A stretch of DNA of 45,330 nucleotides from Chitinophagaceae bacterium (GTDB taxonomy: Bacteria; Bacteroidota; Bacteroidia; Chitinophagales; Chitinophagaceae). This document shows, in pieces, positions 1 to 45,330 of the stretch; within the stretch, counting starts at the first letter, position 1, and every line of letters begins with the position of its first letter. Under the pieces are notes generated by a model that saw only the letters and a program-made list of their open reading frames with translations, had not been told where the DNA came from and searched no databases. The stretch lies in assembly GCA_021299955.1 (NCBI GenBank), contig JAJTFQ010000056.1, forward strand, positions 1 to 45,330, written 5' to 3'. Position numbers and translations under genes: made by a program.

Positions 1-2
1 CG

Positions 3-560
3 TCCTTCCCGGATGATGCGGGATGCGTGGTGGTGCTGGATCACATGGGCAGGGAACTCGATAGATTCAACTATGATGAAGACCTTCACTTTCCGCTGCT
101 TGGAGAAAGAGAGGGCGTCGCGTTGGAAATGGTACGGCCCGCATCTCCGACAGCCTCCCCGGGCAACTGGCATTCCGCTTCCTCCACCTCCGGATACGGA
201 ACACCCACTGCCCGGAACAGCCAGTACATGGTTGCTGACAGCCTGCCGGGCGAAGTGCGCCTGTCGAACGGAGTCATTTCGCCCGATCTTGATGGAATAA
301 ATGATATATTGACCGTCTCCTGGCGATTTCCCGCCACCGGCAATACAATGTCACTGCGTGTGCTGGACATACAGGGCAGAACGATCAGGACCCTCCTGCG
401 AAACGGGCTCTCAGGCACATCGGGAGAGATCAGCTGGAACGGGCTGCGTGATGGAGGACATCCGATGGCTGCCGGCCCCTGCGTGTTGTGGGCGGAGGTA
501 GCGGACAACCGTGGACGAACAAGGGTGTGGCGGCTCCCTTTCCTGGTCGCTTACCGGTAG
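3..560 (+). CDS. C-terminal part of a lamin-tail / gliding-type surface protein (partial)
   Basis: The frame is open from the window edge, so the start lies upstream. The first ~60 visible residues (VVVLDHMGRELD, then an acidic stretch and a W-H-S-A-S-S-T-S-G-Y-G-T-P segment) resemble the end of a lamin tail domain as found in large exported Bacteroidota proteins. They are followed by an ~85-residue module beginning VISPDLDGINDILTVSW that looks like the FlgD/gliding-motility C-terminal beta-sandwich (sequence -F-SPD-DG-ND-). Such proteins are usually exported and cell-surface or secreted. No T9SS C-terminal sorting domain is obvious after this module; the protein ends VAYR. It converges on the PfkB gene. 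Function beyond surface or adhesive structure is not inferable. Confidence 0.75.
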   Translation, partial: SFPDDAGCVVVLDHMGRELDRFNYDEDLHFPLLGEREGVALEMVRPASPTASPGNWHSASSTSGYGTPTARNSQYMVADSLPGEVRLSNGVISPDLDGINDILTVSWRFPATGNTMSLRVLDIQGRTIRTLLRNGLSGTSGEISWNGLRDGGHPMAAGPCVLWAEVADNRGRTRVWRLPFLVAYR

Positions 561-628
561 GATTCCGAACGAGGAGGTCCGCCGCAAATAAAAACAGAGC
601 CGATCAGTTAACAAAAAGATACGGCGGA

Positions 629-1552
629 TCAGGTAAGCTGGATCTCGAAATTGACCAGGTCGATGAACTGGCGGATCCTGGACTCAACATCGGACTTATC
701 GATCTCCTTCATGCGGGTGGTTCCGAATTTCTCCACACTGAACGAAGCCATGGCGGAACCGACGATCACCGCGGATTTCATATTTTCGAAAGAGATGTCG
801 CGGGTGCGGGCCAGGTAGCCGATGAAGCCGCCGGCGAAGGTGTCACCGGCTCCGGTGGGATCGAACACCTCTTCCAGCGGAAGGGCCGGTGCCACGAACA
901 CGAGATCTTCATGGAAGAGCAGGGCCCCGTGTTCACCCTTTTTGATGACCAGGTACTTTGGACCCATTTTCATGATCTCACGGGCGGCCCTGACCAGAGA
1001 GTACTGTGCGCTGAGCTGGCGGGCTTCGCTGTCGTTGATCAGCAGCACATCGACATCCTGCAACACGCGCTCCAGATCCGGCATGGCAGATTCCATCCAG
1101 AAATTCATCGTATCGAGTACCGTGAGCTTCGGTTTCCGGCGCATCTGCCGGATCACGCTATGCTGAACGGCCGGTGCCAGGTTACCCAGCATGAGGAATT
1201 CACTGTCCTGATAGCTGTCGGGTACGACGGGTTCGAAGTCGGCCAGCACGTTCAGCTGCGTCTCCAGCGTATCCCTCGAATTCATATCCATGTGATAACG
1301 ACCGGCCCAAAAGAAGGAGCGCTGATCTTTTTTGACCTGGACCCCTTCGAGATTCACTCCCCTTGCGGCCAGTGCATCCAGCTCCTCCTGAGGGAAGTCG
1401 CCACCAACGACCGAGATCTGGTTGACGGGCTGCACCAGCTGGGAGGCGCTCCATGCGATATAGGTCGCGGCTCCGCCCACGATGCGGTCACTTTTTCCGA
1501 AAGGGGTCTCTATCTGGTCAAAAGCCATGGAACCGACAACGATCAGGGACAT
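629..1552 (-). CDS. PfkB-family carbohydrate (ribokinase-like) kinase
   Basis: This is a 307-residue protein of the ribokinase/PfkB fold, the usual length for the family. It starts MSLIVVGSMAFDQIETP with the N-terminal beta strand, has the GGAATYIA substrate-binding glycine pair near residue 26, and carries the C-terminal PfkB signature DPTGAGDTFAGG (residues 231-242) with Asp237 as predicted catalytic base. It should phosphorylate a sugar or nucleoside hydroxyl with ATP in the cytoplasm; the substrate cannot be read from sequence. The frame stays open another 86 codons upstream, into the sixA gene on the other strand. MSLIVVG is preferred because it begins exactly at the conserved first strand. 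It is transcribed divergently from sixA. Confidence 0.88.
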   Translation of the reverse strand: MSLIVVGSMAFDQIETPFGKSDRIVGGAATYIAWSASQLVQPVNQISVVGGDFPQEELDALAARGVNLEGVQVKKDQRSFFWAGRYHMDMNSRDTLETQLNVLADFEPVVPDSYQDSEFLMLGNLAPAVQHSVIRQMRRKPKLTVLDTMNFWMESAMPDLERVLQDVDVLLINDSEARQLSAQYSLVRAAREIMKMGPKYLVIKKGEHGALLFHEDLVFVAPALPLEEVFDPTGAGDTFAGGFIGYLARTRDISFENMKSAVIVGSAMASFSVEKFGTTRMKEIDKSDVESRIRQFIDLVNFEIQLT

Positions 1553-1684
1553 ATTTGTGAATTTTTTCACGGCAAAGGTACGAAATTCCATACGGATACA
1601 CCCGGGATGAAGCCGTGCGCCCGGCATAACTTGGTCATTCGGATATGTAATATTTTCTTTGCACCGCATACCAATGACGATAAC

Positions 1685-2176
1685 ATGAAAACGCTCATCC
1701 TTGTAAGACATGCCAAAAGCGACTGGAAGGCCGCCTATGAAGACGACTTCGACCGGCCGCTGAATGAGCGTGGAAAGCGTGACGCGCTGAACATGGCGGA
1801 GCGGGTCCATGAAAAGGGGCTTCGGATCCAGCGGATCGTCACCAGTCCTGCCCGTCGGGCGCGAAAAACTGCCAGGGCATTTTCAGAACGGTACGAAAGG
1901 GAGGGAGTGCCCACGATCGAGGTCCCCGAACTTTATCTGGCAGACGCCATCGATATATCCAGGGTGGTGAATAGCCTGCCCGACACAGCCGACACCGTTG
2001 CCCTGTTCGGTCACAACCCGGGCATCACTGTCTATGCAAATGCTCAGGGAGTTGCAAGGGTCGATGAGATGCCCACCTGCAGTGTGCTTGCCCTTACGGC
2101 GGAAACAGAGTACTGGTCTGAATTCGACCAGGCCGGCAAAAAGTTCCTGTTCTTCGACCGCCCCAGGATCCAATAA
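1685..2176 (+). CDS. sixA: SixA-type histidine phosphatase family protein
   Basis: The product is 163 residues. It begins MKTLILVRHAKSDW with the phosphohistidine-forming RHA motif (Arg8-His9) and has the second catalytic histidine in LFGHNPG. Short histidine phosphatases of this size are grouped with SixA, which removes phosphate from phosphohistidine proteins; many Bacteroidota members are simply annotated as histidine phosphatase family. The ATG at 1685 is chosen because homology starts immediately there, although the frame is open far upstream. The gene ends before a strong bidirectional terminator shared with the convergent amidohydrolase genes. The exact substrate is unknown. Confidence 0.85.
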   Translation: MKTLILVRHAKSDWKAAYEDDFDRPLNERGKRDALNMAERVHEKGLRIQRIVTSPARRARKTARAFSERYEREGVPTIEVPELYLADAIDISRVVNSLPDTADTVALFGHNPGITVYANAQGVARVDEMPTCSVLALTAETEYWSEFDQAGKKFLFFDRPRIQ

Positions 2177-2232
2177 GCATCCTGGTGGGCGGAGGTTTTC
2201 GGTTATGCATTACCGTTATGATGCCATCGGAC

Positions 2233-2273
2233 AAAAAAGGCAGCGCACTTAAGATGGTGCGCTGCCTTTTTTT
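2233..2273. terminator. Bidirectional intrinsic terminator
   Basis: A perfect inverted repeat with 16-nt arms (AAAAAAGGCAGCGCAC / GTGCGCTGCCTTTTTT) and an 8-nt loop lies between the convergent sixA gene and the amidohydrolase operon. A-tract and T-tract flank the GC stem, so it can terminate transcription from both sides. Confidence 0.9.
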
Positions 2274-2292
2274 GAGAGGCTTTCGATGATCA

Positions 2293-3624
2293 CTAAAGGC
2301 CGTATTTCTGCATATAGCGCTGGTTGAGCTGCTTATGCTTATCTGTCAGATCGATCTGACGGCCCTGGATGAATGCGTGTGTGATGATGCTGGTCCGCAT
2401 GTCCAGGATATCCCCCACGCTGATGACGATGTTCGCATCCTTTCCGGTTTCGATGGAGCCGGTCCGGTCGCTGATGCCGAGAATGCGGGCAGCGTTGAGC
2501 GTGATGGCAGACAGGGCCTCCTCTTTCGTCAGTCCGTACGCGGCGGCGGTTCCGGCGTTGAACGGCAGGTTCTTGCCCCGGTGTTGGCTGTCGGAATCAT
2601 TGATGGCGAAGAGTACGCCGGCCTTTTGAAGTTGTGTGGCGATCTTATACGTCTGGTCGATATCATCATCGCTCAAGGTGGGCAATTCGTGCATCTGGTC
2701 GATGATGACGGGGATCTTGTGCAGCTTCAGCAGGTCGGCTACCTGCCAGCTTTCACTGCCGCCGACGATGACCACATCCAGGCCGAATTCCTTGGCAAAA
2801 TCAATGGCGACGAGGATTTCACGCACCACATCGCAGTGTATGTAGAACTTCTTCGAGCGATCGAACAGACCACGCATGGCCTCCAGTTTGAGGTTGGGTT
2901 CTGCAACACTGGACTTCGCGGCATAAGCCTTGGCTTCGCGTAACAGTGCCTTTACCTGGTCGATCTCTTCCAGTGCCCGCTTGACGGGATCTCCCTCGGG
3001 TTCGGCGCCCGGACCGCGACGACCAAAGCCCCCGAAACGGCTGGGACGGCTGAAGAGACTGGGCATGCGGAAATGCAGGCCGCCATCCATATGGTAGGCC
3101 GCATCCTCCCAATTCCATGCATCGAGCTGAACGACAGTGGAACTTCCGCTGATCGTACCGCCTTCCGGGATGATGTTCGCCAACAGGATGCCATTGGACC
3201 TCACGGTGTTGATGATCTTGGAATCGGTGTTATAGGCAACGATGGCACGGATCGAAGGATTGTAGTCCCCGATCTCCCGGATATCGGTCGTAGCGCGCAC
3301 GGTGGGGGTTTCCACCAGGCCCATGCCGGAAGACGACAGTATGAGACCGGGATACAAATGCTTGCCGGCGGCGTCTATGATGGTTACATTGGCACCGTCA
3401 GTAGCAATGCCCGTGCCCACACCCGTGATCTTTCCGTTTTCAACGGCCACGGTGGCACCGGGTATCACCTGGCCGTTGCCTACATGCACCGTCGCATTTT
3501 TGATGTAAACTTTTCCGGTCTGCGCCTTGGCCGGATATACATTGTCCTGCGCTTTCACACCGATGGATAATGCCATCAGGGCAACGACAAGAGAAAGCGC
3601 TTTATGGATATATTGCTGTTTCAT
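2293..3624 (-). CDS. Secreted amidohydrolase-fold protein lacking the HxH metal motif
   Basis: This is a 443-residue protein with a signal peptide (MKQQYIHKALSLVVALMALS, cleavage near VKAQ). The small beta-sandwich and barrel start of the amidohydrolase superfamily is clear (NATVHVGNGQVIPGATVAVENGKI), and so is the C-terminal ITLNAARILGI...GSIETGKDANIVI. Where active members read PGLIDxHxH, this protein reads YPGLILSSSGMGLVE, so both metal-binding histidines are absent. Later candidate ligands (YIHCD, NDSDSQH) remain. It is therefore either a pseudo-enzyme or an enzyme with altered metal use. It follows the larger amidohydrolase gene by 24 bp, and the two are probably co-transcribed and may form one periplasmic complex. 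Fold confidence is high, activity uncertain. Confidence 0.85.
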   Translation of the reverse strand: MKQQYIHKALSLVVALMALSIGVKAQDNVYPAKAQTGKVYIKNATVHVGNGQVIPGATVAVENGKITGVGTGIATDGANVTIIDAAGKHLYPGLILSSSGMGLVETPTVRATTDIREIGDYNPSIRAIVAYNTDSKIINTVRSNGILLANIIPEGGTISGSSTVVQLDAWNWEDAAYHMDGGLHFRMPSLFSRPSRFGGFGRRGPGAEPEGDPVKRALEEIDQVKALLREAKAYAAKSSVAEPNLKLEAMRGLFDRSKKFYIHCDVVREILVAIDFAKEFGLDVVIVGGSESWQVADLLKLHKIPVIIDQMHELPTLSDDDIDQTYKIATQLQKAGVLFAINDSDSQHRGKNLPFNAGTAAAYGLTKEEALSAITLNAARILGISDRTGSIETGKDANIVISVGDILDMRTSIITHAFIQGRQIDLTDKHKQLNQRYMQKYGL

Positions 3625-3648
3625 GAATTCGATTTTTTAGTGTTCAGA

Positions 3649-6600
3649 TCAGTCCAGGTCGATGGCCAGCAGTCCGTGGCTGTGGAAATGTTCTCCGCAG
3701 TTGTACAGCAACTGGTAGCTGGGGGTAGCCGGTACGACCGGTCCTCCGGCACGCTTTTCGCCGGACATTTTCTGGATGAGGCGGTTTCTTTCCATCGTGA
3801 TCTGACGCCTCATTTCGGCATCTTTCTGACGATCGAAATACACGACGCCATCGACGACGGTCTGTTCGGCCTTTGCATAGATGCTCAGCGGATGATCGCT
3901 CCATATCACCAGGTCGGCATCCTTGCCCGCCCTGATGCTACCGACCTTGTCATCCACATGGAGCATTTTGGCCGGATTGATGGTGACCATGTTCAGGGCA
4001 TCTACTTCGCTCATGCCTCCGTACTTGACACTCTTGGCCGCTTCCTGGTTAAGCCGGCGCGCCATTTCCGCATCATCGGAGTTGATGGCGACATTCAGCC
4101 CGACCTTGTGCATGATGGTGGCGTTGTAAGGAATGGCATGTTCTACCTCCATCTTGTATGCCCACCAGTCGGAGAAGGTGGAAGCAGCAGCGCCATGCGC
4201 CTTCATCTTGTCAGCTACCTTGTAGCCTTCGAGGATGTGCGTGAAGGTATTGAAGGTAAAGCCCATCCGGTCGCCCACTTTCATGGCGGCGTTGATCTCG
4301 CTCTGCACATAGGAATGGCAGGTGATGAATCGCTGACGATTCATGATCTCCACGAGCGCGTCGAGTTCCAGATCACGACGGACGGTACGGAAGGGATCGA
4401 CAACCGTGCCCTTTTTGGCGGTCTGGGCAGCAGCAGCGGCCTGCTTCAGGGAAGACTCATAGCGTTTGGCGCGCTGGAAGGCATCGGTCAATACCTGCTC
4501 CACACCCATCCGGCTATCCGGGAACCGGGGATTGCCCTGTGACGATGAGCTGCGCTTGACATTTTCTCCCAAGGCGAACTTTATGAAGCCCGGCGCACCG
4601 GCGAACTTGAGATCTTCATCATTGGCACCCCAGCGCAGCTTGATCAGCTGGGTCTGTCCGCCGATGGTGTTGGCGCTTCCGTGAAGGATATGGGATGTTG
4701 TGACCCCGCCACTGAGCTGGCGGTAGATATTGATGTCATCCGGATTCAGGTTATCAGCAATGCGGACTTCTGAGGTAACAGTTTGTCCACCTTCGTTGAT
4801 GGAGGAAGCGGCGATGTGCGAATGCTCATCGATCAAACCGGCCGTAACATGTTTGCCGGTACCATCGATCACCTTTGCGGTCGGGTCGCTCAAACCTTTA
4901 CCAACTTGCGCGATCTTCCCGTTTTTAACGAGCACATCAGCGTTCTCGAGTTTGCCCTGTGCATCGCTTGTCCACACGGTAGCGTTGCGGATCAGCATAT
5001 CCTGTGCGACGGGCTTATCGGTCCAGCCGTAGGGCAGGAAAGGATAGTTGACCTTGCCGAGTCGGCCGGCTGTCTTCTTCTTTACGGAATCCGATTTGGC
5101 GACCGCTGCAGTTTGAATGGCGGCCGTCCATGTCAGTTTGTTGCCGGCGGAATCCTCACCGTAACCATTCCAATCGGTGCCGTTGCTTACACCACTCAGT
5201 CGATACTGCCCACGAGCCTTTTTCTCCGGCGCGAAACTGAGGCGCACCATACGGCCATCGTGACTGAAACGGGCAGTCAGCGTATCCTTTCCGATCACAC
5301 TGGCAGCGTTACCGCTCTTCACATCGACCGTGTAGGTCATATTTCCCTTCGGGGAATTGATATTCAGGGCGTAGGAGCCTTTGATATCAAGCCATGCATC
5401 CTCCTTCACCCCATACTTTATCCCCTGCACCCAGTTTTGCAGGATCTGTGTGCCTTCCTGGAAAACCGGGCCGGTGGTAACGATGAAATTGGCATGCTTG
5501 CCCGGATCGATGCTTCCGACCTGGTCATATACCCCCAGGAGTTTGGCCGGAACGGAAGTGAGTGCATCAATGGCGGCGGCATCGGACAAACCATGTTCGA
5601 GGGCCTTGCGCAATCCGGTCATGAAAGAACGGCTGTCGCGCAGATCTGCCGTAGTAAAGGTAAAAGGTATGCCTGCCTGTTCGAAAGCTGCCGGGTTGGT
5701 AGGTGCGAGTTCCCAGTGTTTCATGTCCGCCAGTGACACAAATCTTGCATCATTGGGGTCATCAACATCCATGGTGGCGGGATAGCTGAGTGGCAGGATG
5801 AAGGCAGCCTTGCTAGCCCTCATATCGGAGATGCGCTGATATTCGTTACCGCCGGCCTTGATGATATACTGTACACCGAATTCGTCTCCGATGCGATCGG
5901 CTCGAATTGCGTTCCACTTGTCGCCCGCCTCAAAGATCTGGGGCAATCCCTGAAGGGCGTTCCAGGTTTGCAAGGTGATGTTCACACCTTCTGCGGATGG
6001 ATTGTTTCGATACCAGGCGGCGTCGATATATGTTTGACGCAACAGAGAGATCACGCCCATCATAGAGCCGGGATAACTCTGCTGGCTGCTGCCCTTGTTG
6101 AAAGAGTAATGGGCGGAGGCTTTTTCTTTCAGGATGACCAGATTTTCCTTCTGATCCGCGAGGGTCACGAGCACACCCGAGCCGCGGGCGATGCCGTCCT
6201 TATGATGGGTGAGCACCGTTCCGAAGCCTATTTCGCGAAGTGAGCGCGCGCGGGATTCATCAACATTGAACATCCTGGCAGCTTCAACATCTGTTCGAAT
6301 GGCCTGGTTCCAGCCAAAAGCGCCTTTCTGATTGGAGTTGAGTTGGGGTGGTGCGTTCCAGTTGAATCCCCCCATGCTCCGCTGGGTTCCGCTGATGCCG
6401 TAGTCGGCATACAGATCGATGAACGATGGGTAGATATATTTCCCCTTGCAGTCCATCACAACCGCATCCGCGGGAATCGTGATCTGGCTGCCGACCGCAG
6501 TGATGCGCCCTTTTCGCACCAGCAGGGTGGCATCCTGCAGCGGCGTCTTTCCATCGCGCATGACCGTGGCGTGTGTAAAAGCGTAGGTGATGTCGCGCTC

Positions 6601-6687
6601 GTCAGCGACACCATTCAGCGGGAACGTTGGCTGCGCGGCCGCCCGAACGGCGCACAGCAGTCCCCATAACAGCAGGATCTTTCTCAT
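3649..6687 (-). CDS. Secreted double-module amidohydrolase
   Basis: The protein has 1012 residues and two tandem amidohydrolase modules. The start at 6687 gives a clean signal peptide (MRKILLLWGLLCAVRAAAQ); a start 15 codons upstream would spoil it. Module 1 (about residues 30-430) is degenerate: the metal motif position reads YPSFIDLYADYGI instead of IDxHxH. A beta-rich linker (about 430-540) follows. Module 2 (about 560-950) keeps a complete site: His622 and His624 in LIDEHSH, His791 in TCHSYV, His817 in FTHILEG and Asp871 in AINSDDAE. The tail is His-rich (CGEHFHSHG). It is probably a periplasmic hydrolase of a C-N bond, peptidase- or imidazolonepropionase-like; the substrate is unknown. 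It is first of a two-gene operon with the HxH-lacking paralogue. Confidence 0.88.
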   Translation of the reverse strand: MRKILLLWGLLCAVRAAAQPTFPLNGVADERDITYAFTHATVMRDGKTPLQDATLLVRKGRITAVGSQITIPADAVVMDCKGKYIYPSFIDLYADYGISGTQRSMGGFNWNAPPQLNSNQKGAFGWNQAIRTDVEAARMFNVDESRARSLREIGFGTVLTHHKDGIARGSGVLVTLADQKENLVILKEKASAHYSFNKGSSQQSYPGSMMGVISLLRQTYIDAAWYRNNPSAEGVNITLQTWNALQGLPQIFEAGDKWNAIRADRIGDEFGVQYIIKAGGNEYQRISDMRASKAAFILPLSYPATMDVDDPNDARFVSLADMKHWELAPTNPAAFEQAGIPFTFTTADLRDSRSFMTGLRKALEHGLSDAAAIDALTSVPAKLLGVYDQVGSIDPGKHANFIVTTGPVFQEGTQILQNWVQGIKYGVKEDAWLDIKGSYALNINSPKGNMTYTVDVKSGNAASVIGKDTLTARFSHDGRMVRLSFAPEKKARGQYRLSGVSNGTDWNGYGEDSAGNKLTWTAAIQTAAVAKSDSVKKKTAGRLGKVNYPFLPYGWTDKPVAQDMLIRNATVWTSDAQGKLENADVLVKNGKIAQVGKGLSDPTAKVIDGTGKHVTAGLIDEHSHIAASSINEGGQTVTSEVRIADNLNPDDINIYRQLSGGVTTSHILHGSANTIGGQTQLIKLRWGANDEDLKFAGAPGFIKFALGENVKRSSSSQGNPRFPDSRMGVEQVLTDAFQRAKRYESSLKQAAAAAQTAKKGTVVDPFRTVRRDLELDALVEIMNRQRFITCHSYVQSEINAAMKVGDRMGFTFNTFTHILEGYKVADKMKAHGAAASTFSDWWAYKMEVEHAIPYNATIMHKVGLNVAINSDDAEMARRLNQEAAKSVKYGGMSEVDALNMVTINPAKMLHVDDKVGSIRAGKDADLVIWSDHPLSIYAKAEQTVVDGVVYFDRQKDAEMRRQITMERNRLIQKMSGEKRAGGPVVPATPSYQLLYNCGEHFHSHGLLAIDLD

Positions 6688-6790
6688 GACTGTGTTTAGA
6701 TTGATGAAAGTTTCAATATTAAGAAAAAACAAGCGCTTTTCCGGGCGATTGGTACGTACGGATATGCACTTACACTTTCGGTAGAACCAA

Positions 6791-7690
6791 TCAACCCGAA
6801 GTTTGTTTGGGCTTTCCCCTGTTCACAAGGTAGACACCCCCGAAGATCAACGCGGCGGAGATCCCCTGGGTGATGGTGAAGGGCTCACCATACCATCCGG
6901 TAGCGACCAGGGCCGCCATCACCGGTTGCAGGTAGATATAGGATCCGATGGCCCCCGCATCCAGGTGCTTGAGCGCATATATATTGAACATGTAGGCGAG
7001 AAAAGTGGCGCCGATGACCACGAATCCGACCGAGAACCAGGCCTGCGGCGTAAAGGAACTCCAATCCGCCGAGGAGAACTCCTGCCAACCTATGGGTGTG
7101 ATGATGCAGGTGCCGATGGTGAACACCCATCTCATGAAGCGTGCAGGTTCGTATTTGGCCATCAGCGGTTTCGCCAGGATGAAGTAAATGGAATAGGACA
7201 TGGCGTTCACCAGTACCATGATGTCGCCGGCCATGACATCATCGGCCGTGGATCCGTCGACCCGCTTCAAGATCAGCAAGGCCGCGCCGGTCACACCCAT
7301 CAGCAGGCCCGCACTGCGGCGGGTACCTACCCGTTCTCCCAGAAAGATCCACGCGATGATCGGGATCATGATCGGCGTAGCCAGCTGTATGAGGGATGCA
7401 TGGGTGGCATAGGTCATGGACAGCCCCCGGATGAAAAGGAGCTGGTTGATGGTCACGCCGGTAAGTGCACAGGCAACGATGGTCAGCCAGTCGCGTCGAT
7501 CAACGGGACGATCGCGGCGCTCCAGGGGTGCCATCAACCAGAAAAGCGTGGTCGTGACCAGAACGCGGGCGACGTTCAGGCCAAAGGGCTTGATCCAGAA
7601 GGGCGTCGCCTGTTTGGCGATGCTGAAGTTGATGGCAAATATGATGTTGGCCGTCAGAACGGAGCCATGCGCTAGCCATGTTTTTTTCAA
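6791..7690 (-). CDS. EamA/DMT-family transporter
   Basis: This 299-residue, very hydrophobic protein has about ten predicted transmembrane segments arranged as two EamA repeats, the drug/metabolite transporter fold. Typical features are the N-terminal ANIIFAINFSIAKQA and the repeat joint near the middle with polar loops containing LGERVGTRRSAGLLMGV. The family exports amino acids, metabolites or drugs; no substrate can be assigned. Its start lies only 4 bp after the stop of the glycosyltransferase gene, so the two are very likely one transcript. Confidence 0.87.
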   Translation of the reverse strand: MKKTWLAHGSVLTANIIFAINFSIAKQATPFWIKPFGLNVARVLVTTTLFWLMAPLERRDRPVDRRDWLTIVACALTGVTINQLLFIRGLSMTYATHASLIQLATPIMIPIIAWIFLGERVGTRRSAGLLMGVTGAALLILKRVDGSTADDVMAGDIMVLVNAMSYSIYFILAKPLMAKYEPARFMRWVFTIGTCIITPIGWQEFSSADWSSFTPQAWFSVGFVVIGATFLAYMFNIYALKHLDAGAIGSYIYLQPVMAALVATGWYGEPFTITQGISAALIFGGVYLVNRGKPKQTSG

Positions 7691-7694
7691 GTCT

Positions 7695-8795
7695 TCAAGA
7701 TTTTTTCGGATCCAGGATGGATGGGATCAGTTCATCCAGCACCCTGACATGTGTGTTGAAATCCGGTATGGATGATCGGAAAGTGAAGGTTCCAGCCTTT
7801 TCGATGGCCGCTTCCAGCGTGAATTCGTCCTGCTTGATATATGGAAAGTATCCTTCCTGTTCCAGGTGAACGGCCAGATATTCCTGCTCGGTTTGTCCGG
7901 GGGTGGGGATCAGGACGGCCGGAGTTCCCGTGCAGACGAGGTCCATGACCGAACTGTAGCCAGACCTGCAGATCACCAGTGCGGCTTCGGCCATCGCCAT
8001 GCCCAGCACCTTTGCCGGCAAATGGTTCATGATCCGATGCTCCTCCGAATGAGACGGCACGCCGGTACCATCCGGTAAACCCCTGATGAGGGTGACATTG
8101 CCCCGGTAATCGCTGAGTTCATTGAGGATACTCTTTTCCAGCATGCTGCGCTGCGGTTCAGGTCCGGACAAGAGGATCAGCAGACCCTGGCGCTCAATGT
8201 CACGCTCAGGTATCAGCCGGGAGAGCGGGCCTACATACCGGGTGCCCGGCGGCAGACGACCATGCGACAGTTCGCCTGCAAGGCCGGGATACGATTCCTC
8301 ATCCGGTATCCAGCAGGCATCAAAACGGCGAATGAGTGCAAGATTTATTTTTTTCAACAGGCGATCTGCCCAGTTTGAAATTTCGGTACGAATATTGATT
8401 TGATGAGTGATGAACACGGAGGGAATGTCCGGATGCCGGAATCCAAAGCGGTTGTCGCTGATGACAAGATCCCAGCGATGCATCCGCTGGGCTTTCAGTA
8501 ACCACCGGTGCTCTTTCCGGATGGCCGAGATCAGTCGGGGCAGCCTGCGGAACATATGCAGGAGAAAAAGGCTGCCTTTACGAGGGTAATCAATTCTGTA
8601 ACCGGGCATTACGAGGTATTCCAGATCCGGAAATTCGGTCTGGATGACCCGGATGCCGACGGGTGTCGCGGCAACGGTAACCTGGCAGCCTGATCCGACG
8701 AGGTAACGGATGATCGGGATGATCCTGGTCGCATGACCCAGGCCCCAGTCGAGTGGCGAAAGGATCACTTTACGCGGGACTGACCGTGGGTACAT
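7695..8795 (-). CDS. MurG/UDP-glycosyltransferase-like (GT-B) glycosyltransferase
   Basis: The product is 366 residues. The N-terminal domain opens KVILSPLDWGLGHATRIIPI, a glycine-rich loop typical of GT-B enzymes that approach a membrane or lipid acceptor (compare GxGGH in MurG). The C-terminal domain has the family-28-like donor site: VICRSGYSSVMDLVCTGTPAVLIPTPGQTEQEY, in which RSGYSS and the P-x-x-x-QxEQ block bind the UDP-sugar. No signal peptide or membrane span is seen, so it is probably a peripheral cytoplasmic enzyme acting in glycolipid or cell-envelope glycan synthesis. The acceptor is not inferable. It is the first gene of an operon with the EamA transporter. Confidence 0.82.
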   Translation of the reverse strand: MYPRSVPRKVILSPLDWGLGHATRIIPIIRYLVGSGCQVTVAATPVGIRVIQTEFPDLEYLVMPGYRIDYPRKGSLFLLHMFRRLPRLISAIRKEHRWLLKAQRMHRWDLVISDNRFGFRHPDIPSVFITHQINIRTEISNWADRLLKKINLALIRRFDACWIPDEESYPGLAGELSHGRLPPGTRYVGPLSRLIPERDIERQGLLILLSGPEPQRSMLEKSILNELSDYRGNVTLIRGLPDGTGVPSHSEEHRIMNHLPAKVLGMAMAEAALVICRSGYSSVMDLVCTGTPAVLIPTPGQTEQEYLAVHLEQEGYFPYIKQDEFTLEAAIEKAGTFTFRSSIPDFNTHVRVLDELIPSILDPKKS

Positions 8796-8818
8796 GAAAG
8801 TGTCGGTTCTGATATCCT

Positions 8819-8862
8819 AATTTTTGTAAAATTCCGTCTTTTATTCATTTTTTTTGGAAAGA
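8819..8862 (+). promoter_or_regulatory. Possible Bacteroidota-type promoter upstream of the small lipoprotein
   Basis: In the 90-bp AT-rich gap between the divergent glycosyltransferase and lipoprotein genes there is a TTTG followed, about 15 nt later, by TATTCATTTTTTTTGG. This loosely resembles the -33 TTTG / -7 TAnnTTTG promoter of Bacteroidota. Spacing is not ideal. Confidence 0.3.
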
Positions 8863-8885
8863 AACCCTTTAAATTCGAACTCTAC

Positions 8886-9017
8886 ATGCGCCAATCAAAA
8901 TTGAACCAAATATTGTTTGCTACGTTCTTTATTGTGTTGTTGACGGCCGTGTCGTGCGGCACTTCAAAAAATGGGAATTGTGGATGTCCGAATAAAAAGG
9001 GCATGGTCGGATACTGA
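8886..9017 (+). CDS. Tiny Cys-rich lipoprotein (43 aa)
   Basis: An ATG at 8886 opens a 43-codon gene. It encodes a positively charged start (MRQSKLNQ), a hydrophobic stretch (ILFATFFIVLLTAV) and a lipobox ending SCG with Cys24 as the lipidated residue. The mature peptide is only 20 residues and contains two more cysteines in NCGCP, then KKGMVGY. The SPII signal, a plausible upstream promoter and the following gene only 18 bp away all support a real gene despite its size. Tiny lipoproteins of this kind are common in Bacteroidota but, as far as I know, have no assigned role. Confidence 0.65.
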   Translation: MRQSKLNQILFATFFIVLLTAVSCGTSKNGNCGCPNKKGMVGY

Positions 9018-9035
9018 AAAGTTCAATAACATCTT

Positions 9036-9284
9036 ATGAAGCGACCAAACAGGGATCTGCTGGTCCTATTTAAGGACAAATCGATGAGCGAACAGGCAAT
9101 CGAGTGGGAAGTCGATCAACTGAACCGCTTATTGTTCACCGTGGAGTCTCCGGACTACATGTGCTCCTCGTGCGAAGTCCTGGATCTCAATAAACGCAAG
9201 ATCCTCCGCAACAGACGACATGTCGAGTCTGTACTCAGGGAAAAGCACCGGAAGCCCTTCATTTTTATCAACAACCTCAATTGA
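9036..9284 (+). CDS. Conserved-looking hypothetical protein, 82 aa
   Basis: This is a soluble, charged protein (MKRPNRDLLVLFKDKSMSEQ...). It has one Cys pair in YMCSSCEVLDLNKRK and a basic C-terminal third (RNRRHVESVLREKHRK). There is no signal peptide or membrane segment. It starts 18 bp after the small lipoprotein and is followed immediately by a strong terminator, so the two form a bicistronic unit. I do not recognise the family. The CxxC could be a metal or redox site, but with only two cysteines this is speculation. Confidence 0.65.
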   Translation: MKRPNRDLLVLFKDKSMSEQAIEWEVDQLNRLLFTVESPDYMCSSCEVLDLNKRKILRNRRHVESVLREKHRKPFIFINNLN

Positions 9285-9290
9285 TATCGA

Positions 9291-9316
9291 AACCCGCCAC
9301 AATGGCGGGTTTTTTA
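9291..9316 (+). terminator. Intrinsic terminator after the 82-aa gene
   Basis: Inverted repeat AACCCGCCA / TGGCGGGTT with a 3-nt loop, running into a T6 tract, 7 bp after the stop codon. Confidence 0.9.
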
Positions 9317-9362
9317 TTACCCGAAATCGTTGATTTCCTCACTTTTAAACGTCAAAGACTCA

Positions 9363-9419
9363 ACACCCTCCAAGGGTGGGGTAAGCCTCCAAGGGTGGTG
9401 GTACCCTCCAAGGGTTCGG
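9363..9419. repeat. Three short hairpin units with a CTCCAAG core
   Basis: Three tandem units of about 19 bp, each built around CCTCCAAGG: CACCCTCCAAGGGTG, GCCTCCAAGGGTGG and ACCCTCCAAGGGT. Each can fold as a small hairpin with a CCA loop. They lie in the 420-bp gap between convergent genes, together with the related block at 9611-9670. No coding potential is supported here. Confidence 0.75.
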
Positions 9420-9483
9420 GTATATTCACATAACATCGCTACGGGTACATCGCCATCCCAAGCATCTCTAGCCTGCGTCGCGG

Positions 9484-9510
9484 TTAGACGCGATTCATCG
9501 CGTCTCTACC
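9484..9510. repeat. Palindromic element, copy 1
   Basis: AGACGCGAT-TC-ATCGCGTCT (9486-9505) is a perfect 9-bp inverted repeat followed by CTACC. It is a slightly decayed reverse-complement copy of the element at 9581-9610: the central dinucleotide is TC here and GA there. Confidence 0.8.
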
Positions 9511-9580
9511 ATCGCAGGGTGCAAGCCCTGGCAGAAAATCTCATAACAATCCCCGAAAAAAATTAGTGCCTCACACTCAT

Positions 9581-9610
9581 GGTAGAGACGCGATGAATCG
9601 CGTCTCTACC
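9581..9610. repeat. Palindromic element, copy 2 (perfect 14-bp arms)
   Basis: Arms GGTAGAGACGCGAT (9581-9594) and ATCGCGTCTCTACC (9597-9610) are exact reverse complements around GA. It would form a strong RNA or DNA hairpin. There is no T-tract, so it is not a classical terminator. It resembles dispersed palindromic repeats (REP/MITE-like) seen in other bacteria. Confidence 0.85.
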
Positions 9611-9670
9611 GAGTTGGGAACTCTCCAAGAGTTGGGAACTCTCCAAGAGTTGGGGACGCTCCAAGCGTTT
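9611..9670. repeat. 18-bp tandem hairpin repeats with covarying arms
   Basis: Two identical 18-bp units (GAGTTGGGAACTCTCCAA at 9611-9628 and 9629-9646) and a third variant (9647-9664, GAGTTGGGGACGCTCCAA) followed by GCGTTT. Within the array AACTCT-CCA-AGAGTT and ACGCT-CCA-AGCGT are inverted repeats around the same CCA. The arm change in the last unit is compensated on both sides. Confidence 0.85.
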
Positions 9671-9705
9671 GCTGGGGTAGCCTGTTTTGGATTGATAAGA
9701 GGAGG

Positions 9706-10974
9706 TCAGCTGGTCTCCTTTAGTGCCACTTTAAGTTTCTGGAACATTTCGTGGATGTCTTCGATCTTGACGGTTCCTACGCTCAGTCGGTACCAGGGCG
9801 AGGTGGGCTGTGCGCCGAAGACATGGAAAGGCACGATCGCCAACCCTGCTTTATTCAAGAGATAGGCGGTGACATCGGCCTGGGTTTCGAGCCGGGTTCC
9901 ATCAGGTAGCGTACGGCCGCAGAGGTCAATTTTCACGGTGAGATAGATGGCAGCCTGGGGCACGATCGCGTCCACGGGGTGGCCTTCTTTTTTCAATTGC
10001 CGGAACCCCTTATGGATCTTTTGCAAGCGTTCGTTGAGCCCCGACTTGAGAATCTTGAGATATTGATCCACCGCACCCTTCTGCATCAGGAACCTGGATG
10101 TGGCCTTCTGTTCGGGCAGCGGACTCCAGGCACCGACATGGGAGAGGATGGATTTCATCCGGCCGATGATATGTGCCGGCCCCATCGACCAGCCCACACG
10201 TACACCGGTAGCGGCGAAGGCCTTGCTGATGCCGTCAATGAAAACCGTATATGGACGCAATTCGGGCCGGAGGCGAACAGGATCATGATGCTCCGTGGAT
10301 CCGTATGTAAGTTGCCAGTAGATCTGGTCGAACATGAGGTGCAGCTTCTTCTGTCCGGCCGGACGCCGTTCGTTTTCCTCCACTACCAGGTCACAAATCG
10401 CCTGGAGCTGCTCTTTTCCGAAGGTAGTACCCGTCGGATTCAGAGGAGAGGAGAGCGACAGCAAGACTGCATCTGAAAGGTGGGGACGGAGATCCTCCGC
10501 CGATGGCATGAAATCATGTTCGGGATGAGTTTGCACAACACAATGACGGCCATCCACGAAGTGAACATAGTGATTGTTATTCCAGGAGGGAACCGTGTAG
10601 ACGACCTTCTCTCCTGCATCAACTATGGCCCGGAAAAGCGTGTAGATCAGCGGACGTCCACCTGAGGCGATCAGGATCTCGTCCACCCCGTAATCCAGGC
10701 CCTGGCGTTCGGCAATGAACTTAGACACGGCCTTGCGCAGTTCAGGTTCACCATCTCCCGCCGGATAGTTGGTCAGGTGCTGACGATATGCAAATATGAT
10801 CTCCTCCTCAAGTTCATGAGGGATGGGGAAGATCTGGGGGTCGTAATCTCCGATGGTGTAATTGAAGATCCGCTCCCCTCCGCTCATCTTTTTCCTGATC
10901 TCACCATTCATCCGCACGATCTCGGATTCGATGAGCGTTTCCGCCAATCGGGAAAGCTTCTTGTCTTCACTCAT
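9706..10974 (-). CDS. PLP-dependent aminotransferase, class I/II
   Basis: The 422-residue fold-type I aminotransferase has the usual landmarks: YPAGDGEPELRKAVSKFI (small-domain start), SSPLNPTGTTF (substrate/PLP loop) and DGISKAFAATGVRVGW with the Schiff-base lysine. It probably acts on an amino acid/2-oxo acid pair in the cytoplasm; substrate specificity is not readable. The start at 10974 (MSEDKKLSRLAE) is preferred. An alternative ATG at 11076 overlaps the upstream gene's stop as ATGA, but the added 34 residues look non-conserved and contain a likely promoter box. It lies downstream of, and co-directional with, the BNR-repeat gene. Confidence 0.88.
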   Translation of the reverse strand: MSEDKKLSRLAETLIESEIVRMNGEIRKKMSGGERIFNYTIGDYDPQIFPIPHELEEEIIFAYRQHLTNYPAGDGEPELRKAVSKFIAERQGLDYGVDEILIASGGRPLIYTLFRAIVDAGEKVVYTVPSWNNNHYVHFVDGRHCVVQTHPEHDFMPSAEDLRPHLSDAVLLSLSSPLNPTGTTFGKEQLQAICDLVVEENERRPAGQKKLHLMFDQIYWQLTYGSTEHHDPVRLRPELRPYTVFIDGISKAFAATGVRVGWSMGPAHIIGRMKSILSHVGAWSPLPEQKATSRFLMQKGAVDQYLKILKSGLNERLQKIHKGFRQLKKEGHPVDAIVPQAAIYLTVKIDLCGRTLPDGTRLETQADVTAYLLNKAGLAIVPFHVFGAQPTSPWYRLSVGTVKIEDIHEMFQKLKVALKETS

Positions 10975-11011
10975 ATCAGTCTCAGTTGTTAAGGTTGGTG
11001 TCTTCCCGATG

Positions 11012-11019
11012 TAAAAATA
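11012..11019 (-). promoter_or_regulatory. Candidate -7 box for the aminotransferase gene
   Basis: On the minus strand TATTTTTA (consensus TAnnTTTG, one mismatch) lies about 38 nt before the chosen start, with a TTG about 20 nt further upstream. This supports a start at 10974 rather than 11076. Confidence 0.4.
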
Positions 11020-11072
11020 CCGAACAAGGCTTACCTGGCAATACCCGATTTGATGCAGGTCCGGCCCGATGA

Positions 11073-14000
11073 TCATTTAGAGCGGAACGGATCCGGCTGA
11101 TGTGCCTTCACCAGTTCCTGGTAAGCAGGCCAGGATCTTCCGAGCCATGCTTCTATGCGGCCGACGGCCACGGAGAGCTGACGGCCCGCCTCTTCCACCA
11201 GTGCCTGCTCTGTTTCGGCCGGAGGCAGCGGACGGGCACCGATGGCCTGTAACGCCTGCTGGAACTGAGACATCACCGTGGTCCTGGGTACTTGTCCGTA
11301 TCCCTGGGCCGTACTCCGCTTTCCGCTGATGAATTCGCGGATGGTTTTGATGGAATCCTGCACGGCCTTTGTCGACTTTCTGATCGAATCGGCCATGGCT
11401 CCCTTATCGTCCTTATAGGCTGTCTCTATCCGCCCGGCTGCCTCCTCTGCTTCCGAGAGTCGGTCCATCGCATCTGTCAGTGGTTGTGCCAGTTGCATCA
11501 GCCGGTCACGTAGCGCCTGTTGTGCCTGACGCACGGCGGTTCTGTCACCCAGCCGCGGATCATCCGCCACAGTGATCAGGGTCGTGTCTTGCCGGTCGCC
11601 CAGACTGGCCACAATGGTATATCTGCCCGGCATGACGGGTTGTCCGCCGTATTCAGGTGCTCCAGGTTTCGGTTTAGGTGAGCCGGGCATGCGTGTTCCC
11701 TTGCTTTCCATCCCCCAGTATTGTCTGTTGAAGCCGGATCCGGAAGGCATTTTCAATTCCCGAACATGACGTCCCTGTGCATCCATGATGCGGATGCGGA
11801 TGCTGTCGACTCCTTTCTTTTTGCGCTCGGCCGCGCTGGTATCGGCATCTGAAAACCAGGAGATGGACGCTTCCCTCGACCGGTTCTGTGCTTCCCAAAG
11901 TCCCCAGGTGCTCCATTCATAACCATCCGGATTGGTGAACTGTGCCTGAACTGCCGTGGGCGGAGGATAGAGCATGAAAGGTTTGGTGATCTTACCCTTC
12001 GCAGCGGCGTGTGCCCGCAACGGGCGAATGTTGTCGAGCACCCAGATCGAACGGCCGAAGGTAGCGATGACCAGGTCTGCCTCACGTTCCTGGATGGCCA
12101 TGTCGAAGGTAGATACCGGCGGAAATCCGTGTTTCCAGCGTTCGAAGGTGATGCCATTGTCGAGGCTTACCCACAGTCCCTGTTCCGACCCTGTAAATAT
12201 GAGATTGGGTTCCGTCGGATCCTGCAACACACATAACGTGTAACCGGTGACCTTCTTTTCATCGACCATACGGGTCCAGGTCTTTCCATAGTCGGATGTG
12301 CGGAAGATGTATGGCTTCATATCACCCCGACGGTAATCATTACAGACGACGAATGCCTCCCCGGCGACATGCCTGGAAGCCTGGATCTGTGGGATCCAGC
12401 CGCCGACGGGCATGCCGGGGATCTTTCCGCGGAAATTCATCCAGGTGCGACCGCCGTCGCGGGTAAGTTGAACGTTTCCATCGTCGGTACCAACCCAGAT
12501 CACGCCCTTTTCCAGGGGAGAAGGGGCGATGGTGAGGATGGTGCAAAAATTCTCCGCCCCGGTAATGTCCAGCGACAAACCGCCATTCTTCGACTGGTCG
12601 ATCTTCGCGCTATCGTTTGTGGTGAGATCAGGAGAAATGGTCTGCCAGCTTGCACCCTTGCTGGCGCTGCGATGCAGGAACTGGCTGCCGAAATAGATGG
12701 TGGACTTATCGAAGGGATCCTGGGCGATCGCTGCATTCCAGTTGAAGCGGAAGCGCACCGCGGGATCGGTACTCACCGGCTTGATGTACCACTGCTGCCC
12801 GGTGCGGACGTTGTACCGGCCGACAGAGCCCCCCTGGCTCATGGCATAGACCCATTCCGCGTCTTCGGGGTCGGGCATGACATCGAATCCGTCGCCACTC
12901 CACAGGCTTTTCCAGTGATAATTCCGGATGCCTCCTTCGGACCAGATATAGGCGGGACCGCGCCAGCTGCCGTTGTCCTGCATGCCGCCCATGACATTGT
13001 ACGGCATGTCGTTGTCGACATTGATGTGATAGAACTGTCCGACCGGTAGCTTTTCGTCGAAGATCCAGTGGGCGCCGCGGTCGCGGGTAATGCCGATGCC
13101 GCCGTCATTCCCGTCTATGATGAAATTGCCGTCCTTTGGATGGATCCAGAAAGCGTGATGGTCGGGATGGATGCCATTGTAAGGGATGACATTTTTGAAG
13201 GTCTTGCCTCCGTCTTCACTCATGGAGATCATTTGATTGATCATCCAGAGACGGTTTTCATTTTGGGGATCGCAGGCGATGTCCTGGAAATAGAAGGGCC
13301 GATTGGTGACCCATTGCGGGTCGCTGTTGACCAGGCTCCAGTGGTATCCGCCGTCATCACTCATGTAGAGGCCGTTCTTCGTCGCCTCCACCAGCGCGTA
13401 GACGCGCTCCGGGCGTGAACGGCTGATGGCGAGTCCGATGCGACCCAGGTGTCCGTCGGGCAGTCCCTCGGCCTTGCCCAGCTGCTTCCAGTTGCGGCCA
13501 CCGTCAACGGTCATGTACAGACCGCTGCCCCTGCCGCCACTCATCAGGCTCCAGGGGGTGCGGTAATGCTGCCACATGGCCGCGAATATCTTGTTCGGAT
13601 TGGCCGGATCCATGATCATGTCACCGATGCCGGAGGAGTCATTGGTGTACAGGATACGCTCCCAGCTGGCACCGCCGTTGGTCGTCTTGAACACACCGCG
13701 TTCAGGATGCGGAGCGTACGGATTGCCGATGACGCCTGCATACACGGTCTGCGGATGGAGCGGATCGATCAGGATCCGATGAATGTTGCGGGTCTTTTCC
13801 AGTCCCATACGCTGCCAGGTGCGTCCGGCATCGAGCGTGCGGTATATGCCTTCGCCGAGGTTGAGGGAGTTGCGGGGGTTACCCTCGCCTGTTCCCACCC
13901 AGACGGTTGAAGGATTGTTCTGCTGAATGGCGATCGAACCAACGTTGAGGATGGGTTGTTCATCGAAAACAGAGGTCCAGGACATGCCTCCGTTCTCGGT

Positions 14001-14234
14001 CTTCCATACGCCGCCGGATGCAGCCCCGAGCCAGATATGCCGCGGGTCTTCAACGACAGCGTCCACCGCTGTGATGCGGCCGCTCATACCGGCCGGACCG
14101 ATGTTGCGGGGTTTCATGTCTGAGAAGCGCGACAGAACTGATGATGGTTGCTGGGCGAAACCGATAGGCCCGGAGAGGATGAGACCTGTCAGCATCAGGC
14201 AGGCTGCCAGACGGAGGGATTTTCCATGAATCAT
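11073..14234 (-). CDS. Large exported BNR/sortilin-like beta-propeller protein
   Basis: This is a 1053-residue protein with a signal peptide (MIHGKSLRLAACLMLTGLIL, cleavage near GFAQQ). Residues ~50-720 hold repeated BNR/Asp-box-like motifs: GGVWKTENGGMSW, GIYRTLDAGRTW, GVFKTTNGGASW, GLYMTVDGGRNW, GLYMSDDGGYHW, ISMSEDGGKTF, QLTRDGGRTW and FRTSDYGKTW. They are typical of multi-bladed propellers of the sortilin/VPS10-like or 'glycosyl hydrolase' BNR group. The C-terminal third (about 780-1050) has a beta domain (GRYTIVASLGDRQDTTLITV) and a helical tail. It is exported, probably periplasmic or surface-bound. No catalytic role can be assigned; database names such as glycosyl hydrolase are historical. 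It is upstream of the aminotransferase. Confidence 0.87.
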   Translation of the reverse strand: MIHGKSLRLAACLMLTGLILSGPIGFAQQPSSVLSRFSDMKPRNIGPAGMSGRITAVDAVVEDPRHIWLGAASGGVWKTENGGMSWTSVFDEQPILNVGSIAIQQNNPSTVWVGTGEGNPRNSLNLGEGIYRTLDAGRTWQRMGLEKTRNIHRILIDPLHPQTVYAGVIGNPYAPHPERGVFKTTNGGASWERILYTNDSSGIGDMIMDPANPNKIFAAMWQHYRTPWSLMSGGRGSGLYMTVDGGRNWKQLGKAEGLPDGHLGRIGLAISRSRPERVYALVEATKNGLYMSDDGGYHWSLVNSDPQWVTNRPFYFQDIACDPQNENRLWMINQMISMSEDGGKTFKNVIPYNGIHPDHHAFWIHPKDGNFIIDGNDGGIGITRDRGAHWIFDEKLPVGQFYHINVDNDMPYNVMGGMQDNGSWRGPAYIWSEGGIRNYHWKSLWSGDGFDVMPDPEDAEWVYAMSQGGSVGRYNVRTGQQWYIKPVSTDPAVRFRFNWNAAIAQDPFDKSTIYFGSQFLHRSASKGASWQTISPDLTTNDSAKIDQSKNGGLSLDITGAENFCTILTIAPSPLEKGVIWVGTDDGNVQLTRDGGRTWMNFRGKIPGMPVGGWIPQIQASRHVAGEAFVVCNDYRRGDMKPYIFRTSDYGKTWTRMVDEKKVTGYTLCVLQDPTEPNLIFTGSEQGLWVSLDNGITFERWKHGFPPVSTFDMAIQEREADLVIATFGRSIWVLDNIRPLRAHAAAKGKITKPFMLYPPPTAVQAQFTNPDGYEWSTWGLWEAQNRSREASISWFSDADTSAAERKKKGVDSIRIRIMDAQGRHVRELKMPSGSGFNRQYWGMESKGTRMPGSPKPKPGAPEYGGQPVMPGRYTIVASLGDRQDTTLITVADDPRLGDRTAVRQAQQALRDRLMQLAQPLTDAMDRLSEAEEAAGRIETAYKDDKGAMADSIRKSTKAVQDSIKTIREFISGKRSTAQGYGQVPRTTVMSQFQQALQAIGARPLPPAETEQALVEEAGRQLSVAVGRIEAWLGRSWPAYQELVKAHQPDPFRSK

Positions 14235-14301
14235 TTCGAAAAGAGTTTGCGCTGGTAAATTAAACATTAAATATCTTGTTCTTCAATTCAAACCGAAGCA
14301 T

Positions 14302-14907
14302 ATGCAAAGATTCACATTTCGTTTCATGGGCCTGACTGCCCTCGCCCTCGCATTCTCTACTACCCAGGCACAGGTGACCAAATGGGCCGTGGACAAAGCG
14401 CATTCCAATGTTAAATTCACCGTCACGCACATGGCGATCTCCGAAGTGGACGGAAGTTTCAAGGTATTCGACGGTACGATGGAGCACGCCAAGGCGGATT
14501 TCACCGATGCGAAGGTCAGCTTCACCATCGACGCCGCTTCTGTGAATACCGAGAACGGCGGTCGCGACAATCACCTGAAGGGTGATGACTTCTTCAACAC
14601 TGAAAAATTCCCCTCCATCAAGTTCGAAAGCACCTCAATGAAAGCACTGGGAGGTAACAAATATCAGCTGACCGGCAATATGACCGTTCGTGACGTCACC
14701 AAGCCTGTCACCTGGGATGTTACTTTTGGCGGTACACAGGCGACTCCCCGAGGCAAGAAGGCCGGCTTCAAGGCGAGGGCCACCATCAATCGTTTTGATT
14801 ACAACCTGAAATGGAACCGTGCGATGGAAGCCGGCGGACTGGTTGTCGGTGAAAACGTAGAGGTGGTCCTGAATATCCAAATGAACGAGGTGAAGGCAGC
14901 TCAGTAA
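14302..14907 (+). CDS. YceI-family periplasmic lipid-binding protein
   Basis: The 201-residue protein has a signal peptide ending STTQAQ. The mature part shows the YceI pattern: WAVDKAHSNVKFTVTHMAIS at the start, a central ENGGRDNHLKGDDFFNTEKFP (the D-x-H-L-x-x-x-D-F-F block), GNMTVRDVTKPVTWDV, and a C-terminal FDYNLKWNRAMEAGGLVVGE. The family forms a lipocalin-like barrel that binds polyisoprenoid or amphiphilic molecules in the periplasm. Length and motif order are complete. It is monocistronic and closed by a strong terminator. It starts divergently from the BNR gene with 67 bp between. Confidence 0.93.
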   Translation: MQRFTFRFMGLTALALAFSTTQAQVTKWAVDKAHSNVKFTVTHMAISEVDGSFKVFDGTMEHAKADFTDAKVSFTIDAASVNTENGGRDNHLKGDDFFNTEKFPSIKFESTSMKALGGNKYQLTGNMTVRDVTKPVTWDVTFGGTQATPRGKKAGFKARATINRFDYNLKWNRAMEAGGLVVGENVEVVLNIQMNEVKAAQ

Positions 14908-14928
14908 ACGAAGCTTCCATCATTGTTG

Positions 14929-14960
14929 AACAGGGCTGTCAGGATGCTGACAGCCCTGTT
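14929..14960. terminator. Terminator between yceI-like and msrB genes
   Basis: 14-bp perfect arms AACAGGGCTGTCAG / CTGACAGCCCTGTT with a 4-nt loop (GATG), between convergent genes. Short A and T stretches lie at its edges. Confidence 0.85.
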
Positions 14961-14972
14961 TCATTTAGGATA

Positions 14973-15533
14973 TCATCCTTTCTTGTACTTTTCTTCAGCC
15001 TTTTTGGCCTTCTCGAAATCGAGGATGACCCCATTGATGCAATAACGCAGGCCGGTGGGCGGTGGGCCGTCTTCAAAAACATGGCCGAGATGTGCTTCGC
15101 ACCGGCCACATTGCACCTCGGTGCGCACCATGCCATGCGTGCGGTCGACCAGGTAGATGATGCTTTCCTTTTTCACCGGCTGGTAGAAGCTGGGCCATCC
15201 GCATCCGCTGTCGAACTTGGTGTCGCTCAGGAAGAGCGGGTTACCGCAGGCGGCACAGTAGTAGGTACCCACTTCTTCGAATTTCTCGAATTTACTGGTC
15301 CACGGACGCTCAGTGCCTTTTTGCCGGGCGATGAAATACATTTCCGGTGTCAGCATTTTTTTCCATTCCGCGTCCGGGAGACTGACCTTTGCGCTGTCCG
15401 TCCGGGAATAAACAGCCGGTTTCTTGGATTCATCCTGCATGGATACCTGTTTTTTTTCGGGTCTGGGTTGTGAAAAACTGCAGTTCATGCCCGTGAACGC
15501 GAACATGAGCAGGAGTGTGCATTTGATATTCAT
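14973..15533 (-). CDS. msrB: Peptide-methionine (R)-S-oxide reductase, exported
   Basis: This is a 186-residue MsrB with an N-terminal signal sequence ([18 protein letters not shown]); a lipobox-like Cys18 makes either SPI export or lipidation possible. The MsrB domain (about 52-180) has the zinc tetrad Cys93/Cys96 (CAAC) and Cys142/Cys145 (CGRC). The GCGWPSF block is present, and the catalytic cysteine is Cys165 in RYCINGV. It reduces methionine-R-sulfoxide in proteins, and in the envelope it would repair oxidised exported proteins. It is likely to depend on a periplasmic thioredoxin-like donor. Confidence 0.93.
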
Positions 15534-15620
15534 ATGTATGTAACAAGTTGAATGTCGATCAGGTTCTGTCGATCGAGCGATTTACAGACAGAGCGGGACT
15601 GTGGAAATTGAAAATGTCGG

Positions 15621-15628
15621 TATATTTG
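15621..15628 (+). promoter_or_regulatory. Candidate -7 box for adk
   Basis: TATATTTG is a full match to the Bacteroidota -7 consensus TAnnTTTG, 33 nt upstream of the adk start. It supports the ATG at 15662. No clear -33 TTTG is seen. Confidence 0.5.
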
Positions 15629-15661
15629 GACACCGTTGCAAAGGAACGGAACCCTACCAAC

Positions 15662-16249
15662 ATGTTCAATCTCATTCTCTTCGGCCCTCCCGGCAGTGGC
15701 AAGGGCACACAGTCTGAAAAACTCATTGCAAAGTACGGATTCAAGCATCTTTCCACCGGGGATCTGCTCCGCAGCGAGATCGCGCGGCAGACACCGTTGG
15801 GGATGGAAGCGAAAAGCCTGATGGACCAGGGACAGCTGGTGCCGGATGCCGTAGTGATCGGAATGATCAGCAGTGCCCTGGAGGCGAATCCGGATGTCCC
15901 GGGTTTCCTGTTCGATGGATTCCCGCGGACGACGGCCCAGGCGGAGGCGCTGGACCGTCTGCTGACCGAACATGGTTCAGCGATCGGCGTGCTGATCGCT
16001 CTGCAGGTTCCGGAAGAGGAACTGATCGCTCGGATGTTGAATCGTGCCAAGACCTCCGGTCGCAGCGATGATGCGGACGAGCATGTCCAGCGCAACAGGC
16101 TGGCGGTGTATCGCAGAGATACGCTGCCCGTGTCGGATCATTATGCCCAGTTCGGCAAATCACTCTCCATTGAGGGGGTTGGTGGCATCGAAGAGATCTT
16201 CGGGCGCATATGCCAGGTGATCGACGAGCGGTCGTCGCAGGCCTCATGA
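15662..16249 (+). CDS. adk: Adenylate kinase
   Basis: The product is 195 residues, the short form without a long zinc LID. It has the P-loop GPPGSGKGT (8-16), STGDLLR for AMP binding, FLFDGFPRTTAQAEALD (FPR block), RSDDADEHVQRNRLAVYRRDT for the R-rich lid, and a C-terminal helix. It converts ATP + AMP into 2 ADP in the cytoplasm. The open frame extends 38 codons upstream, but MFNLILFGPPG is the natural start, with a -7 box just ahead. It ends before a terminator shared with convergent fabG. Confidence 0.95.
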   Translation: MFNLILFGPPGSGKGTQSEKLIAKYGFKHLSTGDLLRSEIARQTPLGMEAKSLMDQGQLVPDAVVIGMISSALEANPDVPGFLFDGFPRTTAQAEALDRLLTEHGSAIGVLIALQVPEEELIARMLNRAKTSGRSDDADEHVQRNRLAVYRRDTLPVSDHYAQFGKSLSIEGVGGIEEIFGRICQVIDERSSQAS

Positions 16250-16271
16250 TATTCAAATATGACCTTAAATG

Positions 16272-16305
16272 AGAAGCCGGACTATCCTGAGAAAGTCCGG
16301 CTTCT
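16272..16305. terminator. Terminator between adk and fabG
   Basis: Perfect 12-bp arms AGAAGCCGGACT / AGTCCGGCTTCT with a 10-nt loop between convergent genes. The T-tract is modest. Confidence 0.8.
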
Positions 16306-16327
16306 GTTCTTAGGGAACCACGCATGG

Positions 16328-17083
16328 TCAGATGTTCAATCCTCCGCAAACGCTGAGCACCTGTCCGGTCACATAGGCGCTCATGTCTGAAGCCAGGAAC
16401 AGAGTGGCGTTGCCGATTTCTTCTGCGCTGCCGAAGCGACCGAGGGGAATTTTATCCATGAATGCCTTGGCAGCATCTCCTTCCTTTAGATAATGGGTCA
16501 TATCCGTTTCGATGAAGCCCGGTGCAATGGCGTTGCAACGGATGTTCCGGCTTCCCAGTTCGTGGGCGACGGACTTGGTGAATCCGATGATGCCGGCCTT
16601 GCTGGCGGCATAGCTCGACTGTCCGGCATTGCCCCGGATGCCGATGATGGAGCTCATGTTAATGATGGATCCCCGGCGTGCCTTCATCATAGGTCGTATA
16701 ACCTGTTTGGTCATGTTAAAGACGCTTTTGAGGTTGACATCCATGACTTCATCCCATTGTTCGGGTGTCATGCGCAACAGCAGGTTGTCCTTAGAGATGC
16801 CTGCATTGTTGACACAGACATCGATCGCCCCGAATTCCTTGAGAACGTCGGCGACAAATTGTTCTGAAGCGGCAAAATCACCGGCATTGGTCTGCCAGGC
16901 GCGCGCGCGTACGCCCATATCACCCAACCGGGACACGAGAGACGCTGCGCGGTCGGCACTGCTGTCCGAAACGTAGGTGAAAGCGATGTGTGCTCCGTGT
17001 TCCGCCAGTTTGAGGGCGATGGCTTCTCCGATACCTCGGGCAGCTCCAGTCACGATGGCCACCCTGTCCTGTAATAGTTTCAT
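16328..17083 (-). CDS. fabG: 3-oxoacyl-ACP reductase (SDR)
   Basis: This is a 251-residue classical short-chain dehydrogenase. It has the NAD(P)-binding TGAARGIG (12-19), the NNAG motif, and the catalytic set Asn118, Ser145, Tyr158 and Lys162 (YAASK). FabG-like features are VNNAGISKDNLLLRM, the APGFIETDMT block and the C-terminal SAYVTGQVLSVCGG. It reduces 3-oxoacyl-ACP in fatty-acid elongation. It stands alone here, not with other fab genes, so another SDR substrate is possible, although motif agreement with FabG is close. Confidence 0.88.
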   Translation of the reverse strand: MKLLQDRVAIVTGAARGIGEAIALKLAEHGAHIAFTYVSDSSADRAASLVSRLGDMGVRARAWQTNAGDFAASEQFVADVLKEFGAIDVCVNNAGISKDNLLLRMTPEQWDEVMDVNLKSVFNMTKQVIRPMMKARRGSIINMSSIIGIRGNAGQSSYAASKAGIIGFTKSVAHELGSRNIRCNAIAPGFIETDMTHYLKEGDAAKAFMDKIPLGRFGSAEEIGNATLFLASDMSAYVTGQVLSVCGGLNI

Positions 17084-17232
17084 CTGGATGATAGTTTCCG
17101 GGGCAAGTTAAGGGATTGAGTGGAATGCAAGCCAAATCCCGGCTGACTAACCTGCCACATGGGAAATTGTTAAGGATTTTCAAAAATCTATAAAGTTACT
17201 TTGGACTTGGCATTTACCTTATTTTATCTGTA

Positions 17233-17262
17233 ATTTGCATAGTCAGTATTTGCATAGTCAGT
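17233..17262 (+). repeat. 15-bp tandem duplication upstream of the 123-aa gene
   Basis: ATTTGCATAGTCAGT is repeated exactly twice (17233-17247, 17248-17262) and followed by ATTTG, ending 18 bp before the start codon. Each joint creates TATTTG, reminiscent of the -7 TAnnTTTG box. Confidence 0.85.
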
Positions 17263-17280
17263 ATTTGAATTGGAAATTTC

Positions 17281-17652
17281 ATGATCGGAAGATATAACCG
17301 TCACATCAATGGGTTCATCGTCGTTTTTATGATGATGAACATACTATGGCTGACGGTGAGCCTGCCTTTCATTGCCGACAGCCGATCAGGCTGCACATCC
17401 GAACAGTCATCCACCGCAAGTGCTAACCCCTTTGATGCTCAGGCTGAGGATGCCGGTTTTCCACAAACAAGCGGTTCAGAGGAAAAGGCATCTGAGGGAT
17501 CCAACGGTTTCAACGAAGAATACCTTCATCATCATGAAGGATTGGAAGCCATGTCTGCGGAGGCGGGTAAGACATCTATGCACGACATCGCGCAGGACGC
17601 CTACTGCGCTTTCCATGGTGAGCTGCTGGTTCCACCCCCGAATGTCTGCTGA
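17281..17652 (+). CDS. Small single-pass membrane protein, unknown
   Basis: This 123-residue protein has an N-terminal hydrophobic anchor (about residues 11-31, NGFIVVFMMMNILWLTVSLPF). A long polar, low-complexity segment rich in Ser, Ala, Glu and Gly follows. Then come a short His/Glu patch (EEYLHHHEG) and a C-terminal block AYCAFHGELLVPPPN that looks conserved. Topology is probably N-in with the tail outside the inner membrane. It lies 129 bp ahead of the carbonic-anhydrase gene in the same direction and could be the first gene of that unit. I do not recognise a characterised family. The His patch could bind metal, which would fit zinc enzymes downstream, but this is inference only. Confidence 0.65.
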   Translation: MIGRYNRHINGFIVVFMMMNILWLTVSLPFIADSRSGCTSEQSSTASANPFDAQAEDAGFPQTSGSEEKASEGSNGFNEEYLHHHEGLEAMSAEAGKTSMHDIAQDAYCAFHGELLVPPPNVC

Positions 17653-17781
17653 GCTGTTCCTGCCGATCTAGCGTCCCGTCACGGGGCCATTTCAAATTTT
17701 TCTATTGTCCACAAACGGAAACGAGTGACACGTATGTCAACTCCATTATAACTAATGTCTATTACTATAAAATCGTATGTT

Positions 17782-18453
17782 ATGAGAAAGCATTCCAAGG
17801 AATTTCTGCAGAACCTCACCCCGGAAAAGTGCCTGGAGATCCTGAAAGAAGGTAATCTGAGATTCATAACGAACCTGAACAAGGATCATGACCACCTCGA
17901 AATGGTGAATGAAACAAGAGAGGGTCAATATCCCTTTGCCGTTATCTTGAGTTGTATGGATTCCAGGACCTCGATAGAGCTTATCTTCGACCAGGGGCTG
18001 GGAGACCTGTTCAGCATCCGTGTGGCAGGTAATATTGTGAACGATGATATCCTGGCCAGTCTGGAATATGCCTTGAAATACGTCGGCTCTAAGCTGCTGA
18101 TCGTTCTTGGGCATACCGGCTGTGGTGCCATCAACAGTGCGAAGAAAGGCGTAAAGGATGGTCATATCACGGGACTCTTGCAGCGAATGCAACCGGCCAT
18201 CAGCAAGTCGATGCTGAAGAGCGGCAGCTCTTGCCGTTTCGGAGACACGGTGGCCTATTCCAACGTGGAAAACAGTCTTGAAGAGATCCTGACCCGCAGC
18301 AACACGATCAAGGAGATGTTCCAGTCAGGAGATATCGGACTGGTCGGAGGCATGTACGATGTAACCAGCGGAGAGGTAGACTTCTTCATGGATCTGACCA
18401 CCAAATATCAGGTAACCACTTCCCAATATGCCCTTCAGGCAGAAGCCGTTTAA
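17782..18453 (+). CDS. can: Beta-class carbonic anhydrase
   Basis: The protein is 223 residues from MRKHSKEF. A start nine codons earlier (17755) is possible, but homology seems to begin with LTPEKCLEILKEGNLRF. The zinc site is complete: Cys58 and the Asp60-Arg dyad in SCMDSR, and His111 and Cys114 in LGHTGCG. The family interconverts CO2 and bicarbonate in the cytoplasm. The gene ends 3 bp before a SulP transporter gene and is followed by dabA and dabB, so this is an inorganic-carbon operon. No signal peptide is seen. A pH-gated type II form is possible but not checked. Confidence 0.93.
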   Translation: MRKHSKEFLQNLTPEKCLEILKEGNLRFITNLNKDHDHLEMVNETREGQYPFAVILSCMDSRTSIELIFDQGLGDLFSIRVAGNIVNDDILASLEYALKYVGSKLLIVLGHTGCGAINSAKKGVKDGHITGLLQRMQPAISKSMLKSGSSCRFGDTVAYSNVENSLEEILTRSNTIKEMFQSGDIGLVGGMYDVTSGEVDFFMDLTTKYQVTTSQYALQAEAV

Positions 18454-18456
18454 AAT

Positions 18457-20034
18457 ATGATCACTTTCAAGTTTCTGAAGTCGGACCTTATGTCCGGCAT
18501 GGTTGTTTTTCTGGTAGCACTACCGTTGTGCCTGGGCATCGCTGTAGCCAGTGGTGCGCCCCCCTTTGCGGGGATCATCACCGGAGTGATCGGTGGCATC
18601 CTGGTAGGTAGCATGAGTCATTCAAATGTAAGTGTGAGTGGACCGGCAGCTGGTCTTATCGCGATCATCCTCGTGGCGGTCACGGATCTCGGCTATGAAA
18701 CCTTTCTGGCTGCGGTTGTCATCGCAGGTCTGATCCAGCTTTCGCTGGGCCTGGCAAAAGCGGGAGGGATCTCCAGTTATTTTCCGACCAGTGTCATAGA
18801 GGGGATGCTCGTGGCGATTGGCATCATCATCATCAAGAAGGAGCTCCCGCATGCGATTGGTTATGATAAGCTGCACGAGGGTGATTTCTTCAACTATGAA
18901 GTGCTGGCATCAACCGAAGGCGGTTTTTTTACGGAGATCATTCACGCCTTCAATTACGCCCACCTCGGAGCGCTCATTGTAGCTGTGGTATCGATTTTGA
19001 TCCTGATCGCCTTCAATAAGGTCGCCCTGTTGAAGAAGATCAAGGCGATCCCGGGTGCGTTGGTGGTCGTTGTAGCCGGTGTATTGCTGAACGAACTATT
19101 CAAGGCTTCATTCCCTTCCCTGGCCATTTCTGCAGAACATCTGGTAACACTTCCCACGGCTTCATCCTTTGGAGAATTCATCGGGCAGTTCCAGTTCCCG
19201 GACATGCAGGGGTTTCTGAATCCAAATGTGTGGATTGTAGGTGCCACGATCGCCATAGTAGCCAGTATCGAGACCCTGCTCTGCCTGGAAGCCGGCGATA
19301 AAATGGACCCTTACAAGCGGTTTTCCAGTGCCAATGCCGAACTGAGGGCCCAGGGTGTTGGAAACATTGTCGCAGGGTTCCTCGGCGGATTACCCATGAC
19401 ATCTGTGATCGTGCGCACAACTGCCAATATCAATGCAGGCGCACGCACCAAGTTATCTGCCGTGGCGCATGGTGTGTTCTTATTGTTGGCCGTTGTCCTG
19501 ATACCCGGACTGCTGAACCGCATTCCGATGGCCAGTCTGGCAGGCATCCTGATCATGATCGGCGTGAAACTCGCCAGCCCGAAAGTGTTCAAACATATCT
19601 GGCATACAGGGAAACATCAGTTCATCCCCTTCATAGTCACAGTCTTAGCCGTGGTGTTCACCGATCTGCTCAAGGGTGTGGGCATTGGTCTGGTCGTCAG
19701 CATCTACTTCATCCTGAAGGGCAACATGAAACTGGCCTATTTTTTCCGAAAGGAAAACCACCAGGCAGGTGAGACGATCCATATCGACCTGGCACAGGAG
19801 GTTTCATTTTTGAACAAGGCCGCCATCAAGCAAACGCTGGCAGATCTGCCATCAAAGAGCCATGTGGTGATCGATGCAGTACAGACCGTGTACATCGATC
19901 ACGATGTGCTGGAACTGATCCGTGATTTTGTGAACCATGGGTCAAAGGACAGGGAGATCCGGGTGGAATTGAAGAATTTTAAGTCTGCGTATCGGATGGA
20001 GGGGTTCACCCATGTTCACTCTGAAAAAGACTGA
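18457..20034 (+). CDS. SulP-family anion (probable bicarbonate) transporter
   Basis: This 525-residue protein has a SulP membrane domain of about 14 helices. Typical landmarks are GMVVFLVALPLCLGIAVASG, the SVSGPAAGL loop and the GGLPMTSVIVRT region (conserved anion-site neighbourhood). A C-terminal STAS domain (about 430-525) ends in the YIDHDVLELIRDF helix. SulP carriers move sulfate, bicarbonate or other anions. Tight placement between a beta-carbonic anhydrase (3 bp gap) and dabA (5 bp gap) argues for bicarbonate, as in BicA-like systems. Ion specificity cannot be proved from sequence. Confidence 0.92.
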   Translation: MITFKFLKSDLMSGMVVFLVALPLCLGIAVASGAPPFAGIITGVIGGILVGSMSHSNVSVSGPAAGLIAIILVAVTDLGYETFLAAVVIAGLIQLSLGLAKAGGISSYFPTSVIEGMLVAIGIIIIKKELPHAIGYDKLHEGDFFNYEVLASTEGGFFTEIIHAFNYAHLGALIVAVVSILILIAFNKVALLKKIKAIPGALVVVVAGVLLNELFKASFPSLAISAEHLVTLPTASSFGEFIGQFQFPDMQGFLNPNVWIVGATIAIVASIETLLCLEAGDKMDPYKRFSSANAELRAQGVGNIVAGFLGGLPMTSVIVRTTANINAGARTKLSAVAHGVFLLLAVVLIPGLLNRIPMASLAGILIMIGVKLASPKVFKHIWHTGKHQFIPFIVTVLAVVFTDLLKGVGIGLVVSIYFILKGNMKLAYFFRKENHQAGETIHIDLAQEVSFLNKAAIKQTLADLPSKSHVVIDAVQTVYIDHDVLELIRDFVNHGSKDREIRVELKNFKSAYRMEGFTHVHSEKD

Positions 20035-20039
20035 AACGC

Positions 20040-22604
20040 ATGACGGGGAATCCTCAGGGGCGTTTTGATGCGGAGCAAGTTTTGCATGAGCTGAGCCATA
20101 TGCTGCCCGCACAACAGTCCCTGAAGGATTTCATCCATCATAATTCGTTACATGCCTTTCAGGACCGAAAGTTCTATGATGCTATTTTCGAGGCGGCCGA
20201 TCTGTTCGGTCATCAAGTGCATCTCGAGCTGAAAGATTACCGGGGATTGCACCTGAGCGGACGCATTCGGACCGATATACTGAAAGCTGTCATCTTCAGA
20301 AAAAAAGGGGATGATACCGACTGGGAAGAAAAGATGCTGCATGGCATCTATGACGAAGCCCGTCATCCCAGGATCGGGCGACTCCGGGCCCTTTGGAAGT
20401 CGGCATGCAGCATAGACCTGGACGAACTTGTACACCCCCGGTCGTTTCGCATCTTATGTGCATACCTCGACCAGGGGATCGCCGGTCGATCGTTTCCGGT
20501 AATTGACGGCGGCTTCACGGAAGACCTCAGGAAGATGGACAGCCGGAGTGTCATCAGCCTGTTCAGGACCCGTTCGGTTCGTGACATTTTCCAACGGGGC
20601 GCATACACGCTGGAAAGTCTGCTGGAGCGACTGGTGGGCGACCCGGCATATTACCGACAGTACCTTTTTGACAGCCATTTCGCCCATCCGGGATGGAGTG
20701 GTTTTGTCAGTGCTGTCGAAAAACATCCCAAGACCTTGCTGGATCCCCGCAGGATCGATCTCAGGTCCTGGGTGGAATTTGAACTATTGATGGAAATCGA
20801 CGCCCTGACCGCGGAACTTGGTGACCGATGGTCACCGATCTCCCGCCATGCATCCTTCCCTCCGGACGATTTTACATCAAGTCACTACAGATCCGAATAT
20901 GCTCAGGTCATTGAACTGTGGCAGGATGCTTTTGAATGGAGTTACTATGATGCTGTGCTGAAGGGTCTGCAGTGCGCCGATCTGATGCGAAAAACAGGCA
21001 AGGGCGATGCCCCAATGCCTGAATCTGATGACAGACCTACGTTCCAGGCGATCTTCTGCATCGACGAACGGGAAGACTCCCTCCGTCGCCATCTGGAGGC
21101 CATGGATCCCGGTTGCGAAACTTTTGGCGCTCCCGGATTTTTTGGGGTGGAGTTCTATTTCCAGCAAGAAGGGAGTGTGATCTACGACAAACTCTGTCCG
21201 GCACCGGTCACCCCCGCCTATCTGATCAAAGAAACCAGATCCGGACATCGCAGAAAGGGAGAACTGTTGTATGCCCGTGATTCTCATCATTTCCTCAAAG
21301 GGATCGGATTCAGTCTCGTATTCGGCGCCCTGGCCTTCGTGAGGATGGCTCGGAATCTGATCCGTCCCACCATGAGTCCGGCGATCTCCAATGCGTTCGG
21401 GCATATGGATACGGATTCTGATCTCAGTATTGAAAATCATGATCCATCGGATCGTGAAAACGGACTTCAGATCGGATATACTGTTGAAGAGATGACCGCG
21501 CGTGCCGTTGGTTTCCTCAAGGGCATCGGACTGACAGATCGTTTTGCACCCTTCGTATACATTGTCGCCCATGGCTCGAGCAGCGCGAACAACCCGCATC
21601 ATGGGGCACACGATTGTGGTGCCTGCAGCGGCAGGCCGGGCGCCGTGAATGCACGGGTCATGGCGTTCATCCTGAATCATCCGGATGTTCGCCGGTCGCT
21701 TCAAACCCGGGGCATATACATTCCGGAAACTTCCAGGTTCATGGGATGTATGCACGATACGGCAGCGGATGTGATGGGCTATTATGATGAACGAAAATTG
21801 GATGCGCAAGCCCTGCACAGGCATGCGTCGATCAAAAGCATCTTTGAAGACGCGCTGGACCTGAACGCCAAAGAACGCAGCCGCAGATTTGCATCCATCG
21901 ATACCCGTCAGAGGCTCCGGCATGTCCGAAAAGCGATCCATGACCGGTCGGTATCCCTCTTTGAACCCAGGCCTGAACTCGGACATGGCACCAACACACT
22001 GGCCATCATCGGCAGAAGATCGATCACCCGGCGGCTATTCCTGGACAGGAGGGCATTCCTCAACAGTTATGATCCGATGCAGGATCCGGAAGGAGATATC
22101 CTGAGTGCGGTGATGCGACCCATCGGCCTGGTTTGTGGCGGCATCAACCTGGAATACTACTTCAGCCGGGTGGATAATATCCGGATGGGTGCGGGCACCA
22201 AACTCCCACACAATGTCATGGGATTGTTCGGTGTAGCCAATAGCAGTGATGGCGACCTAAGGCCGGGTCTGCCGTGGCAGATGATCGAAGTACACGACCC
22301 GGTGCGGCTCATGGTGATCGTGGAACATCGCCCGGAGATCGTTCTCAAGGCTGTGCAGTCATCCCCCGCCGTTTTTGAATGGTATGCCAATGAATGGGTG
22401 CATCTGGTATCGTTTGATCCGGAGACCGGCGCCCTGCATTATTTCAGGAACGGAACGTTCGAACCATACCTGCCGCTTACGCGCGAGGAGGAGATCGGAA
22501 GCATTCGGAACATGACGGAATTCCTCGAATCCGCCCGGGAGATGGAAACCAACCACATCATCGACGCCACAGAAGAGAACCTGCCGGTACTGTTGCTGGA
22601 ATGA
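20040..22604 (+). CDS. dabA: DabA, carbonic-anhydrase-like subunit of the DAB inorganic-carbon complex (DUF2309)
   Basis: The 854-residue protein has the full length of the DUF2309/UPF0753 family. It opens with the conserved QQSLKDFIHHNSLHAFQ. The zinc site reads Cys340-x-Asp342 (IFCIDERED), His511 (VAHGSSS) and Cys526 (HDCGAC). Spacings of 2, 169 and 15 residues nearly match the Cys351/Asp353/His524/Cys539 set of the characterised Halothiobacillus DabA. Known DabA is a cytoplasmic, membrane-bound enzyme that hydrates CO2 vectorially when coupled to the DabB ion channel. It follows the SulP gene by 5 bp and precedes dabB by 49 bp. The partner gene is broken in this sequence, which bears on function. 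Confidence 0.94.
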   Translation: MTGNPQGRFDAEQVLHELSHMLPAQQSLKDFIHHNSLHAFQDRKFYDAIFEAADLFGHQVHLELKDYRGLHLSGRIRTDILKAVIFRKKGDDTDWEEKMLHGIYDEARHPRIGRLRALWKSACSIDLDELVHPRSFRILCAYLDQGIAGRSFPVIDGGFTEDLRKMDSRSVISLFRTRSVRDIFQRGAYTLESLLERLVGDPAYYRQYLFDSHFAHPGWSGFVSAVEKHPKTLLDPRRIDLRSWVEFELLMEIDALTAELGDRWSPISRHASFPPDDFTSSHYRSEYAQVIELWQDAFEWSYYDAVLKGLQCADLMRKTGKGDAPMPESDDRPTFQAIFCIDEREDSLRRHLEAMDPGCETFGAPGFFGVEFYFQQEGSVIYDKLCPAPVTPAYLIKETRSGHRRKGELLYARDSHHFLKGIGFSLVFGALAFVRMARNLIRPTMSPAISNAFGHMDTDSDLSIENHDPSDRENGLQIGYTVEEMTARAVGFLKGIGLTDRFAPFVYIVAHGSSSANNPHHGAHDCGACSGRPGAVNARVMAFILNHPDVRRSLQTRGIYIPETSRFMGCMHDTAADVMGYYDERKLDAQALHRHASIKSIFEDALDLNAKERSRRFASIDTRQRLRHVRKAIHDRSVSLFEPRPELGHGTNTLAIIGRRSITRRLFLDRRAFLNSYDPMQDPEGDILSAVMRPIGLVCGGINLEYYFSRVDNIRMGAGTKLPHNVMGLFGVANSSDGDLRPGLPWQMIEVHDPVRLMVIVEHRPEIVLKAVQSSPAVFEWYANEWVHLVSFDPETGALHYFRNGTFEPYLPLTREEEIGSIRNMTEFLESAREMETNHIIDATEENLPVLLLE

Positions 22605-22653
22605 GCGCGCGGTTCCCTTCGTCACCCAACATACATACCATCCAGTTCCCGCC

Positions 22654-24433
22654 ATGGACCAACTGTTACAAACCGAACTGCTTCTCCTGTTCACCGCCAT
22701 TCCCCTGTTGGGATTCCTGGCGACCCTTCCCTGGGATAATCGCCAGGAACGCGTTATCGCCGGCATTGTGCGGGTGACGAAGGTGGTATACGCACTGGTG
22801 GCAGTAGGCTATGCCCTGGCCTGGTGGTGGACGGGCAGCCCGGATGCCGATCACACCCTGGTAAGCCTTTTCGAGAAGGAAGGATTTATTTTCAGCGTGG
22901 TCTTTCGTTACGATGCGATGACTGCCGCCTTCAGCATCACCGGTGCGCTGCTGTTCCTCGTGGTGGCGACATTCAGTAAGTATTACATGCATCGGGATGA
23001 AGGCTACAAACGTTATTTCAATACCATCCTGCTGTTTGCCTTTGGCTACAACCTGATCGTGCTCTCCGCCAACTTCGAAACGCTGTTCATCGGATGGGAG
23101 ATCATTGGCATCTCATCCTTCCTGCTCATCGCCTTCTACCGTAAAAGATATCTGCCGGTGAAGAATGCATTCAAGGTGTTGTCATACTATCGCATCAGTG
23201 ATGTGATGCTGATGCTCTCCATGTGGATGATGCACCACCTGACCCACCGGAACATCCTCTTCGATGAACTTGGATCGGTGGCCGCTGAAACCGTCGCCAC
23301 CCACCGCGAGGGCATGGCTTCCTTCATCGCGGCCATGCTGCTGGTCGCCGCGATGGTGAAATCCGCCAGCTTTCCCTTCTCGCATTGGCTGCCCAGGGCC
23401 ATGGAAGGCCCCCTGGGTCAAACCGGCATTGATCATCATCGGAGTGGTCACTGCCCTGACAGCCGGTCTGTCAGCTTCTGTTCAACCTACGGTCAAAACC
23501 CAGATCGCCTATTCATCGGCGGCGCAGATCGGCATCATCTTTATAGAAATCGCCATGGGTTTTCATACCCTGGCGCTCTGGCATATCATGGGCAATGCCT
23601 TCCTCAGGACCTATCAACTGCTGGTTTCTCCATCGGTGTTGAACTACCTGGTACATCACCAGTACTTTCATGCCCACAAGAGGTCAGACAAAGCTCCGGG
23701 CCGCGTCCGATCGACGTTGTATGTGCTGGGTTTGAGGGAATGGATGACAGATGATCTGTTTCATCGCATTGGATGGAAAGGCCTGAAGCGACTGGGTTCC
23801 GTCTCTTTTCTGTCGAATCCGGACCGCATCGGCCCGATACAATTCCTTGGTGCGCTTTCTCTGTTCATAATTTCACGGGTACCCGTTCGGTATCCGGCCG
23901 GAATGACCATCCTCCTCATCTATCTTATGATATTGATGGCTGTCTTCGTCCTACTGCGCGGATTCTCACACCGGGGCGGGGCGATGGGTGTCTGGCACAG
24001 CCTGCCGATGGCCCACCTGCTGATCCTGGCCTCGATCCAGTTCAACGGGGCACAGATTCCAATGATCGAACTGACCTATTATCTGAGTGGCGTTATCATC
24101 GCCTGGATGGCCGGTTTCTGGTGCCTGCGCAAGACCCGGGAGATCTCCCCCGATCTGAGCCTGAAGGGCTTTCATGGTAATGTGTACGCTTCGAAGGGAT
24201 TGACACTTGGCTTTCTGCTGGCCGCAGTGGGCATGTCTGGCTTCCCGCTGACGGCAACCTTCATCGGCGTGGATCTGATCTTCACTTATGTGCATGAGGA
24301 TCAGTACCTGCTGGCGGGCATCTTGGGATTATGTTTCTTCGTAATGGAACTGTCTGCCGTGAGGATATTCCTGAGGATCTTCAACGGCCCCCATCCGATG
24401 CTGACGCATCCGGTGGCGCTGCGATCCTCCTGA
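22654..24433 (+). pseudogene. dabB: DabB (NuoL/MrpA-like proton channel) with internal deletion and frameshift
   Basis: The first frame (from MDQLLQTEL) reads as a NuoL-like antiporter subunit through GWEIIGISSFLLIAFY (conserved TM Glu) and KSASFPFSHWLPRAMEGP at about 23413. It then turns into nonsense. Homology resumes in another frame at about 23418 with WVKPALIIIGVVTALTAGL and continues to the stop at 24433. Roughly 30 residues expected between AMEGP and this point (the broken-helix TM7/TM8 region of the proton path) are missing, and the total length is 3n+1. Without the damage it would be the membrane partner of DabA, feeding ion-motive force to CO2 hydration. This could be a pseudogene or an assembly error; upstream and downstream portions are otherwise well preserved. 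Confidence 0.88.
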
Positions 24434-24457
24434 TCATTTTTCGGTTATGCGTTACCG

Positions 24458-25987
24458 TCAGCACGCAGGTGCATCCTGCTGATGGGTATGTTCCAGGATA
24501 TCTTCCAGAAATCCTCTGTCGTTCGAAAGCCGTGGGACCTTGTGTTGTCCACCAAGTTTGTTCTTGGAGCGCAGCCATCCGTCGAAGGTGCCGGGTTTCA
24601 TGACGTGTACCACGGGCATTCTGAGGGCGATGTCGCGGTAACGTTTTGCGTCGTAATCGCTGTTCTGTACCCGCAGTTCCCTGTCGAGTGTTTCGGTAAA
24701 AGCGGCGATGTCTGCGGGTTCTGTCTCGAACTCAATGAGCCATTCGTGGCTTCCGTTGCCTTCGTCGCTGAAATAGACCGGACCTGCGGTGTAGTCTTTC
24801 ACTACGGCACCAGTGTGATGACATGCTGCGGCGAGGGCTTTGTCTGCATTATCTACGATGAGTTCCTCCCCGAAGGCGTTTATATAATGTTTCAGCCTGC
24901 CGCTGACGCGGATCCTGTAGGGCTGAAGGGAGGTGAACTGCACCGTATCGCCGATCAGATAGCGCCAGAGTCCGCCATTGGTACTGATGACAGGGGCGTA
25001 ATGCCTGCCTGGCTCCACCTTGTCGAGGCCGATCGTCTGTGGATCCGGCTTTCCGTATTCAGAAACGGGCATGAACTCCCAAAAGACACCGTGATCCGGA
25101 AAAAGCAGCATGCCGTCTTCATCCGGCTTGCCCTGAGCGGCGAAAAAACCCTCGGAGGCGTTGTACATTTCGAGGTAATGGATGTCGGCTCCGATGATCC
25201 GTTGGAACTGTTCCCGGTAGGGCACGAAGGAGACTCCGCCATGCATGTAGAGTTCCAGGTTCGGCCATACTTCGCGGATGCAGGATTTACCGGTGATCTC
25301 CAGGATGCGTTTGAAGAGTACCAGGGTCCAGGTAGGCACACCTGAGATCGACGTTACATTTTCATGGATGGTATTCTGCGCCAGCATTTCGATCTTGGAT
25401 TCCCATTCGTCCATCAGCGCGATGCTGAGTTCGGGCGTCCGGATCCAGTTGCCATAAAAGGGAGTATTCTGGAGGAGTACAGCGCTGAGATCTCCAAAAT
25501 GAGTGTCTTCGTTGTGTTGATGGATGGTATGACTGCCCCCGATGATCAGTCCTTTTCCGGTGAGGAGATCGGATTCAGGATTGAAATGATAGTACATCGT
25601 CAGCACGTCCTTCGCTGCCTTGTAGTGCATATCCTCCAGGCTTTCCTGACTGACTGGGATGAACTTGCTGCGATCGGAGGTGGTGCCGCTGCTCTTGGCA
25701 AACCAGTGGATGGGTGTATTCCACAGCAGGAGCTGCTCGCCGTTCATCGTTCGCTCGATGTAGGGCTTGAGATCGTCATATTCCTGGATGGGAACGGCCG
25801 CCTTGAAGGCCTTGATGGTAAAAAGGCTGGAAAAGCCATACTTGCGGCCGAACTCCGTATATTGGGCCGAAGTCACCAGGTCTTGCAACACTTCGCGCTG
25901 AGCAGCGATCGGGTTGGCGATCACGGACTCAATCCTCCACATGCGGAGGCTGGCGAGCCGGGAGATAGCGGGACTCAGCAGTTTCAT
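24458..25987 (-). CDS. GH3-family (auxin-responsive-promoter type) acyl-adenylate enzyme
   Basis: This 509-residue protein of the GH3 fold (ANL superfamily) has no signal peptide. Features are a P-loop-like WFAKSSGTTSDRSKFIPVS for ATP/AMP binding, YNASEGFFAAQ (adenylate-binding motif), LYRYLIGD-like GLWRYLIGDTVQF, and the C-terminal swivel region ending KNKLGGQHKVPRLSNDR. Plant GH3 proteins conjugate acyl acids to amino acids. Bacterial members are widespread in Bacteroidota but their substrates are unknown. Its start is 36 bp downstream of lptB on the same strand, so it is probably co-transcribed, hinting at an envelope or lipid role. Confidence 0.87.
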   Translation of the reverse strand: MKLLSPAISRLASLRMWRIESVIANPIAAQREVLQDLVTSAQYTEFGRKYGFSSLFTIKAFKAAVPIQEYDDLKPYIERTMNGEQLLLWNTPIHWFAKSSGTTSDRSKFIPVSQESLEDMHYKAAKDVLTMYYHFNPESDLLTGKGLIIGGSHTIHQHNEDTHFGDLSAVLLQNTPFYGNWIRTPELSIALMDEWESKIEMLAQNTIHENVTSISGVPTWTLVLFKRILEITGKSCIREVWPNLELYMHGGVSFVPYREQFQRIIGADIHYLEMYNASEGFFAAQGKPDEDGMLLFPDHGVFWEFMPVSEYGKPDPQTIGLDKVEPGRHYAPVISTNGGLWRYLIGDTVQFTSLQPYRIRVSGRLKHYINAFGEELIVDNADKALAAACHHTGAVVKDYTAGPVYFSDEGNGSHEWLIEFETEPADIAAFTETLDRELRVQNSDYDAKRYRDIALRMPVVHVMKPGTFDGWLRSKNKLGGQHKVPRLSNDRGFLEDILEHTHQQDAPAC

Positions 25988-26023
25988 GCGGCGCAGGGGT
26001 GCTTCACGTTGTCTTTGAATCGG

Positions 26024-26800
26024 TTACGCGCCCTCCTTATCCAGGCGGGCCTCTTCGTGAAGATAGTCTTTTCTTTTGAGTTCGAAGTTGCGCCCGAGGT
26101 AGAGTCGGCGGACATGTTCATCCTCTGCCAGTTCTTCCGCGGTACCATGCTTGAAGATCTTTCCTTCGATGAGCAGATAGGCCCGGTCGCAGATGGACAG
26201 GGTCTCGTTTACGTTGTGATCGGTGATCAGGATGCCGATGTTTCGGTACTTGAGGCGGGCGACCACCGACTGAATGTCCTCGACGGCGATGGGATCCACC
26301 CCGGCAAAGGGCTCGTCCAGCAGGATGAATTTCGGATCAACGGCCAGGGCACGGGCGATCTCGGTCCGTCGGCGTTCTCCTCCACTGAGGGAGTCGCCGT
26401 TATTGTGGCGGACATGTGTGAGTCTGAACTCCTGCAGGAGATCCTCCAGTTTCTGCTTTTGCTGACGCCGATCCAGCTTTGTCATCTCCAGCACGGCGGA
26501 AATATTCTCCTCCACCGTCAGTTTACGGAAGACGGAGGCTTCCTGCGGCAGGTATCCGATGCCCATCTGCGCCCGTTTGTACATCGGGAGCCTGGTGATA
26601 TTTTGCTGATCCAGGAAAACCTGGCCTTCATCCGGTTTGATGAGGCCCACCACCATGTAAAAAGTTGTTGTCTTTCCCGCTCCATTGGGACCGAGCAGAC
26701 CCACGATCTCCCCCTGACGCACTTCCACGGACACCTGGTTGACCACGGTGCGGTTCCGGTATCGCTTGACAAGCTGCTCAGTGTGGATGACAAGACTCAT
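26024..26800 (-). CDS. lptB: LPS export ABC transporter ATPase LptB
   Basis: The 258-residue ABC ATPase has Walker [10 protein letters not shown] (37-45), an LSGGERRR signature, Walker B FILLDEP and the switch ITDHNV. LptB-specific features include [34 protein letters not shown] and [19 protein letters not shown]. Length is close to E. coli LptB with a slightly longer C-terminus ([19 protein letters not shown]). It powers extraction of LPS from the inner membrane with LptFG, which are not in this window. It is transcribed divergently from metF. Confidence 0.93.
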
Positions 26801-26921
26801 AAGGGTCTGTGGATTGATCCGATGAAATTGACATCAAAGTTACGCAAGATTCGCGTGTGGACGCGAACATCCGTGCCATTACACACGTTCTACTGCCTGA
26901 AAGCTACAGAGAATAATCTCT

Positions 26922-26929
26922 TACTTTTG
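26922..26929 (+). promoter_or_regulatory. Promoter -7 box for metF
   Basis: TACTTTTG matches TAnnTTTG exactly, 23 nt upstream of the metF start. The implied transcript has a very short leader, so no SAM or cobalamin riboswitch is present in front of this gene. Confidence 0.5.
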
Positions 26930-26952
26930 CACATCAACACACCAGACTCCGG

Positions 26953-27906
26953 ATGAAAGTCATAGATCACATCAATCAGGCGAAAGATACCCTTGTCTCC
27001 TTCGAGATCCTGCCCCCGCTGAAGGGTAAGACCATCAGTTCTATTTACAACCACCTGGACCCGCTGATGGAGTTCAAGCCCTCCTTCATCAACGTGACCT
27101 ATCACCGAAGCGAACATATCTTCAAGAAAAAAACGGACGGCACCTTTGAAAAGGTGGAAGTACGCAAGCGCCCGGGCACCGTAGCCATTTGCGCAGCGAT
27201 CATGAACCACTACAAGGTGGATGCCGTACCGCACCTGATCTGCGGAGGTTTCACCAAAAGGGAAACGGAAGACGCCCTGATCGATCTGAACTTCCTGGGC
27301 ATCGACAATGTGCTGGTGCTCCGTGGCGATGCCACCAAGAACGAAGCATCGTTCGAACCGGAACCCAGTGGCAACAAATATGCACTGGACCTGCTCAAGC
27401 AGGTGTCCGATCTCAACAACGGCATCTATCTCGAAGAAGATATCCGGGATGGTTCAAGGACCAGTTTCTGCATGGGTGTGTCCGGCTATCCGGAAAAGCA
27501 TTTTGAGGCGCCGAACATGGAAACGGACATGCATTTTCTGAAAAAGAAGATCGAAGGTGGCGCAGATTATATTGTCACCCAGATGTTCTTCGACAATAGT
27601 AAATACTTCGCTTTTGTCAATGCCTGTCGCGCAGAGGGTATCAACGTACCCATCATCCCGGGTCTGAAACCGATCACCAATAAGAAACAGCTGACGGTCA
27701 TTCCCCGCACCTTTCATGTCGACATTCCGACTGAGCTTAGCAACGGCATACTTCGTTGCAAGACCGATGAGGAATGTGAAAAGGTCGGTGCCGAATGGCT
27801 GCTTGCACAGTCCAGGGAGCTCAAGGCCGCAGGCGTGCCCGTCCTCCACTACTACACACTTGGAAAGCCCAAACTGATCTACAAGGTCGTGAAGGAGATC
27901 TTCTAG
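26953..27906 (+). CDS. metF: Methylenetetrahydrofolate reductase
   Basis: This is a 317-residue single-domain bacterial MetF. Landmarks: VSFEILPPLKGK at the start (the conserved catalytic Glu region), FINVTYHRSE, the long VPHLICGGFTKRETEDAL stretch with the folate/FAD loop, NVLVLRGDA, MGVSGYPEKH, and QMFFDNSKYFAFV, with GLKPITNKKQL near the C-terminus. It reduces 5,10-methylene-THF to 5-methyl-THF with FAD, supplying methionine synthase. It is monocistronic here and converges on the TlpA-like gene. Confidence 0.95.
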   Translation: MKVIDHINQAKDTLVSFEILPPLKGKTISSIYNHLDPLMEFKPSFINVTYHRSEHIFKKKTDGTFEKVEVRKRPGTVAICAAIMNHYKVDAVPHLICGGFTKRETEDALIDLNFLGIDNVLVLRGDATKNEASFEPEPSGNKYALDLLKQVSDLNNGIYLEEDIRDGSRTSFCMGVSGYPEKHFEAPNMETDMHFLKKKIEGGADYIVTQMFFDNSKYFAFVNACRAEGINVPIIPGLKPITNKKQLTVIPRTFHVDIPTELSNGILRCKTDEECEKVGAEWLLAQSRELKAAGVPVLHYYTLGKPKLIYKVVKEIF

Positions 27907-27942
27907 GGCAAGCTTGCCGCCTGAGCGCTGAACCGGAGACAG

Positions 27943-29418
27943 CTATTTCTTCACAGCCGGAGCCGGAGGTGCAGAGGCTTTGACCTTCAGTTGAAGTAAT
28001 TCATCTATCTGACTGTAGTTGAGGCGTTTGGCTATGATACGTTTCTCCTTGTCCAGCAGGTAGAGCATTGGTGTCTGATAGACATCATATAATTGCCTGA
28101 AGGTGGGTCGGCCGGCCTTGACATCCGCATCCTTCATGGCATCGGTCTGATAGACGTGCAGCCATCCCTTCAGGTTCTTCTTTCGGATGAATTCTTTCCA
28201 CTTATCGAGTCCGCCATCGGTCATCATCCCGATCATGGCGACGCCCTGCTTCTTCCATTTTTGTTGAAAGAGTGTATCCAGGTGGGGGACTTCCTCCTGG
28301 CAGTGTCCGCAGGTGGGGTCCCAGAAGCATAGCACGGTGTAGGGCGCATTCTGGGCGTAGAGGTTACTCTTCCGGCCAAGGGAGTCGATGAAATCGAAGT
28401 TTGCGGCTTTTTTTCCGATGACGTTGGCCATGAGGCTGTAGCCCCTGTCGAAGATGAACTTCTTGTATTTTTCATTCATCCAGCTATCCGCCTGGCCGGT
28501 GATGAAATACTTTTCGAAGAGATGCACGAACACGGCATCCTGGCCCATGTACTGAGGATTCACATATTTGTCTGTCAGCGTAGCGAGGAGGTATTTGAAC
28601 ATTTCGGGATTCGAGCGGGCTGCGTCGATGGTTTCGCTGGCGGCCATGATGAGTGAATCCGGATGCTGGGGGAGGATCTCGCCGAAGAAGCGCTCGAGGC
28701 GCTGCTGGAAGACGGGTGTACGGATGAGGCGTTCGTCTGTCAGGGAGATGTTATCCCAGTAATGCGCCTTGTAATACTGATAGGCGTAGAGGGAGTCGTA
28801 TTTTCCGCCGGGGTGTTCGGCAGCCGGGGGGATCGTCGGTTCTTTCAGCACATGGAAGATGGCGGAGAGCAGGTGCTCCGGATGTTGCCGCATGATCCCA
28901 TCGCGATAGGCGGTGAGTTCGGTGCTTTTGGCCTGCATTTCGGATTTCAGGTCGGTCTGGGCTTCGGGGGCAGCCTGGGCCAGCTGTTGCTGGAGGCGGT
29001 TCAACGCGGAACCCAGTTCAAAGGATTTCCGCTGATATTCAACGAAGATCTCATTGGCCGGTGAGCCGGTGAAGCGGATGGAGCCCATCGGATCACTGGT
29101 ATCCGCTTCCACGGAAAACCGCTGTTCGCGGTCGATCATGCACTCTATCCAGCCATTCTTTTCGGGATAGGCGATCATGTACACGCCACCCATCAGGCGT
29201 TCCTTACCGGTAAAAACAGCGTTGCCCTGTTCGTCTATCCGGGCGGAATCTACGAGGTACTGCTTCTTGCCGTAATGGTGGGCCAGATAGAGGTATCCCT
29301 GCTTAAAGGGACGGATAGAGGCCTTGATCTCATAGGCGGGCGACTGAGCGCCGGCGATGAGGGTGGTGAACGCCAGGCAGGCGAGCAGGGCGGCTTTGCA
29401 GACGATGGATCGGGTCAT
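27943..29418 (-). CDS. TlpA-like thioredoxin-domain protein with N-terminal DUF4369-like and central helical domain
   Basis: This 491-residue exported protein (signal peptide MTRSIVCKAALLACLAFTTL, cleavage near AGAQ) has three parts. About residues 28-125 form a beta-rich DUF4369-like domain (YEIKASIRPFKQGYLYLAHHYGKK). About 130-330 is a helical DUF5106-like region. The C-terminal thioredoxin fold (about 335-475) carries the CGHC redox site (Cys370/Cys373, FWDPTCGHCQEE) and cis-Pro loop YQTPMLYLLD. It acts in the envelope as a disulfide reductase or oxidase, probably in cytochrome maturation or stress repair; the partner is unknown. It ends with an Ala/Pro-rich tail. Confidence 0.9.
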   Translation of the reverse strand: MTRSIVCKAALLACLAFTTLIAGAQSPAYEIKASIRPFKQGYLYLAHHYGKKQYLVDSARIDEQGNAVFTGKERLMGGVYMIAYPEKNGWIECMIDREQRFSVEADTSDPMGSIRFTGSPANEIFVEYQRKSFELGSALNRLQQQLAQAAPEAQTDLKSEMQAKSTELTAYRDGIMRQHPEHLLSAIFHVLKEPTIPPAAEHPGGKYDSLYAYQYYKAHYWDNISLTDERLIRTPVFQQRLERFFGEILPQHPDSLIMAASETIDAARSNPEMFKYLLATLTDKYVNPQYMGQDAVFVHLFEKYFITGQADSWMNEKYKKFIFDRGYSLMANVIGKKAANFDFIDSLGRKSNLYAQNAPYTVLCFWDPTCGHCQEEVPHLDTLFQQKWKKQGVAMIGMMTDGGLDKWKEFIRKKNLKGWLHVYQTDAMKDADVKAGRPTFRQLYDVYQTPMLYLLDKEKRIIAKRLNYSQIDELLQLKVKASAPPAPAVKK

Positions 29419-29493
29419 GCAACAAAAATATCCAAAATCGGATTGTCTGCCTGTTAATGTCGAAGGAAAGACGGATTGACTTAGTTTAGCTTC

Positions 29494-30123
29494 ATGGCTT
29501 CAGATCTTATCCACGAGGACCTGGAATGGCGGGATCTCGACTGGCAGACGGACGCACCGCCTGCGGGCACCTATGATCAGTGCAGATTCATGCACTGCAA
29601 CCTTTCCGGTGCGGTGTTGACGGGCTATCATTTCACCGATTGCCTGTTTGCGGACTGCGACCTTTCAAATGCAAATCTGCGCGGGGTCGTGTTCAATGAC
29701 GTGGCATTCGAGGGTTGCAGGCTGACGGGACTTCATTTTGAAGATTGCCACACGATCCCTTTCGGCGTACGTTTCAGGGGTTGCATCCTGACACTGGCTT
29801 CCTTTGTGAAGATGATGTTACGCAAGACGCTGTTCGAAAATTGCCGGCTTACGGAAACTGATTTCACGGGAGCGGATCTGCGGGAGGCAGTGTTTACGGG
29901 CAGTGATCTTGACCGGGCGATCTTTTCGGGATGCAACCTCGAAAAGGCCGATCTCAGAAAGACCATTCAGTGCACGATCGATCCGGCACAGAACCGGATG
30001 CGGCGGGCGAAATTCTCGCTGGATGGGCTGCCTGGGCTTTTCGGGGATCGTCACCGACATGGCCGAACCTTCCGACTGCTTGTTTGTTTCAATTCTCCCC
30101 CACTGCTTTTACAAAAGGCTTGA
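29494..30123 (+). CDS. Pentapeptide-repeat protein (McbG/Qnr-like), unusual C-terminus
   Basis: The 209-residue protein has repeated A(D/N)LxF-like pentapeptides over residues ~25-165 (CNLSGAVLTGYHFTDCLFADCDLSNANLRGVVF, interrupted here only for description; also TDFTGADLREAVFTGSDLDRAIF, likewise). They form a right-handed quadrilateral beta-helix. A conserved-type end of the repeat domain (CTIDPAQNRMRRAKFSLDGLPGL) is present. After that, the last ~25 residues (GDRHRHGR...) look non-homologous, so a late frameshift or a run-on is possible. Family members can shield DNA gyrase or have unknown roles. It precedes the TonB receptor by 56 bp; a functional link is not evident. Confidence 0.8.
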   Translation: MASDLIHEDLEWRDLDWQTDAPPAGTYDQCRFMHCNLSGAVLTGYHFTDCLFADCDLSNANLRGVVFNDVAFEGCRLTGLHFEDCHTIPFGVRFRGCILTLASFVKMMLRKTLFENCRLTETDFTGADLREAVFTGSDLDRAIFSGCNLEKADLRKTIQCTIDPAQNRMRRAKFSLDGLPGLFGDRHRHGRTFRLLVCFNSPPLLLQKA

Positions 30124-30179
30124 CAAAAAGGTCTCAGTCAAAAGCCGGGGATGGTTGTCCAATCAATAAAAATCGGAAG

Positions 30180-32597
30180 ATGTCTTATCGTTTAGCCTCA
30201 CTTTTTTCCATGCTGGCGTTTGCGGTCAGCCTGCAAGCACAAAATCTCGGTAATATCAATGGTTTCGTTCGCAAGGCCGCCACGCAGGAGCCCCTGGCCG
30301 GGGTTACCGTGCGCATTCTGGGTACGGAGCGTACGGCCATGACGGACAGCACCGGCTTCTATCGGTTCCGGGGGGTAGAGACCCGGGCCTGGAATCTCGA
30401 AGCGAGTTCGGTCGGTTACCGGACGCTTACCAAATTCGACATCCAGGTGACTTCCGGCAATACCTCTGAAGTGAATTTCGAACTGGAGGAGGAGCGCCAG
30501 GAATTGCAGGGTGTCGTCATCCGGGCAAATTTTCCGAAGCCAGTCGGCGTCGTGAACTCTGTGCAGTCACTCAGCATCAATGAGATCGTGCGATATCCGG
30601 GTGCGAACTTCGACATGGCCAAGGTGGTGCAGTCGTTTCCCGGGGTATCGGGTTCGGCCAGTTTCCGGAACGATATCATCATCCGGGGCGGGGCACCCAA
30701 TGAAAACGTCTATTATCTGGACGGAGTAGAGATCCCCACCATCAACCACTTCGCCACACAGGGGGCGGCAGGCGGTCCGGCAGGCATCCTGAATGTGGCC
30801 TTTCTTGATCGGGTTACCCTGCATACCTCCGCCTTCCCGGCAAAATACGACAACGTGCTTTCAGGTGTGCTGCAGTTCCGTCAGCGAAATGGCAATCCGG
30901 AGAAATACCAGGGGAATTTCAGATTGAGTGCCAGCGAGGCCGCGCTGACGGCGGAAGGTCCGCTGGGGAAGAAGAATGGAAAGACCACGTTCATCGCCTC
31001 GGCCAGACGATCGTATCTGCAGTTGTTGTTCAAGTTGATCGACCTGCCGTTTGTGCCCAACTACTGGGACTATCAGTACAAGATCACGCATAAACCTGAC
31101 AAGCGTAATGAGATCAGCATCATCGGCATCGGAACGATCGACGAGTTCAGTCTGAACAAGCCACAGGACGCCACACTGGAACAGCTGGCCGTGCTGGACC
31201 AGGTGCCGCTGCAGGGTCAGCTCACCTATACATTTGGCGTGTCCTGGCGACATACCCTGAATCGTGGATTCTGGCAACTGACGGCGAGCCGGAATTATCT
31301 GCGCAACGAGGCGGACAAGTTTGAAAACAACGACAACGGAAATGAGGCCCGAAGGATCCTCGGGTACGATTCGAAGGAAGCGGAGAACCGGCTCCGCTAC
31401 GAGTTGAACATCCCTGTCGGTGAGATACAGCTGAACGCAGGGGGGCATTTGATCCGCAGCGGCTACGACAACAGCACTTTTCAGCGTCGCACAGGCTATA
31501 CGGCCAACTACAGTACTACCTTCAACATGCTGCGTTACGGTGCATTCATCAACGGAACCAGAAAACTGGCGGATGACCGACTGACCATCGCGGCAGGCAT
31601 TCGGGCAGACGGCAATACCTTTACGAACAGTGGTCACCAGCTGGGTCGGACGCTGTCGCCCCGTTTGTCGCTGGCTTATTCGCTCGTACCGGGACTGAAC
31701 GTGAATGCCGCCGTGGCCAGGTATTATAAGTTGCCGAGTTACACGATCCTGGGTTTTCAGGAAAAGGGTGTATCGGTGAACAAGGATGCTGAATACATCC
31801 GTTCCGATCATTTCACGGGTGGACTGGAATGGCTGCCGAATGCTTCGACGCGGGTGACGGCGGAAGGATTCTATAAGAAATACGGTAACTATCCGGTATC
31901 TGGCCGATTGGGCGTATCGATGGCGAATTTCGGCGGGGATTTCGGCGTCTTCGGTAACGAGCGGGTAACTTTCAACGGGATCGGTGAGGCCTTCGGTTAC
32001 GAACTGCTTTTCCAGCAGCGGCTCACCAAGAATTTCTACGGGATCCTGGCCTACACCTGGTACCACAGCCGTTTCTCCGGCGTGGACCACAGCAAGATGC
32101 TGCCATCCGCCTGGGACAACCGCCATCTGCTGTCATTCACCGGCGGCTATCGTTTCAAGGGCAACTGGGAGGTTGGTCTGCGCTTCAGGTATCTGGGTGG
32201 CGCGCCTTACACGCCGTATGACATCCCCCGCTCGCTCGACAATTATCCTTTTACCTATGAGGCCGTCTTCGATTATGCCCGGCTGAATGGTTCGAGGCTT
32301 CGTGGATTCCATGCGGCAGACCTGCGGATCGACAAGAAGTTCAACTTCCGCAGCTGGACCTTTGACTTGTACATGGACATCCAGAACGCATACAATAGCC
32401 AGAATCCATCGGTACCCGGATTCACCCTGAAACGCAATCCGGACGAATCCTATTCGACCACCACGGGCGAACCCTATGTAGCCGGTTCCTATTCGAACCC
32501 TGCGGCGCCTAATACCCGTCAGAAAGGGGTTCCGGTGCTGTTGGAAAATACCAGCGGAGCACTGCTGCCCAGCATCGGTTTCGTGATAGAGTTCTGA
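30180..32597 (+). CDS. TonB-dependent outer-membrane receptor
   Basis: This is an 805-residue receptor. The start at 30180 gives a signal peptide (MSYRLASLFSMLAFAVSLQA). Next comes a carboxypeptidase-regulatory-like domain (about 24-105, NINGFVRKAATQEPLAGVTV...), then a plug (about 115-235 with DIIIRGGAPNENVYYLDGVEI). The beta-barrel runs to the C-terminal Phe (GALLPSIGFVIEF). No SusD partner is adjacent, so it is a stand-alone transporter rather than a SusCD pair. The cargo is unknown. The frame is open far upstream, overlapping the pentapeptide gene, but the signal peptide fixes the start. It is followed by a terminator hairpin. Confidence 0.93.
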   Translation: MSYRLASLFSMLAFAVSLQAQNLGNINGFVRKAATQEPLAGVTVRILGTERTAMTDSTGFYRFRGVETRAWNLEASSVGYRTLTKFDIQVTSGNTSEVNFELEEERQELQGVVIRANFPKPVGVVNSVQSLSINEIVRYPGANFDMAKVVQSFPGVSGSASFRNDIIIRGGAPNENVYYLDGVEIPTINHFATQGAAGGPAGILNVAFLDRVTLHTSAFPAKYDNVLSGVLQFRQRNGNPEKYQGNFRLSASEAALTAEGPLGKKNGKTTFIASARRSYLQLLFKLIDLPFVPNYWDYQYKITHKPDKRNEISIIGIGTIDEFSLNKPQDATLEQLAVLDQVPLQGQLTYTFGVSWRHTLNRGFWQLTASRNYLRNEADKFENNDNGNEARRILGYDSKEAENRLRYELNIPVGEIQLNAGGHLIRSGYDNSTFQRRTGYTANYSTTFNMLRYGAFINGTRKLADDRLTIAAGIRADGNTFTNSGHQLGRTLSPRLSLAYSLVPGLNVNAAVARYYKLPSYTILGFQEKGVSVNKDAEYIRSDHFTGGLEWLPNASTRVTAEGFYKKYGNYPVSGRLGVSMANFGGDFGVFGNERVTFNGIGEAFGYELLFQQRLTKNFYGILAYTWYHSRFSGVDHSKMLPSAWDNRHLLSFTGGYRFKGNWEVGLRFRYLGGAPYTPYDIPRSLDNYPFTYEAVFDYARLNGSRLRGFHAADLRIDKKFNFRSWTFDLYMDIQNAYNSQNPSVPGFTLKRNPDESYSTTTGEPYVAGSYSNPAAPNTRQKGVPVLLENTSGALLPSIGFVIEF

Positions 32598-32625
32598 TTT
32601 TTTATAAATATCATCTAAAATGTGG

Positions 32626-32663
32626 ATAACCCTCCGGCCATGGTGTCGGGGGGTTATGTTTTT
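32626..32663 (+). terminator. Terminator after the TonB-dependent receptor gene
   Basis: Arms ATAACCCTCCG / CGGGGGGTTAT (one G-U pair) with a 10-nt loop, then a GTTTTT tract, 28 bp after the stop codon. Confidence 0.8.
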
Positions 32664-32687
32664 CAACAAATGGGGATTATTATTTCA

Positions 32688-32701
32688 TCGTATTTTTACG
32701 A
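32688..32701. promoter_or_regulatory. Inverted-repeat site upstream of the 127-aa gene
   Basis: TCGTA-TTTT-TACGA is a perfect short palindrome 92 nt before the 127-aa gene. The 12-mer TCGTATTTTTAC recurs, in the same orientation relative to its gene, upstream of the XRE regulator at 33717-33728. It also resembles a -7 promoter box. Confidence 0.4.
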
Positions 32702-32792
32702 GGGCACCTCCTGAATTTGCTAATATTGTATCCGTGATCGTCAGGTGACATCCGCCCGACGATACCAATATCATACGAAAACCTTACCGATC

Positions 32793-33176
32793 ATGAAATC
32801 CACAGACTTGCGTCTGGGCAATATCGCGGCAGCGATAGATGAGCCCTTTAAGCCCGATTATGTCGTCGTAATAGAGCCCGGCATCGTTTACCTGATGGGA
32901 CGGGAGGAGGCAGATGATGAGCAGAACATCATCCCGGTGCCGGTGAGCGCTGAGATGCTCGCGACGTACGACATTCCTTGTGATGTAACTTTTTCCATTT
33001 CTGGCCACGAGGTGCGCATCTGCATGCAAGAGGCAGGAGATCGTGCAACCCTCGAATTGAACGGTGCACGATTTGACTTTCACTACCTGCATGAGATGCA
33101 GAATCTGATCCATGCGCTTTGTGGTGAGGACATTATCCGTCACCCGCATGTCCATATCGAAAATGAAGCATATTGA
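32793..33176 (+). CDS. Uncharacterised small soluble protein (RIGN...LQNLxxAL type)
   Basis: The 127-residue protein starts at MKSTDLRLGN; the upstream in-frame 16 codons look like non-coding leader. It has no signal peptide. It shares the architecture of a Bacteroidota family that begins LRIGN, has a PIPL/PVPVSAEMLATY block in the middle, and ends with HxLQNLIHALCGEDI (here HYLHEMQNLIHALCGEDI). I recognise that pattern but know no function; members also occur in mobile elements and phages. It converges on the XRE regulator gene, with a hairpin between. Confidence 0.7.
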   Translation: MKSTDLRLGNIAAAIDEPFKPDYVVVIEPGIVYLMGREEADDEQNIIPVPVSAEMLATYDIPCDVTFSISGHEVRICMQEAGDRATLELNGARFDFHYLHEMQNLIHALCGEDIIRHPHVHIENEAY

Positions 33177-33183
33177 TCCGCCG

Positions 33184-33222
33184 GGATGCCCGACAACCTG
33201 AATATGGGTATGTCGGGCATCC
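33184..33222. terminator. Hairpin between convergent small gene and XRE gene
   Basis: Perfect 12-bp arms GGATGCCCGACA / TGTCGGGCATCC with a 15-nt loop. It lacks a clear T-tract, so it may act as a transcript end stabiliser as well as a terminator. Confidence 0.65.
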
Positions 33223-33233
33223 GGGTATATGGA

Positions 33234-33593
33234 TCAGACCGCCCGTGAGATGGCGTCCTTGAGGATGGTCAGTCTTTCGTAGTCCTCCTTGGCAGAGTCC
33301 TTCAGATGTTCGAGCAGTTCGAGCACCCGCTCGCTGGATGATTCCGGTGCCTCCGTGCGGATCAGCGTCTTGATGTCGAACTGTTCGTTGAACATCATAT
33401 GTGCATTGAGATTCCTGTGGTTGAGGTAATTCACCACACGGAAGATCGTATGGATATTACCCGCTGTTCCACTTTCCAATCTTGAATACATCGTCTGAGA
33501 CATGTTCAGATACCAGGCAATCTCCGTCTGGCTCATGCGCAGGATATCCTCCCGCACTTGTTGCATACGCTTTCCAAATTCTTTGAGGTCCAT
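33234..33593 (-). CDS. XRE-family (HTH_3) transcriptional regulator
   Basis: This 119-residue protein has an N-terminal Cro/CI-type helix-turn-helix at about residues 5-60 (FGKRMQQVREDI...MSQTEIAWYLNMSQTMYSRLESGTAGNIHT). The recognition helix is near MSQTMYSRLESG. The C-terminal half is helical and charged (ERVLELLEHLKDSAKEDYERLTILKDAI), probably for dimerisation. A cluster of GTAAAAAT-type sites and a palindrome lies upstream of its own start, consistent with autoregulation. It may also control the convergent 127-aa gene, whose promoter carries the same 12-mer. Targets are otherwise unknown. Confidence 0.85.
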   Translation of the reverse strand: MDLKEFGKRMQQVREDILRMSQTEIAWYLNMSQTMYSRLESGTAGNIHTIFRVVNYLNHRNLNAHMMFNEQFDIKTLIRTEAPESSSERVLELLEHLKDSAKEDYERLTILKDAISRAV

Positions 33594-33716
33594 AGATATA
33601 TCGATTTAAAACCATAGATCCCACCTGCGATGCGCCTGAAATCCGTCTCCGGTTTGCCGGAAATGTAGATTATTCATATGGGGCATCGAAAGCAGGTAAG
33701 ATACCTTTTCAGGTCG

Positions 33717-33768
33717 GTAAAAATACGATTTTTATGCGTAAAAATCAGATATCAACCGTAATTTTACG
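33717..33768. promoter_or_regulatory. Cluster of GTAAAAAT-type sites upstream of the XRE regulator
   Basis: Contains TAAAAAT-ACG-ATTTTTA (33718-33734, perfect palindrome), GCGTAAAA...TTTTACGC arms (8-bp inverted repeat) and CGTAATTTTACG (33757-33768). These are plausible operator half-sites for the adjacent XRE protein in the 256-bp non-coding region between it and the PhyH gene; alternatively they may be AT-rich promoter sequence. Confidence 0.45.
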
Positions 33769-33849
33769 CTATTCCTCGAAAATGTGGATAACTCGTAATA
33801 TCCTCTGAATATCAGGGATTTTGTGCAGCTGGGCATTCCAAATCGGAGT

Positions 33850-34734
33850 TCAGATCGTGGCAGGGTCAAAGAGGAGCGGAAAGAAGCGTCCGCCCATGGG
33901 TTGGCCTGCTGAAATGGGTGGCACGCCTTCGAGCAATACATCCCCGGAATTGGAAATGGTGCCATCCTTGAACACGTTGATGACCACCCCCCGTCTGGGC
34001 CTCGGGCTCTTATTTTCAAAGGATCCGTGCACCATCAACGGGTGATGGAACACAGCTTCTCCCGCCTTCAGCGGGCAGGCAACAGGCTTGAACTGCGTCT
34101 GTTGTTCGGGCGTCAGGAATTCGAACAGGCCATTCATATCACCGGTGAGTACCGGCTTTTTCAGCAATCCCCATCGATGGCTTCCGGGGATATAGTGCAG
34201 GCATCCATTTTCGGTTGTAACATCGTCAAGTCCAAACCAGCAGGTAAGATGCTGGATCGGGCCTGTCCGCGTCCAGTAAGAATAATCCTGGTGCCAGGCC
34301 ACAACGCCCCCGTTAAATGGCGGTTTGTAGAACAGCTGATCGTGCCAAAAACGCACGGCATGATCGCCAAATAGTTGGCTCGCCGCCATCACGAAGGCCG
34401 GGTTCCAGAGGATATCATGGTATCCTGCGGTGATACGCCAGGCCCCGAGTGCGTGGAATACGACCTTGGACGGATCTGTGGATTCGTTGGAGCTGAATTC
34501 GTAATAAAGATGGTGTGCGGGATGTGCGGGGTCCATGATCTCAACCAGTTCGCGTTGCAGGATGTCGATCTGTTCTTCGTCCAGCAGTTTGACATTTGGC
34601 AGATAGCCTTCGGATTCGAAAAAGTCCAGCTGCTCCCGGCTCAGCCGGTATCGGTCCCATTCGGCCTTGCTGGCAGGCTGACGGAAGATATCGGAAACGG
34701 GTTTGGATAAGAGGGAAAGATCGGTCACGGACAT
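33850..34734 (-). CDS. Phytanoyl-CoA dioxygenase (PhyH) family Fe(II)/2-oxoglutarate enzyme
   Basis: The 294-residue protein has the PhyH double-stranded beta-helix. Metal ligands are His148 and Asp150 in AWHQDYSYW and His236 in HPLMVHGS; Arg247/Arg248 (PRPRRGV) are candidates for 2-oxoglutarate binding. A YIPGSHRWG motif is typical of the family. It would hydroxylate or halogenate a small substrate in the cytoplasm; the substrate is unknown. It has its own transcription unit, divergent from the MNT/HEPN region. Confidence 0.9.
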   Translation of the reverse strand: MSVTDLSLLSKPVSDIFRQPASKAEWDRYRLSREQLDFFESEGYLPNVKLLDEEQIDILQRELVEIMDPAHPAHHLYYEFSSNESTDPSKVVFHALGAWRITAGYHDILWNPAFVMAASQLFGDHAVRFWHDQLFYKPPFNGGVVAWHQDYSYWTRTGPIQHLTCWFGLDDVTTENGCLHYIPGSHRWGLLKKPVLTGDMNGLFEFLTPEQQTQFKPVACPLKAGEAVFHHPLMVHGSFENKSPRPRRGVVINVFKDGTISNSGDVLLEGVPPISAGQPMGGRFFPLLFDPATI

Positions 34735-34914
34735 AGCAATTCGTTTGATGATGAAGATAGGAAGTTAATGGATGTAAGTTTTCCGGAGCATTGGATATTT
34801 ACATGATTTACGGCACCTATTTCCAATGGATGGAGTAACTATTTTGATCATGCTCAATTTTCTATAATATGGGTGAGTCATTAGAATTGCAGTATGTCCC
34901 GATCCATTCTTTTT

Positions 34915-34930
34915 TACTTTAGTATCTTTA
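34915..34930 (+). promoter_or_regulatory. Candidate promoter for the MNT/HEPN operon
   Basis: TACTTTAG and the overlapping-adjacent TATCTTTA each match TAnnTTTG with one mismatch, 72-87 nt before the MNT start, inside the AT-rich 267-bp gap. Nothing else is seen in that gap. Confidence 0.4.
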
Positions 34931-35001
34931 AAGAAATCCCCTTTGATACTGAGACATCAGTAATTATTAAATGAATCGGATCAGTCAAAAGGAAACACTG
35001 G

Positions 35002-35304
35002 ATGAATATCATTGACGAACATATAAAGGACATCACAAAGATCTGTCGGCAGCACAAAGTGAAGCACTTATATGCATTTGGATCTGCCCTGCATGAAAAC
35101 TTTAATGAAGACAGTGACGTTGACCTGATCGTTTCCTTTGATCCAATGGAAGTTAACGGTTATGCGGATAATTATTTCGACCTGAAATTTTCACTTCAGG
35201 AGTTACTGAACCGGCCTATTGATCTATTGGAGGAGCGTTATATCAGGAACCCTTTTTTCAAATCATCTGTGGATTCAAATAAAAAGTTGATCTATGGACA
35301 TTGA
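35002..35304 (+). CDS. MNT-type minimal nucleotidyltransferase (antitoxin)
   Basis: The protein is 100 residues with the nucleotidyltransferase signature GSALHENFNEDSDVDL (Gly27-Ser28, Asp39, Asp41). The third acidic residue is probably in the NRPIDLLEE stretch (PIDLL). MntA proteins AMPylate the partner HEPN ribonuclease and neutralise it. The next gene, overlapping by 11 bp, is the HEPN partner, which carries a stop codon here. The local sequence is AT-rich compared with its neighbours, suggesting horizontal acquisition, as is usual for these modules. Confidence 0.9.
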   Translation: MNIIDEHIKDITKICRQHKVKHLYAFGSALHENFNEDSDVDLIVSFDPMEVNGYADNYFDLKFSLQELLNRPIDLLEERYIRNPFFKSSVDSNKKLIYGH

Positions 35305-35632
35305 TATGAAATCATGGCTTTTTGATATCATCAATGCCTTATAAGAAATCGAGGGTTTTATCCCGGATCAGTCGTTCGGCTTTAATGCTTACAAACGTGA
35401 TTTGAGAACCCGCAGTGCAGTGGAGCGGAATATCGAAATCATCGGGGAGGCTGTACATCGTTTACTCCAAAAGGAAGATGGAATTGCGCTCACACATGCA
35501 AGGAAGATCGTGGATACCCGAAACAGGATCATTCATGGCTATGACTCAGTTTCTGATGAAGTCATTTGGGATATTATAAACATCCATTTGCCCGTCTTAA
35601 AATCAGAAGCGTCATCTTTACTCAATAACTGA
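35294..35632 (+). pseudogene. HEPN-domain RNase toxin gene interrupted by an in-frame stop
   Basis: Reading from ATG 35294 gives MDIDMKSWLFDIINAL and then TAA at 35342-35344. Past this stop, the same frame continues without any shift to 35632 and matches a HEPN protein to its end (DLRTRSAVERNIEIIGEAV, IVDTRNRIIHGYDSVSDEVIWDI). The ribonuclease motif R-x4-H is intact in RNRIIHGYD. So a single codon (probably CAA or GAA) has become TAA. Expression of the C-terminal 76 codons from an internal TTG at 35402 would give a truncated but motif-bearing product. It is otherwise the expected toxin partner of the MNT gene. Confidence 0.88.
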
Positions 35633-35718
35633 AGCACAACCCATGCATGACTTTTCTCTGCATGGATCAAAGTGGCGAAGCATTCGAACAGAACAATGGA
35701 CTTGCGTGTTTGAATTCA

Positions 35719-36321
35719 ATGAAATTCATGTTAGCCATCTCCGCATTGATCGCCATTGTTACACTTATTTCAGCTTTCACCATGCGTAAGCAGGAAAATG
35801 TTGAGGAACAGGCCTTTCAGATGTTACATCGCGACGGGGAGCTGGAGATCCGCTATTATCCGCCGGCCACCATGGCCACGGTGCAGATGAAGGGCACCGA
35901 ATATCGGGATGTTGCCAGTTCGGGATTCCGCAAACTGGCGGGTTATATTTTCGGTGGAAATGATCGCGGGCAGAAGATCGCGATGACCGCGCCCGTTCAC
36001 ATGTCCATGGGCCCGGAAGGATCGACCATGCAGTTTGTCATGCCCGCCGGGATGGACAGCAGCAACCTGCCCAATCCGAATGATGCCTCCGTAAAGATCG
36101 AGTTGAGCCAGCCTTTGCACATGGCAGCCATCCGTTTCAGTGGGTATGCCAATGATGAAGCGATCCGGAAACAATCGGAAAAGCTGGAGATGCTCCTCAG
36201 ATCGAAAGGCATCACCCAACTGGGTCCGGTAAAATATCTCGGATATGATGCGCCTTACAAGCTTGTGGGCCGTCGCAACGAGGTGGTGGCAGAGATCCGG
36301 TGGCCGGCTGTGACGCCGTGA
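35719..36321 (+). CDS. SOUL-family heme-binding protein, membrane-anchored
   Basis: The 200-residue protein has an N-terminal hydrophobic segment (MKFMLAISALIAIVTLISAF) that may be a signal peptide or anchor. The SOUL domain (about 30-195) includes ELEIRYYPPATMATVQMKG, the GFRKLAGYIFGGND stretch, KIAMTAPVHM (the conserved A-M-T-A-P-V motif) and YDAPYKLVGRRNEV at the end. SOUL/HBP23-like proteins bind tetrapyrroles. The start at 35719 is chosen because earlier in-frame codons run through the leader. It converges on the PhoD-like gene. Confidence 0.88.
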   Translation: MKFMLAISALIAIVTLISAFTMRKQENVEEQAFQMLHRDGELEIRYYPPATMATVQMKGTEYRDVASSGFRKLAGYIFGGNDRGQKIAMTAPVHMSMGPEGSTMQFVMPAGMDSSNLPNPNDASVKIELSQPLHMAAIRFSGYANDEAIRKQSEKLEMLLRSKGITQLGPVKYLGYDAPYKLVGRRNEVVAEIRWPAVTP

Positions 36322-36341
36322 GTTTCCCTGTGCTATGCTGA

Positions 36342-37280
36342 CTACTCATACAAGCGCCAGGTGGCATAGGGTGTAGCATCATGCCCCCTGATCTCCACGA
36401 AAACCTTCGGACCAGCCGTGGACCAGTCGATCCGTATGAGTCCGAAATTCCGCATGACAACGAGATCCCCCACCCGATCCGCATTCTCTTCAGTACGCAC
36501 CGCCGGCCACGTATGGGTCAGTCCGCTGGAGGTGATATCGTAAAGCGGTTCCTTCATAAATGGCTTTTGCACGCGGGAACATTCTGCGATGTGACGATCA
36601 CCGCTGATGATGAACACAATGATGTGTACTGCTGCCGTTGACCCGCGGAGCTCATTTTCCAGCCAGGCCCATTGCTCATCGCCCAGGATATCAAGACCGG
36701 GAGCAGGGAGGTTGCGGCGCTCGATCTTTCCGGTGGCGGTGTCGCGATAAAGCTCCTGGCGAAGGCTGTCGCGAAAATAACGGGTATCGAGATTGATGAC
36801 CTTCACCTGTCGGCCGACAGGGCCGAAGACCCGGCTGTGATAGGCGCCCGTTCTGCGTCTGGCAGGATCATTCTTCGGAAGACCGAGAAAATCAAAGAGG
36901 ACGTCGCGACTCTCCGCGCGTTTGGTGTATTCCTTTCCCCCGTCGTTCAGGCCGTAGTCATGGTCGTCGTAAGCGCCGGTGATAGCGGCTGTCTCCGTTA
37001 ACTTGCGATAACCCGGCTGAGCTAACTGGCGGGCGTATTTCGCCCGAAGCGTATCCATTTGGTAGGTGTCGCCATACACATTATCTCCACCCCAGATCCA
37101 GAGTTGGGGATGCTGTTCCAGGATCCGATCCCAGAGTTTGGGGGCATAGTCCTGATGGTCGCAGGAGCCAAAGGCAATGGTGGTCAGCGGCGCCTGCGCC
37201 TTTGTGAAGAGGGGAAGAGCGACCAGCAGACAACATCTAAAGATCTTAATGGCCAGGGATTGGATGACGGTATGAACCAT
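36342..37280 (-). CDS. PhoD-like metallophosphatase, with an apparent internal deletion
   Basis: This is a 312-residue protein with a signal peptide (MVHTVIQSLAIKIFRCCLLV, cleavage near TKAQ). PhoD-type metal motifs are present: AFGSCDHQ, WIWGGDNVYGD, GAYDDHDYGLND and SGDRHIAE. Between DEQWAWLENELRGSTAAVHIIV and FIISGDRHIAECS (junction about 36612-36620), the family normally has roughly 30-35 extra residues. Here the frame is kept but this segment is missing. The remaining protein (length below the usual ~340-370) may be non-functional or altered. Phosphatase or phosphodiesterase activity is expected for the intact family. It converges on the SOUL gene and diverges from GH18. Confidence 0.82.
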   Translation of the reverse strand: MVHTVIQSLAIKIFRCCLLVALPLFTKAQAPLTTIAFGSCDHQDYAPKLWDRILEQHPQLWIWGGDNVYGDTYQMDTLRAKYARQLAQPGYRKLTETAAITGAYDDHDYGLNDGGKEYTKRAESRDVLFDFLGLPKNDPARRRTGAYHSRVFGPVGRQVKVINLDTRYFRDSLRQELYRDTATGKIERRNLPAPGLDILGDEQWAWLENELRGSTAAVHIIVFIISGDRHIAECSRVQKPFMKEPLYDITSSGLTHTWPAVRTEENADRVGDLVVMRNFGLIRIDWSTAGPKVFVEIRGHDATPYATWRLYE

Positions 37281-37362
37281 GAATCGGAAATAAACGTGAA
37301 GATTCGGTGACTTGCCTTTCGAAGCTAAATCTTTTGGGCTTATTTTAGATCCTGACCGCTCA

Positions 37363-38460
37363 ATGTCAATGCAGATGCCCCTCAATCGCTTCCCGAATTT
37401 CAGATCCCTCACATCCATCGTTGTGCTGACGATGCTTTTCATTGCCTCCTGTCGGAAGGCAGACTTGCCCGCGCCTCAGCCGCCCGTACCACCGGTGCCT
37501 CCGACGGTGAACATTACGCCGCCGGCAGACCTCGGGTTCTACATTGTAGGATATGTGCCCTCTTACCGGGATCCGGATGCGATCCCCGATGTGAAGTTCA
37601 AGATGTGCAATGTGATCAATTACGCATTCGCCGCCGTAGGGGCCACGGGAGATATCACCATCGCCAATCCGGCCAGGCTCTCCATCGTGGTGGACAAGGC
37701 CAAGCGCAATGGCGCGAAGGTGTTTCTGTCATTCAATGGTACGACGGCCAACTGGGCGCAGATGGCAGGATCTGCCACGACGCGCACCTATTTCATCCGG
37801 CAGGTGATGGGTGCGGTGAGGAGTTACGGACTTCACGGCGTGGACATCGACTGGGAATTCCCTTCCACCGCTGATGGTACTTCGGTCACGTTCACCGCCT
37901 TGATGAAAGAACTGGGCGACAGCTGCCATGTGGATGCGAAGTACTATCTCTCTGCGGCGATCACCGCCGGCAAATATGCGGGTGCCTATCGCGATGCCAT
38001 CACCGCAGAACTGCTGCAGGGCGACAAGGTGGATTTCTACAACATCATGGCCTATGATGATTTCAGCACCACGGCGCCCTTCCGGCATCACAGCGATATG
38101 AGCCTTGCCCAGACCAGCCTGAATTACTGGATCAATACCCGTGGCATGCCGAAAAAACGTGCGATCCTGGGGCTCCCTGCCTACGGTCGCGCCAGCGGCA
38201 TAACACAAACAGGCACAACCCTCGCCTATTCGGCCATCCTGGCTCAGGCTGGCAGCCCCCTGTCCGACAGCGCCAGGGTCTCCGCCACCGGCTTCCCGAA
38301 CTACACGATCTATTATAACGGACAACCCACCATCAAAAGAAAGGCAATGCTTGCCAAATCGATGGCCAACGGGATCATGTGGTGGGAGAAGGGGCAAGAT
38401 GCCAACGATGCCGGTTCTTTGCTGAAAGCCGCCTGCGATACACTGGGGCGCGCCTACTGA
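37363..38460 (+). CDS. GH18-family glycoside hydrolase lipoprotein
   Basis: The product is 365 residues. The start MSMQMPLNRF gives an SPII signal ending LFIASC with Cys30 lipidated, so it is an envelope lipoprotein. After a Pro-rich linker comes a GH18 barrel (about 55-365). The catalytic block reads HGVDIDWEF (His158...Glu165); the first Asp of DxxDxDxE is replaced by His, while Asp161, Asp163 and Glu165 are kept. Other GH18 landmarks are FLSFNG and YNIMAYDDF, and WWEKGQD near the end. It likely hydrolyses chitin or other GlcNAc-containing glycans. Confidence 0.9.
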   Translation: MSMQMPLNRFPNFRSLTSIVVLTMLFIASCRKADLPAPQPPVPPVPPTVNITPPADLGFYIVGYVPSYRDPDAIPDVKFKMCNVINYAFAAVGATGDITIANPARLSIVVDKAKRNGAKVFLSFNGTTANWAQMAGSATTRTYFIRQVMGAVRSYGLHGVDIDWEFPSTADGTSVTFTALMKELGDSCHVDAKYYLSAAITAGKYAGAYRDAITAELLQGDKVDFYNIMAYDDFSTTAPFRHHSDMSLAQTSLNYWINTRGMPKKRAILGLPAYGRASGITQTGTTLAYSAILAQAGSPLSDSARVSATGFPNYTIYYNGQPTIKRKAMLAKSMANGIMWWEKGQDANDAGSLLKAACDTLGRAY

Positions 38461-38563
38461 CCAGGCATTTATATTTAATATTATCAATTCTTGTTTAATG
38501 TTTTTTGGAAGATTTTAAACATTTCTTTTGTGCAGTTGTAATATTAAGATATAATCATTGCAC

Positions 38564-38761
38564 ATGATCTCCCAGCAGCCTCGCCAAATAGACAGCGAAC
38601 GACCCGTGTTGACGCATTTTGATCGGAACATGTCTGTCGTCGTACTGCCAAAGCAAAGTGGCGGCATTTCCGAAAAAAACATCAATAAAACACCGAAGCC
38701 CCAATTCGACACCGTGCATGTGTCCTGGGAGTATTTCCAGAACGAGCTGGAATTCGAATAG
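38564..38761 (+). CDS. Small hypothetical protein (65 aa)
   Basis: The protein from ATG 38564 is MISQQPRQIDSERPVLTHFD... with a Ser/Lys-rich middle and an aromatic-acidic end (VHVSWEYFQNELEFE). It has no signal peptide or known motif. It lies in a co-directional stretch between GH18 and a sulfatase, after an AT-rich leader. I do not recognise it. Coding status is moderate: it is short, with no strong start context. Confidence 0.45.
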   Translation: MISQQPRQIDSERPVLTHFDRNMSVVVLPKQSGGISEKNINKTPKPQFDTVHVSWEYFQNELEFE

Positions 38762-38838
38762 TCATCTTTTTTCCGGAGGTTCAGGTGAAACGGAATCTTA
38801 TCTTGCAGATAAGACCCAGACCCTGCAAATTACCGGAC

Positions 38839-40326
38839 ATGAACAGACTGCCACTCATTCTTCTGCTGCTTTTGCTCACAGATCTCTCTGCGAAAGCCGC
38901 TAAAACAAAGGATCTACCTCCGCCCAACATCATCTACATTTTTGCCGATGACCTCGGCCATGCCGAACTGGGCACTTACGGCCAGCGGCTGATCCGCACG
39001 CCCCATATCGACAGGCTGGCAGCGGAAGGCATAAAATTCACGCGTCATTACAGCGGAGCACCCGTCTGCGCTCCTTCGAGATGCATGCTCATGACCGGCA
39101 GGCATTCCGGACATTCATACATCCGCGGGAATTATGAGATGGGTGGATTCGAAGATGATCAGGAGGGCGGGCAGATGCCACTCTACGAAGGCGCCTTTAC
39201 CATTCCCCGGATGCTTAAGGGACAGGGATACGCCACGGCACTCGTGGGAAAATGGGGCATGGGCATGCCAGGAACGACGGGGAGTCCTTTGCTGCATGGA
39301 TTCGATTATTACTATGGATATCTCGATCAGAAACAGGCGCACAGCCACTATCCGACGCATCTCTGGGAAAATGATGTGAAGGTGCCGCTGAACAACCAAT
39401 ATGTGAACGTGCACCAAACCCTCGATCCGCGCAGCGCTACGGCCGCAGATTTTGAAGTATTCAGGGGGAAAGATTTCGCGCCGGAAAAGATGGGAGAAAA
39501 AGCAATCGCCTTCATCGATCAACACAGATCCAAACCATTCTTCCTGTATTTCGCCTCTACCCTGCCGCATCTCTCCTTACAGGTACCGGAAGATTTCCGC
39601 AAAATGTATGAAGGAAAATTTGAGGAGAAGCCATATTACGGAGGAAAGAGCTATGCCCCGGTGATGCATCCACTCTCTACCTACGCCGCGATGATCAGTT
39701 ACCTCGATGCCCAGGTGGGCATGATCATGGACAAGATCAAAGCGCTGGGATTGGATCGTAACACGATCATCATGTTTTCGAGTGACAATGGAAACACCTT
39801 CAATATTGGCGGTGTGCAACCGGATTTCTTCAAGGGTTCCGGTGAGTTGCGCGGACTAAAGATGGACATCTACGAAGGTGGCATCCGCGTGCCGTTGATC
39901 GCCCGCTGGCCGGGACGGATCCCGGCAGGAAAGACCAGTGATCACATCTCGGCGCAATACGATATCCTGCCTACCCTGGCGGAGATCACCGGTTCTAAAG
40001 TGCCCGTCACGGATGGCATCTCCCTGCTGCCCGAACTAACGGGCATGCATAACCGACAAAAGACCCATGAGTTCCTCTATTTCGAATATCCCGAAAAGGG
40101 TGGCCAGATCGCGGTGCGCATTGGACGCTGGAAGGGTGTGCGTACCAATGTCCGGAAAGACAGAAATGCACCCTGGCAACTTTACGACCTGGATGCTGAC
40201 CCCCGCGAGAACAGTGATATTGCGGCCGCACATCCGGAGATCATCGGTCAGATGCAGAGGATCACGGAACAACAGCACCGGCATCCTCACATCATGGAGT
40301 GGGAATTCATCGATCCGAAGAAATGA
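38839..40326 (+). CDS. Arylsulfatase-family sulfatase, secreted
   Basis: This is a 495-residue sulfatase. The ATG at 38839 gives a signal peptide (MNRLPLILLLLLLTDLSAKA). The active-site signature VCAPSRCMLMTGR has Cys77 in CxPSR, to be converted to formylglycine by an AtsB/anSME-type enzyme (not seen here). The metal site begins with FADDLGHAELGTYG (Asp37, Asp38) and includes MFSSDNGN. It would remove sulfate esters from a sulfated glycan. Its stop codon directly abuts the stop of the convergent second sulfatase gene. Confidence 0.93.
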   Translation: MNRLPLILLLLLLTDLSAKAAKTKDLPPPNIIYIFADDLGHAELGTYGQRLIRTPHIDRLAAEGIKFTRHYSGAPVCAPSRCMLMTGRHSGHSYIRGNYEMGGFEDDQEGGQMPLYEGAFTIPRMLKGQGYATALVGKWGMGMPGTTGSPLLHGFDYYYGYLDQKQAHSHYPTHLWENDVKVPLNNQYVNVHQTLDPRSATAADFEVFRGKDFAPEKMGEKAIAFIDQHRSKPFFLYFASTLPHLSLQVPEDFRKMYEGKFEEKPYYGGKSYAPVMHPLSTYAAMISYLDAQVGMIMDKIKALGLDRNTIIMFSSDNGNTFNIGGVQPDFFKGSGELRGLKMDIYEGGIRVPLIARWPGRIPAGKTSDHISAQYDILPTLAEITGSKVPVTDGISLLPELTGMHNRQKTHEFLYFEYPEKGGQIAVRIGRWKGVRTNVRKDRNAPWQLYDLDADPRENSDIAAAHPEIIGQMQRITEQQHRHPHIMEWEFIDPKK

Positions 40327-41778
40327 TCAGTCTGTGATCCGGCCGGAAGGTCTGTTAGCCGAGCCCTTTTTCTCTTTCAGATCATCTCCGAGTTCTGTGC
40401 GCGCTTCCTCGCCGATGGCCAGTAGTTTTTGATAGATATCCGGATACTGCTCCTTAACATCATGCTGCTCGGCAGGGTCGCGACGCAGATCATAAAGCCC
40501 GATGGCTACATCAATGTTTTCCGGGGCCTTGCCCGGGAATCCTTCAAATCCGGGCGCCTGTCCGAGATAAGATCTTGCAGGGTGTGCAAACACGAGTTTC
40601 CAGTTATCGTAACGAACGGCTTCCAGATTGTTCTTCCGGTAATAGTACCAGAAGGTGCGGCGCGGACTGGCAGTCATATCTCCCTTCCAAATAGCGCTGA
40701 TGTCCACACCATCGATCTTGCGTTGCGGCATGGCAGCACCGGTGAGGCTGACGACGGAAGGCAGCACATCGATGGTGGAGGCGAGCTGGTTGGCTACCAA
40801 TCCTGCGGGCACAACGCCGGGCCAGCGAACCAAACAAGGTACACGCTGTCCGCCTTCGAAGGATGTGCCCTTGCCTTCGCGTAGTCCACCGCTTGAACCC
40901 GCGTGGTGTCCGTAGTTCATCCAGGGACCGTTATCGCTCGTGAAGATCACCAGGGTGTTCTTATCGATCCCTAGTTCCTTTAAGGTGTTGAAGATGCGTC
41001 CGATGTTATGGTCGACCTCCATGATCACATCTCCATACAATCCCTGTTTGCTTTTCCCACGAAAAGCCGGGGATGCGTTGATGGGCACGTGCGGCATATT
41101 ATGCGGGATATAAGCAAAGAAAGGCTTGTTGCGGTTTTTTTTGATGAAGGCGATGGCTGCATCGGTGTATCGTCCGGTGAGGGTGGACTGTTCTTCGAGG
41201 TTGTCGATGGTATCGACGATACGCTCGTTGCGATAGATGGGCAGGGGCGGCACTTTGGCCTTAGGGGTACCTTCCTTCGCGGGGTTGCCATCATACTGCA
41301 TGGGCCACATGTCATTGGAATAAGGAATGCCAAGGTATTCGTCGAAGCCCTGGCGGGTGGGCAGGAAGGCCGGGGCATCGCCAAGGTGCCATTTCCCGAA
41401 GGCGCCGGTGGCATATCCGCGGGCCTTGAGCAGATCAGCGATGGTCTCTTCCTCCGGTGCGAGTCCAACTTTAGCGCCCGGGAAGAGCGCGCCGGAGATA
41501 CCGACCCGGTTGGGGTAGCAACCCGTCATCAGTCCCGCCCTGGAAGCGCTGCAAACGGCCTGTGCGGACACAAAGTTGGTGAAGCGCATGCCTTCACTGG
41601 CCATGCGGTCGAGGTTGGGGGTCCGGTAGTCGAGTGCGCCGTAACAGGAGAGGTCGCCATAACCAAGGTCATCCATAAAAATGAGGATGATATTGGGTTT
41701 GGCGGTTGGGGGCGCAGGCGTGTAGGCGGTCAGGCTGAGGCAACAGAGGGCCAGAAGTGCGGAGCAGACGGTTTTCAT
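40327..41778 (-). CDS. Arylsulfatase-family sulfatase, secreted (CxASR type)
   Basis: The 483-residue sulfatase has a signal peptide (MKTVCSALLALCCLSLTAYT). Metal-binding Asp36 and Asp37 lie in IFMDDLGYGDLSCYG, and the modification site is VCSASRAGLMTG with Cys76, a CxASR variant of CxPSR. GKWHLGD and IFTSDNGPW are also present. The frame is open 43 codons further upstream, but the signal peptide fixes the start. It follows the minus-strand sugar-oxidation operon by 125 bp, so it could belong to the same regulon. The substrate is unknown. Confidence 0.93.
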   Translation of the reverse strand: MKTVCSALLALCCLSLTAYTPAPPTAKPNIILIFMDDLGYGDLSCYGALDYRTPNLDRMASEGMRFTNFVSAQAVCSASRAGLMTGCYPNRVGISGALFPGAKVGLAPEEETIADLLKARGYATGAFGKWHLGDAPAFLPTRQGFDEYLGIPYSNDMWPMQYDGNPAKEGTPKAKVPPLPIYRNERIVDTIDNLEEQSTLTGRYTDAAIAFIKKNRNKPFFAYIPHNMPHVPINASPAFRGKSKQGLYGDVIMEVDHNIGRIFNTLKELGIDKNTLVIFTSDNGPWMNYGHHAGSSGGLREGKGTSFEGGQRVPCLVRWPGVVPAGLVANQLASTIDVLPSVVSLTGAAMPQRKIDGVDISAIWKGDMTASPRRTFWYYYRKNNLEAVRYDNWKLVFAHPARSYLGQAPGFEGFPGKAPENIDVAIGLYDLRRDPAEQHDVKEQYPDIYQKLLAIGEEARTELGDDLKEKKGSANRPSGRITD

Positions 41779-41903
41779 GATGGCGGCTGGCGGGTTTTGT
41801 ATCCGTCCGGAAGTTACGGAATCGCCGGCTTTATTGCAGGGTGAAAAATCATTCCATCCATCCACCTGACATGCATGCCCTTGCGTAAGGACGATGCCCG
41901 AGG

Positions 41904-42259
41904 TCAAGGATTAAAATAGATCCGCTCCATCACGATCCACCCCGTCTGACCCTCCAAGGGTTGCTGCATCGGATCGCAGTTGGCCAGCCATTGGATATTG
42001 CGAGGCTCTGCGGCAAGGGCGGCCATGTCGGCGGCATGATCCGATCCGGTGTATTCGTAGTAAGCGAATTCAAACCAATCTTCGCCGATGCGCTGCAGGA
42101 AGATGTTGAAATTATAGATATGATACCGTCGCGCACACCGGGATGCCCATCAGCATGAAGGGCCAGGTAGCTGTCCAGGGCCTCCGGTCGGATGCGGTTG
42201 ACCATGCCGAAACGGAGCGGCGTTGCGGGGTTTGAAATACCACGGATATCATTGTCCAT
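41904..42259 (-). pseudogene. rhaM: L-rhamnose/L-fucose mutarotase-like gene with frameshift
   Basis: The reading frame from ATG 42259 is MDNDIRGISNPATPLRFGMV, then RIRPEALDSYLALHADGHPGVRD, typical of RhaM. After that, homology continues only in a different frame: RYHIYNFNIFLQRIGEDWFEF, then AYYEYTGSDHAADMAALAAEP and DPMQQPLEGQTGWIVMERIYF, to a TGA at 41904-41906. About three residues are missing at the junction (near 42125-42135) and total length is 3n+2, consistent with a deletion of about 10 nt. Intact RhaM equilibrates sugar anomers. Repaired, it would be the expected partner of the sugar-oxidation genes upstream. Assembly error is possible. Confidence 0.85.
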
Positions 42260-42315
42260 GTCGCAAAAATTGATTATATTCTTTGGTTGGTTCCAGGACA
42301 CCAGCATTCGGCAGA

Positions 42316-43149
42316 TCAACGGCCCAGATAGCATCTGGCGGCGGTGCCCCCCATGATGGCCTCTTGTTCTGTTTGGGAAAGTGGGGAGATGAGTGCTGCA
42401 ACCGTATCCACCCAATGCTGGTATTGTCCTCCGAGCAGGCTGACGGGCCAGTCGGATCCGAACATGATCCGCTCGGGACCGAATGCTTCCAGTATGGTGT
42501 CCACATATGGCCGCATGGTATCGATATCCCAGGCGGGATCATGCACTTCGGTCATCATGCCTGACAGTTTGCAATGCACATGGGGTCTGCGGGCAAGTTC
42601 GCGGATGCCATCGGCCCACGGCTGATCGAAGACGGCTCGGCGAATGGCCGGTTTCGCGATGTGATCGACGATCAGGGTGAGATCTTCATGCATGTCGGCA
42701 AACCGGAGGGTCTGTGGCAGATGCCGGGCAAAGATGAGGATGTCGTAGCAGCACCCGTATTTGGCCAGGGCGCTGACGCCGCGGTTGAAATCCGGCCGGA
42801 GGATGAAATCCGGATCCGGTTCGTCATGCACCACATGCCGGAAGCCCACGATCTTCGGGCGTTCTGCCCATTCGGCAAGCAGGTCGGGGAGGGTCGGTTC
42901 GGAAAGCGGCAGCCACCCGACGACCCCCAGGATGCGGGGATCCTCTTCGGCGAGACTGACCAGCCATTCCGTCTCCCGGATCATCTGCCGGGCCTGCACG
43001 GCGATGGTGCCGTCGATGCCGGCCCGGTCGAGCAGGGGATGCAGGTCCGCCGGCAGGAAATCCCGGCGCAGGGGTTGGTGTGCCTCGGTCATCCAGACGT
43101 AGTCTGTCGCATTGTATGACCAGAAATGCTGGTGGCTGTCGATGCGCAT
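42316..43149 (-). CDS. Amidohydrolase-2 family sugar-lactone hydrolase (fuconolactonase-like)
   Basis: The 277-residue cytoplasmic protein begins MRIDSHQHFWSY with the metal-binding H-x-H (His6, His8) of the amidohydrolase-2 family. Other landmarks are VVHDEPDPDF, LIVDHIAKP, KLSGMMTEV and FGSDWPVS. Family members hydrolyse L-fucono-1,5-lactone or L-rhamnono-lactone. It starts 2 bp after the stop of the L-fucose/L-galactose dehydrogenase gene, so operon membership is clear. Step: lactone to aldonate. The exact sugar remains inference. Confidence 0.9.
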   Translation of the reverse strand: MRIDSHQHFWSYNATDYVWMTEAHQPLRRDFLPADLHPLLDRAGIDGTIAVQARQMIRETEWLVSLAEEDPRILGVVGWLPLSEPTLPDLLAEWAERPKIVGFRHVVHDEPDPDFILRPDFNRGVSALAKYGCCYDILIFARHLPQTLRFADMHEDLTLIVDHIAKPAIRRAVFDQPWADGIRELARRPHVHCKLSGMMTEVHDPAWDIDTMRPYVDTILEAFGPERIMFGSDWPVSLLGGQYQHWVDTVAALISPLSQTEQEAIMGGTAARCYLGR

Positions 43150-43151
43150 GG

Positions 43152-44090
43152 TCAGTATCTCCAGGTTTGGTTCTTGACGGGGGTGAGCAGGTTTTGCACG
43201 GCACGGATCATCTCCATATCAGGTATTTCTCCCACCCAGGCGACGTTGCGGCGAACCGCTGCGGGATCCGCACTGCTGAACATGGTGGTTGGGATGCCTT
43301 CGCGACTGGCGGACCATTGCAGGGCCAGTTTGGCGATGTCGGTACCCTCGGTTCTGCACCAGTCGGCGGCTTCAGCGAAAACCCTTCGTTGGTCGGGGGT
43401 GGCGGGGTGCCAGTCAGGTGCGCTGCGGCCGGTGAGCAGGCCGGAAGCGAAGGGGGAAGCATTGATCATGCCGATGCCTTTTTCCCGGGCGATGGGCAGC
43501 AATTGCTCCAGACGATCGTCATGCAGGCAGCAGATATTATGCGACAGCCCGACATCGATGGGGACGGTCTTCAGCACCTGTTCCCAAAGGTCCGGCGGGT
43601 ACATGCCGATGCCGAAGGCGGAGATCCGACCTTCCTGTTTCAGCCGTTGGAGCGTCTCGATGCCTTCCTGCAGGGCCCATTCGGTATGCCTGCGATCGCC
43701 GTATTCGATATCGTGCAGGTAGAGGATATCGATATGATCCACGCCCAGTCTGCGGGCGCTGTCATCGACGGATCTCCGGATCGCATCGTTGCCATAATCG
43801 AAATGATCCTGTCCATACCCACCGGGGGCCGTCCATTTGCCCACTTTGGTGGAGAGGATGTAGGATGACCGCGGCACGCCGGCCAGTCCTTTGCCGAGCA
43901 GGGTCTCGGAAAGGGTGGCACCGTAGGCGGGTGCAACGTCGAAGTAATTGATGCCCAATTCCAGGGCGGTGTGGACGGCTGCCAGTGCGTCTTCCTCCTG
44001 TACGGGACGGAATACGCTGCCGAGGGAAGAAGCGCCGAAGCTGAGGCGGGACACTTCCAGGCCGGTATTTCCGAGTGGATGGCGGATCAT
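43152..44090 (-). CDS. Aldo/keto reductase, L-fucose/L-galactose dehydrogenase-like
   Basis: This 312-residue AKR starts MIRHPLGNTGLEVSRLSFGA. The GASSLGSVF segment matches the pattern of plant L-galactose dehydrogenase and bacterial L-fucose dehydrogenases. Catalytic residues are Asp and Tyr in FDVAPAYG, Lys in LSTKVGKW and His in YLHDIEYG. It would oxidise the sugar C1 to the 1,5-lactone with NAD(P)+. Its start overlaps the previous gene's stop by 4 bp (ATGA), showing translational coupling with the Zn-dehydrogenase, and the lactonase follows directly. Confidence 0.9.
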   Translation of the reverse strand: MIRHPLGNTGLEVSRLSFGASSLGSVFRPVQEEDALAAVHTALELGINYFDVAPAYGATLSETLLGKGLAGVPRSSYILSTKVGKWTAPGGYGQDHFDYGNDAIRRSVDDSARRLGVDHIDILYLHDIEYGDRRHTEWALQEGIETLQRLKQEGRISAFGIGMYPPDLWEQVLKTVPIDVGLSHNICCLHDDRLEQLLPIAREKGIGMINASPFASGLLTGRSAPDWHPATPDQRRVFAEAADWCRTEGTDIAKLALQWSASREGIPTTMFSSADPAAVRRNVAWVGEIPDMEMIRAVQNLLTPVKNQTWRY

Positions 44091-45106
44091 GATGCGATCT
44101 GGATTTTCATGACGTTTTGTCGGGCGTTTGCCAGTTCCATGGCCTGCGGGATCTCATCGAAGGGATGCACATGGGTCACGAGGCCGTCTAGGCGTATGAT
44201 GCCCGCGGCCACCAGATGCATGGCCTCTTCAAAGACATTGGCGAAGCGAAACGACCCTCGCAGGTTGAGTTCACGGTTCATGATGAGATTGGCGGGGAGG
44301 CTGACCTCTTCCGGCAAGGTACCGACGAGGACGACCGTTGCACCTCTGTTCGTTGCGAGGATCGCGTTTGACAATGCGACCGGGGATCCTGCCGCTTCAA
44401 AACAGATATCAAAGGGCGCGATGGTCGACCAGGCATCGGGGGCCGTGGGGTCCAGGATCCGATCGGCACCTGATTGCAGGGCGAACTGTCGGGCGAAGGG
44501 GTCCGGGTCACTGACGGTGATATCCAGTGCGCCGAAGGCCCGGAGGACCCGCAGGATGAGCTGACCGATGGGTCCGCCGCCGGTGATGAGGATGCGTTTT
44601 CCGGCGGGTTGTCCGCATTGCCGCACGGCATGCATCGCTACGGACAGGGGCTCCAGCAGGGAAGCCTCTGCCAGACCGATCCCCGGCGGCAGCCGATGGC
44701 AGTTGCGGGCAGGTGCTGCCACGAGGCGGGCCATGGAACCATCGAGGTGCGGGTCGCAGCTGGCGGACCCAAAATAGCGCATGTCCGCACAGAGATTGTA
44801 CCGGCCGGTGCGGCAGTGTCCACATGTGCCACAGGGCATGGAGGGATCGATGGCCACTTCATCGCCAGGCGTGAGGCCGGTTACGCCTGACCCGATGCTG
44901 CGGATGACCCCGGAGAATTCATGGCCAAGGGCGAAGGGTCTTTTCGGGACAAATTTTCCGCAGTAGCCATGTCGGAAATAGTGTAGATCCGAGCCACAGA
45001 TACCGGTGAACCGGGGTTCGACGACCACCATCCCCGGCATGGGCTCGGGATCCGGGCGTTCTTCGGCCCTGATGTCGAGGGCGCCGTGCAAGAGATATGC
45101 TTTCAT
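44087..45106 (-). CDS. Zn-dependent medium-chain alcohol dehydrogenase (L-idonate 5-dehydrogenase-like)
   Basis: The protein is 339 residues. Catalytic zinc site: ICGSDLHY (Cys), GHEF (His-Glu). Structural zinc site: CGTCGHCRTGRYNLC (four Cys). The Rossmann glycine motif is GGGPIGQL. The best-fitting group is L-idonate/sorbitol-type dehydrogenase. It likely oxidises a hexonate or polyol with NAD(P)+. The start at 45106 (MKAYLLHGALDIRAEERPD) is chosen over an upstream extension lacking homology. It is the second visible gene of the minus-strand operon, 35 bp downstream of an incomplete oxidoreductase-like gene. Confidence 0.9.
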   Translation of the reverse strand: MKAYLLHGALDIRAEERPDPEPMPGMVVVEPRFTGICGSDLHYFRHGYCGKFVPKRPFALGHEFSGVIRSIGSGVTGLTPGDEVAIDPSMPCGTCGHCRTGRYNLCADMRYFGSASCDPHLDGSMARLVAAPARNCHRLPPGIGLAEASLLEPLSVAMHAVRQCGQPAGKRILITGGGPIGQLILRVLRAFGALDITVSDPDPFARQFALQSGADRILDPTAPDAWSTIAPFDICFEAAGSPVALSNAILATNRGATVVLVGTLPEEVSLPANLIMNRELNLRGSFRFANVFEEAMHLVAAGIIRLDGLVTHVHPFDEIPQAMELANARQNVMKIQIAS

Positions 45107-45141
45107 GATCTTATCCGTGTATTTCTGAATGTACGCATGTT

Positions 45142-45330
45142 TCAGATTCCCATGACACGGACTGCGTACACCTGAGCGCGTGACAGGCCATGGGTGGAGA
45201 GGCATTCCAGTCGGAGGGCGGTCACACCGGAGATCTCGACGTCATGCAGTCTGTTGCGCTGGTGATTGTCGCGGATATCCGCCAGGGTTGTTTCCGATCC
45301 ATCGGGATGGATGGCGATCAGCCGGTAATC
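45142..45330 (-). CDS. C-terminal end of a discoidin-like-tailed protein (probable FAD-dependent oxidoreductase), partial
   Basis: The last 62 codons are visible, entering from the right edge in frame: DYRLIAIHPDGSETTLADIR, then a DNHQRNRLHDVE block, and finally LRLECLSTHGLSRAQVYAVR. This is the end of an F5/8-type (discoidin-like) beta-sandwich, as found at the C-terminus of some Bacteroidota FAD-dependent oxidoreductases and glycan-active enzymes. The frame is open to the window edge. It lies 35 bp upstream of the Zn-dehydrogenase gene, same strand. Confidence 0.65.
   Translation of the reverse strand, partial: DYRLIAIHPDGSETTLADIRDNHQRNRLHDVEISGVTALRLECLSTHGLSRAQVYAVRVMGI

Follow-up and report, generated by a model that had tools for sequence, protein, structure and literature searches.

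A carbonic anhydrase-SulP-DabA cluster with an apparently damaged dabB in a member of the Chitinophagaceae, and the variable chromosomal slot that holds it

One question about heterotrophic bacteria is why they hold a carbonic anhydrase (CA), a carrier for bicarbonate, a pump of the DAB type or more than one of the three. The DAB complex, in which DabA is joined by the NuoL-like DabB, was reportedly named in a 2019 paper. The question arises anew from a 45,330-nt stretch of DNA (hereafter the window; contig JAJTFQ010000056.1 of assembly GCA_021299955.1), which stems from a Chitinophagaceae MAG of 219 contigs and 76% completeness (G000). A first-pass annotation had described here a complete cluster of CA, SulP carrier, DabA and DabB; both this observation and the interpretation attached to it stood in part. 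The reading to which we give slightly better than an even chance is that the locus is a cassette by which a heterotroph supplies itself with inorganic carbon; SulP and CA would form its core, and DabAB would be a dispensable part, probably inactive here.

As had been noted, the genes for a beta-CA (17782-18453), a SulP-family transporter (18457-20034), DabA (20040-22604) and DabB (from 22654) all lie on the plus strand, separated by gaps of 3, 5 and 49 bp. They occupy a slot with two conserved flanks on the minus strand, a FabG-like reductase on the left (16328-17083) and on the right a GH3-family protein (24458-25987; OlsH-like, with a score below the curated cut-off). A fifth gene, orf17281 (17281-17652, plus strand), heads the cluster and had been missed. 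Misbinning of the contig was ruled out: its LptB is 98-99% identical in two of 20 other genomes of the genus and 85-90% identical in 17, while no LptB ortholog was seen in G371, another of these 20.

The CA reading frame opens at 17755 and ends at 18453, with an ATG at 17755 or 17782 as start; the latter, chosen in the first-pass annotation, is favoured because the DNA alignments of the window to genomes G390 and G392 begin there. The protein matches Pfam Pro_CA (128 bits) and possesses the Cys/His/Cys zinc ligands and Asp-Arg dyad of beta-CAs in the motifs C67-D69-R71 and H120-C123 (residue numbers count from 17755); by eye no signal peptide was seen. The transporter (525 aa) matches Sulfate_transp at 182 bits (181.5 against a cut-off of 23.2), shows no Pfam match to a STAS domain, and scores 117 bits with the BicA equivalog of NCBIfam, far under the curated cut-off of 880.

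DabA (854 aa; PF10070, 671 bits) is intact, and the zinc site claimed for it (C340, D342, H511, C526) is indeed present. Together with R344 these residues align with C351/D353/R355/H524/C539 of the solved DabA2 (9rd0_A), and none of the five varies among the 116 full-length DabA proteins examined (the window's and 115 from the 123 loci given). The locus resembles DAB2 (DabA2-DabB2) of Halothiobacillus neapolitanus in its DabA family, active-site residues and adjacent NuoL-like DabB. It differs from DAB2 in the break that its dabB shows as sequenced and in having SulP and CA as neighbours, and no RuBisCO proper was found; the position of the proton-pathway Glu444 in the finger motif of DabA2 is acidic in 1 or 4 of the 116, a count that varies with the alignment, phmmer and MAFFT disagreeing on where the position falls.

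As sequenced, however, the cluster is incomplete: dabB is split between two ORFs that differ in frame (22654-23754 and 23429-24433), and it is about 92 nt short. Its 5' piece (22654-23413, plus strand) encodes residues 1-253 in frame and its 3' piece (23429-24433, plus strand) runs in the other frame to the native stop, each matching Proton_antipo_M. At the lesion (23413-23428, plus strand), 16 nt lie between conserved landmarks, whereas 114 of the 117 other judged loci have 108 nt and the remaining three 99, 102 and 111 nt; in all 117 the gene is in frame and stop-free across this region. The only exceptions were the window itself and two further retrievals of it (L001, L025), with one locus unjudgeable and five loci with a single dabB piece left out. 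As DAB and DAC complexes have an intact NuoL-like DabB next to DabA, what this assembly holds, adjacent as its dabB is, is DabA with a damaged dabB and not a DAB complex. Programmed frameshifting was ruled out, because about 92 nt are missing and not one or two. A second copy of dabB was not found in G000.

The lost stretch corresponds approximately to DabB2 residues 253-283, by an offset taken from match ranges and not from a residue alignment, and by this offset it includes the positions of S256 and H260, alanine variants of which impaired DAB2 according to the accessible part of PMC13144422. The DabB proteins of the relatives have Tyr where NuoL has its helix-8 His, so the residue data from DAB2 may not transfer exactly. 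In our inference the lesion is genuine and abolishes DAB activity; DabAB is probably inactive in this genome.

A serious competing explanation, to which we give somewhat less than an even chance, is that dabB was misassembled; the genome would then carry a working CA-SulP-DabA-DabB set that jointly performs HCO3- uptake, CO2 hydration and equilibration. Indeed, contig C3 of the same MAG duplicates positions 25219-29999 of the window at 99.7-99.9% identity, but 149 nt are gone from it, a loss that cuts LptB and GH3, as are another 141 nt; both stretches are present in the window and in the alignments of relatives, so this assembly does contain spurious-looking deletion junctions. Furthermore, dabB has a single lesion, both pieces being open to their native ends and neither evolving notably fast, which makes the lesion either recent or artificial; DabA retains all active-site residues, no rate increase is specific to the dab genes, and relatives have the intact cluster. 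On the other hand, the roughly 27 kb of the window that could be compared with its two nearest relatives, G365 and G363, contain just one indel of at least 9 nt, which measures 35 nt and lies at 30039, and both relatives also miss DabAB, by other routes, so that its loss in this lineage is to be expected.

Of these two genomes, G365 is syntenic with the window (amino acid identity of 95% in CA; 98% each in orf17281 and LptB), and its dab region is reduced to DabA fragments (about residues 18-90 and 329-443) followed by GH3. Between G000 and G365 these remnants are less constrained (dN/dS 0.11-0.14) than CA, which is under tight constraint (0.03). G363 is 94% identical to the window at the nucleotide level from GH3 onward and harbours a different SulP-CA pair in the slot; neither genome gave a DNA match to dabB. 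G000 is joined with G363 in the GH3-LptB-MetF tree (0.987) and with G365 in the FabG tree (0.988), a discordance which suggests an exchange on the slot side, for which G363 is the simplest place. The G363 junction, being located on a contig of a MAG, could be a chimera.

Across the genus, one and the same chromosomal slot contains CA-SulP-DabAB, CA-SulP, SulP with a small CA, or the small CA alone. That the cluster is a fixed unit is not supported: among 41 genomes DabA occurs in 9, G365 with its scraps among them, SulP in 34, a count that takes in fragments, and CA of either type in 36. In G390, which has an intact dabA-dabB pair, and G369 the flanks are 94 and 92% and fabG-CA-SulP 89% identical, and 4.5 kb of DabAB are absent between SulP and adk in this comparison. 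Together with G376 and G373, these genomes share flanking DNA of 88-94% identity around three different fillings, and such variation among four close members of the genus amounts to a natural experiment. Beside fabG and GH3 the slot repeatedly lacks DabAB or contains another SulP-CA pair, which marks DabAB as the dispensable part, dropped or replaced if the slot changes ran in the direction that we infer.

Nor does the arrangement stand out as unusual: in Bacteroidota, CA, SulP and DabAB commonly cluster. The gene-order survey that the first-pass annotation had proposed covered 80 named DabA loci, 52 of them with enough flank, and bears out the clustering: DabB adjoins DabA in 52/52, SulP lies on the same strand in 42 and CA in 28, and SulP and CA are both upstream of DabA in 25. 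These associations bear on the substrate of SulP. The family is called sulfate permease by Pfam and TIGR, and the window encodes two sulfatases (38785-40326 and 40327-41907), to which a sulfate carrier might be tied, its position beside CA being incidental. We consider this quite improbable, since CA adjoins SulP in 29 of the 30 genus slots in which both sides of SulP are present, despite changes of type, and both genes cluster with DabA in 28 of the 52 loci. It is this linkage to CA that makes SulP a putative bicarbonate carrier, against which its low BicA score has to be set. A literature search, outside which most subscription papers lay, turned up neither the slot nor orf17281, nor any account of these four genes as a cluster in Bacteroidota.

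As to what the cluster may serve, the heterotrophic, anaplerotic role proposed earlier remains the most plausible. PEP carboxylase is present in G000 and in 39 of the 41 genus genomes, and the sole RuBisCO-family match in G000 (76% complete) is best assigned to OiaX (3-oxo-isoapionate-4-phosphate decarboxylase), under its cut-off, and neighbours an OiaK-like kinase. Autotrophy by RuBisCO was ruled out on this basis; an autotrophic CO2-concentrating mechanism, which would serve a RuBisCO, finds no support in G000 either. In CO2-concentrating mechanisms, a CA free in the cytoplasm would let CO2 leak out where HCO3- is actively accumulated, which argues for supply and not concentration. SulP would most likely import HCO3-, the cytoplasmic beta-CA would interconvert CO2 and HCO3-, and the two would provide for PEP carboxylase along with other carboxylases. 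Where relatives have an intact dabB, DabAB would add CO2 hydration powered by the proton-motive force. The joint action of three systems envisaged earlier is not supported for this genome, given the break in dabB as sequenced: the missing stretch of about 92 nt spans a core helix, so DabAB is probably inactive here, and SulP and CA would carry the function.

Alternatively, the cluster could serve pH homeostasis, consuming or supplying protons via HCO3-/CO2, an option also proposed, in the accessible text of PMC6458275, for can2-sulP of Acidithiobacillus. CA, SulP and the antiporter-like subunit could all move or buffer protons. We regard it as unlikely, given that the genus nearly always possesses the HCO3--using PEP carboxylase and that CA and MpsAB are interchangeable, at least partly, for growth in air of other heterotrophs (PMC8567241, PMC6689103, PMC8552792, as far as accessible).

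Several known systems come close to this locus, as described in the accessible portions of the papers cited. MpsAB of Staphylococcus and Bacillus likewise is a PF10070 + PF00361 pair serving heterotrophs (PMC6689103), and a putative CA lies directly downstream of it in S. sciuri, B. anthracis and B. subtilis (PMC8552792), although S. aureus has MpsAB alone and neither a SulP nor a small leader gene is mentioned next to MpsAB in these portions (PMC8552792, PMC6689103). MpsAB and CA are said to coexist rarely (PMC8552792, PMC8567241), which the clusters counted here do not fit. In the same Firmicutes study, one S. sciuri strain has an MpsA and an MpsB that both look truncated, MpsAB is described as advantageous where CO2 diffusion is hampered, and the distribution of MpsAB and CA receives no clear explanation, with no growth benefit from having both (PMC8552792). 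MpsAB outperformed CA in Staphylococcus (PMC8552792), which speaks against DabAB as merely redundant. For SulP and CA, the closest counterpart is can2-sulP of Acidithiobacillus ferrooxidans, a beta-CA beside a STAS-less SulP, predicted to be a bicarbonate system, in which can2 transcripts fall as CO2 rises; this species, by contrast, is autotrophic, and the accessible text mentions no DabAB next to the pair (PMC6458275). The COGNAT analysis found sulfate-permease family genes near ybcC-nuoL pairs, without mention in its accessible text of CA, of a slot in Bacteroidota or of a small leader gene (PMC5700660). Anaplerotic use of inorganic carbon has been proposed for proteorhodopsin-bearing Bacteroidetes with CA and a putative Na-dependent bicarbonate transporter, DabAB being unmentioned in that portion (PMC4148732).

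The newest part of the locus is orf17281, a predicted small membrane-anchored protein of 123 aa with one N-terminal membrane helix, an acidic middle and a C-terminal motif, [FY]HGEL..PPP, that most members share. In 195 genomes, the window included, its family lies directly upstream of SulP, CA or DabA in 47 of 49 matches, the other two being cut by contig ends. The window's protein had no Pfam or NCBIfam match at E up to 1, and other members gave weak scattered matches only; the structure model is poor (mean pLDDT 60), the helix near residues 11-27 being its sole confident part. With the chances evenly balanced, orf17281 may found a family dedicated to SulP/CA modules, perhaps as an accessory subunit or sensor of SulP, and the adk/fabG/GH3 slot may be an exchange site at which heterotrophs swap inorganic-carbon modules. 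If so, the choice between SulP-CA and DabAB could be tested among near relatives, and a small gene family tied to bicarbonate modules would be a new component to test. An Rfam search of 16900-25000 returned no RNA match at E up to 1; a promoter scan gave 6 sites where 6.3 were expected, and terminator-like sites numbered 14, against 5.6 expected.

The window is the entire contig G000:C119 of a 3.0-Mb MAG (G000; 219 contigs, 76% complete). Its genes for beta-carbonic anhydrase (CA), SulP, DabA and DabB follow one another on the + strand at spacings of 3, 5 and 49 bp and have clear protein-family matches; the ORF coordinates bear out the four co-directional genes of the first-pass annotation. 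The DabA active site, described there as kept, indeed agrees with that of the solved DabA2 of Halothiobacillus neapolitanus, and its residues are invariant in all 116 full-length DabA (the window's and 115 from the 123 loci given). In the finger region (window residues 418-446), the position of DabA2 Glu444, a change of which abolished DAB2 activity according to an excerpt of PMC13144422, carries an acidic residue in just 1 or 4 of the 116 sequences, and position 435 is occupied by Lys or Arg in 100 of them; coupling in these relatives may differ from that of DAB2.

The cluster had also been called complete, which as sequenced it is not: the conserved N and C pieces of dabB (from 22654, and 23429-24433) lie in different frames. 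In the window 16 nt (23413-23428) separate two landmarks; of 117 other loci that could be judged, 114 have 108 nt there, and all 117 are in frame (one locus was not judgeable, five single-piece loci were excluded, and some genomes are represented twice among the 117, being present in two collections). The missing ~92 nt correspond to the helix that follows the AMEGP motif, roughly residues 253-283 of DabB2 (placed by offset); alanine at S256 or H260 impaired DAB2 activity in the portion of PMC13144422 available. Both pieces are otherwise open, and their somewhat greater divergence from outgroups in G000 than in G392, another DabAB-bearing genome of the genus, recurs in CA and the GH3 gene and is thus not peculiar to dabB; the lesion therefore either arose recently or reflects an assembly error.

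The dabB junction could be a joining fault of the kind suspected in contig G000:C3 (L235) of the same MAG, which duplicates window 25219-29999 at 99.7-99.9% identity and has two deletion junctions, lacking 149 nt (25946-26094, a gap that cuts LptB and GH3) and 141 nt (28605-28745). Both stretches are present or nearly so in alignments of G363 and G365, the nearest relatives of G000; from these alignments the C3 junctions look like faulty joining, and deletion junctions of this assembly call for caution. However, the window itself has one indel of at least 9 nt (35 nt at 30039) in the ~27 kb that could be compared with G365 or G363, and DabAB is absent from both relatives. Mainly on the latter ground we consider a genuine lesion somewhat more likely than not, an estimate lowered after the C3 comparison, the window indel check and a search of G000 for a second dabB copy, which found none. 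The 35 nt, absent from the window relative to G363, are not a multiple of three, and ORFs 29494-30123 and 29931-32597 overlap there.

The cluster lies in a chromosomal slot, bordered by adk, fabG and GH3, whose contents vary among the 41 genus genomes, all MAGs, so that single cases may be assembly faults. The window-type CA (CA_A) accompanies DabAB in six (G390, G391, G393, G364, G392, G000; in G364 and G392 the cluster is spread over more than one contig, no SulP was recovered from G364, and G000 has the broken dabB). In G365 it is accompanied by SulP ends and dabA scraps, and in G369 and G376 by SulP_A without dab. SulP_A-CA_B, with a beta-CA of ~215 aa that is ~32% identical to CA_A, fills the slot in six (G235, G361, G370, G372, G380, G394), and SulP_A without adjacent CA in G367. 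Fifteen carry SulP_B-CA_B, their SulP being ~50% identical to SulP_A (G308, G362, G363, G366, G373, G374, G377, G378, G379, G383, G386, G387, G388, G396, G398); in G384 and G397 the contig is cut after SulP_B, and G381 and G382 have CA_B alone. The slot is cut and its content undecided in G368, G375 and G395, and it was not located in G371, G385 and G389; some slot contigs show only one flank, and G383 shows none. Another DabA lies outside the slot in G361 and G398. The GC content of the fetched genus regions (L136-L149) is 36.5-52.7%, that of the window 54.3%.

Close comparisons reveal turnover within conserved surroundings. G390 and G369 are 94 and 92% identical in the flanks and 89% over fabG-CA-SulP, yet 4.5 kb of DabAB are missing in G369, which G376 resembles; G373, G366 and G362 hold SulP_B-CA_B within the same flanks. 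G365 is syntenic with the window over 1095-18516 (82-86%) and 24415-28439 (84%), its 4.4-kb dab region shrunk to DabA scraps and its SulP running off two contig ends. G363 is 94% identical to the window from GH3 onward, yet its slot contains SulP_B-CA_B and its FabG does not group with those of G000 and G365. DabAB may have been gained late by G000 via recombination; the simplest order, judged from these sequences, would instead place DabAB in the common ancestor of G000, G365 and G363.

Genomes with DabA number 29 of 198 in the order, 16 of 195 in the family (15 above cut-off) and 9 of 41 in the genus. The named loci are the best 80 of 560 confirmed, biased towards relatives; in the 52 of them with enough flank, DabA neighbours DabB in 52, SulP in 42 and CA in 28, with SulP and CA both upstream in 25. 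The CA/SulP/DabAB arrangement is common, though the literature searched yielded no account of it. Surveyed for the CA-SulP-DabA-DabB order proposed earlier, the best 80 uphold the clustering but more often show another order: among the 30 with both genes upstream, Flavobacterium laiguense and a Methylotenera MAG included, 22 read SulP-CA-DabA and 8, like the window, CA-SulP-DabA. DabA and DabB also occur in two records of Candidatus Saccharibacteria (L071 7001-11407, L108 7001-11384), of which one is a complete chromosome; their DabA is 51-53% identical to the window's, and the presence of the pair is unexpected in a small-genome lineage. In the family member G309 (C72), DabA is in two pieces with in-frame stops, possibly another decaying dabA.

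As to function, SulP would, from its linkage, import HCO3-, which CA would equilibrate in the cytoplasm and carboxylases would consume; DabAB, where intact, would contribute driven CO2 hydration. PEPC is present in G000. Since a cytoplasmic CA would undo a CO2-concentrating mechanism, we read the CA/SulP module as bicarbonate supply, not concentration; the patchy distribution of DabAB would then reflect a benefit confined to certain settings. The PF00016 match of G000 best fits OiaX (493 bits; cut-off 700) and the adjoining kinase OiaK (365; cut-off 700), a pair that probably serves sugar catabolism, not CO2 fixation. RuBisCO-family proteins are encoded at G000:C34 (L164) 2560-3804, the OiaX-like one, and G390:C57 (L165) 4724-5977; these are the only two of 41 genus genomes with a PF00016 match, and both also carry DabA. 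In the sections available of PMC8552792 and PMC8567241, CA and MpsAB, the Firmicutes counterpart of DabAB, are largely interchangeable, seldom coexist and bring no extra benefit together, MpsAB being the stronger; the CA + DabAB clusters counted here do not obey that rule. CA-MpsAB neighbours were already known for some Firmicutes (PMC8552792, in part), and all enzymes of the cluster belong to known families; new are the slot turnover, the counted CA/SulP/DabAB combination and the family of orf17281, which heads the cluster.

A single N-terminal helix and an acidic stretch characterise the orf17281 product, and most members share the C-terminal motif [FY]HGEL..PPP; in all four pairs tested dN is much lower than dS, so orf17281 encodes a real protein. 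Searching 195 family genomes with an alignment made from members beside such clusters, the search itself not being confined to them, gave 49 matches in 45 genomes, and the neighbourhood was checked for all 49. SulP, CA or DabA lies directly downstream on the same strand in 28 of the 30 matches with loci (window included; in the two exceptions the contig breaks off), and within 2.5 kb in all remaining 19. With the window sequence as query, orf17281 was found in 5 of 41 genus genomes. Window 17000-17780 is 93-100% identical to L150 (G365) over the fabG start, intergenic DNA and orf17281, with dS 0.064 for orf17281 versus 0.5-1.3 in neighbouring genes; this stretch may be either a recombination tract or under DNA-level constraint. 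In several Chitinophagaceae clusters a second small beta-CA diverges upstream of orf17281 (e.g. L045 13258-13707, L040 3365-4003), and in L045 a second orf17281 copy heads another SulP.
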